Below, in pieces: positions 1-63,572 of a DNA stretch of 63,572 nt; positions within the stretch are counted from its first letter, which is position 1; each line of letters starts with the position of its first letter. A program made the translations under genes and the position numbers. Source of the DNA: Candidatus Dormiibacterota bacterium (GTDB lineage Bacteria; Chloroflexota; Dormibacteria; Aeolococcales; Aeolococcaceae); assembly GCA_003135895.1 (NCBI GenBank), contig PNBE01000158.1:1-63572 (forward strand), in the 5' to 3' direction. Under the pieces are notes generated by a model that saw only the letters and a program-made list of their open reading frames with translations, searched no databases and was not told the origin of the DNA.

Positions 1-1155
1 CCGGGCGTCACCGACGTCACTAGCAACGTTGCGGTACGCCTGCTCATCCTGGTTGACGACCAGCCCATCACCCGTGGTGTGGAGCGTGAGCACCGGGCGG
101 TCGAGGTCGCCGTTGTAGACGATGTATTTCGTCAGGTATTTGACCGCCGCGTGATCGACGGCGATTGGCGCTGACGCCTGGAGCGTCGCGAGGTCAGCGC
201 TCAGGCTGAGACCGGCTGCCGAGTACAGCGCCTGCACTTCGGCGTAGTCAGAGGACTGTGCGAGCTGCGATGTGAAATTGACTCCGTTCGTCCAGGACAC
301 GTTGCCGCCGGCTCGAGCCTCGAGCTCGGCCCGCAGCGCGAAGGCAAAGGGTCCGTCGACCTGGGTCTCCCACAGGAACTGATTCGCCTCCTGGGTGACG
401 TAGTCGGTCGGTGCCGGCTCGGCGCTTGCCGGGTCAAACCAGCCGGGGATGTCGCCAAGTGCGCTGGCAAGAGCAATCCGAGCTCTTCCCGGCGGGGTCG
501 CCTGGGCGGTGGCGAACAACGTCTCAGCGATGCCGAGGTTGGTTGTGGGGGCTGTGATGTTGACCACCTGCAGCCCCGAGGTGGGTCCGAGGAGCTGCTG
601 AACCGCCACTGCCGAATCGAGCGCGACGTTCCAGGTGCCCACGCCGCCCGCGAGGACGCCGCACATCGGAAGGGCCGCCGTGAAGCGGTCCGGGGCGACC
701 TGAAGCAGCGCCGCCGTGATCATCCCGCCGAGCGAGTGCCCCCACGCGATTGTCCGGCTCGGCCTGCCGACGCGCCGAGAGAATGTGTTCAGGGTCGAGA
801 GCTGATCGGGGATCGCCTGCTGGAGCGCCCAGCCCGTCGTCGCGTATGACGAGCCTGCGAGCGCGTAGCCGTGGGTCAGCAGCCACTGACCCGTGAGGGG
901 ATCGCCGACGTCCGTCGCTGGATTTGGGCTCCCCGGGGTGACGTATCCATGGCTGTAGAGGACGAGAGTGCCGTTCCAGTGGGCGGGGACCTCAATCAGG
1001 TAGGTCGCTCCGTCGCGGAGAGTACCCGTGATAGTGCGTGCTGCTCCGGAGGCCAGCGCGGTCGTGGGTCCCGCGCCAAAGGCCGCGGTTCCGGCACCGA
1101 GAGCTGCGGCGCAGACGGCTGCCAGACGACGTCTTGTTATTTGCTTGCGATGCAT
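1..1155 (-). CDS. secreted alpha/beta hydrolase, 3' end outside window
   Basis: This minus-strand frame is open from an ATG at 1155 down to base 1, giving 385 codons with no stop, so the C-terminus lies outside the window. The N-terminus (RKQITRRRLAAV, then an alanine-rich stretch ending near residue 36) looks like an export signal, possibly twin-arginine. The mature part has a nucleophile elbow WGHSLGG at about residues 138-144 (serine nucleophile) and an acid-loop-like TTGDGLV near the cut end; the catalytic histidine would lie beyond the edge. Acyl-ester hydrolysis outside the membrane is the family-level inference; the substrate is unknown. The 337 bases upstream separate it from the metallo-beta-lactamase-fold gene. 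Confidence 0.85.
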   Translation of the reverse strand, partial: MHRKQITRRRLAAVCAAALGAGTAAFGAGPTTALASGAARTITGTLRDGATYLIEVPAHWNGTLVLYSHGYVTPGSPNPATDVGDPLTGQWLLTHGYALAGSSYATTGWALQQAIPDQLSTLNTFSRRVGRPSRTIAWGHSLGGMITAALLQVAPDRFTAALPMCGVLAGGVGTWNVALDSAVAVQQLLGPTSGLQVVNITAPTTNLGIAETLFATAQATPPGRARIALASALGDIPGWFDPASAEPAPTDYVTQEANQFLWETQVDGPFAFALRAELEARAGGNVSWTNGVNFTSQLAQSSDYAEVQALYSAAGLSLSADLATLQASAPIAVDHAAVKYLTKYIVYNGDLDRPVLTLHTTGDGLVVNQDEQAYRNVASDVGDAR

Positions 1156-1492
1156 GGCCAACCTCCGCCAGTGGCTCCGACGACCGTCAGAGTACGGACG
1201 CTACTCCGCAGGGCCGGAGGCGGTCAAGCGGGGCCGCGGGCTGACTCGTGGGCTCGGGCACAGCGTCGTCATGCGTTCTTACTCGGGACGACTCGATACA
1301 TCGAGGGGCACCACGACGTGCGCCAGTCGCGCGCTCGAGGGCACGCTCAAGGAGTTCTTTCCAGTTGAGGGGACCCGAGCCGAGTTGCGGCGGGGCAGGA
1401 GGCACTCGCCGCTGGCTGCAGGGCGACGGTGCCGCGCGGGTATCCCTGGATCGCGTCGGTCGATAGCGCACGCGGGGCGTTGCGGCGTCGGG
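1156..1492. other. intergenic stretch, nothing recognised
   Basis: This stretch separates two minus-strand genes and should hold the promoter of the secreted hydrolase. I see no recognisable gene, hairpin with a T-run, or repeat in it. The frames that are open here have the arginine-rich composition of random high-GC translation. Confidence 0.5.
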
Positions 1493-2305
1493 TCAGACGG
1501 CCGCCACCGCCGGCTCGAAGCTGGCCAGCATCGCCTGCAGCGCCTGCTGATCGGGACCGACGAATGGGTCTGCGCCGGGTGCAAGCGCCAGCATGTCGAA
1601 GAGCCGTGCTCCCATCTGGGTTACGGGTGGCAAGTGCGTGCTCAGCATGACCTCGGCGTCGATGGCCTGCATCGCCTGGACCGTCTGCAGATAGCGGCTG
1701 GTATCGACGCTGTGCACCCAGGGGCTGTCGATGGTCGCCCACAAGAGCTGCCCGGCAAGGAGGTCGGCAGCCGGTATTTCAGCGGCGTCGCCGGCGCCTG
1801 CAAACTCGGCAGTCGCCAATGGCGCACCAAAGCAGTCGGAGCTGAAGCACACACGCGAGTGGTCGTCGTAGAACCCCACAGTCGCCGGGTTGTCGAACAG
1901 CGGGGGGCGAAATGCGTGCAGGGTGCGATCACCGACGTCGAGTTTCTGGCCGGGGTTCAGCAGGTAGACGCGATCGAGTGGCAACGGCCTCTCAGTGGAC
2001 ATCAAGCCGGCGCCCAGGAATGTTGTGATGAGACGAGCGTGCGGCGCTGCTTCGAGGAGCGCGAACAGACCACCGGTGTGATCGCGGTCGGGATGGGTGA
2101 GCCAGATCCATCGGACCTCCGCGGGATCCATCACCGTGCTCAAAGTCTGCACGAAGTCACGGTCCGGCAAACCGAGTCCGGTGTCGACCACGACTGGCTC
2201 GCGCGCGTGGAGCACGAAGGCGTTGACTGGAAGGAACCCGATTCCGGGCACCTCGAGCTGGTCATTGAGGACCGTCACCTGGTCGTTGGTTCGATACGTC
2301 TGCAT
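1493..2305 (-). CDS. metallo-beta-lactamase-fold protein
   Basis: A 270-residue protein of the metallo-beta-lactamase fold. The metal motif is THPDRDHTGG near residue 80, an HxDxDH variant of the usual HxHxDH that resembles flavodiiron-type domains, where the second position is also acidic. Further ligand candidates are the Asp in SSDCFG and the His in STHLPP. No flavodoxin domain follows, so it is a stand-alone domain. I chose the ATG at 2305 because AGGAAGA lies upstream; the frame stays open beyond it but that part overlaps the preceding gene. It lies 28 bases after the MDMPI-type gene and probably shares its TetR-controlled transcript. An oxygen/NO-related or hydrolytic role is only inferred. 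Confidence 0.8.
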   Translation of the reverse strand: MQTYRTNDQVTVLNDQLEVPGIGFLPVNAFVLHAREPVVVDTGLGLPDRDFVQTLSTVMDPAEVRWIWLTHPDRDHTGGLFALLEAAPHARLITTFLGAGLMSTERPLPLDRVYLLNPGQKLDVGDRTLHAFRPPLFDNPATVGFYDDHSRVCFSSDCFGAPLATAEFAGAGDAAEIPAADLLAGQLLWATIDSPWVHSVDTSRYLQTVQAMQAIDAEVMLSTHLPPVTQMGARLFDMLALAPGADPFVGPDQQALQAMLASFEPAVAAV

Positions 2306-2333
2306 CTCTTGTCTTCCTGTGAGTCGATGACGG

Positions 2334-3089
2334 TTAGAACGGAACACTGGTGGTGAGGAGTCCGGCGCCGGGTGCGCGACCGGAGAGAATGCGGCAGAAG
2401 TCGACGGCATCGAGGTGAAGGTCGGCACCTCCCGTTCCCGTGCTGAAACGATCACCGGCAGGCCCGTCGAGAGTGAGCGTGAACGGCTGCCCGTGTCGAC
2501 GCGCCCAGTCGGTAACAACGCCGGCGACAATGCGCCCGTCGTGATCCGCGGACAGCTCCATATCGTGCCCGATGGCGCGGCAGATGTCGACACGATGGAT
2601 CCACGGATCGCGCGTCAGGATGACATCAAAGAGATACCCGAATGTCCACGCGTCTTCGCCGGGGAGCCCGGACGGATACGGTGCGTCACGCTGCTCAGCA
2701 GTCGTCGCGATGCGCGCCGCCAGCGCGCGCGGAGCCGCGTCATGCAGCGCCGCACCCAATGCGTCCGAGGACAGCGTGGCATGCTCGCGCACCTGGAGCG
2801 CGGTCATCGCATTGATGCGCAGGATCCCGGTTTGCTCGGCGACGCCGGCCGCGATCTTGACCTGTCGCATTCGCTCGGAGCCGTCCGCTTGAAGCTCGAG
2901 CATGCCGAGGATGTGCCCGAGCATGTCCCTGACGGTCCAATCCGGACAGTCGGTCGGCAGCAGCCACTCTTGCTCCTGGAGACCGTCGGCGACAGCGAGC
3001 AACCGCTCGCTTTCCACGGTCGCGAGGCGCATCGCCTGATCATGGTCGATGGCGGGGATCGATTCCGAAGCGGTGCTGCGAGCGATCAT
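2334..3089 (-). CDS. maleylpyruvate isomerase family (MDMPI/DinB) protein
   Basis: A 251-residue protein with the DinB-like four-helix fold of mycothiol-dependent maleylpyruvate isomerases. Diagnostic segments are the CPDWTVRDMLGHILG helix near residues 48-62, which carries one metal-ligand histidine, and DPWIHRVDICRAIG near residue 160, which carries further ligands. The family performs thiol-dependent isomerisation or conjugation, and many members have unknown substrates. Its ATG overlaps the stop of the upstream TetR gene (ATGA), so the two are translationally coupled, and the metallo-beta-lactamase-fold gene follows. The trio suggests a TetR-controlled response to a small toxic or xenobiotic compound; that is inference. 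Confidence 0.8.
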   Translation of the reverse strand: MIARSTASESIPAIDHDQAMRLATVESERLLAVADGLQEQEWLLPTDCPDWTVRDMLGHILGMLELQADGSERMRQVKIAAGVAEQTGILRINAMTALQVREHATLSSDALGAALHDAAPRALAARIATTAEQRDAPYPSGLPGEDAWTFGYLFDVILTRDPWIHRVDICRAIGHDMELSADHDGRIVAGVVTDWARRHGQPFTLTLDGPAGDRFSTGTGGADLHLDAVDFCRILSGRAPGAGLLTTSVPF

Positions 3090-3682
3090 GCTTTCCTCTT
3101 CCTTGCTGGGGCGTAGTGCGCGAGAAACATCTCGGTGGCCTCGTCCGCGAGGCGCACCCAGCGATCACCGCCAGGGTCGTTGGACGTCTGCTGTGCCGCG
3201 AGACCTGAGTTGATGGCCGTCCACATGTCGATGGCACGAGCGTCGCTGATGCCACAGGCGCGTATGGCGTCTGCGGCACTCTCGAGCGCGTCCATCGCGG
3301 GCGCGTAGGCTTCCGGGCTGGGCTCGAATCCAGGAATCGTCCGCTGGAAGAGCAACTGAAAACGGCCAGGTTCTTCGACGCAAAATACGAGGAAGATCCG
3401 GGCGCGCTCCCGCAGTGCTTTGATCGGATCACGCACACTGGCCATGCCACTGACCCGGCGCAGCAATTCGCGATTGGACTCAGCGAACATTGCGTCGTAG
3501 ATAGCGAACTTGGACGGGAAGTACGCGTACAGGGACTGCGCGCGCATCCCGACTCGCGCGCCGAGATCCCTCATGGCCAGGGAGCCGAGCCCATTGGCGC
3601 GCACCAGATCCCACGCCGCGTCGAGGATTTCTCTACGAGTTGCTGCGTACCGCTCCGTACGGCGGTCTCTGGGCGCGGGCAT
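3086..3682 (-). CDS. TetR/AcrR family transcriptional regulator
   Basis: A TetR repressor of 198 residues from the ATG at 3682, or 201 from an in-frame GTG at 3691. The N-terminal helix-turn-helix includes GLGSLAMRDLGARVGMRAQS and LYAYFPSKFAIYDAMF at residues 28-65, and the rest is a ligand-binding domain of the usual length. I prefer the ATG because a perfect inverted repeat (3685-3716) covers the GTG and is better explained as an operator just ahead of the gene. It is first in a unit with the MDMPI-type and metallo-beta-lactamase-fold genes, and autorepression of that unit is the natural reading. Confidence 0.88.
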   Translation of the reverse strand: MPAPRDRRTERYAATRREILDAAWDLVRANGLGSLAMRDLGARVGMRAQSLYAYFPSKFAIYDAMFAESNRELLRRVSGMASVRDPIKALRERARIFLVFCVEEPGRFQLLFQRTIPGFEPSPEAYAPAMDALESAADAIRACGISDARAIDMWTAINSGLAAQQTSNDPGGDRWVRLADEATEMFLAHYAPARKRKA

Positions 3683-3684
3683 GG

Positions 3685-3716
3685 CTGACACTGTCAGTTA
3701 TTCTGAACAGTGTCAG
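3685..3716 (-). promoter_or_regulatory. TetR operator (10-base inverted repeat)
   Basis: CTGACACTGT at 3685-3694 and ACAGTGTCAG at 3707-3716 are perfect reverse complements separated by 12 bases. The left arm is itself nearly palindromic when extended (CTGACA-C-TGTCAG). The site lies directly upstream of the TetR ATG and covers the alternative GTG start, the usual place for autoregulation. Confidence 0.75.
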
Positions 3717-3985
3717 TCTCTGGTGTCAAGCCATGCGTCGGGGCGGTCGACGGCATCATCGGCAGTCCCTACGAAGACGCGGACAGCACCGCCTACCTGG
3801 CCATGTGCCGGCAGCCGATCACGGTCCTCGAAGGGGATTCAGCGGTACTCGCGTCGTCCCTCCGGAGGGCGCGCGATCGGCTCAATCTCGTCGGCGTTGG
3901 CGTGTACGGCGCCGGAAGCGTCGTCGACAAGGCGCTGAAGAGCGCCCGGCTGCATCGCCAGCGTCGCAGCCGGGCCAACGTTTGG
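3717..3985. other. gap upstream of tetR and downstream of DUF2182
   Basis: A plus-strand frame is open here with coding-like codon use (it includes VGAVDGIIGSPYEDADSTAYL), but it has only a GTG at 3710 inside the TetR operator as a start and runs on antisense through the DUF2182 gene. I do not recognise the translation. It may be a decayed gene piece or chance. Confidence 0.3.
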
Positions 3986-4840
3986 CTAGGGGGTCATCCC
4001 CATGGCGCTCGTCCCGCTGCCTGCGCTTCCAGGCACCACAAGGCCGGGGACCGCGTGCGGGGCTACCACCACCATGACCGCGAGCACCAACAGGATCGCG
4101 GTCGTCGTCCACACCACCGACCGCCGCCAGGGAATGGTCTTTTCAGCTGCAATCAGAGCGGCGACCACCGCCATCCAGACCAGGCTCATCACGCCGAGTG
4201 CGAAGAGAGCAGCCATGAGGGCCCAGCAACACCCGACGCACCATGCCGCGTGCCTGGATCCCATCTGCACCGCGCCGGCGGACCCATCGCGCCAGCTGCC
4301 GAGCAGGAACCCCAGAGGGCTCCGGCATTTCGCCAGGCAGGCGTTCTTCAGCGGTGTCAGTTCGTAGACAGCTGCCACGGCAAGGACGGCGGCTGCGACC
4401 CAACGCCCGCCTGCGTCCCACGACAGCTGCGCTCCAAACCAGACCTTTCCCAGCTCGAAGAGACCGTACGACAGCACTCCAACCGCGGACCAGACCACCA
4501 GGTACGCGGCGGCAAAGAGGAGCGGGCGCACCGGGCTGCGCTGACGCGTCATCCGCGAGTACAGCGCAACCGTGGGTGCCACCGACGGGAACATCATCGC
4601 CGCCATCATCACCAGCCAGACGCCGACGAACCATCCGAGTGGGCCCAGGTCGGTGCCCGGACCAGCATCCATGCCGGCCATCTGGCTGGCCGTGGCCCAC
4701 CAGGCGAGACCTGCGAGCACCAACAGGAGCGTGATCAGACCGAGCCGCGCCCGCACTGCTGCGAAGACTTCCGCGAAGCCCTCCCGGCTACCGGAATTCT
4801 CGGCGAGTGGAGCAGAGCCGACTGTGTCTAGGCCGACCAC
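3986..4840 (-). CDS. DUF2182 integral membrane protein
   Basis: A membrane protein of about 284 residues belonging to DUF2182 (predicted metal-binding integral membrane proteins). Several hydrophobic spans are visible, along with the family segments MAGMDAGPGTDLG, WLVMMAAMMFPSVAP and a methionine-rich start of the core domain. Two cysteine pairs stand out: CLAKC, preceding a PLGF segment, and CVGCCW. The start is uncertain: the GTG at 4840 overlaps the end of the DUF1326 gene, and a second GTG lies about 28 codons further in. It is coupled to the upstream DUF1326 gene. The biochemical role is unknown; metal handling or thiol/redox chemistry is a guess from the cysteines. Confidence 0.82.
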   Translation of the reverse strand: MVGLDTVGSAPLAENSGSREGFAEVFAAVRARLGLITLLLVLAGLAWWATASQMAGMDAGPGTDLGPLGWFVGVWLVMMAAMMFPSVAPTVALYSRMTRQRSPVRPLLFAAAYLVVWSAVGVLSYGLFELGKVWFGAQLSWDAGGRWVAAAVLAVAAVYELTPLKNACLAKCRSPLGFLLGSWRDGSAGAVQMGSRHAAWCVGCCWALMAALFALGVMSLVWMAVVAALIAAEKTIPWRRSVVWTTTAILLVLAVMVVVAPHAVPGLVVPGSAGSGTSAMGMTP

Positions 4841-5430
4841 GAGAACTGCGCCGTGGAGAAGGCCGCCTTGCCCTCGTATGCGATCCCGAACCCGTTGATG
4901 TTCGACCGCGTCGCCCGAGCGACATTCAGCTCTGAGCCGGCGGGATGGAAGATGCCGGTGAGCTTCGCCGGCTGGCCTGTTTCCACTCCGAAGGGCACGA
5001 TGTCCTCGATCTCGAAGTCCACGGCATCGCCGATCCGAACCGAATGGCGCAGTCCGTCCTCGCGGACCTCGATCGGGGCTCGCTGGACGCCGAGATTCTC
5101 CGAAACCAGAGGACCCAATGAGGCCATCGGTCCGCCGAGCGCCCCGGAGAACACGCTGCCGAGCTTCTGAGCCTGCTCGTCGGAGGCGGCCGCGTCGATG
5201 AACACCCCCATTCGCCAGTTGCCGTCGGTCATCACCTTGGGTGTATCGACGATGGCAGCAACCGTCAGTCCGCTCACGTCCGTGCCCTCGACGTCCCCGT
5301 CGTGCACGTTGAAGACGAGGGTGACCTTGCAGCGATCGAGCGTGGCCCCGAACGACAGCGACGCGGTGCACGGGCAAACCACACTGCACGAGCAGGTCTC
5401 GAAGTAGGACCCGGTAAGTTTCCAGGACAC
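4828..5430 (-). CDS. DUF1326 family protein
   Basis: A 200-residue DUF1326 protein beginning SWKLTGSYFETCSCSVVCPC, where the N-terminal CxCxxxCPC cysteine cluster is the family hallmark. The GTG at 5430 is chosen because GGAGG sits six bases upstream. No signal peptide or membrane span is visible, so it is probably cytoplasmic. It overlaps the DUF2182 gene by 13 bases, the arrangement expected for subunits or steps of one process. The function of the pair is not established; the cysteine clusters in both suggest metal or redox cofactor chemistry. Confidence 0.85.
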   Translation of the reverse strand: MSWKLTGSYFETCSCSVVCPCTASLSFGATLDRCKVTLVFNVHDGDVEGTDVSGLTVAAIVDTPKVMTDGNWRMGVFIDAAASDEQAQKLGSVFSGALGGPMASLGPLVSENLGVQRAPIEVREDGLRHSVRIGDAVDFEIEDIVPFGVETGQPAKLTGIFHPAGSELNVARATRSNINGFGIAYEGKAAFSTAQFSWSA

Positions 5431-5858
5431 TCCAATCCTCCAAGGCTCGGTTGGGTGCGCGTCGAGCGCAGGCCTCGGTGATTCTAGCGCGGCGATCCAT
5501 GCCACTTCAGAGAGCTCCTCGCCATGACCGATCCAGACGGTCGAGCCCGATTGATCGCTCAGGATCTACAACGCCTGGAAACGCAACCGGACGAGACCCG
5601 GGGTGCCGTGGTCTCCCTGCGGCGCCTCCTCCAGCCCGGCCCGGCCTTTACGACAACGAGCTCTTTACTGAGGAGCGTCGCCGACCCGCCGTCTCGAGGA
5701 GCCGTCGCGCCCCAGACAGCGGCCGAGAGGACCTAGCGCCGGCGTCACTTGGGGTCGCTGTAACATATCGCCCTCTAGAACGACCGCTTAAAGTAATAGC
5801 TAGTGTCCCCAGCTGAGAGGCGAGACATCTCTAGAACCCGTCGCACCGCGGCTCAGCC
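5431..5858. other. 428-base divergent intergenic region
   Basis: This lies between the divergent DUF1326 and aldo/keto reductase genes. A weak plus-strand ORF (5524-5736, 70 codons, starting MTDPDGRARLIAQDLQRLE) has no clear ribosome site and no recognised homology. Closer to the reductase an A/T-richer tract (about 5785-5805, containing TAATAGCTAG) and two copies of CTCTAGAAC may belong to its promoter. Confidence 0.35.
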
Positions 5859-6833
5859 ATGAAGACGCGCTCACTCGGCAACGGACTCGTCGTCTCCGCC
5901 GAGGGTCTCGGCTGTATGGGCATGTCGGACGCATATGGCGCCGCCGACCCCGTTGAGGCGGTGGCAACCATCCATCACGCCCTCGACCTCGGGGTGACCT
6001 TCCTGGACACCGCCGACGTTTACGGACCGTGGACCAATGAGCGCCTGGTAGGCCGAGCCATCGCCGGCCGGCGCGACGACGTGGTGCTTGCCACCAAATT
6101 TGGCAACGTTCGCAATGACAAGGGTCAGTTCGTCGGCGTGCGAGGCGACCCCGACTACGTTCGCGAATGCTGTGACGCATCGCTGCGACGGCTCGGTGTC
6201 GACGTCATCGACCTCTACTACCAGCATCGCGTTGACAAGCAGGTCCCGATCGAGGAAACGGTCGGCGCAATGGCAGAACTGGTAACCCAGGGAAAAGTGC
6301 GGCATCTCGGCCTCTCAGAGGCGTCCCCACGGACGCTTCGACGAGCCCAGTCGGTGCATCCGATCTCGGCGCTCCAGACGGAATACTCGCTGTGGACACG
6401 CGACCCGGAATCCGCCATCCTCCCCACCTGCCGCGAACTTGGCATCGGGTTCGTCGCATACAGCCCGCTAGGCCGAGGTTTTCTCACCGGCCGGTTTCGG
6501 GACTCGGACTTCGCAGCCGATGACGGGCGCAACGACTTTCCGCGAATGCAGGGCGAGAACTTCACGCACAACCTGCGCATCGTCGATGCGATCGAAAAGG
6601 TCGCTGGTCGCAACGGAGTTACCGCGGGGCAGGTTGCGCTCGCCTGGCTCCTTCATCAAGGCGACGACATCGTGCCCATCCCGGGTACGAAGCGCGTCGC
6701 ATACGTGGACGAAAACGTCGCTGCTCTCGACCTCCCGCTCAGCGACGATGACATCACTGAGCTCGACCTGGCGATCCCGCTCGGCGCTGCCCGGGGTGAC
6801 CGCTCCAAGAGAATGGCGTCCATCGACACGTGA
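5859..6833 (+). CDS. aldo/keto reductase
   Basis: A complete 324-residue aldo/keto reductase of the (alpha/beta)8 barrel superfamily, NADP-dependent by family. The catalytic tetrad is visible: Asp and Tyr in [14 protein letters not shown], Lys in LATKFGN, and His in YYQHRVD. The C-terminal cofactor segment [16 protein letters not shown] is also present. It reduces aldehydes or ketones, and the sequence does not reveal which. A TTG-started 2-hydroxyacid dehydrogenase follows after 18 bases and an MFS exporter after that, so it probably leads a plus-strand operon. Confidence 0.92.
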
Positions 6834-6851
6834 CCGCGACAGACCGATGAG

Positions 6852-7811
6852 TTGAAGCTCGCGCTGCCCTCTCGGTTTCGCGACCACCTCGGATCGCTGC
6901 CATCTCATGCCAACGTCTCGTGGTTCAGCAACGTTGAGCAGTGCCTGGACGCGGTGGTTGATGCAGACGTCCTGTGGGTTGGGATGGGAACGCCTTCGAG
7001 AATGACTCCCGTGGAAATCACGCGAGCCGTTCAAGCCGGCCCTCGTTTGCAATGGATCCATACGCATGGCGCGGGGACGGAACACCATCCACTCGCACTC
7101 TATCGTCAGCGCGGGCTGCTCTTCACCAACGGCTCGGGCGTCAGCGCGATCCCCATCGCCGAACACGTGCTGATGATGATGCTCGCCGCCGCCAAAGGAC
7201 TTCCACTGCTGGTTCGAGCGCAAGAACGATCGCAATGGCTTTCCCAGCGAGTCACGTCCGCCGAACTCTTCAACACCCACGCTCTCATCCTCGGCTACGG
7301 CGCGCTCGGCAGAGCAATTGGCGACCGACTTGGATCGTTTGGCGTTCGCGTCACCGGCGTCCGTCGACGGCCCAACGGCGAACCGGGAGTTCTCGGCCTC
7401 GACGAATGGCGGTCACAGCTGCCGGAATTCGATTGGGTGATCGTCGCCGTGATCCTGACACGGGAGACGCAGCATCTGATCGGCGCATCTGAGCTCGCTT
7501 CGATGCGTTCGAGCGCGTGGCTGGTCAACATCTCGCGAGGTGGAGTCGTCGATCAAGGGGCGCTCCTGGTCTCGTTGCAACGTGGCGTCATCGGAGGCGC
7601 ATGCCTCGACGTCACAGACCCCGAGCCGCTTCCCGTGGACAGTGGCCTCTGGACCCTTTCCAATGTGATCCTCACGCCGCACTCGTCGTGGTCCTCGACG
7701 CACTTCGACAACCGATCAGCTTTGCTGTTTCTCGAATTGCTCGAGCAATTCGAGAACGGTGGACCAGTGCAGAACAGCGTGGATCTTGAAGTCGGCCATC
7801 GAGTCACATAG
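6852..7811 (+). CDS. D-isomer-specific 2-hydroxyacid dehydrogenase
   Basis: A 319-residue NAD-dependent D-2-hydroxyacid dehydrogenase. The Rossmann glycine motif is LGYGALGRAIG near residue 146. The catalytic Arg lies in NISRGGVVD, the Glu in DVTDPEPLP and the His in LTPHSSW. The start is a TTG at 6852, because an ATG five bases upstream runs straight into a stop. It reversibly reduces a 2-keto acid to a D-2-hydroxy acid; a glyoxylate/hydroxypyruvate-like substrate would suit this neighbourhood but is inferred. A perfect 24-base palindrome lies inside its 3' end. The MFS gene starts 10 bases after the stop. Confidence 0.9.
   Translation: MKLALPSRFRDHLGSLPSHANVSWFSNVEQCLDAVVDADVLWVGMGTPSRMTPVEITRAVQAGPRLQWIHTHGAGTEHHPLALYRQRGLLFTNGSGVSAIPIAEHVLMMMLAAAKGLPLLVRAQERSQWLSQRVTSAELFNTHALILGYGALGRAIGDRLGSFGVRVTGVRRRPNGEPGVLGLDEWRSQLPEFDWVIVAVILTRETQHLIGASELASMRSSAWLVNISRGGVVDQGALLVSLQRGVIGGACLDVTDPEPLPVDSGLWTLSNVILTPHSSWSSTHFDNRSALLFLELLEQFENGGPVQNSVDLEVGHRVT
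7731..7754. repeat. 24-base perfect palindrome inside a CDS
   Basis: Bases 7731-7754 equal their own reverse complement, with half-site CTCGAATTGCTC. The codons read LELLEQFE in the dehydrogenase. The site is about 70 bases upstream of the MFS start, so it could act as an internal operator or a hairpin for the downstream gene. Confidence 0.6.
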
Positions 7812-7821
7812 CGACGGGTCG

Positions 7822-9555
7822 ATGACAGAGGCATCCACCACGATCGAGTCTGAGCTGCCGGAGCCGGCCGGAACCCTGTCGCACAAGGTCGGGTACAAAT
7901 GGATCGCACTGACCAACACGACCATGGGTGCGGTGCTTGCCACCATCGACGCCTCGATCATGCTCATCGCCATGCCCGCCGTGTTTCGAGGCATCGGGTT
8001 GGATCCCCTGGAGACGAGCAACAGCTTCTATCTGTTGTGGCTCATCCTCGGATACCTCATCGTCAGCAGCGTTCTGGTGGTCAGCCTCGGGCGCCTGGGC
8101 GATATCTTCGGACGTGTACGGATGTACACGCTGGGGTTCGCCATCTACACCGTCGCATCTCTCGTTCTGACGCTCACGTGGATGACGGGTACGGAGGCGG
8201 CCATATTCCTTCTGGTCATGAGGATGGTCCAGGGAATCGGTGCAGCATTCATCCTCGCCAACTCCGCCGCAATCCTGACCGACGCCTTCCCCTCGCACCA
8301 GCGCGGTCTCGCGCTCGGCATCAACAACGTCGCGGGCATCAGCGGCACCTTCCTCGGCCTCGTCCTGGGTGGTCTCCTCGCGCCCATCAACTGGCGGCTC
8401 ATCTTTCTCATCTCGGTTCCATTCGGCGTCGCCGGCACTCTGTGGGCCTACTACCGTCTGAAGGAAACCAACCTTCCGCGGCACGCGGGCATTGACTGGT
8501 CGGGGAACCTCACGTTCGCGATCGGCCTGGTCCTCGTCATGGTGGGAATCACCTATGGCATTCAGCCCTACGGCGGACAGGCCACCGGCTGGACGAATCC
8601 GAGCGTTCTCAGCGAACTGGGCATCGGGCTGCTCTTTCTGGCTCTCTTCGCTGTCATTGAGCTTCGCGTTCAGGACCCGATGTTTCCATTGGCGCTCTTT
8701 CGAGTACGCGCGTACACCGCCGGGGTCCTCTCCAGCTTTCTTTCGGCCCTCGCACGAGGCGGCCTGATGTTCATGCTCATCATCTGGCTGCAGGGAATCT
8801 GGCTCCCCGAGCATGGCTACGACTATGAGATCACCCCACTGTGGGCGGGGATATATCTCCTTCCACTGAGCATCGGATTCCTTGCTGCCGGGCCTGCGTC
8901 GGGGATTCTTTCGGACCGACTGGGCACGCGACCGTTTGCCACAGGCGGCATGATTGGCGCCGCCGTCAGCTTCGCGCTGTTCCAGGTGCTGCCGATCGAC
9001 TTTCCCTACTGGGCGTTTGCGCTGCTGCTCCTCTTGAACGGGCTGTCGATGGGCGCATTCGCCGCTCCGAATCGCGCCGGTGTCATGAATACCCTTCCGG
9101 TCGAGCATCGTGGTGCGGGCGCAGGCATGCAGATGACCTTCCAGAACTCTGCGCAGGTCCTGTCCATAGGTATCTTCTTCACGCTGATGATCATTGGCTT
9201 GTCAGCTCTCCTGCCGAGCACGCTCTACCCGGGACTGATACAGCACGGTGTGCCCGCATCCGCGGCCGCGCGAATCGCAGGTCTGCCACCCGTGTCGATT
9301 CTCTTCGCTGCGTTTCTCGGCTACAACCCTATCCAGCATCTCCTTGGCGCAACAACGCTGCATCAGCTTGCGCCGGCAAACGCCGCGGTGCTGACCGGAC
9401 GCGGTTTCTTCCCGAGTCTGCTGGCGACCCCATTCAACTCGGGCCTGCACATCGCGTTCACCTTCTCAGCCGCCGTCTGCATCATCGCGGCCGCGGCGTG
9501 CTGGTGGCGGGGGGCTCCAGCGGGCACCGCCGACCGGCATCGCACTGTTGCCTGA
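7822..9555 (+). CDS. MFS drug exporter, DHA2 (14-TM) type
   Basis: A 577-residue major facilitator of the 14-helix DHA2/EmrB-QacA type, proton-driven and in the cytoplasmic membrane. The first membrane span holds the DHA2-typical TIDASIM segment, and motif A is visible as GRLGDIFGRVRMYTLG between helices 2 and 3. The chosen ATG at 7822 lies 10 bases after the dehydrogenase stop; the frame extends further upstream only over that gene. Placement after two reductases suggests export of a product or of a toxic aldehyde, but no substrate can be assigned. Confidence 0.9.
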   Translation: MTEASTTIESELPEPAGTLSHKVGYKWIALTNTTMGAVLATIDASIMLIAMPAVFRGIGLDPLETSNSFYLLWLILGYLIVSSVLVVSLGRLGDIFGRVRMYTLGFAIYTVASLVLTLTWMTGTEAAIFLLVMRMVQGIGAAFILANSAAILTDAFPSHQRGLALGINNVAGISGTFLGLVLGGLLAPINWRLIFLISVPFGVAGTLWAYYRLKETNLPRHAGIDWSGNLTFAIGLVLVMVGITYGIQPYGGQATGWTNPSVLSELGIGLLFLALFAVIELRVQDPMFPLALFRVRAYTAGVLSSFLSALARGGLMFMLIIWLQGIWLPEHGYDYEITPLWAGIYLLPLSIGFLAAGPASGILSDRLGTRPFATGGMIGAAVSFALFQVLPIDFPYWAFALLLLLNGLSMGAFAAPNRAGVMNTLPVEHRGAGAGMQMTFQNSAQVLSIGIFFTLMIIGLSALLPSTLYPGLIQHGVPASAAARIAGLPPVSILFAAFLGYNPIQHLLGATTLHQLAPANAAVLTGRGFFPSLLATPFNSGLHIAFTFSAAVCIIAAAACWWRGAPAGTADRHRTVA

Positions 9556-9660
9556 TTGACTTTCGTGGGCACACATTTAGGCTTGTGCAATCACTATTTG
9601 TGACCCCGTCAGACGCTCGCTCGTCGGTGTCCTCAGGCAAATGGTAGAGTTGCAAGCGAC

Positions 9661-9936
9661 ATGTTGGGTCTCGGTGGACATCTGCCAGAAGTCATCATCG
9701 TGCTGGTGGTGATACTGATCATCTGGGGTCCAGGGAAACTGCCCGACATGGGCGCTGCCCTTGGGAAAGGTATTCGTGAGTTTCGTAAAGCCACTGCTGA
9801 GGTGCGTGATTCCGTGGTGACCGCAACCACGACGCCCTCGCCGGGCCCAGCGCCGATGACGCAGGACTCCGCAGCTGTACCAGTCCAGTCAACCGCGCAG
9901 CCTTCGGACGCCGCAGCAGACTCCGCCCCACACTAG
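9661..9936 (+). CDS. tatA: TatA/E-type twin-arginine translocase component
   Basis: A 91-residue TatA-family protein with one N-terminal membrane helix (VIIVLVVILIIWGPGKLPD), the hinge, and the amphipathic helix ALGKGIREFRKATAEV. A Ser/Pro/Thr/Ala-rich tail follows. TatA oligomers form the protein-conducting element of the Tat pathway. No tatB or tatC is nearby, so this is an orphan copy. The solute-binding lipoprotein at 29.5-31.1 kb carries a Tat-type SRRHF signal and may be a client. Confidence 0.85.
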   Translation: MLGLGGHLPEVIIVLVVILIIWGPGKLPDMGAALGKGIREFRKATAEVRDSVVTATTTPSPGPAPMTQDSAAVPVQSTAQPSDAAADSAPH

Positions 9937-9989
9937 ACCGGCGCTCTCCGCGACCGTCCGCCCCCAAACCGAGGGCCAACCGCGCGCAC

Positions 9990-10982
9990 TCACGTCGCGG
10001 CTGATGCGAGGGATGCGTCGTTGATGGGTGGCTCTCCGACCAGAAATCGCCGGATCTCGAGCGCACACATCTCCGCCATCCGGGTGAGCGATTCCGCTGT
10101 GGAGCCACCGATGTGCGGCGTCACGATCACGTTGGGCAGTGCTCGGAGGGTATCCCCCACTGGCGGCGGTTCCATCTGCCGGGCATCGAGCGCCGCCCCC
10201 GCAACGCGGCCCTCGCGCAGCGCCACTTCAAGTGCGTCCTCGTCGAGGATGCCGCCGCGAGCGAGGTTGAGCAAGAACGCCCCCGCCTTCATTCGACCGA
10301 GCGCAGCTGCGTCGACAAGGTTTGCCGTCGAGGGGTCGAGCGGCACGTGGAGCGTGAGCAGGTCGGCTGACTCGAGCACGGCCTCGAAGGGCAGCCATCG
10401 GATGCCCCGCGTGGCGAATTGCTCGGGGGTGTACGCCGGGTCGTGCGCTACAACACGCATACCGAACGCGAGGGCGCGCTCTGCCACGAGGCTGCCGATC
10501 CGTCCGACCCCGATGATTCCCATGGTCTTCCCCGACAGCTCGGTGCCAGCGCGCCGGGCGTCATTCCACATGCCGTGCCTGGTCGCGGCCGCCGTCGGGA
10601 TGAGCTGACGGATGAGCATGAGCGCCATCGCGATCGTCAACTCGGCGACCCCAACCGCATTGCCGCCCGGCGCATGGGTCACGGTGATTCCCAGGTCCGC
10701 GGTCGCCTGAAAATCGACCTTGTCCACACCGGCAGCGTGCATCGCGATGAACCGTAGGTCGGGGCAGCGGACGAGCAACGATCGGGGCAGGTATCCGGGC
10801 CTGACCATCAGGGCGGTCACACCCCGAAGTGCAGCGGCCACCGCCGCCTCCTGATCGCCGGCGAGGCGCTCCGTTGGCATCTCGACCATCCGGATCTTCG
10901 CCAGGCCGGCGAGCGCTGCGCGGACGATCCCGTCCTCAACCGGATATGCGTCGTTGTGGGTGATGCCGACGGTCGGTAGCAT
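9990..10982 (-). CDS. D-2-hydroxyacid dehydrogenase (phosphoglycerate dehydrogenase-like)
   Basis: A 330-residue NAD-binding 2-hydroxyacid dehydrogenase. It has the glycine-rich motif IIGVGRIGSLVAE, catalytic Arg in NLARGGILDE, Glu in DARQMEPPP and His in VTPHIGGST. There is no regulatory ACT domain after the core, so it resembles catabolic hydroxyacid dehydrogenases rather than SerA. It is the second such enzyme in the window and only distantly like the one at 6852. The downstream end faces tatA. A cupin gene 88 bases upstream may share the transcript. Confidence 0.9.
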   Translation of the reverse strand: MLPTVGITHNDAYPVEDGIVRAALAGLAKIRMVEMPTERLAGDQEAAVAAALRGVTALMVRPGYLPRSLLVRCPDLRFIAMHAAGVDKVDFQATADLGITVTHAPGGNAVGVAELTIAMALMLIRQLIPTAAATRHGMWNDARRAGTELSGKTMGIIGVGRIGSLVAERALAFGMRVVAHDPAYTPEQFATRGIRWLPFEAVLESADLLTLHVPLDPSTANLVDAAALGRMKAGAFLLNLARGGILDEDALEVALREGRVAGAALDARQMEPPPVGDTLRALPNVIVTPHIGGSTAESLTRMAEMCALEIRRFLVGEPPINDASLASAAT

Positions 10983-11070
10983 TTTCCGAAGGGCCTACGT
11001 GGGTTGTCGGGGCTGTCGCGCGAAACCCGTGTCGTCGCCGGCGTCGCCCAGGGCCGACCCGTGACTCACA

Positions 11071-11445
11071 TCAAGTTGTTGCAACCGGCGTGGCGAAGGG
11101 AAGTGTCCCGTCCGGCACCGGCGCAACCACCGAAATATGGACCGTGGCCTCGGGTCCTTCGTTCCAGTTGCGGTGGGGCACGCCCGCGGGAAAGACGACA
11201 AGCGTCCCTGGCCCTGCACGCTGCACTGTTCCTTCGATCTCAACTGTCATCGTGCCCTGGAGGACGTAGAACAGCTGATCAACCTGGTGGGTATGCAGGC
11301 CCGCCGGCGAGCCTTCTCCGGGAGGCGTTTTGACACAGGAAACAGCGCAGCTGGTCGCGCCGGTGCGGGCATCGAGCAGCGCCTGCGACACCCTCGCGTC
11401 AGTCCCGAGCAGGGTGTCGAAATCGACCGTTCTCAAATATTCCAT
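11071..11445 (-). CDS. small cupin-domain protein
   Basis: A 124-residue single-domain cupin. Motif 1 is GLHTHQVDQLFYVLQGTMTV and motif 2 is FPAGVPHRNWN, giving His, His, Glu/Gln and His as likely metal ligands. GGGGGA precedes the ATG at 11445 by five bases. Such small cupins serve as isomerases, dioxygenases or sugar-acid epimerase-like accessory enzymes; this one cannot be assigned. It probably forms a minus-strand unit with the hydroxyacid dehydrogenase. Confidence 0.85.
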   Translation of the reverse strand: MEYLRTVDFDTLLGTDARVSQALLDARTGATSCAVSCVKTPPGEGSPAGLHTHQVDQLFYVLQGTMTVEIEGTVQRAGPGTLVVFPAGVPHRNWNEGPEATVHISVVAPVPDGTLPFATPVATT

Positions 11446-11625
11446 GCGGATCCCCCGTGCAGCCCTACGTTCATCGTGTCTCGATCACATGAACGAGGGC
11501 TCGGCTCACCGGGAGGCGCGCTGACCATCCCGGTCGGTTTGGGCGATTGGCGCGCTCCACCCCCCCGTCCGTTTCGCGGAAAGGCGAAGGTTGTCGCGGC
11601 GTCACTCCCTGACAGTCGCCCGAGA

Positions 11626-12219
11626 TCAGACCGGGGTCGGTTCGGCGTCCGTGGCACACATGCTTGCGCCGAACTGGTTGAACGTCGCCGCGGCGGTCGC
11701 GTTGTCTGTCTGCTCCTTGGCAAGCGCAGTCGTGTATCCGTTGAGATCACTCGAGCTGGCTGCAGTCTGCGCCGCCTGAAAGTCGGTCATGACCGACTGG
11801 TATTGCGTCAGCGCTTGCGACCACTGCGACGCATTGGAAGGAGGCGCTCCGAGGGACTGCAGCTGCGAATACATCCCCTTGTACAAACCGATCAGAGAGG
11901 TGAAGTAGGTGGCGATGGTGGGCAGCTCGGCGACCTTGGGATGCGAGAACGACGAGATCGTCGTCGTTGGGGTCGGCTCGGCGGTCGCGTACTGGCTCGC
12001 GTTGAGGCACACCATATTGGCGTTGCTGATGAAATCGCTGATCGTCAATGTGGTCGGCGTTGGTATGGCGGTCGGCGACGTGGTGGGCGCCGAGGTCGCT
12101 CCCCCACTCGGCCCAGTGCTCGCGCTGCCGCAGGCCGACACCAGGAGCACCACTGACGCGGAGGCTCCGGCGACTACGGACGCCATACTCAGGCGGCGCC
12201 GACTGGTCACAAAGGTCAT
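11626..12219 (-). CDS. secreted lipoprotein of unknown function
   Basis: A 197-residue predicted lipoprotein. MTFVTSRRRL is followed by a hydrophobic stretch and a lipobox LVSAC (Cys30), then a Thr/Pro/Ser/Ala linker of roughly 30 residues and a mostly helical domain rich in Gln and Ala. I chose the ATG at 12219, which gives a proper signal peptide; the upstream extension of the frame runs through the promoter. I do not recognise the mature domain. Its promoter shares a 24-base element with the solute-binding-protein operon at 31.2 kb, so it may be a surface component of the same system. Confidence 0.75.
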   Translation of the reverse strand: MTFVTSRRRLSMASVVAGASASVVLLVSACGSASTGPSGGATSAPTTSPTAIPTPTTLTISDFISNANMVCLNASQYATAEPTPTTTISSFSHPKVAELPTIATYFTSLIGLYKGMYSQLQSLGAPPSNASQWSQALTQYQSVMTDFQAAQTAASSSDLNGYTTALAKEQTDNATAAATFNQFGASMCATDAEPTPV

Positions 12220-12293
12220 CGTGGAATCCCGCCTGCTTCGGCCATTGTGGACGCGCCCTCCGTGTTTCGGTGGATCGAGCTCAGTGCCCGGAG

Positions 12294-12323
12294 ACTCTAA
12301 GCGATGATAACGGCATGTTACAA
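12294..12323 (-). promoter_or_regulatory. predicted promoter of the 12219 lipoprotein gene
   Basis: On the minus strand a -35-like TTGTAA (12318-12323) and a -10-like TAGAGT (12294-12299) are 18 bases apart. The same two hexamers at the same spacing precede the operon starting at 31130, which supports both. Confidence 0.6.
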
Positions 12324-12338
12324 GTAGCAAGTGTAGCG
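12315..12338 (-). repeat. 24-base shared element, copy 1
   Basis: These 24 bases are identical to 31196-31219. On the minus strand the element holds GCTACACTT followed by GCTACTTGT, a direct repeat of GCTAC with a 9-base period, then AACAT, and it overlaps the predicted -35 box. This is a candidate operator for one regulator acting on both transcription units. Confidence 0.75.
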
Positions 12339-12434
12339 ACCTAGCACTGCGTGGCTGGGCGCTGCCCGGGCCGGTCGAAGGAGCGAAGCCTCGGTTCGGG
12401 CGTGAGATTCCACCGCCCAGGCCTTACCGAGGAC

Positions 12435-12476
12435 GTATACTCGACCCCCGGTGTTACAACACATGCTACGAGTAAC
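12435..12476 (+). promoter_or_regulatory. candidate operator region upstream of the lyase-oppF unit
   Basis: This stretch holds GTATAC (12435-12440), a near-palindrome GTGTTACAACAC (12451-12462), then GCTAC and GTAAC. TGTTACAA here matches one end of the 24-base element, so the divergent unit may answer to the same regulator. No clear -35/-10 pair is visible. Confidence 0.4.
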
Positions 12477-12527
12477 TCAAGTGACATCCGCCCAGGTCGA
12501 AGGCGGGTGCTTGGAGGAGGTGCGACG

Positions 12528-13475
12528 GTGAGCGTATTCCCGGTCAAGATGACCTCGCCGACGGCGGCGCGGCTGAAGCTTCGCGAATTGATCGCGGCAC
12601 CCGACATCGTCGTTCTCCCCGGACCGTTCGATGCGAGTTCGGCCATCCTCCTTGCGAACATGGGTTTCCAGGGGTTCTGGGGCGGCGGCTACGTCGGCAG
12701 CGCATCCTCGATCGGTGCCGGGGACCTGGCGCTCACCTCCATGACCGAACAGCTTCGTTTCTGCTCCTCGCTGGTCGACGCGACCGGTCTTCCTGTCGTC
12801 GCCGACTGCGACGATGGATATGGCGGCGTGCTCCAGGTGGCACGCACCACGCAGCTGTTTGAGCGCGCCGGTGTCGCCGCGATCGTGATCGAGGATCAGG
12901 CGGCGCCCAAGCACTGTGCCTTCTACGACGATTTCCCCCTTCGCCTGGTGACCAAGGACGACATGGTCGCCAAGCTCAGGGCCGCACTCGACGTGCGCCA
13001 GGACGACGCCACCATGATCTGGGCCCGTACCGATTCACTGGCCGCCGGCATGGGTGTCGCCGAGACGATCGACCGAGCCGGCACCTATGCGGAGACAGGC
13101 GCTGACGCCATCTTCGTTCCGTCGACGAAGCTCCAGGACCTGGCGGCGTACTCCAGCCAGTGGGATCGCCCCGAGCCCTTGGTCATCTCGGCGACCGCGT
13201 TTGTCGAGCTGACCCTCCAGCAGGCCAAGGACATGGGATTCTCGGCAAGAATCGATGCGTTCACCCCGATCCTCGCTGCGCTCCATGCTGTGGAGGACGT
13301 GATGGGGGCCTATCTCCGTACCGGCACCCTCGCAAGCACGCAGGACCGCATCAGCACCTTCAAGGAGTTCGAGGAACTGCTCGGAACCCACGCCTATGCC
13401 GAGCTGGAGCAGCGTTACCATGGCGCCGGTGTGGCTGCTGCTGCGGGATCCGGCTCCAATTCAGCGAGCCACTAG
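12528..13475 (+). CDS. isocitrate lyase/PEP mutase-family lyase, variant loop
   Basis: A 315-residue TIM-barrel protein of the isocitrate lyase/PEP mutase superfamily. The metal site is VVADCDDGYGG near residue 85, and the active-site loop is IEDQAAPKHCAFYDDF near residue 120. Canonical methylisocitrate lyases have K(K/R)CGH there; this protein keeps the Lys and Cys but replaces Gly-His with Ala-Phe. GTG at 12528 is preceded by GGAGGAGG at seven bases. A close paralogue with the same variant lies at 36662. It probably cleaves or forms a C-C bond next to a carboxylate; the substrate is unknown. The oppF-like gene follows after 27 bases. Confidence 0.88.
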   Translation: MSVFPVKMTSPTAARLKLRELIAAPDIVVLPGPFDASSAILLANMGFQGFWGGGYVGSASSIGAGDLALTSMTEQLRFCSSLVDATGLPVVADCDDGYGGVLQVARTTQLFERAGVAAIVIEDQAAPKHCAFYDDFPLRLVTKDDMVAKLRAALDVRQDDATMIWARTDSLAAGMGVAETIDRAGTYAETGADAIFVPSTKLQDLAAYSSQWDRPEPLVISATAFVELTLQQAKDMGFSARIDAFTPILAALHAVEDVMGAYLRTGTLASTQDRISTFKEFEELLGTHAYAELEQRYHGAGVAAAAGSGSNSASH

Positions 13476-13502
13476 AGCCACAACGGGCGCAGGCCTTCCA
13501 GC

Positions 13503-14303
13503 ATGAGCGTTTCCGGCGACGTCGTCCTCGAAGCGCACAACGTCAGCAAGATCTACGGCGCCAAGACAACCGGTCCCAAGAAGGGCGAGCAGGCGCTGTG
13601 CGACGTCAACGTCACCATTCGATCTGGCGAGACACTCGGCATCGTCGGAGAGAGTGGGAGCGGCAAGACCACCCTGAGCCGCCTGCTCCTTGGCATCGAA
13701 CGCCCCACGACCGGCGAGATCCGGTTTCGCGGCGTACCCCTGGGAAAGCTCGACAAATCAGGCTTTCGCAGGTTCCGTCACTCCGTCGGGGCCGTCTTCC
13801 AGAACCCCTACAGCTCGCTGGATCCGCGGATGCGGATCTGGCAACTCATCACTGAGCAGTTCTTCATCGAGCACCGGCTCACCCGGCAGGAGCGCGGCGC
13901 AAAGGCACACGAGCTGCTCGAAAAGGTGGGCCTCGACGCCAAGTGGGAAAATCGCTATCCGCATCAGCTGAGTGGTGGTCAGCGCCAGCGCCTCGCCCTG
14001 GCCCGTGCCCTCGCGAGCGACCCCCAGGTCCTGGTGCTCGACGAGGCGTTGTCGTCGCTCGATGTGTCGGTCCGCGCGCAGATCGTCAACCTGCTGCTCG
14101 ACCTTCAGGATTCCCTCGGGCTCACCTACGTCTTCATCGCTCACGATCTGACGATGGTGCAGCACATCTGTGATTGGACGATCGTCATGTATCGGGGCGA
14201 GATCGTCGAGGAGGGTCCGGCGAACAAGGTGTTCGAGCATCCGGAAAACCCGTACACAGTTGCTCTCAAGGAAGCGTCCTATGTTGGGCAGATCGAGCAG
14301 TGA
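13503..14303 (+). CDS. oligopeptide-type ABC transporter ATPase (OppF/DppF-like)
   Basis: A 266-residue ABC ATPase with Walker A GESGSGKTT (residues 50-58), Q-loop region VFQNPYSSLD, signature LSGGQRQRLALARAL, Walker B VLVLDEALSSLD (DEA instead of the usual DEP), and H-loop IAHDL. It energises import of peptide-like solutes together with an OppD partner. It ends soon after the HPENPYTVAL segment and lacks the cysteine-bearing C-terminal extension of full-length family members. No permease is adjacent; the only candidates are at 41.2-43.1 kb. It overlaps the next gene by GTGA and is preceded by a lyase gene. Confidence 0.9.
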   Translation: MSVSGDVVLEAHNVSKIYGAKTTGPKKGEQALCDVNVTIRSGETLGIVGESGSGKTTLSRLLLGIERPTTGEIRFRGVPLGKLDKSGFRRFRHSVGAVFQNPYSSLDPRMRIWQLITEQFFIEHRLTRQERGAKAHELLEKVGLDAKWENRYPHQLSGGQRQRLALARALASDPQVLVLDEALSSLDVSVRAQIVNLLLDLQDSLGLTYVFIAHDLTMVQHICDWTIVMYRGEIVEEGPANKVFEHPENPYTVALKEASYVGQIEQ

Positions 14304-15190
14304 CGGTCGCCTTCCATAGCCAGGGGATCAAGCTCGCCGGCAGCCTCGATCTCCCGGAGGGGGCCGATTCGCAGTCCGTCTTCCCGGCCGTGGTGATCTG
14401 CGCCGGATGGGGCGGGACCAAGGACAGAAGCCTTCCGGAATTCTCGTCAAGGCTGACCCGCCACGGCTTCGCAGTGCTGCGATTTGACTATCGCGGGTAC
14501 GGGCTCAGCGAGGGAACGCCCAACCGTCTTCATCCACTCGAACAGACGGCGGATATCCGCGCCGCCGTTGCGTTTCTGCGGACTCAACCCAGCATCGACG
14601 GCTCGCGCATTGCGGTGCTGAGCGTGCTCACCGGCGCGGCGGCGGCTCTGCAGGCCGCGTCCGAAGACGGTGGGATACGGGCTGTGGTCGGGTTCTTCCC
14701 ATTCGGCGACGGTGAGCGCTGGCTGCGCTCCCTGCGCAGGACCTGGGAGTGGCGCGCGTTTCTGAGCCGTGTCGAAGCTGACAGGTCTGCGCGGTCGGTC
14801 TCGGGTGTCAGCGAACTCGTGGACCCTGACGAGATCCTGATTCGAGATGCTCACGCAACCGAGCGGGAGGCGAAGAGTCGCGAGGGCTCGCAGGCGCGCC
14901 GCGACTGGCGGCTCGGTCTCGACAGCGCCGACGCGATCATGGCGTTCAAACCCGAGGATCATCTCCACCGCATCGCGCCTCGCCCGGTCATGTTTATTGC
15001 GGTGGAAAGCGATTCGATGGTTGCCCTCGAGGATGTCGAACGACTCTATGAAAAGTTGACCTCGCCGAAGCGCCTTCTCGTCCTGTCCGGCATCAGGCAC
15101 CACGACATCTACCAGCCCGAGCGACTCACGCGGGTGATCGACGGTGTTGCCGCGTTCCTTGACGAATCCCTGACCCAGCCGGAAGTCTAG
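14300..15190 (+). CDS. alpha/beta hydrolase-fold protein lacking the serine nucleophile
   Basis: A 296-residue protein of the dienelactone hydrolase/alpha-beta hydrolase fold (VVICAGWGGTKD oxyanion-hole region, FDYRGYGLSEG, acid in VESDSMV, base in IRHHDIY). At the nucleophile elbow, where GxSxGG is expected, it reads LSVLTGAA, so the catalytic Ser aligns with Leu. It may be non-hydrolytic or use another residue. The GTG at 14300 overlaps the oppF-like stop (GTGA), indicating coupling. Its stop overlaps that of the convergent uxuA-like gene through a shared CTAG. Confidence 0.8.
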   Translation: MTVAFHSQGIKLAGSLDLPEGADSQSVFPAVVICAGWGGTKDRSLPEFSSRLTRHGFAVLRFDYRGYGLSEGTPNRLHPLEQTADIRAAVAFLRTQPSIDGSRIAVLSVLTGAAAALQAASEDGGIRAVVGFFPFGDGERWLRSLRRTWEWRAFLSRVEADRSARSVSGVSELVDPDEILIRDAHATEREAKSREGSQARRDWRLGLDSADAIMAFKPEDHLHRIAPRPVMFIAVESDSMVALEDVERLYEKLTSPKRLLVLSGIRHHDIYQPERLTRVIDGVAAFLDESLTQPEV

Positions 15191-16260
15191 AAGGCCAGCT
15201 CGTTCATCGCGGCGAGTGCTCCGCGCATCCAGCCAAGCGCGTACGCCATCCCGGAGTGCCACGGCGCATCGCATTGGAGCTCGGGCGTGTGGTCCGGGAC
15301 GAGGACTCCCTTGTACCCGTTGCGAGCCAGTATCTGCAGGACGGCGACCATATCGGTATCCCCCGCATCCACGAAATCCTCACGGTACTGGGGGACGGTG
15401 CCGTTCACGTTTCGAAAGTGCACGTAGCCGATCTTCCCGGTCGCGCTGAGGTGATCCATCGCCTGGTAGATGTCCGAGTCGTCCACCTCCGCGAGGGTCC
15501 CGACGCACACCTCCATGCAGTTGCTCGGACTCGCACTCAATGCCAGCACACGGTCATAGAGCTCCGGGCGGTGAACCAGACGAGCGGTGCCCCGCAACGT
15601 CGGCACCGGGGGATCGTCCGGATGCAGGGCCAGTTTCACACCGGCTTCTTCTGCAACGGGGAGCACGGCGTCAAGGAATTCGCCGTAGCGGCGCCACAGC
15701 TCGTCACTCGATAGATCGCCGATGCTCGCACCGGTGTCGCGGGACGACACGAACAGCTCGCCGTCATAGACGTGATTCCAGACCATTCCACGCGGGATCG
15801 GCGGCTGCTGGGGACTGTCGAATTCCCATGTGCGAGCGCCTCCTCTCGCCACGGGGGTCTGGTGACGACCCCAGACTCCGGCGAGGCTGAATTGGTAGCC
15901 CAGCATTGGAATCCCGGCAGCCCCGAGATTCCGGATGATGTCCTGCAAACCGGCAATCTGTTGCGTCCGCAAGGGGCCGTCGAGGAGCACGTCATGAAGG
16001 TCCGCAGGCTCCAGGCTCTCCACAGCCTCGAGATGGAGATCCTCGGACTCGACCCGACGTCGGAGCTCCGTCAGCGCCTCGCGGCTCCACAAATCGGGCC
16101 GGGATCGGGAGACAAGAAACGGCTCCTCCGTTCCAGGTGCATTCGCGGGTGAGCTGTTCAGGAGCGTTGCGACGATGTGTGTTGCGCCGGCCTGCCTCGC
16201 GAAGCGGAAATTTTCGCGGGCCAACCGCGCTCGGTGACCGAGCCCGAGACCGACGATCAT
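15187..16260 (-). CDS. uxuA: mannonate dehydratase family protein
   Basis: A 357-residue TIM-barrel protein of the UxuA D-mannonate dehydratase family. Family landmarks are MLGYQFSLAGVWGR, LALHPDDPPVPTLRG, the Cys in NCMEVCVGTLAE, YVHFRNVNGTVPQYREDF, DAGDTDM and VPDHTPEL followed by WHSGMAYALGWMRG; the His, Cys, His and Asp metal ligands are present. UxuA dehydrates D-mannonate to 2-keto-3-deoxygluconate. No fructuronate reductase or KDG kinase/aldolase is nearby, so the true substrate may be another sugar acid. The ATG at 16260 has GGAG seven bases upstream. It is divergent from hyi. Confidence 0.85.
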   Translation of the reverse strand: MIVGLGLGHRARLARENFRFARQAGATHIVATLLNSSPANAPGTEEPFLVSRSRPDLWSREALTELRRRVESEDLHLEAVESLEPADLHDVLLDGPLRTQQIAGLQDIIRNLGAAGIPMLGYQFSLAGVWGRHQTPVARGGARTWEFDSPQQPPIPRGMVWNHVYDGELFVSSRDTGASIGDLSSDELWRRYGEFLDAVLPVAEEAGVKLALHPDDPPVPTLRGTARLVHRPELYDRVLALSASPSNCMEVCVGTLAEVDDSDIYQAMDHLSATGKIGYVHFRNVNGTVPQYREDFVDAGDTDMVAVLQILARNGYKGVLVPDHTPELQCDAPWHSGMAYALGWMRGALAAMNELAF

Positions 16261-16413
16261 GGTTTACTCCGCTGAACCGACATTGACGAGCCCAAGTCTG
16301 ACACGCTCGATGTCCGAGGCGGGTCAACGAGAATCCGCCTCCGCAGACCGGTTGGTGACACCTCCCAATGCCGTGACCGAAGGATCCGCTCGAGCACGGC
16401 CACGCACGCTCAT

Positions 16414-16429
16414 CCGGTAGCATTACCGG
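16414..16429. promoter_or_regulatory. inverted repeat between uxuA-like and hyi genes
   Basis: CCGGTA, a four-base spacer GCAT, and TACCGG form a perfect 6-base-arm palindrome about 80 bases ahead of hyi and 150 ahead of uxuA. The TACCGG half-site recurs in the tandem GTATACCGGA copies upstream of gntR, so the GntR regulator may bind both. Confidence 0.55.
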
Positions 16430-16509
16430 CACACCGAGCCAGTAGCCAGCGTGGCCCTTCATCTGCATTCCGCGACACCCCGAAAGCGTCGCACCTGGAG
16501 AGGATTCGC

Positions 16510-17292
16510 TTGCCTCGATTCTCCGCAAACCTCGAGTTTCTCTTTCAGGAGCTCCCGTTTCTCGATCGATTCGCAGGGGCGGCTGCGTCCGGCTTCAGCA
16601 GCGTCGAATACATGTTCCCGTATACCCAGGATGTCGGGCTGGTGGCGCGAACACTGCAGGCCAACAACCTGAGGCTCGACTTGTTCAACCTGCCCGCCGG
16701 AGACTTCGCGGCGGGTGAGCGAGGCATCGCGGTCGATCCCTCACGCGTCAGCGAATTCGACGGCGGCGTCGACGATGCCCTCAGGATTGCCCGCGAACTT
16801 CGCTGTTCCAAGGTCAACTGTCTGGTCGGCCGGTCCGTGCCGGGGCACGATTTCGAGCAGCAGTACAACTGCCTTGTCGACAACCTCAGACGTGCGCATG
16901 ATCGGCTGGCAGCCGACCACCTCTCGCTGCAGGTTGAGTTGCTGAATCCGATCGAGACTCCCGGATTCTTCCTCGACAATCTCGACCTGGTTGAGCGCGT
17001 GCTGGGAGATGTGCCCGGGCTCCGATTTCAGTGCGACCTCTACCACGTCCAGAGAACTCGCGGGGAGTTGATTGGCACGCTGCGCAGATTCGCACCCAGG
17101 ATTGGTCATGTACAGATCGCCGATGCCCCGGAGCGTCATGAGCCCGGCACCGGTGAGATCAACTACCGACGCGTTTTCCAGGAGATCGACGCGATCGGCT
17201 ACTCCGGCAGGGTTGGGCTCGAGTACAAGCCATCCGGCGCCACCACAGCCTCGTTCGAATGGATCAGCGAGTACGGCTACGACGTCGGTTGA
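16510..17292 (+). CDS. hyi: hydroxypyruvate isomerase-like TIM-barrel protein
   Basis: A 260-residue sugar-isomerase-type TIM barrel matching hydroxypyruvate isomerase. It starts MPRFSANLEFLFQELPFLDR; later segments include VELLNPIETPGFFLDN with a metal-ligand Glu, QCDLYHVQR, and HVQIADAPERHEPGTGEINY leading to GLEYKPSG with the second Glu. Hyi interconverts hydroxypyruvate and tartronate semialdehyde, the substrate of the GlxR-like enzyme encoded 76 bases downstream. The start is TTG at 16510 with GGAGAGG five bases upstream. The glyoxylate carboligase that usually accompanies this pair is not recognisable in the window. Confidence 0.88.
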   Translation: MPRFSANLEFLFQELPFLDRFAGAAASGFSSVEYMFPYTQDVGLVARTLQANNLRLDLFNLPAGDFAAGERGIAVDPSRVSEFDGGVDDALRIARELRCSKVNCLVGRSVPGHDFEQQYNCLVDNLRRAHDRLAADHLSLQVELLNPIETPGFFLDNLDLVERVLGDVPGLRFQCDLYHVQRTRGELIGTLRRFAPRIGHVQIADAPERHEPGTGEINYRRVFQEIDAIGYSGRVGLEYKPSGATTASFEWISEYGYDVG

Positions 17293-17368
17293 CCGGCATT
17301 CCCGAAGCAGGTAACACCCAGCGACTGTTCCGCTGCATTCACAACCGCTGACACCAAAGGGGGCTCAC

Positions 17369-18274
17369 GTGGCACAGCCGCCGATCCGCGAAGTCGGTTT
17401 CATCGGACTCGGCGTGATGGGATTGCCGATGGCGATCAATCTAGTGCGCGCCGGTGTCCATGTGACGGCGTACTCGCGTTCGCCCTCCCCCGTTGAACTC
17501 TTCGTTCGCGCGGGCGGAACGGGCGCGTCCTCCATCGAACAAGCTGCCCGCGACAAGGACTGTGTCGTGATGATGCTGCCGGACACGCCCGACGTCGAGA
17601 GGGTCCTGCTCACACCTGGAGGCGTTGTCGAGAGTGCACGCCGGGGGACGGTGGTGCTGGACATGAGCACCATCTCGCCGCTGGCGACCCGCCGGTTCGC
17701 CGCGACACTGCGCACGCATGGTCTCGACCTGGTGGACGCGCCCGTGTCCGGAGGCCAGACCGGCGCGGAAAACGCAACCCTGTCGATCATGGTCGGTGGG
17801 TCGGACACCGCGTTTGCGCGCGTGCATCCCATCCTCGAGATGCTCGGGAAGACCATCGTCCACATCGGCGATTCCGGCGCCGGCCAGGTTGCCAAAGCCT
17901 GCAACCAGCTGATCGTCAGCGTGACCATCGAAGCGGTGGCCGAAGCGCTGACATTGGCGCAGGCTGCAGGCGTCTCACCACGCCGTACGCGCGAGGCGCT
18001 CCTGGGCGGATTTGCGGCCAGCCGGGTCCTGGAGGTGCACGGACAGCGGATGCTGGACGCCAACTTCCAGCCGGGGTTTCGCGCCAGGTTGCATCTGAAG
18101 GATGCCGAGATTGTCCTGGAGACATCACGCCACTTGACGCTCGATCTTCCAGCCGCCGGAGTGGCGAGAGCCGCCCTTCAGCGCCTGGTTGACGCCGGCG
18201 GAGGTGACCAGGACCACTCCGCCCTGGTCACCACCATCGAAAACGCGAGGTTCCCGTTCACCGATCCCGCGTAA
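17369..18274 (+). CDS. glxR: tartronate semialdehyde reductase-like beta-hydroxyacid dehydrogenase
   Basis: A 301-residue 3-hydroxyisobutyrate/tartronate semialdehyde reductase-family enzyme. It has cofactor motif GFIGLGVMGLPMAINL, substrate loop DAPVSGGQTGAE and catalytic Lys in GQVAKACNQL. It reduces tartronate semialdehyde to D-glycerate with NAD(P)H if it works with Hyi, which the adjacency suggests. The start is GTG at 17369 with AAAGGGGG upstream. 3-hydroxyisobutyrate or a related beta-hydroxyacid is the main alternative substrate. The VOC gene downstream is convergent. Confidence 0.87.
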   Translation: MAQPPIREVGFIGLGVMGLPMAINLVRAGVHVTAYSRSPSPVELFVRAGGTGASSIEQAARDKDCVVMMLPDTPDVERVLLTPGGVVESARRGTVVLDMSTISPLATRRFAATLRTHGLDLVDAPVSGGQTGAENATLSIMVGGSDTAFARVHPILEMLGKTIVHIGDSGAGQVAKACNQLIVSVTIEAVAEALTLAQAAGVSPRRTREALLGGFAASRVLEVHGQRMLDANFQPGFRARLHLKDAEIVLETSRHLTLDLPAAGVARAALQRLVDAGGGDQDHSALVTTIENARFPFTDPA

Positions 18275-18302
18275 GCACGCGAGGGCAGCGCGCCGGCGTT
18301 GG

Positions 18303-18716
18303 TCACGACCTCTTCTGATTCACCTCGACGACGTTGAGCGCGGCATCGTAGAAGTAGATCTGGTAGAAGCCTTCGAGGGCCCACGTTCCTGAATCCTCGA
18401 ACGGCACGTTCTCGCGACGCAACGCGTCCTTCACCGCTTCGATATCGTCGACGTTGATCGCGAGGTGGCCGGTGAGAGTCGGATGCAGAAACAGGTGATT
18501 GTCGTAGCTGAACCGCTGCGTGGGTCGGCTCATGTGCACCTGGCAGCGGCCGTCGTCGAAGAACGCCCGCGTGGCCGAACTCCTGTCAGTGACGATCCCA
18601 CCGCCCGGCTGGTATGGAAAGGGCTCTTCCTCCATCCCCAGGACGCGCGTATAGAACGCTGCGTTCTCGCGGATGTTCTGCACCGGAATATTGACGTGAT
18701 GAAGCCGCCAGCCCAT
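18303..18716 (-). CDS. VOC-superfamily (glyoxalase-type) metalloprotein
   Basis: A 137-residue vicinal-oxygen-chelate domain protein with the paired beta-alpha-beta-beta-beta modules: RLHHVNIPVQNIRENAAFY at the start, GHLAINVDDIEAVKDAL in the middle, and VVEVNQ at the end. Candidate metal ligands are the His in HHVNIP, the His in GHLAI and the Glu in VVEVN. The ATG at 18716 has a strong AAGGAGG seven bases upstream; the longer frame has no such site. Family members are glyoxalases, extradiol dioxygenases, epimerases and resistance proteins. It lies 46 bases after the SDR gene, in the same operon. Confidence 0.85.
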   Translation of the reverse strand: MGWRLHHVNIPVQNIRENAAFYTRVLGMEEEPFPYQPGGGIVTDRSSATRAFFDDGRCQVHMSRPTQRFSYDNHLFLHPTLTGHLAINVDDIEAVKDALRRENVPFEDSGTWALEGFYQIYFYDAALNVVEVNQKRS

Positions 18717-18762
18717 GGTTGCACCTCCTTGTTGCGTGAATATCTGCAGCGATGCTGCGCTC

Positions 18763-19590
18763 TCAGTAATTGATTCCCCGGTACGCGCCGCCATCGACCG
18801 TGATCGCCTGTCCCGTGATCGCCCCGTTCACCGGCGACGCGAGCAGGACGACAAGCGGGGCAATATCAGTCGGCTCGACGACCCGTCCGATCGGAAGATA
18901 CGTGGCCAGATCCGCCTCAGCCTCGGCTTCGGTGGTCCCCATCTCAGCAGCTCGACGCTTGATTCGCGCCGGGTGCCGGTCCGTTCGCGTGATGTGTGGG
19001 TGAATCACGTTGACGAGCACGCCATCCTTGATGACCTGTTCGCCGAGCATCTTTGCGAAGTTCGTGATCATGGCATTCCCCAGGCCCGACACCATGGGGT
19101 TGCCCTCGGTCGACGGGCGTTCCCGCCCTCGCATCACCATGCGCGCGCTCGTGCCCGCGATGAAGATGATCCTGCCGGAGTGCGCCGACTGCATATAGGG
19201 AAGGACCGCGCGCGAGAGGCGTATCGCCGCCAGGGCTTTCCCGCCGACTCGAGACATGATCTGATCGTCGCTGGCGTCCGCCAGCTTTGACGGCGCGCTG
19301 TCGACGTTGGCGCCGGCGTTGTTCACCAGGATGTCGATTCCGCCGAATGCGGCGGTCACCTTATCGATGACGCCCTGACATGCGGCGGCATCGGTGAGGT
19401 CGGCTGGGAGGATCAGACATTCCGCGCCGAGCGCGCGGATTTCCCCGGCCGTGGTCTGCAGCGCCGCCTCGCCTCGGGAGCAGATGGCGACCCTGGCACC
19501 CTCCGCCGCAAACGCAAGTGCAATCTGCCGCCCGATACCGCGGCTCCCGCCGGTCACCAGGACGGACTTCCCCGAGAGTTGCAAATCCAT
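18763..19590 (-). CDS. SDR-fold oxidoreductase with altered catalytic motif
   Basis: A 275-residue short-chain dehydrogenase fold with TGGSRGIGRQIA for cofactor binding, LPADLTD and LVNNAGAN. Where the Tyr-x-x-x-Lys pair is expected the sequence reads SGLGNAMITNF, so Tyr and Lys align with Ser and Asn; the upstream catalytic Ser region (IAGTSARM) is present. Either another Tyr/Lys pair serves or the chemistry differs. The C-terminal GAITGQAITVDGGAYRG is typical of FabG-like SDRs. It lies between the flavoprotein gene (23 bases upstream) and the VOC gene, forming a three-gene unit. Confidence 0.83.
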   Translation of the reverse strand: MDLQLSGKSVLVTGGSRGIGRQIALAFAAEGARVAICSRGEAALQTTAGEIRALGAECLILPADLTDAAACQGVIDKVTAAFGGIDILVNNAGANVDSAPSKLADASDDQIMSRVGGKALAAIRLSRAVLPYMQSAHSGRIIFIAGTSARMVMRGRERPSTEGNPMVSGLGNAMITNFAKMLGEQVIKDGVLVNVIHPHITRTDRHPARIKRRAAEMGTTEAEAEADLATYLPIGRVVEPTDIAPLVVLLASPVNGAITGQAITVDGGAYRGINY

Positions 19591-19613
19591 TCGTATTCCT
19601 CAGCCTTTTCGAT

Positions 19614-21152
19614 TCATGACCAGTTGGAGCCGGCGACCACCGGTGCGCCACCGTCGAGAGCGCCGGTCACCGCGGCCTTCCCTGCGCTGGTACCCGCTAG
19701 CCGTCCGAAGACGGCCCCCGAAGTGAGTCCGGTGCCCCCGGGATAGTTGAAGTAGAAGAGACCGCCCACCAGTTCACCGCACGCGTAGAGGCCCGAGAGA
19801 GGTTGCCCCTCGGTGTCGATCACGCGCGCGTCCTGGTCGATGTGCAGTCCGCCAAAGGTGAAGGTGATGCCGCACGTCACCTGGTACGCCGCGTACGGCG
19901 GCTCATCGATGAGGTTCGCCCAGTTGGACTTCGGAATCGGCAGATCCGCGCGGCGCCCGTCTTTCACGTTGGGGTCGAACGGAATGTCGGCTCGGATCGA
20001 CTCGTTGTATTCCTGCACGGTCTTCACGAACTGCCTCGCGTCGACGCCGTCGAGCTTCTCCGCGAGCTGCTCGATGCTGTCGGCGACGACCTTGGTGACC
20101 TGGCGGATCCGGTACTCATCGCGGAGCAGGTGGGTGACCTTCTGGTCGAAAATCTGCCAGGCGAACTGGTGCGGCTGGCGAAGGATCACCTGGCCATAGC
20201 TGGCATAGGTGTAATTGCGGAAGTCAGCACCCTCGTCGACGAATCGACGGCCCTCGGCATTGACCATGATCCCGAACGGATAGCTGTGTTTCTGAAACCC
20301 ATCACCCACGGCGAGATCACCGAATTCCGGTGCATTGCGATCCCATCCGACCGCATGGCAGCCGGACCAGTTGCCGAACGGCATGGCTCCGGCGTCGAGC
20401 GCGATTCGGATGCCGTCACCGGTGTTGAAGCGCGTTCCGCGAACCTTTGCGAGATCCCACCCGGGACCGAGATAGCGCGTTCGCCATTCTGTGTTCGCCT
20501 GGAATCCACCCGAGGCCAGCACAACCGCGGTGGCGGGGAGATCCGTCTCTCGACCACCCTGGCGGATGCGAACACCTTCGATCTGCCCGCTGCTCGACGT
20601 GAGCAGGGAAATAGCGCGCGCCTGGTAGCGCACCTCGATGCCGGCCGCGTCGGCGGCGTTGAACAGGGCCTCGATGAGGCCCGGGCCTCCACCGCTGGCT
20701 TCAATGGTCAGGCCGCCCCAGAATCTGAAGCGATTGTTGACCTTGAAGGCCTGCCGTCCGTAGATCGGCAGAAAGCGAACGCCCTTGGTGGTCATCCATT
20801 TGAGGGTGCGAAAGCTTCTCGTCGCCAGGGTCTCGACAAGATCGGGATCGGCGCGGAACTCGGTCACCCGGGCCATGTCGGCCATGAACGCCGCCTCACC
20901 GTATTCGCCGAAGTCGGTGATGCTGCGGTCCTCAGCGGACAGGTCGGGCATCAGCTCCATCAGCTGCTCCACGCCGTCGTAGGCAACCCGCATCGCACCG
21001 GCGGTGAACGCGGTGTTGCCCCCCCGCTCGCCGCGTCCGGCGCGCTCGAGGACGATGACCCTCGCTCCCTGCTCGACTGCCGCCAGCGCCGCACACAGCC
21101 CCGCATTGCCTGCGCCAACAACGATCACATCAGCGTTCGGGGTACTCGCCAC
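19614..21152 (-). CDS. FAD-dependent tricarballylate/fumarate dehydrogenase-like flavoprotein
   Basis: A 512-residue flavoprotein of the succinate dehydrogenase/fumarate reductase/3-ketosteroid dehydrogenase superfamily. It has N-terminal FAD motif IVVGAGNAGLCAALAA, LERAGRGERGGNT, VVLASGGFQAN, and the C-terminal FAD/substrate segment FNYPGGTGLTSGAVFGRLAG. It most resembles tricarballylate dehydrogenase TcuA in length and C-terminal motif. It would introduce or reduce a C=C bond next to carboxylates. GTG at 21152 is preceded by AGGAGAAAG. It is divergent from the GntR gene, with tandem GTATACCGGA boxes between them. Confidence 0.87.
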   Translation of the reverse strand: MASTPNADVIVVGAGNAGLCAALAAVEQGARVIVLERAGRGERGGNTAFTAGAMRVAYDGVEQLMELMPDLSAEDRSITDFGEYGEAAFMADMARVTEFRADPDLVETLATRSFRTLKWMTTKGVRFLPIYGRQAFKVNNRFRFWGGLTIEASGGGPGLIEALFNAADAAGIEVRYQARAISLLTSSSGQIEGVRIRQGGRETDLPATAVVLASGGFQANTEWRTRYLGPGWDLAKVRGTRFNTGDGIRIALDAGAMPFGNWSGCHAVGWDRNAPEFGDLAVGDGFQKHSYPFGIMVNAEGRRFVDEGADFRNYTYASYGQVILRQPHQFAWQIFDQKVTHLLRDEYRIRQVTKVVADSIEQLAEKLDGVDARQFVKTVQEYNESIRADIPFDPNVKDGRRADLPIPKSNWANLIDEPPYAAYQVTCGITFTFGGLHIDQDARVIDTEGQPLSGLYACGELVGGLFYFNYPGGTGLTSGAVFGRLAGTSAGKAAVTGALDGGAPVVAGSNWS

Positions 21153-21252
21153 CTTTCTCCTCGAGGGACTGGTTCCGCACGCTCGGCGGGATCGGACGTC
21201 AAACGGGCGATCAGCTCAGGGAATGGCCGGGGAGCACGCTTGCAATGCGTAC

Positions 21253-21272
21253 GTATACCGGAGTATACCGGA
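21253..21272. promoter_or_regulatory. tandem GTATACCGGA boxes, probable GntR operator
   Basis: GTATACCGGA occurs twice head to tail (21253-21262 and 21263-21272), placing the two GTATAC palindromes exactly one helical turn apart. The site lies between the divergent flavoprotein operon and the gntR gene. GTATAC-centred operators are common for GntR/FCD regulators. Confidence 0.65.
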
Positions 21273-21435
21273 GCCCGCAATGGTCGACAACTACCGGGCC
21301 TCAGCGCGCGATCCGCTACGCTGCTACGAATCTTGGCGGTGGCCAAACCTGGTCGGCGGTCGGGCACTCACCCGCCGTGCGCCCGGTCTTCCCCGGAATT
21401 GCTCGACATGACTCTCGGAATGGTGAGGGACCCAT

Positions 21436-22071
21436 TTGTCTGTCTATGAGGCACTGCGCACCCACATTCTCGATGGCGACCTCCCGCCGGGCACGCCGCT
21501 CGTCGAAGCCGCGCTGGCCAAGCGATTGGGGGTGAGCCGTACACCCATCCGCGAGGCGCTGCGACGGCTGGAGCAGGACACCCTGGTGGAGCGGGTCCAC
21601 AGGGGGCTCCAGGTCCGGGCTCGAAGCCCCGCCGAGATTTTGGAGATCTACGAGGTGCGCATCGTGCTCGAGGGAACGGCCGCGCGCGCGGCCAGTCAGC
21701 GCTTCACTGAAATCGATCGCATCCGCCTTCGCCAGCTGGCGGCATCGCTCGCGCAGCGGCAATCGGCGCCGTCCCAGGAACTGGCCGCCTTGAATCTCCA
21801 GTTCCACAAGGCGATCTGGCAGGCAAGCCACAATCAGACGCTCATCGATGTCCTGGAGCGCCTCCATGTGCATCTGTATCGCTACCCGGATACCACGTAT
21901 GCGCTGCCGGGACGAGCACAGAGCTCCCTGGAGGAACACGAGGAGCTGATGGACGCGATCTTCAGCGGGGCCGGCGATCGCGCTGCCACGATTGCCTCGC
22001 AGCACATGACGATCGCGCGCGACCTCCGTCTTGACATGTGGGCGAGCGACCCGGCGAGCCTTCCGCTCTGA
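21436..22071 (+). CDS. GntR family regulator, FadR/FCD subfamily
   Basis: A 211-residue GntR regulator. The winged helix (YEALRTHILDGDLPPGTPLV, then LAKRLGVSRTPIREALRRLE) occupies residues 4-60 and an all-helical FCD ligand domain follows, with likely metal/ligand residues in RIVLEGTAAR, LNLQFHKAIW and LEEHEELMDAI. FCD regulators sense small carboxylates or hydroxyacids. TTG at 21436 has GAGG eight or nine bases upstream. It sits among acid-catabolism genes, divergent from a flavoprotein operon and convergent with the large operon ending at 22097, and is the best candidate local regulator. Confidence 0.9.
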   Translation: MSVYEALRTHILDGDLPPGTPLVEAALAKRLGVSRTPIREALRRLEQDTLVERVHRGLQVRARSPAEILEIYEVRIVLEGTAARAASQRFTEIDRIRLRQLAASLAQRQSAPSQELAALNLQFHKAIWQASHNQTLIDVLERLHVHLYRYPDTTYALPGRAQSSLEEHEELMDAIFSGAGDRAATIASQHMTIARDLRLDMWASDPASLPL

Positions 22072-22096
22072 CGCCTGCGGCTGCGCTGTCGTCGAT

Positions 22097-22852
22097 TCAG
22101 GTGTCGGCGACGACCCGGGGCAGATCCGCATGCCAGAGACCGCTGGGCCGTGCGCGTCCATACGCCTGGATCTCACCGCCGACGAATTGATCGCCGCTGA
22201 CCGACATCACGCTGACAACGACCTCCGCCGCTTCGTCGGGAGTCATCCAGAGGTGGCGCTCAGCGGCTGGAATCATCCGCTCGCTGAGCGCGGTGACCAC
22301 CGGCCCCGGGCTCACCGCGCACATCCGGATGCCGCTGTCGCGGAATTCCTCCATGAGCGCCTTGGTCACCCCGAGAAGTCCCCACTTCGATGCGATGTAC
22401 GCGCTCCGCAGGGGGCCCGCATGGGTCGACCAGATCGACGTGATGTTGATGATCGACCCGGACCCGTGTTGCAGCATGCCGGGTAACACCGCGCGCATGC
22501 AGTTCACGGGGCCATTCAGGTTAACGTCGATGATTCGGCGGAAGTCGTCGGCGGGGAGATCGAGAAAGCGCTCGAACTGGCCGATTCCCGCCGAGTTGAT
22601 GAGCCCGTCCACCCGGCCGGCTCGCTCCTCGGTCTCCCTGAGCGCGTCTCCAACCTGGGCGGTGTCGGTGATGTCGCAGCGGATATGCGACGCGGTTGCC
22701 TCGTCAGATGAGGAACGGTCCCAGGTGACCACGTGCCGCCCGCGGGAGCGCAGCAGGTCGGCGACGCGAGAACCGATCTCGCCCGCGCCGCCGGTGACGA
22801 TCACGCATCCGGTGGTGGCTGATGTCGGGCTTGCCTCAGGCTCGGCCATCAC
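22097..22852 (-). CDS. short-chain dehydrogenase/reductase
   Basis: A 251-residue classical SDR with TGGAGEIGSRVA for NAD(P) binding, LINSAGIG, catalytic Ser in INITSIWSTH, and intact Tyr-x-x-x-Lys in SAYIASKWG. It is the last gene of the eight-gene minus-strand operon; its ATG overlaps the PrpF-like stop (ATGA). It probably oxidises or reduces a hydroxy/keto intermediate of the pathway. Unlike the SDR at 18763 its catalytic residues are all conserved. Confidence 0.9.
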   Translation of the reverse strand: MMAEPEASPTSATTGCVIVTGGAGEIGSRVADLLRSRGRHVVTWDRSSSDEATASHIRCDITDTAQVGDALRETEERAGRVDGLINSAGIGQFERFLDLPADDFRRIIDVNLNGPVNCMRAVLPGMLQHGSGSIINITSIWSTHAGPLRSAYIASKWGLLGVTKALMEEFRDSGIRMCAVSPGPVVTALSERMIPAAERHLWMTPDEAAEVVVSVMSVSGDQFVGGEIQAYGRARPSGLWHADLPRVVADT

Positions 22853-24039
22853 CTCGACCCTCCGATGGTGGCTCCTCGAGCAGCACGCACTGGGCCCGGT
22901 TGCTTGAGAAACGCTGAGCCCTTGAGCAGCCGGCGCGCGGTGCGGACGATGGACGCAGAGATCACAGTCGGTGTCTCAGCGCCGTCGTCGAGTTTGATCG
23001 ACGCGCAGATCGTTCCGCTGGGATGCGCGATGCAGATCGTGTCATCGCGCGGTGGCGATGACACCGCGTGCGGAATCGTCCCATCGATGCGACACGCCGC
23101 CGCGGTGCAGATGGCGACCGTCAGGGCATAGGAATGAATGACCCGCCCCATCGCCACGGTCCGCCCCGTCAACTGGATGGCGTCTGATCCGGGCGGGGGT
23201 GGCGACACGATCGCCATCCGCGGCACCACCGGTGAGCGCAGCGCGGCCTCATCGGCGCGCTCCGCCACCTTGAGCAGCACCGCGCAACCGCCCCTGATCT
23301 CCTCCAGCAACGACAGCAGCGCACCATCGGCGTTGAGATCGTCAGCCGGCTCGCTGCCGCTCAAACCGAGATCCGACGCTCGGACGAAGACCGTGGGATG
23401 GCTGACATCGACAATCGAGATGACGAACGCGCCGCGCGTGGTCTCGATCTCGTCTTGCAGATGCCCGGTCGGCAGGAGACGGCCGAACACGCTCCCTGCC
23501 GGGTTGAGGAACTCGAGAACGATGGGTGCTCCGGTCCCTGGTACTCCATCCACCTTGTACTCGCCCTCATACCTCGCGAGACCACCGTGCACGGGGACGT
23601 GGGCGAGGATGCGCGCATGTGAGTTGTGGTTCAGCATTCGCACCACGGTGATGGGCTCCGTGACTGCCACCAATCCCTCATCCACCGCGTAGGCACCGAC
23701 TGCAGCCGAGAGGTTGCCGCAGTTGCCTGAGTAGTCGACGATCGCCACATCCGTGCCAACCTGGACTGCCGTGTATTCGACGTCGGTCTCGGCGGCCTCG
23801 CCGGCTTGAATGATCATGACCTTGCTCGTGTTCACGTGGGTGCCGCCCAGGCCGTCGAGTTGCATCGGGTCCGGACTTCCCATGAGGTCGAGCAGCGCCA
23901 AGTCCCGTGCAGGTCCCGGGGCCGGGAGGTCGTCGTTGCGGACGAACACCCCCTTGCTCGTCCCGCCTCGCATCATCACCACCGGAACCACCGACTGATC
24001 GTCAGCGTGACGAGTCCGGTCAGGCGTGTGATCGTGCAT
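22849..24039 (-). CDS. PrpF-family isomerase/tautomerase
   Basis: A 396-residue PrpF-family protein with the diaminopimelate epimerase-like double-lobed fold. Signature segments are MMRGGTSKGVFV near residue 22, DYSGNCGNLSAAVG with the likely catalytic Cys near residue 112, and ICIAHPSGTI near the C-terminus. Members move C=C bonds in polycarboxylates: 2-methylaconitate isomerase, aconitate isomerase and 4-oxalomesaconate tautomerase. The ATG at 24039 immediately follows the SRPBCC stop and has GGAGG four bases upstream. No acnD or prpB/C genes are present, so it is not the methylcitrate cycle enzyme in its usual setting. Confidence 0.88.
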   Translation of the reverse strand: MHDHTPDRTRHADDQSVVPVVMMRGGTSKGVFVRNDDLPAPGPARDLALLDLMGSPDPMQLDGLGGTHVNTSKVMIIQAGEAAETDVEYTAVQVGTDVAIVDYSGNCGNLSAAVGAYAVDEGLVAVTEPITVVRMLNHNSHARILAHVPVHGGLARYEGEYKVDGVPGTGAPIVLEFLNPAGSVFGRLLPTGHLQDEIETTRGAFVISIVDVSHPTVFVRASDLGLSGSEPADDLNADGALLSLLEEIRGGCAVLLKVAERADEAALRSPVVPRMAIVSPPPPGSDAIQLTGRTVAMGRVIHSYALTVAICTAAACRIDGTIPHAVSSPPRDDTICIAHPSGTICASIKLDDGAETPTVISASIVRTARRLLKGSAFLKQPGPVRAARGATIGGSR

Positions 24040-24648
24040 CTATCCTCCGGATGCCTCGCCATGCGCCGCTAGACGCTCCACCTGGTTTGCGATCTTGTTG
24101 GCGAGATCCTCTGCGGCAGGCGCCAACATCGGCTCGATCATCGCATCGACCACCGGGCCGATGACACCGCCGCTCTTCATCCGGAGGGTGAATGCCAGCT
24201 GTGAGGCCGCCGGCCCGGTCTGGCTGACGATCCGCTCGGTCTGCTGCGGATTGCTTCGCCGGTAGAAGAAGAGGATCACCCTGCTTCGCAGGGATTGCCA
24301 CCAGCCCTTCCGCGGGGGAACCGGCGCCGGCCCGGCCGCGGCATCGCCCTCGGCCGCCACGGGACCCATCACGAACAGCCCCTCCCCCTCTGTCTGCTCA
24401 TCGATACCCGACATCGTGAACGCCACTCGCGCGGGGCCGGCCCATTCGGTGATGTGGACGCGGAATTGCACCACCCTCGACAGCACCCCGACATCTCCCT
24501 TGAGCGTCCATATCGAGTCGGAGTCGTCGATGACCTCATGCGACTGATAGCCAGTCACATATGGCGCCCAGTTGTCCATGACCTTGACAAAGTCCCAGAT
24601 GGCCGTCTGGGGCGCATGGACGACGGTGGTGTACGCGACCTCCGGCAC
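24040..24648 (-). CDS. SRPBCC-fold (polyketide cyclase-like) protein
   Basis: A protein of about 202 residues with a START/SRPBCC-type lipid- or aromatic-binding fold: VAYTTVVHAPQTAIWDFVKV, then WTLKGDVGVLSRVVQFRVHI, and a C-terminal helix ending EDLANKIANQVERLAA. A basic insert (WWQSLRSRVILFFYRRS) interrupts the middle. The GTG at 24648 lies two bases after the flavoprotein stop. It could bind or process the hydrophobic substrate of the operon; an enzymatic role is not evident. Confidence 0.75.
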   Translation of the reverse strand: MPEVAYTTVVHAPQTAIWDFVKVMDNWAPYVTGYQSHEVIDDSDSIWTLKGDVGVLSRVVQFRVHITEWAGPARVAFTMSGIDEQTEGEGLFVMGPVAAEGDAAAGPAPVPPRKGWWQSLRSRVILFFYRRSNPQQTERIVSQTGPAASQLAFTLRMKSGGVIGPVVDAMIEPMLAPAAEDLANKIANQVERLAAHGEASGG

Positions 24649-24650
24649 CG

Positions 24651-26282
24651 TCAGCCCACCGGTGCCGCATCGAGTGCGTTGCGCACCGCGATGTACCCGA
24701 AGGTCATCCCCTTGGCGTTGGAGATGCCGCCGTTGTACCAGAGACCTTCGGCAAGGTTCGCCGCCACGTTCCCCGCGGCGTACAGGCCGGGAATCGGATC
24801 GCCCCGCACGTGCATCACCTGGGCTTCGTGGTTGATGACGAGTCCCGAATTGGTACCGGCAGTGCCAAGCGCCATCCTGACCGCGTAGAGGCGGCCCTGC
24901 AGCGGCCGAACGCATGGGTTGGGCTGGACGCTCGGATCCCCGCCGTTACGGCCGTGGTTGGTGCTGCCGCGCCCGAAGGCCGGATCCTCTCCGCGGCTTG
25001 CCGGTCCATTGAAGGTTGCGATGGTCTCGGTCAAGCCGTCCTCGTCGACGTCGATCTTGCGAGCCAGCTCGGCCGGCGTGTCCGCGCTGATCATCCAGCC
25101 CGGAACGTCACCCGGCATCACCGAGGCCAGGGGATACCTGTCCTTCCATTCCTGGTCGCAGATGAAGTAACTCTCGAGGTTGGGGAACTCCTGGGACAGC
25201 GGATCGAAGTGCACCATCTCGTGGCAGAGATCGCGGTAAAAGGTCTCGTCGCCGAAGCGCTTGCCACGGCGGTTGACCACCATGCTGCCGGGGAAACAGA
25301 GCTCCCGGATGAACAGACGGTACAGGGGCTGATCGGCTGCGGCCTCTCCAGGGATGTTGTAGGCCGGAACCAGCAGCTGCCCGTCGAACATCGCCATCGC
25401 GGCGCCCTGCTCGAGCGCCATCACGAGCCCGCTGCCGTCGACTGTCGGTGCACCGAGCCGCACCGTCATCGGGTGCGGGTCCCAGCGACGTTTCAAGACC
25501 TCACTTCCGTCGTAGCCACCGGTGGCGAGGATCACGCCATAGCGTGCTTCGAAGAGCTCATCCCCGGCCGGCGTCGACGCGCGTACGCCGACGACACGTC
25601 CTGCGTCGACGACGAGGCTGCGGACATCAGCGTGCGGGCGCACCGCAACGTTCTGACGAATCAGCGACGCGAGCATCCAACCCGCGACGGCCGATCCGAA
25701 TGCACGATAGTCGTCGCGGATTCGCTGGGCGAGCATGGTCCAGTCCCAGGTCGCAACCGTGCCAAATCCGCCCCACCCCTGGATCTCCTTCCATGACGCC
25801 GGAACCATGGCGTAATAAGGTGAGTTCGTCAGCTGGCTGCGCCATTCGTCGGGGAGGTGCTCCTTGGCGGGGAAGATCGGCGAGGACAGATGCCGTCCCG
25901 CGACCTTGCCGCCCTCGAGCTCGGAGTAGTAATCCGGAAAGTTGTCCGGCATTTCGAAGGGCACGCCGCAGCGGTCCTCCAGAAATGCAATCGCCGCCGA
26001 GGAGTTCGTGACAAACGACCGCAGCAGCGCTTCATCGTGACGGCCCCCGCTCAGCGAACGGATGTGGGCGCAGGCTTCCTCCACGGAGTCGTCGATCCCC
26101 GCCGCCTGCATGTGCCGGTTGTTCGGGATCCACGCCAGACCGGTGGAGTATGCGAATGTCCCCCCGATCGTCGGTCCCTTCTCGAGCACAACCGCACTCT
26201 TGCCGAGACTGGTCGCAACCAGGGCGGCGGTGAGCCCACCTCCCCCACTGCCCACGATGACGATGTCGTACTTACCCGACAA
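24651..26282 (-). CDS. FAD-dependent dehydrogenase (3-ketosteroid dehydrogenase/fumarate reductase type)
   Basis: A 543-residue flavoprotein starting MSGKYDIVIVGSGGGGLTAA with the FAD-binding glycine motif, followed by VLEKGPTIGGTFAYSTG, VILATGGYDGSE, and a C-terminal GLYAAGNVAANLAEGLWYNG segment. It belongs to the same superfamily as the 19614 flavoprotein but is a different subgroup, closer to 3-ketosteroid delta-1-dehydrogenases. It probably dehydrogenates an acyl or keto substrate. It is fifth in the large operon, 14 bases after the ThDP gene. Confidence 0.87.
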   Translation of the reverse strand: MSGKYDIVIVGSGGGGLTAALVATSLGKSAVVLEKGPTIGGTFAYSTGLAWIPNNRHMQAAGIDDSVEEACAHIRSLSGGRHDEALLRSFVTNSSAAIAFLEDRCGVPFEMPDNFPDYYSELEGGKVAGRHLSSPIFPAKEHLPDEWRSQLTNSPYYAMVPASWKEIQGWGGFGTVATWDWTMLAQRIRDDYRAFGSAVAGWMLASLIRQNVAVRPHADVRSLVVDAGRVVGVRASTPAGDELFEARYGVILATGGYDGSEVLKRRWDPHPMTVRLGAPTVDGSGLVMALEQGAAMAMFDGQLLVPAYNIPGEAAADQPLYRLFIRELCFPGSMVVNRRGKRFGDETFYRDLCHEMVHFDPLSQEFPNLESYFICDQEWKDRYPLASVMPGDVPGWMISADTPAELARKIDVDEDGLTETIATFNGPASRGEDPAFGRGSTNHGRNGGDPSVQPNPCVRPLQGRLYAVRMALGTAGTNSGLVINHEAQVMHVRGDPIPGLYAAGNVAANLAEGLWYNGGISNAKGMTFGYIAVRNALDAAPVG

Positions 26283-26296
26283 GGTAGGCCGTGCCT

Positions 26297-28051
26297 TTAG
26301 CCCAGCGCCGGCATGACGAACGTGCCGCCGCCGGTCATCGGGACAAACGTGGCTGGATCGACATCGATATCGACAAGGAACGGGCGCGGCGTCGCGATGC
26401 CGCGACGAAGCGCAGGACCGATCTCCTCGACACTGGTGACGCGCTGTGCCTCCATACCCATCGCGCTCGCGATCGCCGCAAAATCGAGGCGATACGAGTC
26501 ACCACCTTGAGTCTGAAACACGGAGAACAAGTTCCGGCCGGGGCCGTAGCGCGTGTCCTGCGGTCGCTTCACGGCGCCGTACATCGCGTCGTTGACCACG
26601 ACGTAGGTGATCGGGAGGTTGTACTCGACCACGGTCGGCAGGACGTGCAAGCTCATCGACATACTGCCATCTCCGACCCAGCTCACCACCGGGCGACCCG
26701 GAGCCGCGAGCTGCGCTCCGACGGCGCCGCATGGACCGAATCCCATCGCCGCGCCACCCATGGTGCTCAACACCGAACGGGGGCGAATCGCGGCAAATTG
26801 CTGGGCGATCCATTTGTGGGCATTCCCGACGTCTGAGATGACGAGCCCGTTCTCGGGGAGCGCGGCACGCAACTCCCCGACGACGCGACCGGTCTGGATT
26901 GGGAACGCGTCGCTCGACAGCAATTGCTGACTCTGGGCACGCCAACGCGCCTTCGACTCGCTCAACTGGCCGATCCAGTCCTCGCGCGACCGAGGAGCAG
27001 ATGCGGAACGGTGCTTGAGACCGGTGACGAGATCCTCGAGGACCGCACGGATATCGCCGACAGCGCCGATCTCCGCTGGGTAGTACTTGGATATCTCACC
27101 GGGATCGATGTCGATCTGGATGAGTCTCGTCGGCGGTATCGCGAACGGTTTGCCTTCCTGCCACGCGCTCGTGTCCGTCTCCGCAAACCGCGTGCCCAAC
27201 GCCAGCAGGACATCGCACTCCCGCAGGGCTGTGTTGGCGGGCTCGGTCCCGATCCATCCCGAGATGCCCATGGCGAGCGGATGGTCCTCGGCGATCGCCC
27301 CCTTGCCCATCACGGTCGTGGCGACCGGTGCGCGGAGCGCCTCCGCGAGAGCGGTCAACTGCTCGCTCGCCTCGGCGAGCACCGCGCCGCCGCCAGCGAG
27401 GATCGCCGGCCGCTTGGCGTGTTCGAGGAGGTCGAGAATGGCCTCCGTGGCCGGTGCGGATGCGCGGCTGCCGGCGGAGATCAACCCGAGGGTCTCGGCC
27501 GAGGGCAGTGCCACCTCGACACGATCAGCCCACGCATCCTGGGTCACGTCCAGGTGCACGGGGCCGGGGCGTCCGGAGGTGGCGAGACGGTAGGCCTTCA
27601 GGACCGTTTCGAGCAGACGGTCGGCGCGATGCACCTGCCAGCTTCGCTTGACACTGCCGCGGAACATGTCCGGCGTGCCGGCATCCCGATCGCGTGCGAG
27701 TTCCTGGTAGGCGCCACGACCCTGGATGCGGCTCCAGCTCTCCCCCGTGATCACGATCATCGCCGACGAGTCGAGGTAAGCGTTGGTGACACCCGTCAGA
27801 AGATTCGCCGACCCCACGCTGATGTGGGCAAAGGCAACCATCGGACGGTGCGAGACGCGATAGAACGCGTCAGAGGCAAATGCGGCGGTCTCTTCATTGC
27901 GCGGGAGGACCGCCGTCAGATGGTCCTGTCGATCGTAGACGGCATCGACGAAGTCCAGGACCGTGTGCCCGGGAATGCCCGAAACGTGGGTCACACCGAG
28001 GCGAACGAGCATTTCCGCAACGATCTCCGCGCCGCGCATGGTTGTCGTCAT
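26297..28051 (-). CDS. ThDP-dependent enzyme, acetolactate synthase-like
   Basis: A 584-residue thiamine diphosphate enzyme with three domains. The cofactor-activating Glu is kept in LPRNEETAAFASDAFYR, and the ThDP/Mg motif runs from GDGSMSMSLHVLPTVVEYNL to VVNDAMYG. The middle domain has LAGGGAVL. Because the Glu is present it is not a canonical glyoxylate carboligase, in which this residue is Val. It should decarboxylate a 2-keto acid and may ligate the product. The ATG at 28051 overlaps the lyase stop (ATGA), so keto-acid made by the lyase could pass directly to it. Confidence 0.88.
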   Translation of the reverse strand: MTTTMRGAEIVAEMLVRLGVTHVSGIPGHTVLDFVDAVYDRQDHLTAVLPRNEETAAFASDAFYRVSHRPMVAFAHISVGSANLLTGVTNAYLDSSAMIVITGESWSRIQGRGAYQELARDRDAGTPDMFRGSVKRSWQVHRADRLLETVLKAYRLATSGRPGPVHLDVTQDAWADRVEVALPSAETLGLISAGSRASAPATEAILDLLEHAKRPAILAGGGAVLAEASEQLTALAEALRAPVATTVMGKGAIAEDHPLAMGISGWIGTEPANTALRECDVLLALGTRFAETDTSAWQEGKPFAIPPTRLIQIDIDPGEISKYYPAEIGAVGDIRAVLEDLVTGLKHRSASAPRSREDWIGQLSESKARWRAQSQQLLSSDAFPIQTGRVVGELRAALPENGLVISDVGNAHKWIAQQFAAIRPRSVLSTMGGAAMGFGPCGAVGAQLAAPGRPVVSWVGDGSMSMSLHVLPTVVEYNLPITYVVVNDAMYGAVKRPQDTRYGPGRNLFSVFQTQGGDSYRLDFAAIASAMGMEAQRVTSVEEIGPALRRGIATPRPFLVDIDVDPATFVPMTGGGTFVMPALG

Positions 28052-29016
28052 TTCTGACCTTTCTCCTGAGGCACGGCTTCTGCGCCTGTCGATGCCGCAA
28101 TGGTGTTCATGACTTCGCTGGTCCTGGCCGCGAGTGTGTCCTCGAGCGCTTCCCACTCGGGAAGGCCGACCGCGGCCTGGCGATCTGCCCACGAAAGCAT
28201 CGGTCGCCCGGCTTCACTCGGATGACCCGTCAGGCGGAGACGCTCCAGCGCATCTCGCGCCGCGGCGGATGCGACCCGCATCACCGCATTGGCGTGGAGG
28301 GCGATCCGGTAGCCCATGCGCTCGAGCTCTTCATGTGACACAGCAGGCGTGAGCCCGCCCTCGACGATGTTGATGAGCACCGGAGCCGGGATCTCGCCTG
28401 GGATGGTGGCGATGGCGTCGAGTGTCGTCGGCGCCTCGATGAACACCACGTCAGCCCCGGCCTCCGCGAACGCCCGTCCGCGACCGATCGCCTCGGCGAG
28501 CCCGTCGGTGGCCACCGCATCGGTGCGTCCCACGATGACCATCGCTGGATCACGCCTGGCTTCGCGTGCGGCGACGAGCCGCTCGATCATCTCGCCGAGC
28601 GTGACCACCTCCTTGCGCGACAGATGTCCGCACCGCTTGGGATTGACCTGGTCTTCAATCTGCACGCCGGCTGCGCCGGCCGCTTCGAACTCCTGCACGG
28701 TGCGAAAGACATTGATCGCGCCGCCATAGCCCGTATCGATATCCGCGAGCACGGGGATGCGGACGGCTCTTGAAATACGCCGAGTTGCCTCGAGTATCTC
28801 CCCCATGGTCGCAAGGCCCAGGTCGGGAAGCCCGAGCATCCAGTTGGCGATGCCGGCACCACTCGAGAACACCATCTCGAACCCGGCCTGCTCCGCAAGC
28901 CTCGCGACAAACGGGTCGCTCACGCCCGGACAGATGACCAGCTGCGACCCCTCGATCAGCCGGCGGAGTTGGAGGCGAGTCGAGCCTTCGGCCTGGGGAG
29001 CGTCGGACTCGGTCAC
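28048..29016 (-). CDS. isocitrate lyase/PEP mutase-family lyase, canonical loop
   Basis: A 322-residue lyase of the methylisocitrate/2,3-dimethylmalate lyase branch. The metal site is VLADIDTGYGG and the active-site loop is IEDQVNPKRCGH, with the full Lys-Arg-Cys-Gly-His motif, unlike the two variant paralogues at 12528 and 36662. It catalyses retro-aldol cleavage of a branched or hydroxylated dicarboxylate to a 2-keto acid (often pyruvate) and a smaller acid. GTG at 29016 lies four bases after the CMD-like stop, and its own stop overlaps the ThDP start. Confidence 0.88.
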   Translation of the reverse strand: MTESDAPQAEGSTRLQLRRLIEGSQLVICPGVSDPFVARLAEQAGFEMVFSSGAGIANWMLGLPDLGLATMGEILEATRRISRAVRIPVLADIDTGYGGAINVFRTVQEFEAAGAAGVQIEDQVNPKRCGHLSRKEVVTLGEMIERLVAAREARRDPAMVIVGRTDAVATDGLAEAIGRGRAFAEAGADVVFIEAPTTLDAIATIPGEIPAPVLINIVEGGLTPAVSHEELERMGYRIALHANAVMRVASAAARDALERLRLTGHPSEAGRPMLSWADRQAAVGLPEWEALEDTLAARTSEVMNTIAASTGAEAVPQEKGQK

Positions 29017-29020
29017 GCCG

Positions 29021-29428
29021 TCAGCCGTCAGTTGATGCCGATTCGCTCTCGGCGCACGCCTGCCACAGGGCCTGTCCCACGCGCAGATACCCGATCACGC
29101 CGAGGAAGAGGAATGCGAGGCTGAGCGCTTCGCGCACTTCGGTCACGGTCAACCCGCTATTGAGGCCGTGCTTGAGGTGGGTCAGCGCTCCCTCCTTGTT
29201 GGCGACGGCCATGTTCATGGTGATCATGACCAGCTCCTTGTGTGCCCGCGAGAGCCCGCCCTCGCGTTCCTCATAGATCCACGAGCGCAGGCGGCGATAA
29301 CTCTCCTCCGCTGTGGGGTTCATGTCGTGGAGGTCCGAGGCGACCTCGGACACACGCCCCAGCATGCGAATCCAATCCGCCTGCCATTCGTCGCCCGAAG
29401 GCGCCGCGTCACTCGCCTCCTGGGTCAA
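29021..29428 (-). CDS. carboxymuconolactone decarboxylase-family protein
   Basis: A small helical protein of the CMD/AhpD-like family: LRSWIYEEREGGLSRAHKEL, then ITMNMAVANKEGALTHLKHG and TVTEVREALSLAFLFLG. The His in LTHLKHG is conserved but there is no Cys-x-x-Cys, so it is not an AhpD-type peroxidase. The start is uncertain. TTG at 29428 has AGGGA at a sensible distance (135 residues); TTG at 29461, one base after the solute-binding-protein stop, would give 146. CMD-like proteins often accompany decarboxylation or lactone chemistry. Confidence 0.75.
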   Translation of the reverse strand: MTQEASDAAPSGDEWQADWIRMLGRVSEVASDLHDMNPTAEESYRRLRSWIYEEREGGLSRAHKELVMITMNMAVANKEGALTHLKHGLNSGLTVTEVREALSLAFLFLGVIGYLRVGQALWQACAESESASTDG

Positions 29429-29462
29429 CCGCGGGTCCCTCGCTCGCGCGTGATCGTGCAAG

Positions 29463-31130
29463 TCACGATCCGCGCAGCTCCCAGAACGGTCCGGCCTGCC
29501 CGTTGCCGTCCTGGAGATTCCACTCGGCGACGTGCGGACCGAACGCATAGAAGGCGTCCAGCGTGAAGAGTCCGTATGCCGGCTGCGTCGCGTAGAGATA
29601 GTCGTCATATTCGCGCGCAACCGCGGCACGCTTGGTCGGGTCATAGGTTGTGCTCAGCGCGACCGCGTAGTCGTTGAGCTTGGGATCGTCGGCGGTCACG
29701 TTGCCCGACGTCTTCAGGAAGAACTGGTTCGCGAGATAGCCGGGGTCGTAGAGCTGCAGTCCCTCGAGGCCGAAGAGGAACGCGCCGTCAAACACGTGGC
29801 TGTCCTGAAGCTCTCCCTGGAGCGCGGGATCCATCGGCTGATACGTCGTGTTGATACCGATGTCATTCCAGTTGCTCGCGATCGCCTGCCCGAGGTCCTG
29901 GATGTTGCCGATGGTGTCGTCGGCGTTCTTCGAGACCAGGGTGAAGTTGAACGAGGAATGCCCTGCGTCGCTGAGGAGTTGCTTTGCCTTTGCGGTGTCG
30001 AACGCGTACGGCTTGTTCGCCGGATTGTGTCCGAGCGTGCCGCCGACGGCGAAGTCGTCGTCCAGCGTCGCGGCGCCACTGAAGATCGCCTTGATCATCC
30101 CCTGGCGATCCATGCCGTAGAGCATCGCCTGACGGACCCGAAGATCGTGCACTGGCGAGGCCTGCTTTGCGGGTGTGGGGCTGTCCGGGTTCAGCGCCGC
30201 GAAGATCATCCATACCAAGGTCACGTCGTGGTTGGTGACGACCCGGATGCCCGATGCTCCCTGCAACTGCTGACGTCCTGACGGGGAGATGCTCGCGATG
30301 GCGTCGAGCGATCCGCTCTGCAGGCCTGCGAGTCGCGAGGACTCCTCTGGCAGGAGCAGGAGCGTGAGCGTCTTGAAATTCGGCGTGCGAGTCGGGTCCC
30401 AGAAGCCGTCGAACCGATCAAAGATCATGTTGACGTTGAGTTGCTGCGACCCGAACTTGTAGGGACCCGCGGCCATGGGATGCAGACGGAACTGCGCATC
30501 GCCGACCTGGTGGTAGTACCCGGTCGGGATCGGCACGGGAAGATCGTCGAGCATGGTCACGTATGGGGAGGTCGTCGTGATCGCGATGTGGGTGTCGTCG
30601 ATGATGTTGACGTTCTTGATCGCCTGGACGACCGGCTCATTGAGGACGAAGTCGCCGGGAAAGGCCTTGACGCGGTTGATGGATGTCTGCACGTCCTGGG
30701 CGGTGAAGGTCGAACCGTCATGCATCTTCACACCGGATCGAAGCGTGAACGTCCACGTGAGGCCGTCGGCACTGGTCTCGTACGATGCGGCAAGGGCGTT
30801 GGAATGTTGGCCTTTCAGGTCGCGGCGCACCAGCGGCTCACCGAGCGACGTGAAGATCGGTGTGCGCATGGCCCCGTGCGAGTAGGCGAACATCGGGTCC
30901 GGAGTCTGAGTCCCGAGGTCCGGCAGCCCGAGGTTGATGTTTGGATATCGGGACACCTTGGGGACGGGCCCGGCTGAGCCGCTCGGTGACGTCGTCTGAC
31001 ATCCCACCAGGGCGGCTGCGAGGCCAAGGCCCCCGGCCACCATGAAATGGCGCCGGCTCAGCTCGGCAGAGAGCAGCTCGGAGAGCATGCGACGAAGGTC
31101 CGAATCTGGAATCCTGCCTTGTTCGGGCAT
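29463..31130 (-). CDS. family 5 extracellular solute-binding lipoprotein
   Basis: A 555-residue oligopeptide/nickel-type (family 5) solute-binding protein. A Tat-like SRRHFM motif (residues 25-30) precedes a hydrophobic core and lipobox LVGC with Cys44, so it is probably a folded, Tat-exported lipoprotein. Family segments include YETSADGLTWTFTLRSGVKM and VRQAMLYGMDRQGMIKAIF. The ATG at 31130 has GGAGG about ten bases upstream. It is the first gene of the eight-gene operon, yet no permease or ATPase is in it; the matching parts are at 40.2-43.1 kb and 13.5 kb. The ligand is unknown. Confidence 0.9.
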   Translation of the reverse strand: MPEQGRIPDSDLRRMLSELLSAELSRRHFMVAGGLGLAAALVGCQTTSPSGSAGPVPKVSRYPNINLGLPDLGTQTPDPMFAYSHGAMRTPIFTSLGEPLVRRDLKGQHSNALAASYETSADGLTWTFTLRSGVKMHDGSTFTAQDVQTSINRVKAFPGDFVLNEPVVQAIKNVNIIDDTHIAITTTSPYVTMLDDLPVPIPTGYYHQVGDAQFRLHPMAAGPYKFGSQQLNVNMIFDRFDGFWDPTRTPNFKTLTLLLLPEESSRLAGLQSGSLDAIASISPSGRQQLQGASGIRVVTNHDVTLVWMIFAALNPDSPTPAKQASPVHDLRVRQAMLYGMDRQGMIKAIFSGAATLDDDFAVGGTLGHNPANKPYAFDTAKAKQLLSDAGHSSFNFTLVSKNADDTIGNIQDLGQAIASNWNDIGINTTYQPMDPALQGELQDSHVFDGAFLFGLEGLQLYDPGYLANQFFLKTSGNVTADDPKLNDYAVALSTTYDPTKRAAVAREYDDYLYATQPAYGLFTLDAFYAFGPHVAEWNLQDGNGQAGPFWELRGS

Positions 31131-31150
31131 TGTAAATGCGCCTCCATGCG

Positions 31151-31158
31151 TGGTACCA
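31151..31158. promoter_or_regulatory. TGGTACCA palindrome in the operon leader
   Basis: A perfect 8-base palindrome between the predicted transcription start and the solute-binding-protein start codon. Similar TGGTACC sites precede the genes starting at 37624 (37654-37660) and 38970 (39013-39020). It resembles GntR/FadR-type half-sites, but an 8-mer is weak evidence alone. Confidence 0.35.
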
Positions 31159-31174
31159 AGAGCGGTGTCGCGAT

Positions 31175-31204
31175 ACTCTAGGCTATAGTGACGCGATGTT
31201 ACAA
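31175..31204 (-). promoter_or_regulatory. predicted promoter of the eight-gene operon
   Basis: On the minus strand TTGTAA (31199-31204) and TAGAGT (31175-31180) are 18 bases apart, exactly as at 12294-12323. Transcription would start near 31168, about 38 bases before the ATG. Confidence 0.65.
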
Positions 31205-31219
31205 GTAGCAAGTGTAGCG
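31196..31219 (-). repeat. 24-base shared element, copy 2
   Basis: Identical over 24 bases to 12315-12338 and placed the same way over the predicted -35 box. Outside the element the two promoter regions differ apart from the -10-like hexamer, so the identity is unlikely to be a simple recent duplication of the whole region. Confidence 0.75.
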
Positions 31220-31338
31220 GCCTGCAATCGGTCGACGATCGCGGCGAGCGCCGCGAGGGCTACCATTGCGACCAAAGTGACAGGGCCTTGGGCTGAGAGC
31301 CCGCTCGGATCGACCTTCCCGGCACTGTAGAGCGTTCC

Positions 31339-32730
31339 GTGCCCCCAGCAGTGTCTGATAGTTCCGCCGTCACGGTCCACGACAAGTGGAGCGGCGAGAT
31401 ACTCGGAGAGCTCGAGCGCGCGACCGAGCCGCTCATTGAGAAGACCATGGCGGGAGCGGTGGACGCCCTTCGCCAACCCTGGAGCGCACTCGATCGAGCC
31501 GCAGCTCTGAGAGGTGCGGTCGCCATGCTCCGTGAGCGGCGTGCGGAGCTGACCACGGTCATGCGCCGTGAGACCGGCTTCACAACAACGGACGTCCACG
31601 ACGAGTTCGAACGCGCCATGGTCACCCTGCAGCTCTGCGCCGAGGAATCGACCCGGTTGGGCGGCGAGGTCATACCGCTCGGAGCAAGCGCCGGATTCGA
31701 GCAACGTGTGGCGTTCACCCTGCGCGTCCCGATCGGGGTCGTCCTCGCGATCACGCCGTTCAATGCTCCGCTGAACACCGTCTGTCACAAGATCGGGCCG
31801 GCCCTGGCTGCCGGCAACTCGGTGGTGCTGAAGCCGGCGCTGCTGACGCCGCTCACCGCCCAACTGCTGGTCGACACCCTCCATGCCGCGGGTGTGCCGG
31901 GAGGCTATCTGCAGATCCTTCACGGGAGTGGCAGCGAGCTCGGCCTCCGGCTGCTTCGCGATCCGAGGATCGCCTTCGCGACCTTTACCGGGTCAACCGA
32001 GGTCGGTCTGATCGTCAAACGTGAGACGGGGATCCGTCCGGTGCAGCTCGAGCTCGGGAGCACCTCAACCACCATCGTCTGCGAGGACGGTGATCTCGAC
32101 CGTGTCGTCGTCGATGTGCGCCGATCGGGGTTCCGCAAGGCCGGCCAGGTCTGCACGTCGGTGCAGAACCTGCTCGTGCAACGACGCGTCGCCGATCAGC
32201 TCCGTGAACTGCTGACCGTCGGAGTGACGAGCCTCCGCTCGGGCGACCCAGGCGAGGCGTCCACCGAGGTGGGTCCGGTGATCACCCAACAGGCGGCCGA
32301 GTACGCGAACGAGCTGATAGCGGATGCGGTCAGTGCCGGCGCTCAGATCGCCGTGGGTGCCGCACGGGAGCGCAACCTGCTGGCACCGACGCTCATGACC
32401 GGGGTCAATCCGAACATGCGGATCGTGCGCGAGGAAGTTTTCGCGCCCGTGGTGAACCTGATCTCCTTCGATGCTCTCCCCGAGGCGTTCGCGATCGCCA
32501 ATGCTTCTCGCTACGGCCTCCAGGCGGGCTTCTATACGGCCTCGATCGCGAACGCGCTCCACGCTGCCCGCTCACTCGAGGTGGGCGGCGTCATTATTAA
32601 TGGGACCTCCAGCACGCGTGCGGACGGGATGCCCTACGGCGGCGTCAAGGACAGCGGGTTCGGCCGCGAGGGGCCCGCCTACGCGATCAGCGAGATGACT
32701 GTCCCGCGTCTGGTCGTGCTCACGCCGTAG
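31339..32730 (+). CDS. aldehyde dehydrogenase
   Basis: A 463-residue NAD(P)-dependent aldehyde dehydrogenase. The catalytic Glu is in QLELGSTST, the nucleophilic Cys in KAGQVCTSVQ, the Asn region in TPFNAPLN, and the C-terminal GGVKDSGFGREGP segment is present. It oxidises an aldehyde, probably a small hydroxy- or semialdehyde, to the acid. The start is a GTG at 31339; no strong ribosome site is visible and the frame upstream is interrupted. It is divergent from the big operon and shares its control region. Confidence 0.88.
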   Translation: MPPAVSDSSAVTVHDKWSGEILGELERATEPLIEKTMAGAVDALRQPWSALDRAAALRGAVAMLRERRAELTTVMRRETGFTTTDVHDEFERAMVTLQLCAEESTRLGGEVIPLGASAGFEQRVAFTLRVPIGVVLAITPFNAPLNTVCHKIGPALAAGNSVVLKPALLTPLTAQLLVDTLHAAGVPGGYLQILHGSGSELGLRLLRDPRIAFATFTGSTEVGLIVKRETGIRPVQLELGSTSTTIVCEDGDLDRVVVDVRRSGFRKAGQVCTSVQNLLVQRRVADQLRELLTVGVTSLRSGDPGEASTEVGPVITQQAAEYANELIADAVSAGAQIAVGAARERNLLAPTLMTGVNPNMRIVREEVFAPVVNLISFDALPEAFAIANASRYGLQAGFYTASIANALHAARSLEVGGVIINGTSSTRADGMPYGGVKDSGFGREGPAYAISEMTVPRLVVLTP

Positions 32731-32794
32731 GAGTCCACGCCCCGCCGCGAGCGTCGGCAAATCCGTCCGGGCTGGACGTGACACGAATCTCAGA

Positions 32795-32827
32795 TGTATC
32801 ATGCGTTCCGCATAACACTTGTATCAT
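32795..32827. promoter_or_regulatory. repeat cluster upstream of the membrane protein gene
   Basis: TGTATCAT occurs at 32795-32802 and again at 32820-32827, 25 bases apart. Between them ATGCG-TTC-CGCAT (32801-32813) is a small palindrome. The second copy sits in ACTTGTATCAT, which differs by one base from ACTTGTAACAT in the 24-base element. Confidence 0.45.
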
Positions 32828-32862
32828 CCCGCCGCCGTCCACCACCCGAGGGAATTGCACCT

Positions 32863-33909
32863 TTGAACATCCTGGTGATCCTTGCCACCTTCCTCGCTGC
32901 GGGCGTCGAATGGGTCGAAGCCCTGACCATCGTCCTCGCGGTCGGACTCGTCAGAGGCTGGAAGAGCGCGTTCGTGGGCCTGGCGGCAGCGCTGGTCGCC
33001 CTGATCGCCCTGATCGCCGGCTTCGGCATCGCGATCACCTCTCACGTCTCCATCAATGCGGCTCGTACGGTGGTTGGAGTCTTCCTGCTGCTCTTCGGGC
33101 TCAAGTGGCTCTACAAGGCGATTCTTCGCTCGAGCGGGCTCCGGTCGCTGCATGACGAGGCGAAGACCTTTCGCGAGACCCGGGAGATGCTCGAGAGTTC
33201 ACGGGGCCGGGGCGGCATCGACCGCATCGGGATCAGCACTTCGTTCGGCGGCGTCTTCCTCGAAGGGCTCGAGGTGGTCTTCATCGTGGTTGCCCTTGGC
33301 GGACTCGAGAACGTCGCCTCGGCGATCGTCGGGGCACTGGTATCACTCGTCGTGGTCGCCGGCGCGGGTATCGCGCTGCGTACTCCGCTGACCCAGGTTC
33401 CCGAGAACACCATGAAGTACGTGGTCGGCATCATGCTCACGTCCTTCGGCACGTTCTTCGCCGGTGAGGGAATCGGGGTGCAATGGTGGCAGGCGGACCT
33501 GAGCCTCCTGCCCCTCATTGCCGCGTACGCGCTTGCGTCGATCGCATTCGTCCTGTTTCTCAAGCGCCCGGCGCGCCCATCCTCGGGGCGCGAAAATCCG
33601 ATCCTCCACGGGCTGCAGACGGCTGTGCTCGAGTTGTGGGGGCTGTTCGTCGACGATGGTGCGCTGGCGGTCGTGGCCATCGTCGTGCTCTTCGCCGTCG
33701 CCTGGTACGCGGATCACGTGAGCGGACAGCGCGGTGTGGCCGCGGTGCTCCTCGTGGTCGGCGTGCTGGTGTCGGTGGCGATCGGCCTCAGTGGTCCGTA
33801 TCGGAAGCGCCGCCAGGCCGCGAAGGCGGCCGCCGCGCTGGCGAACGCGGCCGCCGAGCGTGACCCGGCATCGGCGGTCGTCCCGGAAGAGACACTCGTT
33901 CCCAGCTAG
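32863..33909 (+). CDS. multi-pass membrane protein with two ExxE motifs (COG4280-like)
   Basis: A membrane protein of about 348 residues with roughly eight or nine hydrophobic spans and a basic, alanine-rich tail. Two acidic motifs lie within membrane segments: EWVEALTIVLAVGL near the start and FLEGLEVVFIVVALGG in the middle, an internal-repeat layout seen in cation transporters such as the FTR1 family. I favour TTG at 32863, preceded by GAGGGA; an ATG at 32794 is also in frame but lies in the repeat cluster. Metal-ion transport is a hypothesis from the motifs. Confidence 0.72.
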   Translation: MNILVILATFLAAGVEWVEALTIVLAVGLVRGWKSAFVGLAAALVALIALIAGFGIAITSHVSINAARTVVGVFLLLFGLKWLYKAILRSSGLRSLHDEAKTFRETREMLESSRGRGGIDRIGISTSFGGVFLEGLEVVFIVVALGGLENVASAIVGALVSLVVVAGAGIALRTPLTQVPENTMKYVVGIMLTSFGTFFAGEGIGVQWWQADLSLLPLIAAYALASIAFVLFLKRPARPSSGRENPILHGLQTAVLELWGLFVDDGALAVVAIVVLFAVAWYADHVSGQRGVAAVLLVVGVLVSVAIGLSGPYRKRRQAAKAAAALANAAAERDPASAVVPEETLVPS

Positions 33910-33947
33910 ATCGGCTGGCTCCCTCGGGCCCCTTCGCTCGACGCGGG

Positions 33948-35090
33948 TCAGGTTGTCACGAGGCTCGGGCTGATGTCCGCGACCGTCGCGCACCCCGTGA
34001 GCGCCATGGTGTGATCGATCTCGTTTCGGAAGATCTCCAGAATTCGCCGCACCCCGTCCTCTCCTCCTGCGGCGAGTCCGAACATGTATGGACGGCCGAT
34101 CAGACATGCGCTCGCCCCGAGCGCCAGTGCTTTGACGACATCCGTGCCGCGTCTGATGCCACCGTCGATGAAGACCTCGGCTCGACCGGCGACCGCGCTC
34201 ACCACCTCGGGCAGTATCTCGATGGTCGGCCGAATGCAGTCGAGATTGCGGCCGCCATGGTTCGAGACGATGAGCCCGTCCACACCGGCATCGAGCATGC
34301 GGGAGCACTCGTCGCCGCGGGTGACACCCTTGACGACGAGTTTCCCACTCCAGTGATCGCGGAGCCAGGCAACATCCTTGAAGGTGATCGGACGCATGTT
34401 GCGCACCGTTCTCGCGAAATTCCAGTAGGCGGTGCGAGCGCCCCCGAGGCGCGGCGCCGCCCCACGATGTCCGACCCTGCCGAGGAGAAAATCCTTTGTC
34501 CACATCGGGTTGGTGAGCCCGGTGAGCAGGAGTCGCGGTGACATCTCGAGCGGAATGCTCAGGTGGTTGCGATAGTCCCGCTCTCGCTTCGGGTTGACCG
34601 CGGTATCGATCAGCACGCAGAGAACGCGATATCCAGCGTCCTCCACGCGGCCGAGCAGCGCCTCGGAAACCTTGCCGTCGCTGGAGAGAGGCGGCTGGTA
34701 CCAGAGCGGCCCGGACGCCGCGGCGGCGATTGTCTCGAGCGGATAGCTAGCCGATCCGCTCACCGCGAACACCGTCCCGGCGTGTCCAGCCGCCCGGGCG
34801 ATCGCGAGCTCCGCCTCGCTTCGGGCCATCCGTGCGAAGCCACACGGCCCCAGCATCAGCGGCATGGAGATTCGCTCGCCGAACACCGTGGTGGACAGGT
34901 CACGGGTGCTGACGTCCGCGAGTGCGCGCGGCCGGAACCAGATGCGCTGGAATGCTGACTGGTTCGCGCGCAGGGTGATTTCGTCGGACGCACCACCGTC
35001 GATGACGTCGAATATTGCCTTGGGCAGTCGCCGCGCCCGAGCTCGCATCTCGCTGGTGTTCAGGACGTCGCTGACGTCCCTGCGAAACAA
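33948..35090 (-). CDS. FMN-dependent alpha-hydroxyacid oxidase/dehydrogenase, paralogue 1
   Basis: A protein of about 380 residues in the lactate/glycolate/mandelate oxidase family. FMN and substrate residues are visible: Lys in LVVKGVTRGDE, base His in VSNHGGRNLD, the Arg that follows it, and the phosphate loop DGGIRRGTDVVKALALGASA. Two usual active-site Tyr positions are changed: IFDVIDGGASDE has Val where FDYIDGGA is normal, and LWYQPPL replaces WYQLY. It oxidises an L-2-hydroxyacid to the keto acid by family. TTG at 35090 starts two bases after the upstream stop. It is 3'-most in its unit. Confidence 0.86.
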   Translation of the reverse strand: MFRRDVSDVLNTSEMRARARRLPKAIFDVIDGGASDEITLRANQSAFQRIWFRPRALADVSTRDLSTTVFGERISMPLMLGPCGFARMARSEAELAIARAAGHAGTVFAVSGSASYPLETIAAAASGPLWYQPPLSSDGKVSEALLGRVEDAGYRVLCVLIDTAVNPKRERDYRNHLSIPLEMSPRLLLTGLTNPMWTKDFLLGRVGHRGAAPRLGGARTAYWNFARTVRNMRPITFKDVAWLRDHWSGKLVVKGVTRGDECSRMLDAGVDGLIVSNHGGRNLDCIRPTIEILPEVVSAVAGRAEVFIDGGIRRGTDVVKALALGASACLIGRPYMFGLAAGGEDGVRRILEIFRNEIDHTMALTGCATVADISPSLVTT

Positions 35091-35092
35091 CG

Positions 35093-35752
35093 TTATGGAT
35101 GCTCCGGGCGAATCAGCGTGCCGATGATGTCCGATCGCCAGTACTTCGTGTACAGGTGATACGAACGCAGGGCGGCGGCGACAGGGCCGAGGCGCTCCGA
35201 CAGCTGCGCGCCCGACCACGTCGGGAGCAGCCTCCATGCGGGTGCCTCAAGCATCAGCAGTGCGGCAGGCTTGTCGATGTTGAAGACACCGGTGAACGCA
35301 CGCGCCTGAATCAGTGGCTCGGTCGCGTTGATCTGCTCGGCGCAGCGCACCAGCGACTCCGCATCGACCTCGCCGAATTCGTATAGCGCCGCGCCGCTCC
35401 AGCCAGGCCGTCGTTGCAGGGTCCCCGGGTAAATCTGCTCGAGGTCGAGTCGGGTCCACACCGACCCGACCCGCGCCAGCATCCGCTTGCTCCATGGCGT
35501 GAAATGCTGACCCGCCTCAGCCAGGTACTCGCGTCCGGTGATGACGCCAGTGTCGGCGAGGTCGTAGATCGCGACGTATTTCGGCGACCCCTGCAGGCAC
35601 ACGTAGCGCTCACCGCTCACGAAACCGGGAATGGCGAGTCGCTGCGGCAGGTGCTCAAAGTCGTACCACGCGTTGAATTCCTCTTCATCCGGCGCGGTGG
35701 GGCCCATGCGAACCACGAGCAACCCGAGGTTGCGCTTGCCGGCCTCGGTCAC
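35093..35752 (-). CDS. dimeric alpha/beta-barrel (EthD/DUF4286-like) protein
   Basis: A 219-residue protein with two ferredoxin-like halves. The N-terminal half starts GLLVVRMGPTAPDEEEFNAW and continues YDFEHLPQRLAIPGFVSGERY, the classic dimeric alpha/beta-barrel signature with the WYDxEHLPxR core. The second half (YEFGEVDAESLVRCAE onward) resembles it more weakly. Such proteins assist degradation pathways, often with unknown chemistry. GTG at 35752 overlaps the LLM stop (GTGA), so the two are coupled. Confidence 0.8.
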   Translation of the reverse strand: MTEAGKRNLGLLVVRMGPTAPDEEEFNAWYDFEHLPQRLAIPGFVSGERYVCLQGSPKYVAIYDLADTGVITGREYLAEAGQHFTPWSKRMLARVGSVWTRLDLEQIYPGTLQRRPGWSGAALYEFGEVDAESLVRCAEQINATEPLIQARAFTGVFNIDKPAALLMLEAPAWRLLPTWSGAQLSERLGPVAAALRSYHLYTKYWRSDIIGTLIRPEHP

Positions 35753-36615
35753 GCTGCCAGGTCCCGGAGGCTGGCGAGCTCCACGGCCGTCGCCTCGACC
35801 GCCGACACCAGGTCTCCCCCGGTTGCGCGCACGTCAGGAAAGATGACGATCTCGGTGAATCCCTGGTCGAGACAGGCGGCAACGTCGGAACGGAAGCCGG
35901 CGCGGTCAACACCATCCCAGAACACCTGAGCAGACCAGCGCAGGGTCCCGGGGTCACGGCCCTGACGGTCACATTCCTCGCTGAGGGTCTTCCCGAGTTC
36001 GCCGGCTTCCGCGGCGTCCTTGATGCCGGTGAGGTTCCAGACGTCGGCATGACGGGCGATGAGCTTGATGGTCGCCGGACCGCGGCCGCCCATCCAGATC
36101 GGTGGGTATGGCTGCTGCACCGGTTTTGGATTCGCAATCGCATCACGCAACTGGAAGTAGTTGCCTTCAAAGTCCGATCGATCCTTGGTCCAGAGCAACT
36201 TCATCACCTGCAGGGATTCGCTCAGCCTCCCGATCCGATGATCGAGGCCGGCGATGCCGTACATGCTGTGCTCGGCCTCGGCGTGCGCCGCGCCGATCCC
36301 GAACTCCAGGCGCCCGCCGGAGAGATGATCCACCGTCACCGCGGTCTTGGCCAGAACCGCCGGATGCCGGTACGTATTTCCGGTCACGAGGCAGCCGATG
36401 CGCACCCGAGTGGTCGCCTCGGCCATTGCCGCAAGCAACGCCCAGGCTTCAAAGATCGAGCTTTCCAAACCTCCGCTCTTGACGCCGGCCATGTGGTCGA
36501 AGTTCCAGAGATGGTCGAAGCCCGCATCGTCAGCGATCTGCCAGCAGTCACGCATCGCGTCGATCGTAGAATTCTGGCCGGAAACCTTGAGTCCGAAGCG
36601 TATTGGGTATGGCAT
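35749..36615 (-). CDS. LLM-class flavin (F420)-dependent oxidoreductase
   Basis: A 288-residue luciferase-like monooxygenase-family protein. It starts MPYPIRFGLKVSG and includes GFDHLWNFDHMAG, IGCLVTGNTYRHPAVLAK, VDHLSGGRLEFGIGAA and PPIWMGGRGPATIKLIARHADVWN. The TGNTYRHP segment is typical of F420-dependent members. The ATG at 36615 is chosen because the longer frame reads into the intergenic region with non-coding composition. It lies 46 bases after the lyase gene and overlaps the EthD-like gene. It may hydroxylate or reduce a pathway intermediate. Confidence 0.87.
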   Translation of the reverse strand: MPYPIRFGLKVSGQNSTIDAMRDCWQIADDAGFDHLWNFDHMAGVKSGGLESSIFEAWALLAAMAEATTRVRIGCLVTGNTYRHPAVLAKTAVTVDHLSGGRLEFGIGAAHAEAEHSMYGIAGLDHRIGRLSESLQVMKLLWTKDRSDFEGNYFQLRDAIANPKPVQQPYPPIWMGGRGPATIKLIARHADVWNLTGIKDAAEAGELGKTLSEECDRQGRDPGTLRWSAQVFWDGVDRAGFRSDVAACLDQGFTEIVIFPDVRATGGDLVSAVEATAVELASLRDLAA

Positions 36616-36661
36616 GGTCTCTCTGGGTGAGGGGTGCTGGTGAACGCGCATCGATCGCGGG

Positions 36662-37624
36662 TCAGTTGTGAGTGGCGCCGCTGTTACTGCCGGGCTTGGC
36701 TGCAACCCCCGGAGCAGCCGGCGTGTTGAGGAGATACCGCGACTCGAGTTCGACCGCTGTGTCGGTTCCGAGCAATTCGGCAAGTTGCTTGGACGTCTTG
36801 CTTCGCTTCGCGGCATGCGTCAGAGAGCCGGTCCGGCGATATTCCCCCATCACGTCCTCGACGGCCTGGAGCGCCGCGAGGATGACGGCCGCAGGGTCAA
36901 GCCGCGCGGCGAAACCCATTGCTTTGACGTCGTCCAGCGACAGGTCACCGAAGTTGACGCACGACATCACGAGTGGCTCGGGCCGGCCCCACCCGCTCGC
37001 GTAGGCCTTCAGATCCGCGAGGCTTGCGGAGGGGACGAAGATGGCTTCGGCTCCTGCCTCGGCATACGTATGTGCGCGATCGAGGGTTTCAGCGACGCCT
37101 AGCCCCGCTGCCAGCGCATCCGAACGCGCCCAGATCATCGTTGCGCTGTCGTTGCGGACATCGAGCGCGGTCTTCAATTTGGCGACCATCTCTCGCTTGT
37201 CGATCAGCCGCAACGGGAACTCGTCGTAGAACGCACAGTGCTTTGGCGCCGCCTGGTCCTCGAACACCATTGCCGCCACGCCCATTCGCTCGAAGGCCTG
37301 CACGGTGCGGGCCACCTGCAGCGGACCACCGTAGCCGTCGTCGCAGTCGGCGACGACCGGTAGGCCGGTGGCGTCAACGATCGATGAGCAGAAGCGCAGC
37401 TGCTCCGTCATCGTGGTCAGCGCGAGATCACCGACCCCGAGGCTGGTCGCGCTCCCGAGATAGCCGCCTCCCCAGAATGCTTCGAACCCGATCCGTGCCA
37501 TCAGAATCGCGGACGTCGCATCGTAGGGCCCAGGCAGCACAAGCACATCACTGGCTGACATCAACTCGCGGAGCCGGAGGCGCGCCGCCGTTGGCGAGGC
37601 CCACCTCACTGGGAATTGAGCCAT
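36662..37624 (-). CDS. isocitrate lyase/PEP mutase-family lyase, variant loop (paralogue of 12528)
   Basis: A 320-residue close paralogue of the 12528 protein; long stretches around VVADCDDGYGG and EDQAAPKHCAFYD are nearly identical. Like that protein it keeps Lys and Cys of the active-site loop but has Ala-Phe in place of Gly-His. The C-terminal tail is Ala/Pro/Gly/Ser-rich. The ATG at 37624 has GGGAGG about ten bases upstream. It heads a unit with LLM, EthD-like and hydroxyacid oxidase genes, a second setting in which a variant lyase accompanies oxidative enzymes. Confidence 0.88.
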   Translation of the reverse strand: MAQFPVRWASPTAARLRLRELMSASDVLVLPGPYDATSAILMARIGFEAFWGGGYLGSATSLGVGDLALTTMTEQLRFCSSIVDATGLPVVADCDDGYGGPLQVARTVQAFERMGVAAMVFEDQAAPKHCAFYDEFPLRLIDKREMVAKLKTALDVRNDSATMIWARSDALAAGLGVAETLDRAHTYAEAGAEAIFVPSASLADLKAYASGWGRPEPLVMSCVNFGDLSLDDVKAMGFAARLDPAAVILAALQAVEDVMGEYRRTGSLTHAAKRSKTSKQLAELLGTDTAVELESRYLLNTPAAPGVAAKPGSNSGATHN

Positions 37625-37716
37625 TGTCTTGGTCCTCCCACGCTCGTTACGCTTGGTACCGCTGGTAAATGTAACAGAACGATATAAGCAACGTGTGTTT
37701 CAATCCAGAGCTCCGC

Positions 37717-38970
37717 TCACGGCGCCGGGGCTGACCCGGGGGCGACTTGCACATCCACGATGGACGTGCGCTGGTAGTCGCGTAGCGTCGGGCTCAGAGC
37801 AGCGATCGCAGCTATCCCCGCAACGCAGAGGAGCCCGCCGGAAACGACCGAGATCACCGGCGTGAACAGGGCTGCCACGGCCCCCGCTTCCAGATCACCG
37901 AGGCGCGGACCAGACATGACGACCATGGTGTTGAAGGCGCTGAGCCTTCCTCGCATCGAGTCCGGAACCGACATCTGCAGAATCGTCTGCCGGAAGACGG
38001 CGCTGACCATGTCGCCCGCACCGGCGACGGCAAGTAGAAGCAGTCCCAGCCAGCGGACGCGGCCGGCAAGCCCAAACCCCGCAATCGCGAGCCCCCAGAT
38101 GGTGATCGCGCCGATGATGAATGCGCCCTGCCGGCGGATACGCGGCACCCATCCGGAGAGGAGTGTGGCCGCGAACGCGCCGACTGCGGGCGCCGAGTAC
38201 AGCAGTCCCAGTCCTGCCGGCCCAATTCGGAAAACGCTCAATGCCAGCGCCGGAAAGACCGCAGTCGGCATCCCGAAGATGGTCGCGTTGAGGTCGGCGA
38301 CAAACGTCGCGATCAGGATGGGGCTTCTTCGTACATAGGAGAGGCCTTCCATCGGCGCCCGCCAGCCGCGACGCACAATCCCACCATCCACGGGGCGCTG
38401 GGGTGTGAGCGACGCCACCAGCAGCGTCGCGGGGATGCATCCCGTCACATCGATGGCGTACGCCCATGTCAGTCCGAGAAATCCGATGACGAGCCCGCCG
38501 GCTGCGGGACCGATGATCGCGCCTCCCTGGATGAGCACCTGGCCGAGGGAAAGGGCGGACGGCAGTATCCGCGGGTCGACGAGGCGCGGAACGGTTGCCG
38601 CACGCGCCGACTGATCGAGCGTCCACGCGGCTGTCCCGACGGCAGCCAGGATGAACACCACCCATATCGGAGTCAGGGCCGGATGCAGCGCGCCCACCGC
38701 AAGAGCCAGCGACGCCAGTCCGGCGGCGACCTTTCCCGTGATCTGAATGCGCCTTCGATCGAAGCGATCGATGAGGCCCCCTCCGTAGAGGCCCGTCCCG
38801 ATGATCGCGGCTGCTTGTGTCGCACCCAGCAAGCCGACCGCCAGCGACGATCGGGTTGCGACGTAGACCTGGTACGGCATCGCCACGATGACGACCTGGC
38901 GGCACCACACAGTGAAGAACTGCGATGACCAGAGTCGCCGAAAGTCGCGTGACTCACGGAGCGGGGTCAC
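37717..38970 (-). CDS. MFS transporter, EntS-like (MFS_3)
   Basis: A 417-residue 12-helix major facilitator of the EntS/MFS_3 type, beginning VTPLRESRDFRRLWSSQFFT, the usual cytoplasmic start of this group. Motif A is GGGLIDRFDRRRIQITGK, and the half-way repeat is SAVFRQTILQMSVPDSMRGR. These proteins export siderophores, drugs or metabolites. Start GTG at 38970 has no strong ribosome site. Its place between lyase and hydroxyacid oxidase genes suggests efflux of a pathway compound. Confidence 0.87.
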   Translation of the reverse strand: MTPLRESRDFRRLWSSQFFTVWCRQVVIVAMPYQVYVATRSSLAVGLLGATQAAAIIGTGLYGGGLIDRFDRRRIQITGKVAAGLASLALAVGALHPALTPIWVVFILAAVGTAAWTLDQSARAATVPRLVDPRILPSALSLGQVLIQGGAIIGPAAGGLVIGFLGLTWAYAIDVTGCIPATLLVASLTPQRPVDGGIVRRGWRAPMEGLSYVRRSPILIATFVADLNATIFGMPTAVFPALALSVFRIGPAGLGLLYSAPAVGAFAATLLSGWVPRIRRQGAFIIGAITIWGLAIAGFGLAGRVRWLGLLLLAVAGAGDMVSAVFRQTILQMSVPDSMRGRLSAFNTMVVMSGPRLGDLEAGAVAALFTPVISVVSGGLLCVAGIAAIAALSPTLRDYQRTSIVDVQVAPGSAPAP

Positions 38971-39110
38971 GTCGATGATGAGACGCCGGCCACCCGCGAG
39001 CCACGTCCGGCTTGGTACCAGATTACGTCGACGTATCGAATCAGCCTCCGTTCCGCGCTGACGTCACGTTGTGGCCTGCATGCACCTGACGATGCTGGTG
39101 ACCGCGCTGA

Positions 39111-40256
39111 TCAGCCCGCCGTTACCAGACTCTTGTCGATGTCGTCCACGGTCGCGCACCCCGTCAGCGCCATGCTGTGCTCGATTTCATTCCGGAAGAT
39201 TTCGAGCACGCGGGCGACACCTGCTTCCCCGCCCACCGCCAGCCCGAACATGTAGGGCCTGCCCACCAGGCACGCGCGAGCGCCAAGCGCAAGCGCCTTG
39301 ATGACGTCAGTGCCGCGCCGGATGCCGCTGTCCACGTAGACTTCGGCCCGTCCCCCGACGGCTTCGACCACTTCAGGCAGGATCTGAATGCTGGGGCGAA
39401 CGCAATCGAGGTTACGTCCGCCGTGATTGGACACGACGATCCCGTCGACACCCACGTCCACCATCGCTGGGCACTCGTCGCCGCGCATGACCCCCTTGAC
39501 AACGATCTTTCCCTTCCATCGGGAGCGAATCCGCTCGAGATCGGACATGGTCACCGGCCGCATGTTCTGCACCGTTTTCGCGAAACTCCAGTACGCGGTT
39601 CGCGCACCCCCGACGACGCCGGGCGCCACGCCTCGTGTCCCCACGTTGCCCATGACAAAGTCCCTGGCCCATACCGGATTGGACAGACCGGCCCAGGCGA
39701 GACGCGGCGACATTTTCAACGGCACGGTGAGTTTGTTGCGATAGTCGCGCTCGCGCTTCGGCGTCACCGCGGTATCGATGGTGATGCAGAGGACGTCATA
39801 TCCCGCACCTTCGACACGGTCGATCAATCCATCAGCATCCGATTGCTTTGGGGGAAGGTAGAGCTGATACCAGAGCGGGCCGGTGGCCGTCTTCGCGATC
39901 TCCTCAACCAGGTAGCTCGCCGAGCCGCTCACTGCGAACAGGGTCCCGGCCTTGCCGGCGGCCCGGGCGACGGCAAGCTCCGCCTGGCTGTTGGCCATTC
40001 GAGCGAACCCGCAGGGGGCGAGCATGAGCGGCATTGAGATGGGACGACCGAGCACTGTGGTGGACAGATCCCGCTTGCTGACGTCAGCCAGGGCTCTCGG
40101 CCTCAACCAGATGCTGTCGAATGCTGTGCGATTGGCACGAAGCGTGATCTCGTCCCCGGCCGCGCCATCGATCGCGTCGAAAACCGCGCGAGGCAGCCAG
40201 CGTGCCTGCGCTCGCATCTCCTCAATATTGAGAATCTTGTCAACGCGTTTGCGCAA
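39111..40256 (-). CDS. FMN-dependent alpha-hydroxyacid oxidase/dehydrogenase, paralogue 2
   Basis: A 381-residue paralogue of the 33948 protein, with IVVKGVMRGDE, VSNHGGRNLD and DSGIRRGTDVIKALALGARA for FMN and catalysis. The early Tyr site reads VFDAIDGAAGDE (Ala instead of Tyr), but the second site LWYQLYL is canonical, unlike paralogue 1. TTG at 40256 is preferred over GTG at 40262 because GGAGGAGGA then lies eight bases upstream, and the resulting N-terminus aligns with the paralogue. The start overlaps the end of the OppD-like gene by 17 bases. Confidence 0.87.
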   Translation of the reverse strand: MRKRVDKILNIEEMRAQARWLPRAVFDAIDGAAGDEITLRANRTAFDSIWLRPRALADVSKRDLSTTVLGRPISMPLMLAPCGFARMANSQAELAVARAAGKAGTLFAVSGSASYLVEEIAKTATGPLWYQLYLPPKQSDADGLIDRVEGAGYDVLCITIDTAVTPKRERDYRNKLTVPLKMSPRLAWAGLSNPVWARDFVMGNVGTRGVAPGVVGGARTAYWSFAKTVQNMRPVTMSDLERIRSRWKGKIVVKGVMRGDECPAMVDVGVDGIVVSNHGGRNLDCVRPSIQILPEVVEAVGGRAEVYVDSGIRRGTDVIKALALGARACLVGRPYMFGLAVGGEAGVARVLEIFRNEIEHSMALTGCATVDDIDKSLVTAG

Positions 40257-41223
40257 CAGCACTTTCCTCCTCCTCCACCCTGGCGTTCCAGCAGGCGACC
40301 TCGACGCCGTCGAGCTCCTTCAACTCCGGCATCGCGCTGCACGCGCTCTCCGCGAGGGGGCAGCGGGGGGCGAACGGGCAGCCACTGCGATCCTGGACAG
40401 GTGCCGGAGGCTGTCCCGGAATGGCCCGCAACCTGGCTCGTGGGGTGTCGGTTGGCTGCGGAATGGCTCCGACCAGGGCTCGTGTGTATGGATGGCGCGG
40501 ACGCCGAATGACTTCCTCGGTTGGCCCCTTCTCGACAACCTCTCCGGCATACATGACGACCACGTACTGGCACAGCATCTGAGCCACAGCCAGATCGTGG
40601 GTCACGAAGAGCATGGAGAGGCCGCGCTCCCGGCGCTGAGCGTCGAGGAGCCTGAGGATACTGAGTTGCGTTGTGACGTCGAGTGCCGTGGTCGGCTCAT
40701 CCGCGATCACCAGCTTGGGTCCCCGGGCGAGCGCGGTCGCGATCGCCACGCGCTGACACATACCACCCGAGAACTCGTGGGGATATGAGCCCAGCCGTGT
40801 GGCGGCGTTGCGAACCCCGAGCGATTCGAGCAGCGAGATGATCAGGGCACGACGCTCGGCCTTCGGGATCTTCGACGAAAGAGTCTCGTCAACGTGCCGT
40901 CCAATCTTGCACAGTGGATCGAGCGCGGCTGTGGGGTCCTGCGGGATATAGCCGATATCGTTGTGCAGCGTTGTGCGCATTGCCTTGTTGCTCAGCGTCA
41001 ACAGGTCAACACCGTCAAGCCGGACCTTCCCGCCCTCGATGTCGCCGATCGGAGGCTTGATCAACCGCATCACACTCAACGCGACAGTCGTCTTCCCGCT
41101 CCCGGACTCGCCAACCAGTCCCACGGTGACGCCGGTGGGCACATCGAAGCTGACATCCCGCACCGCGATCGATCGACGGTTGTCGTGCAGATACGCGACG
41201 CGCAGGTTCTCAATCTGAAGCAT
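40240..41223 (-). CDS. oligopeptide-type ABC transporter ATPase (OppD/DppD-like)
   Basis: A 327-residue ABC ATPase with Walker A GESGSGKTT, signature FSGGMCQRVAIATAL, Walker B LVIADEPTTALD and H-loop VTHDL. The C-terminal oligopeptide-transporter extension has its cysteine set (GCPFAPRCPLAESAC, then VACW), unlike the OppF-like protein at 13503, which lacks the extension. The ATG at 41223 follows the permease gene by 10 bases. It forms one unit with two permeases upstream and a hydroxyacid oxidase downstream. Confidence 0.9.
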   Translation of the reverse strand: MLQIENLRVAYLHDNRRSIAVRDVSFDVPTGVTVGLVGESGSGKTTVALSVMRLIKPPIGDIEGGKVRLDGVDLLTLSNKAMRTTLHNDIGYIPQDPTAALDPLCKIGRHVDETLSSKIPKAERRALIISLLESLGVRNAATRLGSYPHEFSGGMCQRVAIATALARGPKLVIADEPTTALDVTTQLSILRLLDAQRRERGLSMLFVTHDLAVAQMLCQYVVVMYAGEVVEKGPTEEVIRRPRHPYTRALVGAIPQPTDTPRARLRAIPGQPPAPVQDRSGCPFAPRCPLAESACSAMPELKELDGVEVACWNARVEEEESAVAQTR

Positions 41224-41233
41224 TGCTGACCAA

Positions 41234-42151
41234 TTATCTGCGTCCGGTGGGATCGCTGCGTGACCGCAGCCAGTCCCCCATGAGGTTGGACGCAAGCACT
41301 GTCAAACTGAGTGCGATACCCGGAAAGAGTGCCAACCACCACGCGGTGGTGAGGTAGTTGCTCCCACCTGCGAGCATGCCACCCCATGACGGCGCGGGCG
41401 GTGGCACGCCGATACCAAGGAAGCTCATCGCGCCCTCGCTGAGAATCGCGGCGCCCAGTTGCAAGGTGGCGAGCACGACCAGCGTGCTCATCACGTTGGG
41501 TATGAGATGACGCCGGATGATCCAGAGCGGACCGGCTCCCATGACCACAGCCATGACCACGAAGTCCTGCTTTTTCAGTCGTAGCACCTCGCTCCGGATG
41601 ACACGCGCGTAGCTCGCCCAACCACCGACGGCGAGGATGATGATGACGTTCTGCTCACTTGCTCCGAAGATCGACGCCAGAACGATCGCAAGGAGAATCG
41701 TCGGAAAGGCCAGTGTCGCATCCGTGAAGCGCATCAGGATGGCGTCGATACGACCACCCAGATACCCTGAGATCATCGCCACGAAGAGCCCGAAAGCACC
41801 GGAGAGCACCACCACCGAGAGACCGACGAGCAGAGAGATACGAGCGCCACCGAGCAAGCGGCTCAGGACATCGCGACCCAGCTCATCAGTGCCCAATGGG
41901 TACGCCCACGTGCCGCCGGCAAAGACGGGCGGTCGCAGGAAGAGCGAGAGGCTGACATGCGTCGTGCTATGCGGGGCGATGAGCGGTCCGATGAGTCCGG
42001 CCAGGATGAAGAGCGCCAGAATCCCGCCGGAGAAATACGGACGGTGCGCGTGCCGGTTGCGATTGCCGTCGCGAGCCAGGTCGACAGGTCGCGCCGCCGC
42101 GTCAGCCGTTGGGGAATCGAGTAAGAGGTCAGCTTGCGGTTGGAGTGCCAC
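41234..42151 (-). CDS. oligopeptide-type ABC permease (OppC/DppC-like)
   Basis: An inner-membrane permease with about six helices. It has the DppC-type TDELGRDVLSRLLGGAR segment and the ATPase-contact EAA loop (VRSEVLRLKKQDFVVMA region). GTG at 42151 gives 305 residues and a normal cytoplasmic N-terminus; an ATG at 42250 is also in frame but would overlap the DppB-like gene by 40 bases. It pairs with the upstream permease to form the channel for the solute delivered by a family 5 binding protein. Confidence 0.85.
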   Translation of the reverse strand: MALQPQADLLLDSPTADAAARPVDLARDGNRNRHAHRPYFSGGILALFILAGLIGPLIAPHSTTHVSLSLFLRPPVFAGGTWAYPLGTDELGRDVLSRLLGGARISLLVGLSVVVLSGAFGLFVAMISGYLGGRIDAILMRFTDATLAFPTILLAIVLASIFGASEQNVIIILAVGGWASYARVIRSEVLRLKKQDFVVMAVVMGAGPLWIIRRHLIPNVMSTLVVLATLQLGAAILSEGAMSFLGIGVPPPAPSWGGMLAGGSNYLTTAWWLALFPGIALSLTVLASNLMGDWLRSRSDPTGRR

Positions 42152-42210
42152 GCCCTGTTCCCACCCCTGCTCTGCCGGCGCGTCCTGCAGGCACTCCGAT
42201 CCATCGGATG

Positions 42211-43134
42211 CTACGCAAAGACTCTCCTCCGCACCCTGGGGTCGAGCCATCCATACGAGAGATCCACGAGGAGATTCATCAGGACGACGATGATGGTGTC
42301 GACCGTGACGACACCCTGGACGACGGTGTAGTCACGAAGATTGATCGCCTGGATAGCCAGGAGTCCCATCCCCGGCCAGCCGAAGAGCGTCTCGATGACC
42401 ACCGAACCGGAGAGCAGGTCCGCGAGCTGAATCCCGGTCAGCGTGATCACGGGCAGGGACATGTTTCTCAGGAGATGTCGCATCAGCACTGACTGCTTCA
42501 CTCCCTTGCTGCGCTCGAAGAGGGTGTAGTCGGCGCGCAGCGCCTCGAGTGTCGCGGACCGGCTCAGGCGAGTGATTGATGCCATGGGGCGGAGGCTCAA
42601 CGCCAGCGCCGGCAGGATGAGGTGGTCCGGACTTCCCGCTCCGAAGGACGGAAGGAGTCGGAGCTTGACCGAGAACACGAGCACGAACACGATGCCCAGC
42701 CAGAACACGGGAACGGATTGTCCAATCAACCCGATGAACCTCGCGACGCCGTCAATCCACGTGCCCGACTTGACCGCAGAGATCGTCCCGAGCGAGACGC
42801 CGACGATTGAGGCAAACGCGAATGCGACCACCGCAAGCTCCGCGGTGTACGGCAACGCGGTCGTCAGCAGCTGGCCGACCGATGTCTGGAAGCCATACGA
42901 GGTGCCGAAGTCGCCGCGAACCAGCTGTGACAGGAAGGTCAGATACTGAACATAGAGAGGGTTTTGCAGTCCGAGGCGATTTGAGATTGCAAGGATGTCA
43001 GCGTGCGTCGCCCCAAGCGGCGCTATCACCCGGGCGGGATTGCCACTGAGACGCACGAGCAGGAAGACGACGGTCACCACCGCCAGGATCACGATCAGAG
43101 ATTGCAACAATCGCTGGAGGGTGTACTTGATCAT
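42211..43134 (-). CDS. oligopeptide-type ABC permease (OppB/DppB-like)
   Basis: A 307-residue permease of the OppB/DppB type: MIKYTLQRLLQSLIVILAVV at the start, then RLGLQNPLYVQYLTFLSQLV, QSVPVFWLGIVFVLVFS, and the EAA-loop region ADYTLFERSKGVKQSVLMRH. The ATG at 43134 is 65 bases after the ThDP gene, in the same direction. It completes a B-C-D cassette that lacks a binding protein and an F-type ATPase locally. Confidence 0.9.
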   Translation of the reverse strand: MIKYTLQRLLQSLIVILAVVTVVFLLVRLSGNPARVIAPLGATHADILAISNRLGLQNPLYVQYLTFLSQLVRGDFGTSYGFQTSVGQLLTTALPYTAELAVVAFAFASIVGVSLGTISAVKSGTWIDGVARFIGLIGQSVPVFWLGIVFVLVFSVKLRLLPSFGAGSPDHLILPALALSLRPMASITRLSRSATLEALRADYTLFERSKGVKQSVLMRHLLRNMSLPVITLTGIQLADLLSGSVVIETLFGWPGMGLLAIQAINLRDYTVVQGVVTVDTIIVVLMNLLVDLSYGWLDPRVRRRVFA

Positions 43135-43199
43135 CCCGCCGACACCGGATCAGGCGCCGCAGCGCGGTGTGTGTCGGGTCGGGGTTCGACGCATCACGG

Positions 43200-45059
43200 T
43201 CACTGCACACCTCCACCCAGCGGCTTGGATCGATCGCCATCCCATCCATATGTGGGTGCAGGCGCATTCAGCGGCGGCAGGTCCCAGGTTCCCGTGGCGG
43301 GCGCCGCATACGAGTACTCGTCGACAAGCACCTCGAGCACGGTCGGCCTCCCGGACGCGAGCGCGGCGGCCACCTGCGGTTTGAGGTCGGATGGCTTTTC
43401 GACGTGGGCGCCCTCGGCGCCCATGGCGCGAGCCATAGCTGCCATGTCAGGCGTGAACGGCTCACCCGTCGACTCGTCGCGGAAGCGTGTGGCCAGCTCG
43501 GAGCCAAAGAATGCGCGCTGCTGAGCGTAGATGGATCCGTATCCCTGGTTGTTCCACACCAGCCAGACAATCGGCAGCCCGTATTCCACCGCCGTGGCAA
43601 CTGCATTGGAGTGCATGAGGAATCCGCCGTCGCCGCAAACGGCGAGCACCGGCCTGTCGGGAGCGGCGAACTTCGCCCCGAGCGCGCCCCCGACGCCGAA
43701 CCCCATGGATGCGAATCCCCAGGACTGCAGCAACTGGCCTCGCGCCGGCACCTTGAGCTGTTGCAGCAGCCAGTTGTGATGAATGCCGACGTCGGCCAGG
43801 ACGATGGAGTCGTCGGGCAGCACCGCTCCCAGGTCGCCGACGAGTCGATCCGGCCTGATGGGAATCGAGTCATCGCGCTGGAAGCCCTCGATGTCGACGG
43901 TCCAGCTGCGCTTCCACTCTCCGGTTGCGGCAACCCACCCCCCATTTCGTTGAGCTGCGGCTTCGCCGCGGTCACCGATCACGGCCAGGACCTGGCGCAG
44001 AAAGACCTTCCCGTCGGCCACGATCCCGAGTTCGGGCGGGTAGTTGCGGCCGATCTCCTGGGGGTCCACGTCGACGTGGATGAGTTTGGTTGGGGGAATG
44101 CTGTAGGTGACCCCCGGGATCCATGAGCTGGTCGCGCGGTCATCGAAGCGCGTGCCGATCGCCAGCAGCACGTCGCAGCTGCGGGCGGCCTGGTTGGCGG
44201 CGAAAGTGCCGTTTCGGCCCGTCGGCCCGAGCGCCAACGGATGGTTTTCGTCGATCGCGCCCTTGCCCAGCGGGGTCGTGATCACGGGAATCTGGAGGAG
44301 CTCCGCGACGGCGGTGAGGTCATCCCGGCCACCGGCGAGGTGGGCGCCATTCCCGGCGACGATGAGCGGTTTCTCGGCGCTCAGCAGCAGTTCGATCGCC
44401 TGCCGCAGGGCGCCTGGCTCAGCCGCCGGCGGGCTGCCGATCGCGCCCCTCCACGTCTCAGCATCCGCAAGCTCAACGTCGGCCTCCTCGACGAAGACGT
44501 TCAGCGGGATGTCGACATGGACGGGTCCCGGGCGGCCGGTGAGCATCAACGCGTAGGCCTGACGCATGATCAGCGGCAGCATCTCGGGCCGTGCCGCCTG
44601 GTAGCTTCGCTTCACGTATGGCCGCATGACCGATGCGAAGTCGCCCTGGAAGTAGCGGCCGGTCTCCTGGAAGGGACCGCGGTTGAACTGCTGGGTTGGG
44701 ACGTTGCCGGTGATCGCCATGAATGCCGACGAGTCCTGGAAGGCGGATGCAACCGCCATCGCGAGGTTGAGCGAACCGGGACCGCAGGACGTGTAGGTCG
44801 CCACCGGTTTGTGGGCGACCCGGTAGTACGCGTCCGCCATGAACCCGGCGATGCGCTCGTCATGCGTTGTGATCGTCGTGATCTCGTCCCTGCGGTCGTA
44901 TGCAGCGTCGAGGAGGCCGATGATCCCGTGACCGCAGACGCCGAACAGGTAGGGCACACGCTGCTTGATCAGGTAATCAACAACGATGTGCGCGCCGCGT
45001 TGGACGGACAAGAGAGTCAGGGCCTCCGGTCGGTTGGTATACGGCTGTGCACCGTGCAT
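43200..45059 (-). CDS. ThDP-dependent enzyme, acetolactate synthase-like (second copy)
   Basis: A protein of about 619 residues. The activating Glu is kept in ITTHDERIAGFMADAYYR, and the cofactor motif runs from GDGGFLMHSNAVATAVEYGL to WNNQGYG. The central domain has IVAGNGAHLAGG. It differs strongly from the 26297 enzyme, so they are not recent duplicates. Like that enzyme it is not a classic glyoxylate carboligase because the Glu is present. ATG at 45059 and TTG at 45080 are both possible starts; no strong ribosome site decides. It should act on a 2-keto acid. Confidence 0.87.
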   Translation of the reverse strand: MHGAQPYTNRPEALTLLSVQRGAHIVVDYLIKQRVPYLFGVCGHGIIGLLDAAYDRRDEITTITTHDERIAGFMADAYYRVAHKPVATYTSCGPGSLNLAMAVASAFQDSSAFMAITGNVPTQQFNRGPFQETGRYFQGDFASVMRPYVKRSYQAARPEMLPLIMRQAYALMLTGRPGPVHVDIPLNVFVEEADVELADAETWRGAIGSPPAAEPGALRQAIELLLSAEKPLIVAGNGAHLAGGRDDLTAVAELLQIPVITTPLGKGAIDENHPLALGPTGRNGTFAANQAARSCDVLLAIGTRFDDRATSSWIPGVTYSIPPTKLIHVDVDPQEIGRNYPPELGIVADGKVFLRQVLAVIGDRGEAAAQRNGGWVAATGEWKRSWTVDIEGFQRDDSIPIRPDRLVGDLGAVLPDDSIVLADVGIHHNWLLQQLKVPARGQLLQSWGFASMGFGVGGALGAKFAAPDRPVLAVCGDGGFLMHSNAVATAVEYGLPIVWLVWNNQGYGSIYAQQRAFFGSELATRFRDESTGEPFTPDMAAMARAMGAEGAHVEKPSDLKPQVAAALASGRPTVLEVLVDEYSYAAPATGTWDLPPLNAPAPTYGWDGDRSKPLGGGVQ

Positions 45060-45134
45060 GCTCGCAGCGTCGAGGGCCAAGTGTCAAGCCCGCGAATGAA
45101 CTGGGAGAGCAAGGCTGACCGGCGGTCCCGGACC

Positions 45135-46238
45135 CTACGAGTCGGCCGTGGCGGAAACCGCGAGACCGAGTTCCGTCGCCACCCGCTGGAGCGATGACCA
45201 GGTCCCGGCGGAGACCTGCACCCCCTCGCGGCGAGCCTCGGCTTCGGAGGCGGAGGCCCGCTCCCCGGGGAGCCGGACCCCCTCGGAGCCCGGCTCCGGC
45301 TCGGCGCTCTTGATGACCGACCGCAGCCGATCCGCGCGATCGCGCATCTCGGCCGGGTCGAGGAAGGCCTTCACATCGAGCACGACGAATGCATGGCCGG
45401 AATTCCACTGATCACTCGACGTGAGGTCTGCGAAGTACGCACTCCCCGGCTGGCGCGTCTTGCTCTCCGCCTGGTGATCCCAGTCGAGCCCCGAGAGTGC
45501 TCCGGCGAGGAGCTCGGTGAAGACCGCGATGCCGAACCCCTTGTGCCCACCGATCGGAACCAGCGCGCCGCCGAGCCGGTAATCGTCCGGATTTGTGGAT
45601 GGCACGCCGTCGGAGTCGACGATCCACCCTTCCGGAACCGGCTCGCCGCGTTCCCGCGCAATGTTGATCCGATTGCCGGCGACGACACTCATCGACGCGT
45701 CGAGGACGAACGGCGCGCCTCGACTCGGCACCGCGTACGCGACCGGGCTGCTGCCAACCACGGCCGTCCTGGAGCCGGGCGCTTTCATGACCCGAGGGGT
45801 CGTGCTGAAAACGATGGCGATCATGTCTGCCTCGGCTGCCAGCAGCGCGTAGTGCCCGGGGGCACCAAGGTGCGACGAGTTCCGGGCAAGCACCGTGGCC
45901 ACGCCGTGGTCCGCTGCCTTCGACATCGCAAGGCGCACAGCTTTTGTCGCCACCACGTGGCCGAGGCCGGCATGTGCTTCCACCGTCGCCGTGCTCGCAG
46001 TTTCACGGACCACCTGAAATTCGGCGCGTGGGTCGATCCCTCCGTCAAGAATCGAGCGGACGTACCGCGGGACGTGTCGCACTCCGTGGGTCACGATCCC
46101 CCGCATCTCGGTGCGGACGAGCGCGTCCGCTGCCATCGTGGCGTCGTCCGGGCTCATGCCGACGGCACCGAATATCGAGCCGATGAAGTCCTGCAGTTCG
46201 CCGGCCCGGACCCTCACAGGATCGTTCGCCTTGCGCAC
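45135..46238 (-). CDS. LDH2/malate dehydrogenase-family oxidoreductase
   Basis: A 367-residue member of the YlbC/LDH2 family of NAD(P)-dependent 2-hydroxyacid dehydrogenases, a fold distinct from classical lactate dehydrogenase. Signatures are ALVRTEMRGIVTHGVRHVPRY with the catalytic His, ARNSSHLGAPGHYA, DASMSVVAGNRI, and VPIGGHKGFGIAVFTELLAG. It interconverts a 2-hydroxyacid (malate, ureidoglycolate, sulfolactate, dioxogulonate) and its keto acid. The start is GTG at 46238 with no ribosome site. A TAAGCT about 10 bases ahead could be a -10 of a leaderless message. It is first in a unit with the ThDP enzyme and permeases. Confidence 0.87.
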   Translation of the reverse strand: MRKANDPVRVRAGELQDFIGSIFGAVGMSPDDATMAADALVRTEMRGIVTHGVRHVPRYVRSILDGGIDPRAEFQVVRETASTATVEAHAGLGHVVATKAVRLAMSKAADHGVATVLARNSSHLGAPGHYALLAAEADMIAIVFSTTPRVMKAPGSRTAVVGSSPVAYAVPSRGAPFVLDASMSVVAGNRINIARERGEPVPEGWIVDSDGVPSTNPDDYRLGGALVPIGGHKGFGIAVFTELLAGALSGLDWDHQAESKTRQPGSAYFADLTSSDQWNSGHAFVVLDVKAFLDPAEMRDRADRLRSVIKSAEPEPGSEGVRLPGERASASEAEARREGVQVSAGTWSSLQRVATELGLAVSATADS

Positions 46239-46332
46239 GCCACTGAGCTTAGTGCACTGCGTGCGAAGCTCCGAGGCTCAGCGGACCCTCGTGAGCTCGG
46301 TCGCGCCGCCACGATTGCATTCGACTCGAAAT

Positions 46333-46348
46333 CGCCCCTTAAGGGGCG
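46333..46348. promoter_or_regulatory. 16-base perfect palindrome upstream of chrB-like gene
   Basis: CGCCCCTTAAGGGGCG is a perfect palindrome 17 bases ahead of a TTGACA box. Its position suggests an operator for the ChrB-like gene or the divergent LDH2 unit. No T-run follows, so a terminator is less likely. Confidence 0.5.
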
Positions 46349-46364
46349 GACACTCCCGTTCTCC

Positions 46365-46394
46365 TTGACACGCAACGTTCCAAGCGGCTAAGTT
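46365..46394 (+). promoter_or_regulatory. predicted promoter of the chrB-like gene
   Basis: TTGACA at 46365-46370 and TAAGTT at 46389-46394 are 18 bases apart. The expected transcription start falls within a few bases of the TTG start codon at 46404, so the message may be leaderless. Confidence 0.5.
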
Positions 46395-46403
46395 CTCTTT
46401 GGG

Positions 46404-47030
46404 TTGTCAATCACTCGTTTCGTGCTGATCGTCTATCGCATGCCCGCGAAGCCGACCTCAGCACGTGTGGCTGTCTGGAGACAGTTGAAGAAGGCAGGAG
46501 CCGTCTACCTGCAGCAGTCCGTCTGCATCTTCCCCGACACGGCGCGGATCCGCAGGGAGCTGCAGCCCATCCTCACCAAGATCGACGCGTCCTCGGGCAG
46601 CTTTCATCTCCTGCCCCTCCGCAGCCTTCCCGCATCCGAGCAGGAAAAGCTGGTGAGGGAGTTCCAGAGTCAGAGCGGCAAGCAGTACCAGGAGATCATC
46701 GAGAACTGCGAGATCAACTTCCAGAAGGAAGTCGAGTTCGAGAGCTTCCGGGGGAACTTCACCTACGAGGAGGCGGAGGAGATACGCATCGAATTCGACA
46801 AGATCGTGCGCTGGTTCGCCACCGTCGCAGAACGGGATTGGTTCGGTGCGTCCAATGCGCTGGAAGCCCGGCAGTGGCTGGACCGATGCGAGAAGCTGCT
46901 CGAGGGATTTGAGGAAAAGGTCTTCCAGGTGCAGTCGGCGGACGACGAGGTCCGGCCACCGCGTTCCTCCGCGCTGCGCCAGCGCGTGCTCACTGGTTCG
47001 GTCAGTCTCCGACGCGAGGAGATCGGCTAA
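46404..47030 (+). CDS. ChrB N-terminal domain protein
   Basis: A 208-residue protein matching the N-terminal domain of ChrB: VLIVYRMPAKPTSARVAVWR, then KKAGAVYLQQSVCIFPD near residues 10-45, and a Glu/Lys-rich helical remainder (FVLIVYRMP start, EIRIEFDKIVRWF later). Full ChrB has a second, C-terminal domain that is missing here, and no chrA transporter is present. In chromate-resistance operons ChrB is a regulator, but stand-alone copies are of unknown role. TTG at 46404 gives the N-terminus expected for the family. Confidence 0.78.
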   Translation: MSITRFVLIVYRMPAKPTSARVAVWRQLKKAGAVYLQQSVCIFPDTARIRRELQPILTKIDASSGSFHLLPLRSLPASEQEKLVREFQSQSGKQYQEIIENCEINFQKEVEFESFRGNFTYEEAEEIRIEFDKIVRWFATVAERDWFGASNALEARQWLDRCEKLLEGFEEKVFQVQSADDEVRPPRSSALRQRVLTGSVSLRREEIG

Positions 47031-47225
47031 GCCGTTCGCCGACGCGGCCTCGTCCTGAGTGCGGCTTCGGCTTGCATCAGCCAGCACACATCGTGGGTCC
47101 AACGCTGGTCGCATTGTTAACGCGCACACGCGCGAGGGCCGGTCGTATTTTTGGCGGCGATGGGTATCATCGGCCGCGTTTCACCGCCCGGCTCAGACCG
47201 CATGTGCGAAGCAAGGAGTAACCAC

Positions 47226-48185
47226 GTGGCCCCATCCAGCAATCCGACGCCACTCACATTGACAGCGCTCCCCGGTGCCGCACAAGCGAAGTTCAGCGAC
47301 ACGCTGGCCATCGACAACGAGCGCCACGTTCTCTACCTGGGCGACAACTGGAGCGGCGGAGTCGACCTGTTCGACATCACGACATCGACCCCCGCGTTCC
47401 TGAAGACTGTCAAGCTCAGAGGACGCATTTATGGGATCGCGGTTGCGAATAACGCAAACAAGGTATTCGCTGGAATGAGCGGCAGCACGCTCGCGGTGAT
47501 CGATATCGCATCGGACCATTCCGTCGCGCTCGTCCACACCGGTGGCGCCGGACACGTCGACCTGCTGGACTACGATTCGACCCACAGACGGCTGTTCGCA
47601 GCCAACCGGCTCGATCGCCTGCTCACCTGGGTCGACGCCGACAGCAACGAGATCATCGGCCGGGTCGAAGGCCTCGGATCGGGGCTCGAACAGCCGCGCT
47701 ACAACCCTGCCGACGGACTCGTCTATCTGACCGACAACAAGGACAATGTCCTCTTCCAGATTGACCCGGAGTCCGCACGTCTCGTGGAGACGTTCGCAAT
47801 CCAGGATGAATGCTTTCCAAACGGCATGGCCATCAATGCCAAGAACAACCAGGCGCTGCTGGTGTCCAGCTACACGGCGCGTCCGCACACCGTGATCTGG
47901 GACCTGAATACGCAAAAGATCGCATCGATCACCGAGGAATCGGGGTGCGGCGACGGCGCCGTCTACGTCCCCTCACTGGACCTGATCTTCCAGGCAGCTT
48001 CGGAGTTCGGTGACGGCCCGGTGATCGGCGTCTTCGGCGGAGATCCAGTGCGCTTCCTGACCAATGTTGCGGCAACGCCGGGCGCGAGCTGGGTCGATTA
48101 CGACACGGCGAATGAGCTGGTGTACGCGCCGAGCATCGTCGATGGCAAGCCGGGACTGTTGAGCTTCAAGGTACCCGGCGTCTGA
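47226..48185 (+). CDS. beta-propeller (YVTN/SMP-30-like) protein
   Basis: A 319-residue all-beta protein with repeated blade-like segments such as TLAVIDIASDHSVALVHTGG, LLTWVDADSNEIIGRVEGLG and VLFQIDPESARLVETFAIQD. It resembles YVTN-repeat or SMP-30-like propellers. No signal peptide is seen with the GTG start at 47226, which has AAGGAG seven bases upstream. A ligand-binding, lactonase or scaffold role is possible. It follows the ChrB-like gene by about 195 bases; the MFS gene downstream is convergent, stops one base apart. Confidence 0.75.
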   Translation: MAPSSNPTPLTLTALPGAAQAKFSDTLAIDNERHVLYLGDNWSGGVDLFDITTSTPAFLKTVKLRGRIYGIAVANNANKVFAGMSGSTLAVIDIASDHSVALVHTGGAGHVDLLDYDSTHRRLFAANRLDRLLTWVDADSNEIIGRVEGLGSGLEQPRYNPADGLVYLTDNKDNVLFQIDPESARLVETFAIQDECFPNGMAINAKNNQALLVSSYTARPHTVIWDLNTQKIASITEESGCGDGAVYVPSLDLIFQAASEFGDGPVIGVFGGDPVRFLTNVAATPGASWVDYDTANELVYAPSIVDGKPGLLSFKVPGV

Positions 48186-48186
48186 A

Positions 48187-49449
48187 TCACCGAGCAGCGG
48201 AACGTCGGTCATCCGGGAGCTCTTCGGGCGGGCGGGCCGCCCGGAAGAGAAAGTAGAGCAGCACGTCGTAGGAGAGCTTCAGCCCGCCACCGATGAAGAA
48301 TGGAAGACTGGCGAGATCAGCCATGCCGATCAACGGCGTGGCGATCAGGGGAGCAGGCGCCGCTGAGAGGGTGCGCGCGATTCCCGTGACGCCTGCGGCC
48401 GCTGAGCGCTCGTTCGGATCGACAACCGCCACCACGTACGACTGGCGAGCAGGGACATCCATCGAGTTGAGGCTGAAACGGGCGAAGAGCACGAGTGCAG
48501 CCAGGGGCAGATTGGGCATGAGTGGCAGCGCGATGAGCAGGATGTTCCCGGGCATGTGGGTGAACACCATGGTTCGAATCAGCCCGATGCGGGCCGCGAG
48601 GCGCGCCGCCACCAACGAGGAGAGGCCGGCCAGCACATTCGCCACGAAGAACAGCACGCCGAGGAGCGCCGGCTGCGCGCCATAGCGGAGCGTGAACCAG
48701 TAGGCGACGAGGCTCTGAGTCACCAGGGCGCCGCCGAACGAATCGAGGCTGAAGAGGCCCGAGAGTCTCAGCACGTTTCCGCGCGAGCGATGCAGGCCGA
48801 GGCGGCCGGCAATCGTGGACCGATCGGCCACCGCGAGCTCGATCGACGGCGACAGCAACCCGAAGCCGACCACCAGCACCAACCCGACGAAGGCGTAGCC
48901 GAGGATCACGGCTCGGTCACTCATCAGCGTCGAAGCCCCGGCAGCACGCAGGCCGCCGACGAGGAGGCCGGCTGCGAGAGAACCAGTGGCTGCGGCGAAG
49001 GATCCGGCGAGGCTGTACCAACCGAAAATTCGCGTCCGTTCGTGGTTCGGCAGGATGTGGCTCAGCGACGCCTGCTCAACCGCCATGAAGGGGCCGACCT
49101 CTCCACCACTCACGCTGATAACGCCGATCGTGGCCGCAACCAGCAGCACCCAGAAGTTGCCTGACAGGGTGAAGACGACGCCCGCGGCGGCCATCAGGGC
49201 GGCCCCGATGCGCAGAACACGGCGCCGCCCGACCGCGTCCGCGTGAGTCGTGAGCCAGAGGCTGATCGCGGCGTCGCCGATGAGGGTCAGGGTCAGCAGC
49301 AATCCAATATGCAGCCCGTCCAGCCCCAGCGCGACGAGGTACAGCACCAGGATCACGGAGAGGAATCCGTACGCGAACATGCGCGCCATACGGGTTGCGA
49401 AGAGCAGCCGGCCGTCGCGACTGAGCACGCTAAGCGGCAGGCGAAGCAT
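48187..49449 (-). CDS. MFS transporter
   Basis: A 12-helix major facilitator of about 420 residues. The N-terminal half has ARMFAYGFLSVILVLYLVAL and motif A as THADAVGRRRVLRIGAAL; the second half has ARLAARIGLIRTMVFTH. ATG at 49449 has GGAGG only three bases upstream; GTG at 49476 is the alternative and would put a palindromic site inside the coding region. The substrate is unknown. Confidence 0.83.
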   Translation of the reverse strand: MLRLPLSVLSRDGRLLFATRMARMFAYGFLSVILVLYLVALGLDGLHIGLLLTLTLIGDAAISLWLTTHADAVGRRRVLRIGAALMAAAGVVFTLSGNFWVLLVAATIGVISVSGGEVGPFMAVEQASLSHILPNHERTRIFGWYSLAGSFAAATGSLAAGLLVGGLRAAGASTLMSDRAVILGYAFVGLVLVVGFGLLSPSIELAVADRSTIAGRLGLHRSRGNVLRLSGLFSLDSFGGALVTQSLVAYWFTLRYGAQPALLGVLFFVANVLAGLSSLVAARLAARIGLIRTMVFTHMPGNILLIALPLMPNLPLAALVLFARFSLNSMDVPARQSYVVAVVDPNERSAAAGVTGIARTLSAAPAPLIATPLIGMADLASLPFFIGGGLKLSYDVLLYFLFRAARPPEELPDDRRSAAR

Positions 49450-49459
49450 CAGCCTCCAA

Positions 49460-49475
49460 TGCAACCACGGTTGCA
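49460..49475. promoter_or_regulatory. inverted repeat ahead of the 48187 MFS gene
   Basis: TGCAACC-AC-GGTTGCA is a perfect 7-base-arm palindrome directly upstream of the ATG at 49449. It is a candidate repressor site, which favours the ATG over the upstream GTG as the real start. Confidence 0.5.
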
Positions 49476-49539
49476 CTGTAGTATGTGTGATCCCGCAGCG
49501 TCAACTGTGCACACCAAAGCTGCATGCCGCAACCAGATC

Positions 49540-50844
49540 TCACTCGGTTTCGGCCGGTACCAGCGGCACCGGCAGAGCCAGGTCGAGGTCTTCCGCGGTC
49601 GCGCGTGTGTTCAGAGCAGCCGCGTTGTGCATTCCCAGCTTCCTCATGGCAAGGATCCCCAACGCCGCTGCGATGAGGCATGAGAGCCCACCGACCGCGA
49701 GGCCAACCCGCGCTCCCGCCACCTGAACGATCCACCCCACCGCTGGGCCGCCGATAGGAGTGGAGCCCATGAATCCCACCGCCCACAGGGCCATCACGCG
49801 TCCCCGCATTGACGGTGCGGATTCGAGTTGCAGCGTCGAGTTTCCGGTCGCCATGAACGTGATGGCGGCAAACCCGGTCACTGCCATGGCCACGAACGCG
49901 ATTGCGAGCGTCGGAGCAATCGCGACGCACAGCATCGTCACCCCGAATCCGGTCGCGGCGAGCGTCATCGGCCGGAGTCCGGTACGGCCGCGCGTCGCGG
50001 TGGTCAGGCCGCCGAAGACCGCGCCGAAACCCATGGCGGCAGTGAGAAATCCGTACGTGGCTGCATTGCCACCGAATGTTTGCTTCGCGAGGACAGGCAA
50101 CGTCACCTGAAATTCATAGGCAAGCGTTCCGACGATGCCCGCCATCACGAGTGGCACCCAGAGTCGTGGCTCTCCTGCCACGTACCGGATTCCCTCGCGC
50201 AACTGTCCTTTCGCGCGCGGAGCCGGCGGACTCGGCTTGAGTGCCTTGCTGTCCATCGAGGTGAGGGAATAGACGACAGCGATGAAACTCACGGCGTTGA
50301 TCAGGAAACAGACGCCGACCCCGACCGTGGCGATGAGCAGTCCTGCGACAGCCGGACCGACGGCACGCGCGGCGTTCACCATCGTCGAGTTGAGACCTAT
50401 CGCGTTGCGGACGTGCTCGGGGCCCACCATCTCGCGCATGAAGGCCTGGCGAGCGGGCGTCTCGAAGCAGTTGTTGAGGCCGAGCACCACCGCGAGAAGG
50501 CAGATCTCCCAGAACGTCACCTTGTGCGTCACCGCAAGGATGCCGAGCACCAGAGCCTGCAGTCCCATCATCGACTGCAAGACGATGAGCAGGCGACGCT
50601 TGTTGACGCGGTCGGCGATCACTCCGCCATACGGGGCAAGGGTGAGCACCGGCAGCGTCTGGAGGGCAAGTACGAACCCGATGGCCGTCGCGGAGTGCGT
50701 GACTGTGAAGACCAGCCACGATTGAGCGACAGACTGCATCCATGTCCCGATCAGCGATGTGCTCTGCCCGAAGAAAAACCGGCGGAAATTCCGGATCGCC
50801 AGCGCTGAGAACGTGCGCCGGCTGATGGCGACCAAACGGCTCAT
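49540..50844 (-). CDS. MFS transporter, EntS-like (MFS_3)
   Basis: A 434-residue MFS_3-type exporter starting MSRLVAISRRTFSALAIRNF, with motif A YGGVIADRVNKRRLLIVLQS and the family's NNCFETPARQAFMREMVG segment after helix 4. The ATG at 50844 follows the MarR stop by one base, so the pair is a MarR-controlled efflux unit, a classic drug-resistance arrangement. The ligand is unknown. Confidence 0.9.
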   Translation of the reverse strand: MSRLVAISRRTFSALAIRNFRRFFFGQSTSLIGTWMQSVAQSWLVFTVTHSATAIGFVLALQTLPVLTLAPYGGVIADRVNKRRLLIVLQSMMGLQALVLGILAVTHKVTFWEICLLAVVLGLNNCFETPARQAFMREMVGPEHVRNAIGLNSTMVNAARAVGPAVAGLLIATVGVGVCFLINAVSFIAVVYSLTSMDSKALKPSPPAPRAKGQLREGIRYVAGEPRLWVPLVMAGIVGTLAYEFQVTLPVLAKQTFGGNAATYGFLTAAMGFGAVFGGLTTATRGRTGLRPMTLAATGFGVTMLCVAIAPTLAIAFVAMAVTGFAAITFMATGNSTLQLESAPSMRGRVMALWAVGFMGSTPIGGPAVGWIVQVAGARVGLAVGGLSCLIAAALGILAMRKLGMHNAAALNTRATAEDLDLALPVPLVPAETE

Positions 50845-50845
50845 G

Positions 50846-51334
50846 TCAGCTGCGCCCGCTCGTCGCAGGCGGGCTTGACGGGCGCAATCGCTCGGCCAGC
50901 TCCTCCAGGATGGGCAGCGCGCGGGCCAGAGCATCGCGCTCGGACCCTCCGAGGCCGTGGAGGTGTCGTGACAATGCGTCGTTTCGCTCTGAACGAATCC
51001 GTTCGAGCAGGCGACTCCCCTTCTGAGTCGCATTGATCCGGCAGACGCGCCGGTCGGCCGTATCGCGAAGGCGGCGGACAAGCCCGGCTGCTTCGAGCTT
51101 GGGAATGAGGCGGGAGAGCATCGTCGGGTTCAGACCGGCGAAGCTGGCGAGGTCGGAGAGACGGATCGGGCCCTGGCGTTGCGCAGCGATGAGGATGTCG
51201 ACCTCGGTCGTGGTCAAGGCACCTGCAGCGGCCGTCGGCCGAAGGCGCCGCGACACGCGGGTGATCGCCGTCCGCAGACGTGCCGCGTTCAGCTCGTCGC
51301 CGAGCTCCTGCTCCGGCCGTCCGCCTGTGTTCAG
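50846..51334 (-). CDS. MarR family transcriptional regulator
   Basis: A MarR winged-helix repressor: ARLRTAITRVSRRLRP helix, ALTTTEVDILIAAQRQG, DLASFAGLNPTMLSRLIPKLE as recognition region, and wing RLRDTADRRVCRI. No ATG, GTG or TTG lies in frame near the N-terminus. A CTG at 51334 with GGGAG seven bases upstream is the best candidate (about 162 residues); the frame stays open to 51559 but passes through the promoter. It is co-transcribed with the MFS_3 exporter and probably represses both. Confidence 0.85.
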   Translation of the reverse strand: MNTGGRPEQELGDELNAARLRTAITRVSRRLRPTAAAGALTTTEVDILIAAQRQGPIRLSDLASFAGLNPTMLSRLIPKLEAAGLVRRLRDTADRRVCRINATQKGSRLLERIRSERNDALSRHLHGLGGSERDALARALPILEELAERLRPSSPPATSGRS

Positions 51335-51351
51335 CTCACCGCTCCCGAGAG

Positions 51352-51377
51352 ATACTTGATTGCCGGCAAGTATTATA
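51352..51377 (-). promoter_or_regulatory. MarR operator and -10 box
   Basis: ATACTTG (51352-51358) and CAAGTAT (51367-51373) form a perfect inverted repeat with an 8-base spacer, overlapping a perfect minus-strand TATAAT at 51372-51377. Repressor binding here would cover the transcription start. No good -35 is visible. Confidence 0.7.
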
Positions 51378-51540
51378 TATGTCGCGCAGATTCGCCCTTG
51401 CTGCAGCCTCGCCCGCCTCGAGCAGATCGCGGAGCGTTCGCCCGATGAATTCGCTGTACTGCTTGAGGTCGTTTCTTGTCGACGTCGAGACCTTCCTCGC
51501 GAAAGAGTCGCTCGAACTTGCTCACGCCAACAACCGGCAT
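51374..51540 (-). pseudogene. DUF1931 (histone-like) gene remnant, frameshifted and truncated
   Basis: Starting at ATG 51540, with AAGGAG nine bases upstream, the frame reads MPVVGVSKFERLFREEGLDV, a DUF1931 N-terminus. After DVDK the match continues only in the next frame: NDLKQYSEFIGRTLRDLLEA, then GEAAARANLRDI. One extra A in the AAA near 51472-51474 (minus strand) explains the shift. The match stops at about codon 55 of a family of roughly 150 residues, exactly where the MarR promoter begins, so the 3' part has been lost by rearrangement. Confidence 0.8.
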
Positions 51541-51625
51541 GTCGATGAGCTCCTTGCACCTCGCTTCCGAAACGTCGGTGATTAGCCGACTGCAGTGGAG
51601 TCGCCCAGGAGGGCCCCGAGCGTTG

Positions 51626-52438
51626 TTACCAGCCCGCTTGAGCGCCGCGCAGCAGGAAATCCTCGGGGTCTTCATATGAGCCGCTCGGGGTGATATTGCC
51701 GGCCTCGGCGACCTCGGGATGGGTGCGACGTCCGAACGCAAGAACGCCGTCGGAAACCGATCGCGCGTCGTAGGGGCACACGATGGTGGCGGGCGACGAT
51801 GCGAACGAGAGGTTGATCGCCGACTCATAACGAGCCCACTCCCCCACCTCGGCCTCAGATCGTGCGGCCCACACCGGCTCGCCGATGATCCGGATCCACG
51901 GAGCACCACGCTCGAATCGATCTTTCATGAATATGCGGTAGCGGCTCAAGGCGGTAGCGGAGGAGGCATACCACTCCGACGAGTCCGCGAACTCCACGTG
52001 CATCGCGTCGTCGCCGAGCGCCTCGCGGAGCAGCCCATTCTGCCGCGTCGCCGTGACCGCCAGGGCGCACTCGGAGCGAGCGAGGCCATCCCTGAGAAAC
52101 GGGCACGCTGACGCGACGTACTCAGCGTCAGAGCTGTATATGAGGACGCTGTGTCCCAGGAGCTTGGTCGCAGTGATGCCGAGCAGATAGTCGACGCTCA
52201 CTCCCAGCGCACTGGCGAGCGCCAATAGGCTGCTGACACGCACCTCCTGGCGCCGGCCAGATTCGATTTGGGCGATGCCCGCAAAGCTCAGACCCGAATG
52301 ACGGGCGAGCGCCTCTCGAGTCCACCCGGCTCGCAATCTCGCGGAGCGGAGAGAACCTCCGATTCGGGACGAGGCCGCCTGTCCAGGCTCAGCTCGAGGG
52401 GCGGGGCTGGCCAACTGCATTTCCTGATAGTATGTCAT
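51626..52438 (-). CDS. XRE-type HTH plus MEDS (DcmR-like sensory) domain regulator
   Basis: A protein of about 270 residues. Residues 25-90 form an XRE/Cro helix-turn-helix (SLRSARLRAGWTREALARHS, then IAQIESGRRQEVRVSSLLAL). The rest is a MEDS domain: HSVLIYSSDAEYVASACPFL, FADSSEWYASSATALSRYRI, WARYESAINL and CPYDARSV. MEDS domains occur in DcmR-type regulators and in sigma-factor/anti-sigma networks, usually as ligand or partner sensors. ATG at 52438 is one of three possible starts (52459, 52438, 52420); the upstream repeats favour one of the shorter forms. Confidence 0.82.
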   Translation of the reverse strand: MTYYQEMQLASPAPRAEPGQAASSRIGGSLRSARLRAGWTREALARHSGLSFAGIAQIESGRRQEVRVSSLLALASALGVSVDYLLGITATKLLGHSVLIYSSDAEYVASACPFLRDGLARSECALAVTATRQNGLLREALGDDAMHVEFADSSEWYASSATALSRYRIFMKDRFERGAPWIRIIGEPVWAARSEAEVGEWARYESAINLSFASSPATIVCPYDARSVSDGVLAFGRRTHPEVAEAGNITPSGSYEDPEDFLLRGAQAGW

Positions 52439-52472
52439 GTGACGTACGTCATTTGACATAGGTCATTTGACA
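52434..52472. promoter_or_regulatory. three GTCATnTGAC repeats with 14-base period
   Basis: GTCATGTGAC (52434), GTCATTTGAC (52448) and GTCATTTGAC (52462) begin exactly 14 bases apart. Each has GTCA...TGAC symmetry, and the first two junctions create a 12-base perfect palindrome TGACGTACGTCA (52440-52451). The array lies between the divergent XRE-MEDS and PAS-LuxR genes and overlaps the earliest start of the former. Confidence 0.75.
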
Positions 52473-52504
52473 CTGCCGCGTCCCGGAGTTCACGACCACA
52501 GCCC

Positions 52505-53638
52505 ATGGATCAGACGTCCCAGGTAGCCGAAACGGCCGAGCGCCACGCTCGGTGGCTGGCGACATGGCGGGAGGCCGTCCGTACCAGTCCTCTGGCGATT
52601 GGTCTCGTCGAGCTGTCGACCCTCTGCTTCGTTGACTTGTCGCCACGGGCAGCGGAGCTCTTGCGAACAACTCCTGAGCATGGAGTCGGCCTCAGCTACC
52701 TTTCGGTCACCGAACGGCCGCAGGAGTCGGCTGAGACCTTCCGGCTGGTGCGCGAAAAGATACTCGACGGCATCCGAGGGCGGCGCCGTTTTCACCGATC
52801 CGATGGCTCGGTCGTCGAGCTCCAGGTGACTGGCTGGGCGGTCCGCTCGCGCAACGGGGCCGATCTCGGACTGTGGATAGCCTCCGAGGTCTCAGACGCC
52901 GAACACGCTGCGGCGGGTGAGGATGTGGTCGCTCCCCCGCTTTGGGGCCGCGAGGGTTCCGACCTCGAAGGCGCCCAGATGACCCTCGATGACCACTGGC
53001 GCATCGCGCATGCCACGACCGCCTCCGGAGTGGTCCTGGGACGAACCCCCTCTGAGTTGCTTGGGACTTCGATCATCGAGCTCACACATGCCGACGACCA
53101 GGCTGCCCTCCTCCTGGCCTTCGCTCGGGTAACTACCGACGCAAGCTCGGATGTTCGGGTACGGCTCCGCCATCAGGACGGCAGTTGGCGAACGATCCAC
53201 GCAAAGCTGACCATGCTGGATGGCAACGGGAGGTCGACTTTCGCCCTCGTGGTGGCTCGCGTTGTCGAACCCGAAACGCCGAACTCGAGCGACGGGGCGA
53301 CCCAGCTCGCCGGGCACCTCAGGCGCATTGCCGCACAGATCGAGGAAGCCGGCATTCTCGCGCCATTGCTCGAGACGGTTGTCGCCCTCGGTGTCCCAGT
53401 CACGGCCGAACTATCGCCACGCCAGGTCGAGATCGCCTCACGTCTCCTTGGGGGAGAGCGCGTGCCGACCATCGCTGCTGACCTCTATCTGAGTCAGGGC
53501 ACGGTCAGGAATCATCTCAGCGCCATCTTTCAGAAGTTCGGAGTTCACTCCCAGCGGGAACTCCTCGCGCTATGGCGCGGCAGTGGCGGCAGGGGGAGCG
53601 TCCGGCACACAAATCATCGCTCCAGTCATGGAGCGTGA
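52505..53638 (+). CDS. PAS-domain LuxR-type regulator
   Basis: A 377-residue regulator. Two PAS-like regions are visible (about 20-130, SPLAIGLVELSTLCFVDLSP; and about 160-260, LGRTPSELLGTSIIELTHAD followed by RVRLRHQDGSWRTIHAKLTM). The C-terminal LuxR helix-turn-helix is LSPRQVEIASRLLGGERVPT continuing to YLSQGTVRNHLSAIFQKFG. It has no receiver domain, so sensing is by PAS ligand or redox state. It is divergent from the XRE-MEDS gene across the triple repeat. Confidence 0.87.
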   Translation: MDQTSQVAETAERHARWLATWREAVRTSPLAIGLVELSTLCFVDLSPRAAELLRTTPEHGVGLSYLSVTERPQESAETFRLVREKILDGIRGRRRFHRSDGSVVELQVTGWAVRSRNGADLGLWIASEVSDAEHAAAGEDVVAPPLWGREGSDLEGAQMTLDDHWRIAHATTASGVVLGRTPSELLGTSIIELTHADDQAALLLAFARVTTDASSDVRVRLRHQDGSWRTIHAKLTMLDGNGRSTFALVVARVVEPETPNSSDGATQLAGHLRRIAAQIEEAGILAPLLETVVALGVPVTAELSPRQVEIASRLLGGERVPTIAADLYLSQGTVRNHLSAIFQKFGVHSQRELLALWRGSGGRGSVRHTNHRSSHGA

Positions 53639-53707
53639 TCGGGGCGGACCAACGGTCGCGCTACGCTCGCGTCCGTATCAAGGGATGGGCGTGACGATCC
53701 GTCCATA

Positions 53708-53741
53708 TCGGCGTGATAACTCGTCTATTCCGCTGAAGCTG
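53708..53741 (+). repeat. 34-base direct repeat, copy 1
   Basis: Identical over 34 bases to 56183-56216; the shared block starts TCGGCGTGATAACTCG. A further CCCACACT follows both copies after a short, differing spacer. Copy 1 lies about 266 bases upstream of the GGDEF-EAL gene. Confidence 0.8.
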
Positions 53742-54006
53742 GTAGGCACCCACACTGATGTCCGTGGCCATCGCCTCGGGGTCGAATAGGAAGTCCTCCC
53801 GAGAGATCGCCGTTCTTGCGATCCGCTGGATGATCTTCTAGGTGTCTCGCGCACCCCTCTGCCAGCCTCCACGTGTACCCATTCGATCCAGCCGGCATTG
53901 GTCGATTGACCTTCTCGTACTGTCTCGAGTCGCGCGGAGAAGTCCGTAACCAGTTGCGCGGAATGCCGCAACAGCTGACCGCCGGCATCGAGCCGGCATT
54001 CGCCAG
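53742..54006. other. leader region of the GGDEF-EAL gene
   Basis: It holds no recognised gene. A 45-codon frame, 53873-54010 (GTG start, reading VYPFDPAGIGRLTFSYC and ending GIEPAFAS), has coding-like composition, and its TGA overlaps the TTG start of the next gene (TTGA), so it could be a coupled leader peptide or a gene remnant. It has no visible ribosome site. Confidence 0.3.
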
Positions 54007-56169
54007 TTGAGCTCTCCACGCGGCGTGGATCGCTCGGACCAGCGCGGTCGAGGGATCAACACAAGTCGGCGGCTCAGCCAGAGCCAACGGGCTGCGTACG
54101 CTGCGGCTCTACGGGAAGGCACGTATCTGTATCGGACAATATTCGAGCGCACCTCGGTCGGTCAGCTCGTTATCGACGTCCCGTCGTTTCGCATCGACGT
54201 CGTCAACAGAGCGTTCTGTTCGATGGTGGGGTTTAGCCTCGACGACCTTGTTGGCAGCGATATGGCCCGGGTGTTCCCGCCCGGGTTGAGCCCTGCCGAT
54301 GACATCGTCGAGCGCCTGAACGATGGCGCCATCGAAGGATTCGTCGCGCAGAGGCCTCTGCAACGCAAGGACGGCACCATATTTCCAGCACTTGTCACGA
54401 GTGCTGTGGTGCGCGACGACGCTGGTCGGCCCACCCAGCTTCTCGACAACGTTCAGGACCTGACGCGGCAGAGGGCCTCCGACGATGTACAGCACCGCAG
54501 CCAGGCATTCATTGACGGCGCCATCGCAGCACTCCCAATGACATTCACTGCTTTCGATGCGGATCTACGGTTCACGTACGTCGCAGGCGGGCTTTCACGG
54601 AGCGGAACGATTCCAGAGGACCTTCTCGGTCGACACGTGAGCGAATTCACCACGCACCGGCCAACCCTTGTCGCACTCAGAGATGCTCTCCGGGGAGTGG
54701 AGTCGACGACGCGAACGCAGGTGAACGGCCAGACATACCTGAGCCTGCACGGGCCGATACGCAACGATGCGACCACCGTGATCGGGGTTATCTCGGTCTC
54801 CACCAACGTCTCGGCCGAGGTATCCGCCGAGGCAGCGCGCGGTCAAGCGGAAGAACTGCGGTTGTTCATTGCCCAGCACGACCCTCTGACGGGCCTGCCC
54901 GGCCGTTCGGCTCTCGTCGAACACCTCAATGCGCTGGCCTCCACCAAGAAAGGCCCCGGAGCATTGCTGCTCATCAACCTTGACGAGTTCAAACTCATCA
55001 ACGAAGGGATGGGCCATACAGCAGGCGACGCCGTGCTTCTCGAGGTCGCCAGTCGCTTGTCGAAGGCGTTTCCGGGGGAGATGATTTCCCGAAATGGCGG
55101 AGATGAGTTCGCGGTGGTACTGGCGTCGGAGTCCGTTCCAGCGGATGCAACCGTGGCAGCAGAGCGCATCCGCACCGCCCTGGGTGCCGATATGGAGATG
55201 GACGGGCGTTTGCTCAGGGTGACGGCAGGCGTGGGCGTGGCTATCAAGCAGACGCGGGGACCGTCGTCGACGCTGATTGGCAGGGCCGACTGGGCACTGT
55301 CCCGCGCAAAGGATGCCGGGGTCGACCAATGCCGAGTGTATGACCGCGATATGCGTCTCCAGGCGGAGACCCGACTCGTGATCCAGGGTGGCTTGCGGGT
55401 TGCGCTGGCGGCCGGGCAGCTCAGCGTCGCGTACCAGCCCATCGTCAATCTGTCGCGCCGACGGACGGTCGGATCCGAGGCCCTGCTTCGTTGGACTCAC
55501 CCGGTTCGCGGGGCAATTTCGCCGGCGGATTTCATCCCGATCGCCGAACAAAGCGGGTTGATCATTCAGATAGGCCAGTGGGTGATGAGCACCGCATGTG
55601 GAGACGCTCGGACTCTGGAGCGCGATCACGGAATCCAGCTGTCGGTAAACATTTCGGTACGTCAGCTGATGGGTGGAGCGTTTGCGGAATGGCTCGAAGG
55701 TGTGCTGATGCAAACCACGCTTCCGCCGACCGCCCTCACGGTGGAGGTGACCGAGACTGCGCTTATGGATGATGTTCTCCAGGTCCGGCAGGCGTTCCAA
55801 CGACTGCGCACCATCGGAGTCAAGGTGGCCCTCGACGATTTCGGCACAGGGTATTCGTCGTTGGCGCGTCTGAGCAGCGTCCCTGTCGACGTGATCAAAC
55901 TCGATCGCGCCTTTGTCACCGGCATCGACAAACGAATCGAAGCTCGACGCATGGCATCGGCGATCCTCGGGTTGAGCTCGGCACTTGGCGCGACGATGGT
56001 CGCAGAGGGGGTCGAAATCGAGGCTGAGGCGGCAATCCTGATGGAGCTTGGATATATGTACGGGCAAGGGTTTCTCTTCGCCCGCCCAATGTCGATTGAT
56101 GATCTCACCGCGCGTGTCGGTCTCGAGACCACCAACGAACCGGCCGCCACACGTCCTCAAAAACCGTGA
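54007..56169 (+). CDS. PAS-GGDEF-EAL cyclic-di-GMP enzyme
   Basis: A 720-residue protein with a PAS domain (about 40-155), a second PAS-like domain (about 165-275), GGDEF (about 285-445) and EAL (about 455-705). The GGDEF motif is intact (RNGGDEF, 364-368), but no RxxD inhibitory site lies at the expected position before it. The EAL domain keeps EALLRW (491-496), NISVRQL, EVTETAL, DDFGTGYSSL, IKLDRAF and VAEGVE, so both synthesis and hydrolysis look possible. No membrane span is seen, so it is cytosolic. TTG at 54007 is the first in-frame start. Confidence 0.9.
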   Translation: MSSPRGVDRSDQRGRGINTSRRLSQSQRAAYAAALREGTYLYRTIFERTSVGQLVIDVPSFRIDVVNRAFCSMVGFSLDDLVGSDMARVFPPGLSPADDIVERLNDGAIEGFVAQRPLQRKDGTIFPALVTSAVVRDDAGRPTQLLDNVQDLTRQRASDDVQHRSQAFIDGAIAALPMTFTAFDADLRFTYVAGGLSRSGTIPEDLLGRHVSEFTTHRPTLVALRDALRGVESTTRTQVNGQTYLSLHGPIRNDATTVIGVISVSTNVSAEVSAEAARGQAEELRLFIAQHDPLTGLPGRSALVEHLNALASTKKGPGALLLINLDEFKLINEGMGHTAGDAVLLEVASRLSKAFPGEMISRNGGDEFAVVLASESVPADATVAAERIRTALGADMEMDGRLLRVTAGVGVAIKQTRGPSSTLIGRADWALSRAKDAGVDQCRVYDRDMRLQAETRLVIQGGLRVALAAGQLSVAYQPIVNLSRRRTVGSEALLRWTHPVRGAISPADFIPIAEQSGLIIQIGQWVMSTACGDARTLERDHGIQLSVNISVRQLMGGAFAEWLEGVLMQTTLPPTALTVEVTETALMDDVLQVRQAFQRLRTIGVKVALDDFGTGYSSLARLSSVPVDVIKLDRAFVTGIDKRIEARRMASAILGLSSALGATMVAEGVEIEAEAAILMELGYMYGQGFLFARPMSIDDLTARVGLETTNEPAATRPQKP

Positions 56170-56182
56170 TAGTCCGCCTAAG

Positions 56183-56216
56183 TCGGCGTGATAACTCGTC
56201 TATTCCGCTGAAGCTG
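56183..56216 (+). repeat. 34-base direct repeat, copy 2
   Basis: Exact copy of 53708-53741, placed just after the GGDEF-EAL stop and about 145 bases before the Crp/Fnr gene. Both copies are intergenic and in the same orientation relative to the gene that follows. Confidence 0.8.
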
Positions 56217-56360
56217 ATTTTGGGCCCACACTACTGGTGAATGTCGCTCGTGAGGAATGGAAGGCGCGCTGTGCGCTGCAGCGGTCGCGCCGTACATCCG
56301 TCGCAACGCCCTATCGCCAGCGTCGTTGTGGTCCAAGGATAAGGACTCGATGGTGGCAGA

Positions 56361-57095
56361 CTGAGCGCATCCAGTGATGCCGACGGGCGTCACGGTGAGA
56401 ACCGGATTCTCACCGCACTCCCCGCCGCCGACCGACTGCAGTTCTTGGAGGCGGCGACCAACGTCACGTTCGACGTGAGAACTGTGCTGTTTGAGCCAGG
56501 GGGGCCGATCGAAGCCGTCTACTTCCCGACCGATGGTGTGATTTCATTGGTAACCCCGCTGAATGACGGCGCCGTCGTCGAGGTGGCCACCATCGGAAAT
56601 GAGGGGATCGTGGGAGTCCCCCTGGTGCCACTCGGGGCCCTCGCGGTGCGCGCCATTACGCAAGTGGCCGGTCGTGGCATTCGGGTGGATGCGGCGGTGT
56701 TTGTGGAATGGTTCGAGCGCAGCCAAGCCTTCCAGACGCTGGTCGACCGGTACACGCAGGCGCTGTTCGGACAGATCGCGCAGGCGGCTGCGTGCAATCG
56801 CCTCCACTCCAGCGAGGAGCGGCTCAGCCGGTGGCTCTTGATGAGCCAGGATCGCGTCGAGTCCAGCCAGTTCATGATCACCCAGGAATTCCTGGGACAG
56901 ATGCTGGGTGCACGGCGCTCGACCGTCTCCGTGTCCGCCGGCATACTGCAGCGCGCTGGGCTCATCAGCTACACACGCGGACGCGTCACGATCGTCAACC
57001 GCGAAGGGCTCGAGGCTGTGTCCTGTGAGTGCTACGCAGTGATCAAGGCAGAGCTTGACCTGGTGGTTCGCCGACCACCGCGGCCTGGGGATTGA
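56361..57095 (+). CDS. Crp/Fnr family regulator
   Basis: A cyclic-nucleotide-binding-fold regulator. The first standard start in frame is TTG 56445 (216 residues), but the frame upstream reads GRHGENRILTALPAADRLQF, the usual N-terminus of this subfamily. I therefore extend it to CTG at 56361 (244 residues), just after an in-frame TAA. The sensor has VYFPTDGVISLVTPLNDGAV and the HTH is MITQEFLGQMLGARRSTVSV. Key cAMP-binding residues are not evident, so the effector may differ. It follows the c-di-GMP enzyme gene and its 34-base repeat. Confidence 0.82.
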   Translation: MSASSDADGRHGENRILTALPAADRLQFLEAATNVTFDVRTVLFEPGGPIEAVYFPTDGVISLVTPLNDGAVVEVATIGNEGIVGVPLVPLGALAVRAITQVAGRGIRVDAAVFVEWFERSQAFQTLVDRYTQALFGQIAQAAACNRLHSSEERLSRWLLMSQDRVESSQFMITQEFLGQMLGARRSTVSVSAGILQRAGLISYTRGRVTIVNREGLEAVSCECYAVIKAELDLVVRRPPRPGD

Positions 57096-57185
57096 CTCCA
57101 ACTCTTAGACGGGGCAACAACGCGAAGCGGGCGGAAGGCCATATCGACGGGCTAAATGCCTTGGCTGGTGCGTTGAGCACAGTGC

Positions 57186-57349
57186 CGGTGCCGCCGCGCA
57201 GGTCGAAGACCCGGCTTGGCTCGAGTCGTCTTGCTCAACAACTCGTGTTGCTCTACGACGGCGCCGGCATCTCCGCCTGGATGGACCGAGATCCGAGCGC
57301 TGCGACCGCGGCACGTGCCGTCGCAACGGGGTTGGTTGATACTGCATTG
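57186..57349 (+). pseudogene. TetR regulator C-terminal remnant
   Basis: Bases from about 57230 read LAQQLVLLYDGAGISAWMDR followed by DPSAATAARAVATGLVDTAL, a typical TetR C-terminal end. Just upstream the matching GAAAQVEDPAWL is in a different frame, so a frameshift lies near 57220. No HTH part is present. Only the last 50 or so codons of the old gene survive. Confidence 0.7.
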
Positions 57350-57395
57350 ATGACTTCGGGGACCGAGCGTTCGAGAAGATCGAGCGGAGAAAAGC

Positions 57396-58145
57396 ATGAC
57401 TGATCACAAGGTGGCAAGCCGGGAGGAGTGGCTGGCTGCTCGCGAGGCGCTGCTCGCGCGCGAGAAGGAGCACACGCGGATGGCCGACGAGCTGTCGCGG
57501 CAACGGCGCGAGCTGCCGTGGGTCCGGGTCGAGAAGGAGTATCGCTTCGAGTCCGACGAAGGCATCAGAACGCTCGTCGAGCTGTTCGACGGCAGATCAC
57601 AGCTCCTCGTGTACCACTTCATGTTCGGCCCGAGCTACGAGGCGGGCTGCCCGACCTGTTCCTCAAGCGCTGATGCCGTCAACGGTGTCGTTCCTCATCT
57701 CAACGCCCGTGACGTGACCATGGTGTACGTCTCGCGCGCGCCGCTGGAGAAGCTCCGGGCCTATAAACGACGGATGGGCTGGGGCTTCCGATGGGTCTCA
57801 TCGGCCGACAGCGACTTCAACTTCGACTTCGGCATGTCACGGACCGAGGACCAGACGCGCGAAGGGATCAAGCCCATGATCGAGGCGGGGATGCCGCCGG
57901 TCGTCGACCACCTCGCGAGCGCCTCCGGAACGGACGTCGTCGGCTACCTGTCCGAAGCCCCGGGGTTCAGCGCATTTGTCTGCGACGATGGCGCCGTATT
58001 CCACACCTACTCCACCACCTCCCGTGGGCTGGAGTTTCTGATGGGGTACTACCCAATCCTCGATCGTGCCCCCAGGGGTCGCAACGAAGCGGACTCGCCG
58101 CAACTCTGGCTTCGCCGGCACGACGAGTACGCGCAGAGGACGTGA
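57396..58145 (+). CDS. DUF899 thioredoxin-like protein
   Basis: A 249-residue DUF899 protein. It starts with a charged helix containing SREEWLAAREALLAREKEHT, followed by ADELSRQRRELPWVRVEKEY. A thioredoxin-like region follows with LLVYHFMFGPSYEAGCPTCS, where Cys-Pro-Thr-Cys sits like a redox pair, then VYVSRAPLEKLRAYKRRMGW and VFHTYSTTSRGLEFLMGYY. The function of the family is not established. The ATG at 57396 has GGAGA about eight bases upstream. It is convergent with the LAL regulator gene. Confidence 0.88.
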   Translation: MTDHKVASREEWLAAREALLAREKEHTRMADELSRQRRELPWVRVEKEYRFESDEGIRTLVELFDGRSQLLVYHFMFGPSYEAGCPTCSSSADAVNGVVPHLNARDVTMVYVSRAPLEKLRAYKRRMGWGFRWVSSADSDFNFDFGMSRTEDQTREGIKPMIEAGMPPVVDHLASASGTDVVGYLSEAPGFSAFVCDDGAVFHTYSTTSRGLEFLMGYYPILDRAPRGRNEADSPQLWLRRHDEYAQRT

Positions 58146-58158
58146 TACCCAGACTCAG

Positions 58159-60919
58159 TTACGTCTTGTCTCGCGGGGTGGCCTCCAGGGCGCGGGCGAG
58201 TCCGCCTCGGGAGCGGATGCCGAGCTTGCGATAGACGCGCGTGAGGTTGGCCTCGACCGCCTTTGTGGTCAGGAACGCCCGCTCCGCAATCTCCCTGTTC
58301 GCGAAGCCCGACGCGGCCAGCTCGGCGACCCGCGTTTCAGTCTGCGTCAGTGTCTCAGGCAACGCGGCGCGCCGGCCCACACGCTCGAGCTCGCCCCGAG
58401 TCCGTTTCGCCCACACAGGCACCCCGGCCTGCTCGAACATTGTGAGCGCCTCGGCGAGCGTGGCCCTGGCCTGTCCCCGCATGCCGCAACGACGTTGTAC
58501 GCGTCCGAGGGACAGCAACGTGCGGGCCCGCTCCAGCGGGCATGGAGCAGCGATCGTGCTGCTCCAAAGCCCTTTGGAGGGCGGCGAGCGCACCGTCGAT
58601 GTCCCCGCGGGAGGCACAGAGAAGCCCGCGGCAACGCCCCGCGGCTGCCAGCGCCCACGCGCGGTCCACATTCGCACCACATCGTTCGAACCATTCGATC
58701 ATCGGTTCCGCTCGATCCAGCTGGCCGAGCTCGATGAGCGCCTCGATCTCCTCCGGCATGAAGACCCCGAGAAACGGATCCCCACCTGCCATTGCCATGA
58801 GCATGCCGGCGAGCGGGCCAAGCGCAGCGTCGACCGCCGCCGGGTTGCCATTCGACAGCTCGGTGAGCCCGAGTGCCCACAGCGGCCAATTGATTCCGAG
58901 TACCCAGCGGAGGTCCTGGAACAGTCGAACTGACTCGAGGGCTTCCTCGCGTGCCAGGTCACTCGATCCATCGTAGGCATGCACCAATGCGCTCGCAGCG
59001 AGGGCGATCGCGTGTGCGGCTGGATCGTCCAGCAGGGCTGCCGTCTGGAGCGCCTCCTGGGCAAGGCGACCAGCAGCGACCAGATCGCCGCGCCACAGAC
59101 ACACCCACTCCAAATAGAAGCAGGAGAACGGAATAGGGCTCTCCTCGCCGCGCTCCTGCGTCTCGGTGTGCAGCTTGCCGAGGATGGCGAGCGCCTGCTC
59201 CAAGCGGCCGCTGTAGAGCAAAAGCGAACCGTGGATGAACGCCGGGCTCATGTGCCACGCCCGGTTGCGGTGCGGGTCCTCCAACGCGCGTGCCCTGCCG
59301 ATGCGGTCCTCGTCGAAGCCGAGTCCGCCGATGAACTCGGCCATGGTCACCACGGCGAGCGCATCCGCGAGCACGCTCGACGCCCCTGCGCCCTCCGCGG
59401 CGGCAACAGCGCTGCGAGCGTGCTGTCCGGCACCAGCCACATCACCCAAGCTCACGTGGTAGAACGCGAGGTCCAATTCGACCTCCGAACGCAGCTCGGC
59501 GTCGTCGGCAGCATCCAACGCTCGGAACGCCACCTCGGTCGCCTCGGTGAAGGAGCTGCGCCGCGAGTGGATCTGGGCTAACAGGCGCAGCGCGCGAGCG
59601 CGGAGTTGGGCGTCCATTGATCCGGCGAGCGCCTGCTCGAGCGTGGTCTGCGCGCGCCCCAAATCGCCCGCGTCGAACCAGGAGCCGGCTGCCGCGACCA
59701 CCCGCGTCGCGCGTTCATCACCCCGACTCGGCGGCGTCAGTCCCACCGCCAGATCGAGGAGTTCCGCGCCCCCGCCGGGAGCTCCGCGAGACCTGGCCAG
59801 CGCAGCCGCCGCTTCGAGCTCGCGAGCAATGCCGGCATCGGGCTCGGTTGCGCCCAAAGCCGCGTGCCGCGCGCGTTCCTCTGGCTCGGTCACAGCACTA
59901 GCAAGGCGACGGTGCACCGATTGGCGTTCCGAGCGATCAGCGCGGCCGTACATGGCTGACGCCAGCAAGGGGTGGGCGAACTGGATCCGGCTCTCGTCGA
60001 TGGACACAATGCCGGCGCGCCTGGCGGCGCCGAGCGCCCGCGGATCAACAAGGTCGGTCGTCGGCTGCGAGAGCGCGGCTGCCACGAGCAGCGCCCGGCG
60101 GGTTGCTGCCGACAGTTGCCCCACTCTGGCCACGACCAGCGCGCTGAGGCTGTCCGGCACGGGTAGGCGTCCGCCCGCCAGAAGTTGATCCGGAAGCGCG
60201 GCGGCGATCTCGAGCGCGTAGAGCGGGTTGCCCCCACAGACGCCCGCCACCTGCACCATCGTCGGTCGTGAGAGCGAGCGCCCTGTCTCGTGCTTGATCA
60301 ACTCGTGCAACGCCGCGACGCTGAGCGCCCCGACGAGGAGGGTCTCGTGTCGGGTCGGGTCGGCTGCGCGGTCGAACCTCTGCGGCGCCGGCGCGCCAAC
60401 CCGGGCCGTGACCAAGAAGCCCATTGCCTCGGTGTCCAGCCTGCGGACCGCAAAGCTCAAGACGCGCGCGGATGGCGAGTCGAGCCACTGTGCGTCATCG
60501 ACCGCCACCACCAGCGGCTCCCGCGCCGACATCAACCTCAACAGCGTCAACACCGCCGCGCACAACGCTCGCTCATCGATGCCACGACGAGGCGCGGGAG
60601 CCCGGAGGAGAGCGGCCGAGATCGCCTCCCCCTGCGGCACCGGCAGCTGGCTGACCGTCACGCCGGTCACGGCGTCGAACAGGTCCGCCAGGGCCGCGTA
60701 GGACAAAGTCGCTTCTGCCTCACTGGGACGAGTACGCAGTACGCGTGCCCCTCGACCGCCGGCGCGACGCAGGGCCTCGAGCCAGATCGTTGTCTTCCCG
60801 ATGCCTGCCTCGCCCTCGAGAGTCAGCACGGCGAAGTGGGTTCGAGCCGTCGTCAGGAAGGCGTCCACCACACTCAACTCAGCGTCGCGGCCAACGATCA
60901 GATTCCGAGCGTCCGCCAT
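58159..60919 (-). pseudogene. LAL-type LuxR regulator with ATPase domain, single frameshift
   Basis: From the ATG at 60919 the frame encodes an AAA/MalT-like ATPase (LEGEAGIGKTTIWLEAL near residue 35, VVAVDDAQWLDSPSARVL), then a long helical TPR-like region. Near 58540 homology switches frame: ALQRALEQHDR continues as PLERARTLLSLGRVQRR, ending in a LuxR HTH (LTQTETRVAELAASGFANRE, then KAVEANLTRVYRKLGIRSRG). Removing one base of the GGG at 58537-58539 restores one reading frame of about 919 residues, the family norm. It may be a genuine mutation or a sequencing error. The two products as read lack either HTH or ATPase. Confidence 0.85.
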
Positions 60920-61007
60920 AACCCCTGGATGATGGCGGCGGACGGTCCCGATGGTCCAGCGACACGGACCGCGCGCGCTTTGGAGAACGCGGCTGACACC
61001 CGGCAAA

Positions 61008-61037
61008 CGTAGGGTCGAGCCGATCGACGCGTAGGGT
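61008..61037. promoter_or_regulatory. direct repeats CGTAGGGT between LAL gene and 61081 gene
   Basis: CGTAGGGT occurs at 61008-61015 and 61030-61037, 22 bases apart (two helical turns), in the divergent region. It is a candidate binding site for the adjacent LuxR regulator. Confidence 0.45.
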
Positions 61038-61080
61038 TTTCCCGGTTTCAGCACAGCCAGCCGCGGCCTACGTTGTCGGT

Positions 61081-61458
61081 GTGCAGCATCCGCACAGCAC
61101 CGAATACCTGGCCGAGTGCTTCTGGCCTGGGGTGCGTGAATCCGACCTCATCGCGCTCGACGAGCGCGCCAAGGCCAGCGCCGCTGAGCTATCCGCTGAC
61201 GGGGACGTGGTTCGCTACCTCGGATCGCTGCTCATGCGCGAAGACGAGGTCGTCCTCTGCCGTTTCGAGGGTTCCGAGCGTGCGGTCCGTCGCGTTGCCG
61301 AACTGGCGGCCATCCCCTTCGAGCGGATCCTCGCGACGGATCACGCGCCGTGGGCCGACGAGCGCACAGCTTCAGGGTTGGAACAGAGCGACTCAGACGG
61401 CGGCGTCGCCCCAGTGCAGCGAATCGACCATCATGACCCCGAGGAGTATCAGCGATGA
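61081..61458 (+). CDS. small DUF4242-like protein
   Basis: A 125-residue protein of ferredoxin-like fold: HSTEYLAECFWPGVRESDLI, DGDVVRYLGSLLMREDEVVL and AVRRVAELAAIPFERILA. This pattern (short beta strand, helix, strand with a CRFEG core, helix ending in FERI) resembles DUF4242-type proteins, which often neighbour LuxR/LAL regulators. The role is unknown. The C-terminal 30 residues are acidic and probably disordered. GTG at 61081 starts the frame. Confidence 0.65.
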   Translation: MQHPHSTEYLAECFWPGVRESDLIALDERAKASAAELSADGDVVRYLGSLLMREDEVVLCRFEGSERAVRRVAELAAIPFERILATDHAPWADERTASGLEQSDSDGGVAPVQRIDHHDPEEYQR

Positions 61459-61504
61459 ACGACACCAACTTGTATGCTACTGAGACAAGGGGAGGACCTC
61501 GGAC

Positions 61505-61972
61505 ATGAAGCGAACGATCGTGATGTTCACTGCGACTGCCATGGTGTCGCTGATGGCCGCGTGCGGCGCATCGACCACCACCGGCACGCCGACGCCGGCG
61601 AGCACTCCGGTATCGACTCCCGTGCCGACCCCGGTGCCGACAGCGGTGCCAACGAGCGCACCAGCATCGACCCCGTTGCCTCCGGCAGGCGGGCTCTCCG
61701 GGGTTTGGTCCGGGAAGTACGACGGCATCTACACGGGCACGTTCGCGCTCACCTGGCAACAGTCGGGGGCGGGCGTGACGGGCACCATCGTCCTCTCGTC
61801 GCCCGCCAGGACCCTCAGCATCACCGGCAACGAGGCGGGCACCGCCATCAACTTCGGCGCGGTAGGCGGGGTCAGCTATACGGGGGCAGTGTCCGGCAAC
61901 AGCATGTCCGGCACCTACACGGTCCCGGGAACCGGCAGCGGCGGCTCCTGGAGCGCCACCAAGTCGTCCTGA
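61505..61972 (+). CDS. lipoprotein with Pro/Thr linker and beta-rich domain
   Basis: A 155-residue lipoprotein with lipobox LMAAC (Cys20), a linker of TP/VP/AP repeats to about residue 60, then a small beta-rich domain (GVWSGKYDGIYTGTFALTWQ, then SYTGAVSGNSMSGTYTV). GGGGAGGA precedes the ATG at 61505. The domain resembles small outer-surface or inhibitor-like beta-barrels; no function can be assigned. Its stop lies about 25 bases from a decayed gene on the other strand. Confidence 0.78.
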   Translation: MKRTIVMFTATAMVSLMAACGASTTTGTPTPASTPVSTPVPTPVPTAVPTSAPASTPLPPAGGLSGVWSGKYDGIYTGTFALTWQQSGAGVTGTIVLSSPARTLSITGNEAGTAINFGAVGGVSYTGAVSGNSMSGTYTVPGTGSGGSWSATKSS

Positions 61973-61996
61973 GGATCGCCAGGAGACTGGGCACGT

Positions 61997-62078
61997 TGAG
62001 CGGATGCTCAACGCCTTGATTGGGTCCGGCGGTGTACCCGTCGAGCGAAATGGACATGTGGCAGGTAACTGATCCCAT
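61997..62078 (-). pseudogene. RibD-C/dihydrofolate reductase-like gene remnant (N-terminus only)
   Basis: From ATG 62078 the minus strand reads MGSVTCHMSISLDGYTAGPN followed by QGVEHPL, which matches the start of DHFR/RibD C-terminal-domain reductases (SLDGYxAGPNQ). After about 27 codons the similarity ends at the edge of the lipoprotein gene. The rest of the gene is gone. Confidence 0.7.
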
Positions 62079-62316
62079 GAACCGAGTATCCATTCCCGCT
62101 AGCCAAACTCATCGCTAACGAGAGGTCATTCGTCGACGAAGTTGGCGGTTACGAACGTCGACGGTCTCACCTACAGCCTGGACCACTTTTGGGGTGGGGG
62201 TCCCCGCGGATCTCGCCGAGCCACCGGCCATGGCGGCCAACGCGGAAGCACCGGGTCGCATGGCGATGAACGGGTCGGGTTTGGTCAGGCGCGGGTGCAT
62301 TGGTAGGATCGGCGGT
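62079..62316. other. intergenic stretch upstream of LLM gene
   Basis: It contains no recognised gene. A TAGGAT box (62304-62309), eight bases ahead of the LLM ATG, may act as a -10 for a leaderless message; the longer in-frame extension (from 62194) lacks family similarity. Confidence 0.35.
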
Positions 62317-63147
62317 ATGCGCTTCGGGATCGACATCGCCCAGCAGCGGCTGGCCTTCGACGAGATCGTCGATCGCGTGCGATTCGGGGAGGAGCTAGGT
62401 TTCGACGGCGCCTGGGGGTTTGACCACTTCGTCCCGATGTACGGCCAAGGTCCGGGCGAGTGCTTCGAAGGTATGACAACGCTAGCGGCACTGGCCACCG
62501 TGACAACCCAGATACGTCTAGGGCTGCTCGTCACCGGCGTGACCTACCGGCACCCCTCCGTCCTGACTGTTGAAGCCATCACCGTGGACCACGCCAGCCA
62601 TGGGCGCCTGGAGCTTGCTCTCGGCGCCGCGTGGTACGAAGCCGAGCACCGACAGCTCGGGATCGAGTTCCCACCGATCGGCGAGCGCTTCGACCGATTG
62701 GAGGACACCCTCGAGATTGTTATTCGGCTCATGACGGGTGAGGTGGTCTCGTACGACGGGCACCATTTCGGGCTCACTGAGGCGCGCACATGGCCGATCC
62801 CCGTTCAGCGGCCTCACCCGCCAATCTGGATCGGCGGTTCAGGGCTGCGGCGCACCTTGCCGCTCGCGGCACGTTACGCCGACGTCTGGCACAGCTACGG
62901 CAGTCCCGAAGAGTTGGGTGAGTTGTCCGCACGCCTCGATCGGCTAGCGGATGAGGCCGGTAGGGACCCGGCTGCGATTCGCCGAGCCTCGTCGCTGTCG
63001 CTTTCAGAGCCCGACGCCGTCGTTCGCGCGAACATCGAAGCGATGGCGGCAGCGGGATTCACCTACCTGGTGTGCGGGTGGCCGAGTGAGGGTAGGAGCA
63101 GAGTGGAAGCTTTCGCCGGGGACGTGATGGCGGACTACGCGGGCTGA
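62317..63147 (+). CDS. LLM-class F420-dependent oxidoreductase
   Basis: A 276-residue luciferase-like oxidoreductase: MRFGIDIAQQRLAFDEIVDR start, GFDGAWGFDHFVPM, LGLLVTGVTYRHPSVLTVEA, LELALGAAWYEAEH and PPIWIGGSGLRRTLPLAARY. It belongs to the same broad family as the 35749 protein and shares the TGxTYRHP F420-type segment. The ATG at 62317 gives the family N-terminus directly. The substrate is unknown; it is alone, with no partner genes nearby. Confidence 0.88.
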   Translation: MRFGIDIAQQRLAFDEIVDRVRFGEELGFDGAWGFDHFVPMYGQGPGECFEGMTTLAALATVTTQIRLGLLVTGVTYRHPSVLTVEAITVDHASHGRLELALGAAWYEAEHRQLGIEFPPIGERFDRLEDTLEIVIRLMTGEVVSYDGHHFGLTEARTWPIPVQRPHPPIWIGGSGLRRTLPLAARYADVWHSYGSPEELGELSARLDRLADEAGRDPAAIRRASSLSLSEPDAVVRANIEAMAAAGFTYLVCGWPSEGRSRVEAFAGDVMADYAG

Positions 63148-63293
63148 GTACCCCGATTCCACTGTCACCGTGTTCGGCGACATCACAGAACCAATATCTC
63201 AGACAGGTGACTGAGATACTCGTACGCAGAACGGTCGGCTCATGTACTTCCGCGACACCTGCTCGCTGATGTCTGGTAGGAGGCGATGAGACC

Positions 63294-63330
63294 TTGAGGG
63301 GCGACCGACGCACCGGCCGCCCCTCAATTT
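63294..63330. terminator. bidirectional hairpin terminator
   Basis: TTGAGGGGCG (63294-63303) and CGCCCCTCAA (63318-63327) are perfect 10-base arms around a 14-base loop, followed by TTT. It lies between the convergent LLM gene and the right-edge gene, so it can serve both. Confidence 0.7.
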
Positions 63331-63355
63331 GGTGACGTCGTCGCTTGCTCCGAGC

Positions 63356-63572
63356 CTACGGCCTCGGTGTCGGAGTCGCAGTTGGAGTTGGTGTCGGTGT
63401 CGGCGTTGGGGTGGGGGTTGGCGTTGGCGTGGGCCCTGACGAGCACCGAACCCAGAACGTCTTGTGCTTCTGCGGATCTTGGACGAACTGCAACTTGAAG
63501 TGCAGGCCCTGGCCATTCACCGGCGCATCACCGGCTGCTACCGCATTGGCCACCAATGTCTTGACGTTGACC
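63356..63572 (-). CDS. C-terminal part of a protein ending in Thr-Pro repeats, cut by right edge
   Basis: This minus-strand frame is open from base 63572 to a stop at 63356 (71 codons). The frame continues upstream of the internal ATG (reading VNVKTLVANAVAAGD), so the gene very likely begins outside the window. The visible part has DPQKHKTFWVRC and then a tail of alternating Thr-Pro coded by repeats of a 6-base unit. Tails like this are typical of secreted or cell-surface proteins. No domain is recognised. Confidence 0.6.
   Translation of the reverse strand, partial: VNVKTLVANAVAAGDAPVNGQGLHFKLQFVQDPQKHKTFWVRCSSGPTPTPTPTPTPTPTPTPTATPTPRP

Follow-up and report, generated by a model that had tools for sequence, protein, structure and literature searches.

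A conserved eight-gene block in a Dormibacteria genome combines known enzyme families in a putative acid-catabolic operon

Eight closely spaced genes on a contig of a Candidatus Dormiibacterota bacterium (Aeolococcaceae) raise the question of which compound they act on, and whether they encode a whole degradation route, as a preliminary description of the locus had suggested. The window analysed here is the whole stretch of 63,572 nucleotides that carries them. The operon most probably joins known enzyme families in a new way, and we give a probability of about 0.4 to the reading that it is acid-catabolic and operates by the mechanism proposed below.

Arrangement and conservation of the block

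The eight ORFs form a minus-strand run from 31130 down to 22097, in which neighbours are no more than 34 bases apart or overlap by 4. Pfam matches were obtained for all of them (Table 1), in agreement with the families first assigned; those of the CMD-domain and SRPBCC proteins are near the detection limit and barely over their cut-offs. The gap between the SBP and CMD genes measures 4 bases if CMD starts at the TTG at 29458, and 34 if it starts at the TTG at 29428. The CMD/lyase, ThDP/FAD, FAD/SRPBCC and SRPBCC/PrpF gaps are 4, 14, 2 and 0 bases, respectively. The head-to-tail packing proposed earlier thus holds, except that only the lyase/ThDP junction is an ATGA overlap and the PrpF/SDR overlap reads GTGA. 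TTG or GTG starts occur in the CMD, lyase, FAD, SRPBCC and SDR genes, and exact start positions are predicted ones.

Table 1. Features of the locus in the 63,572-nucleotide window
Feature	Positions	Strand	Evidence
SBP_bac_5 solute-binding lipoprotein, first gene of the operon	29463–31130	-	PF00496, 219.7 bits
CMD-domain protein, PcaC-like	29021–29458	-	PF02627, 25.8 bits vs cut-off 23 (weak); kept in G026
PEP mutase/ICL-superfamily lyase, alkylmalate-lyase-like	28048–29016	-	PF13714, 167 bits
ThDP enzyme, acetolactate-synthase-like fold	26297–28051	-	PF02776/PF00205/PF02775
FAD dehydrogenase, KstD-like	24651–26282	-	FAD_binding_2 PF00890, 213 bits
SRPBCC protein	24040–24648	-	Polyketide_cyc2 PF10604, 27.9 bits vs cut-off 27.4
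PrpF-family allylic isomerase	22849–24039	-	PF04303, 356 bits
SDR, last gene of the operon	22097–22852	-	adh_short PF00106, 152 bits
Divergent promoter region ALDH/SBP	31131–31338		Alignment: block of ~75 bp nearly identical in G026
GntR/FCD regulator	21436–22071	+	PF00392, PF07729; convergent with the operon and not part of it; divergently oriented to the TcuA-like unit
Neighbouring unit: TcuA-like FAD dehydrogenase, SDR, VOC	18303–21152	-	Conserved beside the operon in G026

The genome of a sister species (G026) retains all eight genes in the same order, together with the operon-flanking genes, at protein identities from 73% (SDR) to 94% (SBP). Per gene, dN is 0.04–0.17 and dS 0.8–1.5; the resulting dN/dS of about 0.05–0.17 (0.05 for SBP) indicates purifying selection. 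This retention of gene order, with low dN relative to dS, makes the arrangement more than chance. Marker genes of the catabolic island that carries the block are present in only 2 of 32 genomes of the family. Judged by sequence, the eight genes are, as first proposed, one unit of catabolic character; it is conserved and lies on an accessory island, and the two criteria applied, spacing and conservation, identify the block as a likely operon. A scan of the operon promoter and the operon end returned no sigma-70 match and no terminator. No promoter or terminator was thus recognisable in favour either of one transcription unit or of two or more that merely adjoin; with gaps of 0–34 bases and the entire block conserved, the latter is very unlikely.

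The isomerase, the lyase and the hydration step

The operon encodes the sole PrpF of the genome. Its NTSK and GNCGN motifs align with K73 and C107 of Shewanella oneidensis PrpF, the catalytic lysine and cysteine of that enzyme (PMC5690661). At the equivalog level, it scores below the cut-offs for PrpF (TIGR02334, 247.9 vs 440.55 bits) and for oxalomesaconate tautomerase (GalD/LigU; NF033377, 321.9 vs 440), and in the tree it lies outside both the S. oneidensis PrpF clade and the Eubacterium barkeri clade. Its best PDB relative is 3-methylitaconate isomerase. By these scores and this tree, the protein belongs to none of the characterised subgroups.

The lyase features the motifs KRCGH and NIVEGGLTP, and both hallmarks of the C–C lyase branch, the K[KR]CGH loop and the EDQ motif, are present. 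In our motif table, this protein shares KRCGH and NIVEGG with petal death protein and the lyase of E. barkeri; its EGG is the motif found in dimethylmalate lyase and in petal death protein, the methylisocitrate lyases having TEFG. The prpB model TIGR02317 gave 272.2 bits, below 354.4, and the tree placed the lyase in a separate, mostly Chloroflexota clade outside the methylisocitrate-lyase and E. barkeri clades. Subgroup placement of the two proteins picked out none of tricarballylate, aconitate, dimethylmalate or oxalomesaconate. We also considered, and rejected, a strict link of the lyase clade to PrpF: 26 added Chloroflexota lyases included members without PrpF, one of which (L152) has a LeuC-type gene alongside. 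As the clade is also found without PrpF in other Chloroflexota, the pairing is, on these gene neighbourhoods, not obligatory.

The Pfam name of the lyase, PEP_mutase, and the position of the ThDP gene next to it would fit a phosphonate or other biosynthetic operon built on PEP mutase and a ThDP decarboxylase. KRCGH, however, aligns with alkylmalate and methylisocitrate lyases, and the PEP mutase model gives 102 bits vs a cut-off of 320; on motif and score we rejected phosphonate biosynthesis (PepM and Ppd), and an operon of this type is hardly credible.

PrpF beside a lyase of the PEP mutase/ICL type proved to be a recurrent pair, found in 19 of 80 PrpF loci from several phyla, E. barkeri included. 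A LeuC-type hydratase accompanies 15 of 16 other PrpF–lyase loci and is absent from this operon and its nearest relatives; no hydratase gene is encoded in the operon, nor is PF00330 matched anywhere on the contig (C12). Since an ICL-type lyase needs a hydroxy-acid, the hydration step is missing from the operon, and the "complete" route once described is not supported. Housekeeping enzymes would have to supply this step. Candidates in the genome (79% complete) are an aconitase, LeuCD and a homoaconitase pair, the aconitase-family genes lying on contigs C202, C208 and C4 rather than on the operon contig. Hydration of a PrpF product by housekeeping aconitase has a precedent (PMC5690661).

The flavoprotein, the remaining enzymes and the flanks

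The FAD protein scores 355 bits on PRK12844, below 789, and is nearest to 3-ketosteroid and 4-oxocyclohexanecarboxylate dehydrogenases. Compared with the KstD active site, Tyr119 and Gly491 are kept, the position of Tyr487 is occupied by a tryptophan, and Tyr318 is either conserved or displaced by one residue, according to which alignment is used. By score and residues, the flavoprotein resembles a ketone desaturase more than a simple acid desaturase. A fumarate-reductase-like role with Arg402 kept was rejected, as the L-INS-i alignment has a tyrosine at this position and no counterparts of His504 and Arg544. For the SRPBCC protein, the structure model (mean pLDDT 37) was discarded. Adjacent FAD and SRPBCC genes recur on tomato-root Sphingobium plasmids, in a cluster with a Rieske oxygenase and a GMC oxidase, at only about 36–41% identity to the operon pair; relatives of these strains degrade steroidal saponins (PMC10653915). 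By analogy, the pairing in this steroid-type cluster would point to a keto or ring substrate.

No CxxC is visible in the CMD protein sequence, which scores 20.5 bits vs 155.7 on TIGR02425. The ThDP enzyme has the catalytic glutamate and the GDGS motif; it is below the acetolactate synthase cut-off (TIGR00118, 400.1 vs 538.35 bits) and aligns at 30% identity with the separate IlvB of the genome on contig C208. By score, it is not an acetolactate synthase. Its PDB relatives include cyclohexane-1,2-dione hydrolase; a literature search on its substrate through the PDB names BbmA and CsmA came back empty.

A divergent ALDH gene is located ~210 bp upstream of SBP, and the SDR gene ends 25 bases from the convergent GntR gene. 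Beyond it, outside the operon, lies the only tricarballylate-dehydrogenase-type gene (19614–21152), whose product is above the curated cut-off of PRK08274 (578.8 vs 369 bits) and below that of the second TcuA model, TIGR02485 (255.9 vs 372.55). The GntR–TcuA gap contains a conserved palindrome, which a search of the SBP promoter did not find. This neighbouring unit is possibly linked functionally to the operon; TcuB and TcuC were not seen among the annotated neighbour genes. Opp/Dpp-type permease genes with no binding-protein gene beside them are found 9–12 kb upstream of the operon (40240–43134).

Candidate routes and known systems

In the reading to which we give about 0.4, the lipoprotein would capture the substrate, probably in partnership with the Opp/Dpp-type permeases. 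The KstD-like flavoprotein and its SRPBCC partner would desaturate a keto or ring precursor, which the CMD protein and the SDR may adjust, and PrpF would shift the double bond of the resulting unsaturated polycarboxylate. After addition of water by a hydratase from outside the operon, the alkylmalate-type lyase would split the hydroxy-acid into a 2-oxo acid and a carboxylic acid, the former to be decarboxylated or ligated by the ThDP enzyme. This order of steps is guessed from the enzyme families. Counted against the reading are the lack of a hydratase in the operon, the tryptophan in place of Tyr487, the weak CMD and SRPBCC matches and the non-obligatory pairing.

Three other routes draw on the same genes. 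The neighbouring TcuA-like enzyme could oxidise (substituted) tricarballylate to an aconitate, to be isomerised by PrpF, hydrated by housekeeping aconitase and cleaved by the lyase, as an isocitrate analogue, to yield an oxo acid together with a succinate. Besides the TcuA score, the retention of this gene in G026 and the aconitase-type hydratases of the genome, this is favoured by an alphaproteobacterium (L073) in which TcuA, PrpF and a same-clade lyase are three consecutive genes, and by several further loci with TcuA near PrpF. Yet TcuA lies in a separate transcription unit that has a divergent GntR of its own and a conserved palindrome, which was not found at the operon promoter, TcuB and TcuC are missing from the annotated genes, and the KstD-like FAD, SRPBCC and ThDP genes are left unexplained; we regard this route as doubtful. 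It is unlikely that the main chemistry is instead that of the FAD, SRPBCC, CMD and SDR proteins on a cyclic ketone, or a terpenoid or steroid fragment, with the ThDP enzyme cleaving a diketone or acyloin and PrpF and the lyase only finishing a small branched acid. The relatives and retained residues of the flavoprotein, the Sphingobium pair and the cyclohexane-1,2-dione hydrolase match fit this pathway; the low identity to the Sphingobium proteins, the altered Tyr487 and an operon with neither oxygenase nor CoA ligase do not. A standard methylcitrate cycle, or the dimethylmaleate branch of nicotinate fermentation (Mii, DmdAB, Dml), would account for a PrpF sharing an operon with a PrpB/Dml-type lyase and for the top PDB relative of the isomerase, but is improbable in view of the sub-cut-off scores, the tree positions of both proteins and a contig with no DmdAB-type hydratase. 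The exclusion of the methylcitrate cycle in the preliminary description is thereby upheld, the operon having neither PrpC nor AcnD.

More speculatively, and with a low likelihood, the lyase clade and PrpF without a dedicated hydratase may represent an undescribed branch of polycarboxylate catabolism, in which a housekeeping aconitase-type enzyme takes the PrpF product or the lyase dispenses with hydration of its substrate; in this genus, a front end that desaturates ketones would feed into it from an unassigned compound of plant or soil origin. If the acid-catabolic reading is true, an uncultured Chloroflexota lineage possesses a catabolic module whose substrate current databases cannot assign, and the substrates implied by labels such as "PrpF", "PrpB" and "tricarballylate dehydrogenase" are probably wrong for genes of this kind. 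PrpF–lyase pairs, as two small soluble enzymes acting on simple acids, offer a handle on the substrate.

Among known systems, the E. barkeri Mii/Dml/DmdAB cluster, which comprises 3-methylitaconate isomerase (also the PDB name of its PrpF-family protein), dimethylmalate lyase and dimethylmaleate hydratase, likewise combines the isomerase with a PEPM/ICL lyase having the same EGG motif. It differs in its LeuC/LeuD-type hydratase, in the clades of its isomerase and lyase, and in the lack of ThDP, KstD-like FAD or SRPBCC matches in the stretch examined. The AcnD/PrpF 2-methylcitrate cycle of S. oneidensis (PMC5690661) shares the PrpF fold, the catalytic Lys/Cys and an ICL-type lyase, whereas the operon has no prpC or acnD and its lyase, without TEFG, is outside the methylisocitrate-lyase clade; in the 79% complete genome, citrate synthase family genes are located on C9 and C175 and MmgE/PrpD pieces on C203, none on the operon contig. 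The tar operon for trans-aconitate assimilation in Bacillus velezensis consists of an isomerase and an importer only (PMC11495376), resembling ours in the PrpF-superfamily isomerase with a transporter and differing in the absence of a lyase, ThDP or FAD enzyme. Likeness to tricarballylate (Tcu) utilisation is confined to the TcuA-like protein next door, encoded in a separate unit. The Sphingobium cluster has adjacent genes of the same two families, KstD-like FAD and SRPBCC, but its annotated stretch lacks genes for PrpF, a lyase and a ThDP enzyme. The closest PrpF-linked lyases outside the genus (52–58%) are those of two Chloroflexota loci with GntR and asparaginase genes (L117 and L118). Although these are without the other six genes of the operon, they have no LeuC-type hydratase within about 19 kb, and PrpF lies directly beside the lyase in both.

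The operon and its conservation

The ORFs, their spacing and their family matches agree with the preliminary description of eight head-to-tail genes at this place in the contig. The intergenic distances, in operon order, are 4 (or 34), 4, -4, 14, 2, 0 and -4 bases, where the two values for the SBP/CMD distance reflect the choice of TTG as the CMD start. We infer that the eight genes are co-transcribed, and the operon is very probably real and catabolic in character.

The congeneric sister species G026 carries all eight genes in identical order with the same neighbours on either side. Codon comparison with G026 gave dN values of 0.04–0.17 versus dS values of 0.8–1.5 in each gene, the small CMD and SRPBCC genes among them, and revealed no stop codons in the operon genes. 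Within the SBP promoter region, approximately 75 bp are nearly identical between the two species, and the remainder of this gap has drifted. Only this species and G026, 2 of the 32 genomes of the family, encode the SBP and the LYASE3 paralog, and no further close PrpF match was identified beyond these two species among 110 genomes of the class. Based on this distribution and the conservation of the block, the operon is therefore an accessory island whose genes have been kept together.

Features of the operon and its surroundings
Feature	Coordinates	Strand	Remarks
Eight consecutive ORFs: SBP_bac_5 lipoprotein, CMD, PEP mutase/ICL-type lyase, ThDP enzyme, FAD_binding_2 protein, SRPBCC protein, PrpF, SDR	31130 to 22097	-	
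Aldehyde dehydrogenase	31351-32730		divergent, upstream of operon
GntR/FCD regulator	21436-22071		convergent, 25 bases downstream of operon
TcuA-like FAD dehydrogenase, SDR, VOC unit	21152-18303		conserved beside operon in G026
Perfect palindrome GTATACTCCGGTATAC	21252-21269		between GntR and TcuA-like gene; kept in G026
Degenerate, nearly palindromic GTATACTCCGGTATAC copy	45036-45053		near second ThDP gene start
Second ThDP enzyme	43200-45080		
Second ThDP enzyme with Ldh_2-type dehydrogenase	43200-46238	-	adjacent
Hydroxypyruvate-isomerase-like gene, tartronate semialdehyde reductase	16510-18274	+	paired
Opp/Dpp-type permease pair and ATPase	40240-43134	-	no adjacent binding-protein gene
Lone ABC ATPase	13503-14303		
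Two lactate-oxidase-like FMN dehydrogenases	33948-40262	-	flanking three genes
PEP mutase/ICL paralog	12507-13475	+	KHCAF
PEP mutase/ICL paralog	36662-37561	-	KHCAF

The lyase, PrpF and hydration

The lyase retains the EDQ and KRCGH motifs and reads NIVEGGLTP, as do the E. barkeri lyase and petal death protein, in a segment that is N-x-TEFG-x-TP in three reference methylisocitrate lyases. In the wider tree it belongs to a clade of 12 members (87/94), mostly from Chloroflexota plus a single protein each from an alphaproteobacterium and a Bacteroidales member. The reference methylisocitrate lyases group separately (98/91), as does the E. barkeri group (99/92). The genome yielded three PEPM/ICL proteins, all of which fall within the window, and no true isocitrate lyase was found in this assembly (3.6 Mb, 211 contigs, 79% complete). 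The two further paralogs share 68–69% identity and have lost the Gly-His of the family motif K[KR]CGH; G026 has three copies of this KHCAF type.

PrpF is single-copy in the genome and retains the equivalents of Lys73 and Cys107, within NTSK and GNCGN; both residues are required in vivo in S. oneidensis PrpF (PMC5690661). Its scores were 321.9 for the oxalomesaconate-tautomerase model and 247.9 for the prpF model, against cut-offs of 440 and 440.55. Among solved structures, E. barkeri 3-methylitaconate isomerase is the nearest (283.8 bits); outside the genus, the best match shares 47% identity. In a tree made by a quick method, whose deep forks are weak, the two sister proteins share a branch of their own, 1.99 changes per site long, and E. 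barkeri Mii, S. oneidensis PrpF and LigU fall elsewhere. By these trees and models, no characterised subgroup of PrpF or the lyase fits any substrate that the preliminary description had named (tricarballylate, aconitates, dimethylmalate and oxalomesaconate).

Because ICL-type lyases cleave hydroxy-acids, PrpF and the lyase together leave a hydration step to be supplied. The operon contains no hydratase, and its earlier reading as a "complete" acid-degradation route was not borne out. A strong lyase match lay within 10 kb of PrpF in 19 of 80 PrpF loci, which were best matches and not a random sample. LeuC/LeuD-like genes are also present in the E. barkeri, Neoroseomonas, Rhodovarius, Sciscionella, Amycolatopsis, Bordetella and Oscillospiraceae loci. 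Among loci with at least 12 kb of sequence, 16 fall outside the lyase group seen in the window; a LeuC-type match was present in 15 of them, a count given without a P value as these loci are related to each other. No such match was found in L117, L118, L073 or L053, or on the window's contig. Elsewhere in the genome, hydratases are represented by an AcnA-like aconitase and by LeuCD in a leucine cluster; a homoaconitase-type pair adjoins lysine/arginine-type genes.

The lyase clade is not bound to PrpF: relatives in three genomes (G327, G307 and G250) have no adjacent PrpF, and the one from G307 has a LeuC-type gene beside it. In the Chloroflexota loci L117 and L118, lyase and PrpF share a strand and face an asparaginase-type gene together with a GntR regulator; L117 additionally contains UbiD, amidohydrolase and CoxG/xanthine-dehydrogenase-like genes.

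Other enzymes and neighbouring genes

The operon ThDP enzyme adopts the acetolactate-synthase fold, retains the catalytic Glu and GDGS motif, and falls under every curated cut-off shown. It is 38% identical both to the window's second ThDP enzyme and to Aminobacter plasmid enzymes, versus 30% to the genome's own IlvB. The second enzyme is ~50% identical to the Aminobacter pUSP3 enzymes.

The operon SBP may serve the Opp/Dpp-type permeases and ATPase. The FMN dehydrogenases are ~69% alike and enclose a luciferase-like monooxygenase, a protein of 219 aa that matches no Pfam family, and a lyase paralog; G026 keeps this gene order. The tartronate semialdehyde reductase scored 341.9 bits against TIGR01505 (cut-off 340.75), and G026 lacks this gene pair at the matching place.

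Candidate routes

In our preferred mechanism, the SBP would mediate uptake, the KstD-like FAD protein and SRPBCC protein would desaturate the substrate, PrpF would shift the double bond, an outside hydratase would act before lyase cleavage, and the ThDP enzyme would carry out decarboxylation/ligation. Taken whole, we give this mechanism a probability of about 0.4.

A tricarballylate/aconitate-type route appears unlikely. Its best argument is L073, an alphaproteobacterial locus where TcuA, PrpF and a same-clade lyase are three consecutive genes. In the window, the TcuA-like dehydrogenase passes the PRK08274 tricarballylate-dehydrogenase model (578.8 versus a cut-off of 369) and fails the TIGR02485 cut-off. 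The palindrome GTATACTCCGGTATAC is likely a GntR operator of the TcuA-like unit; a site of this type is absent from the operon promoter. We regard a ring-ketone route as similarly improbable.

The closest models to the FAD protein, 3-ketosteroid and 4-oxocyclohexanecarboxylate dehydrogenase, all score far below cut-off. Of the key residues of R. erythropolis KstD (Tyr119, Tyr318, Tyr487 and Gly491; PMC5348764), Tyr119 and Gly491 are retained, Tyr487 is replaced by Trp, and Tyr318 is retained or one position off depending on the alignment; fumarate-reductase residues are not retained. The Pfam match of the SRPBCC protein is borderline. On Sphingobium plasmids, a relative of the FAD protein (36%) is followed immediately by one of the SRPBCC protein (41%); the surrounding cluster also contains SDR, ferredoxin, GMC oxidase, Rieske ring hydroxylase, VOC and AKR genes. 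Strains related to these degrade steroidal saponins (PMC10653915). The two genes therefore travel together, in a ring-ketone setting, and give the best clue to the front end of the route, albeit at low identity. At locus L134 of a class relative, the FAD-protein homolog (41–51%) is split over two frames (9228-10767), likely through a frameshift or assembly error.

As far as the collections searched show, the gene combination is new, and each part belongs to a known enzyme family. The AcnD/PrpF system, where the PrpF product is rehydrated by housekeeping aconitases (PMC5690661), offers a precedent for housekeeping hydration after PrpF.
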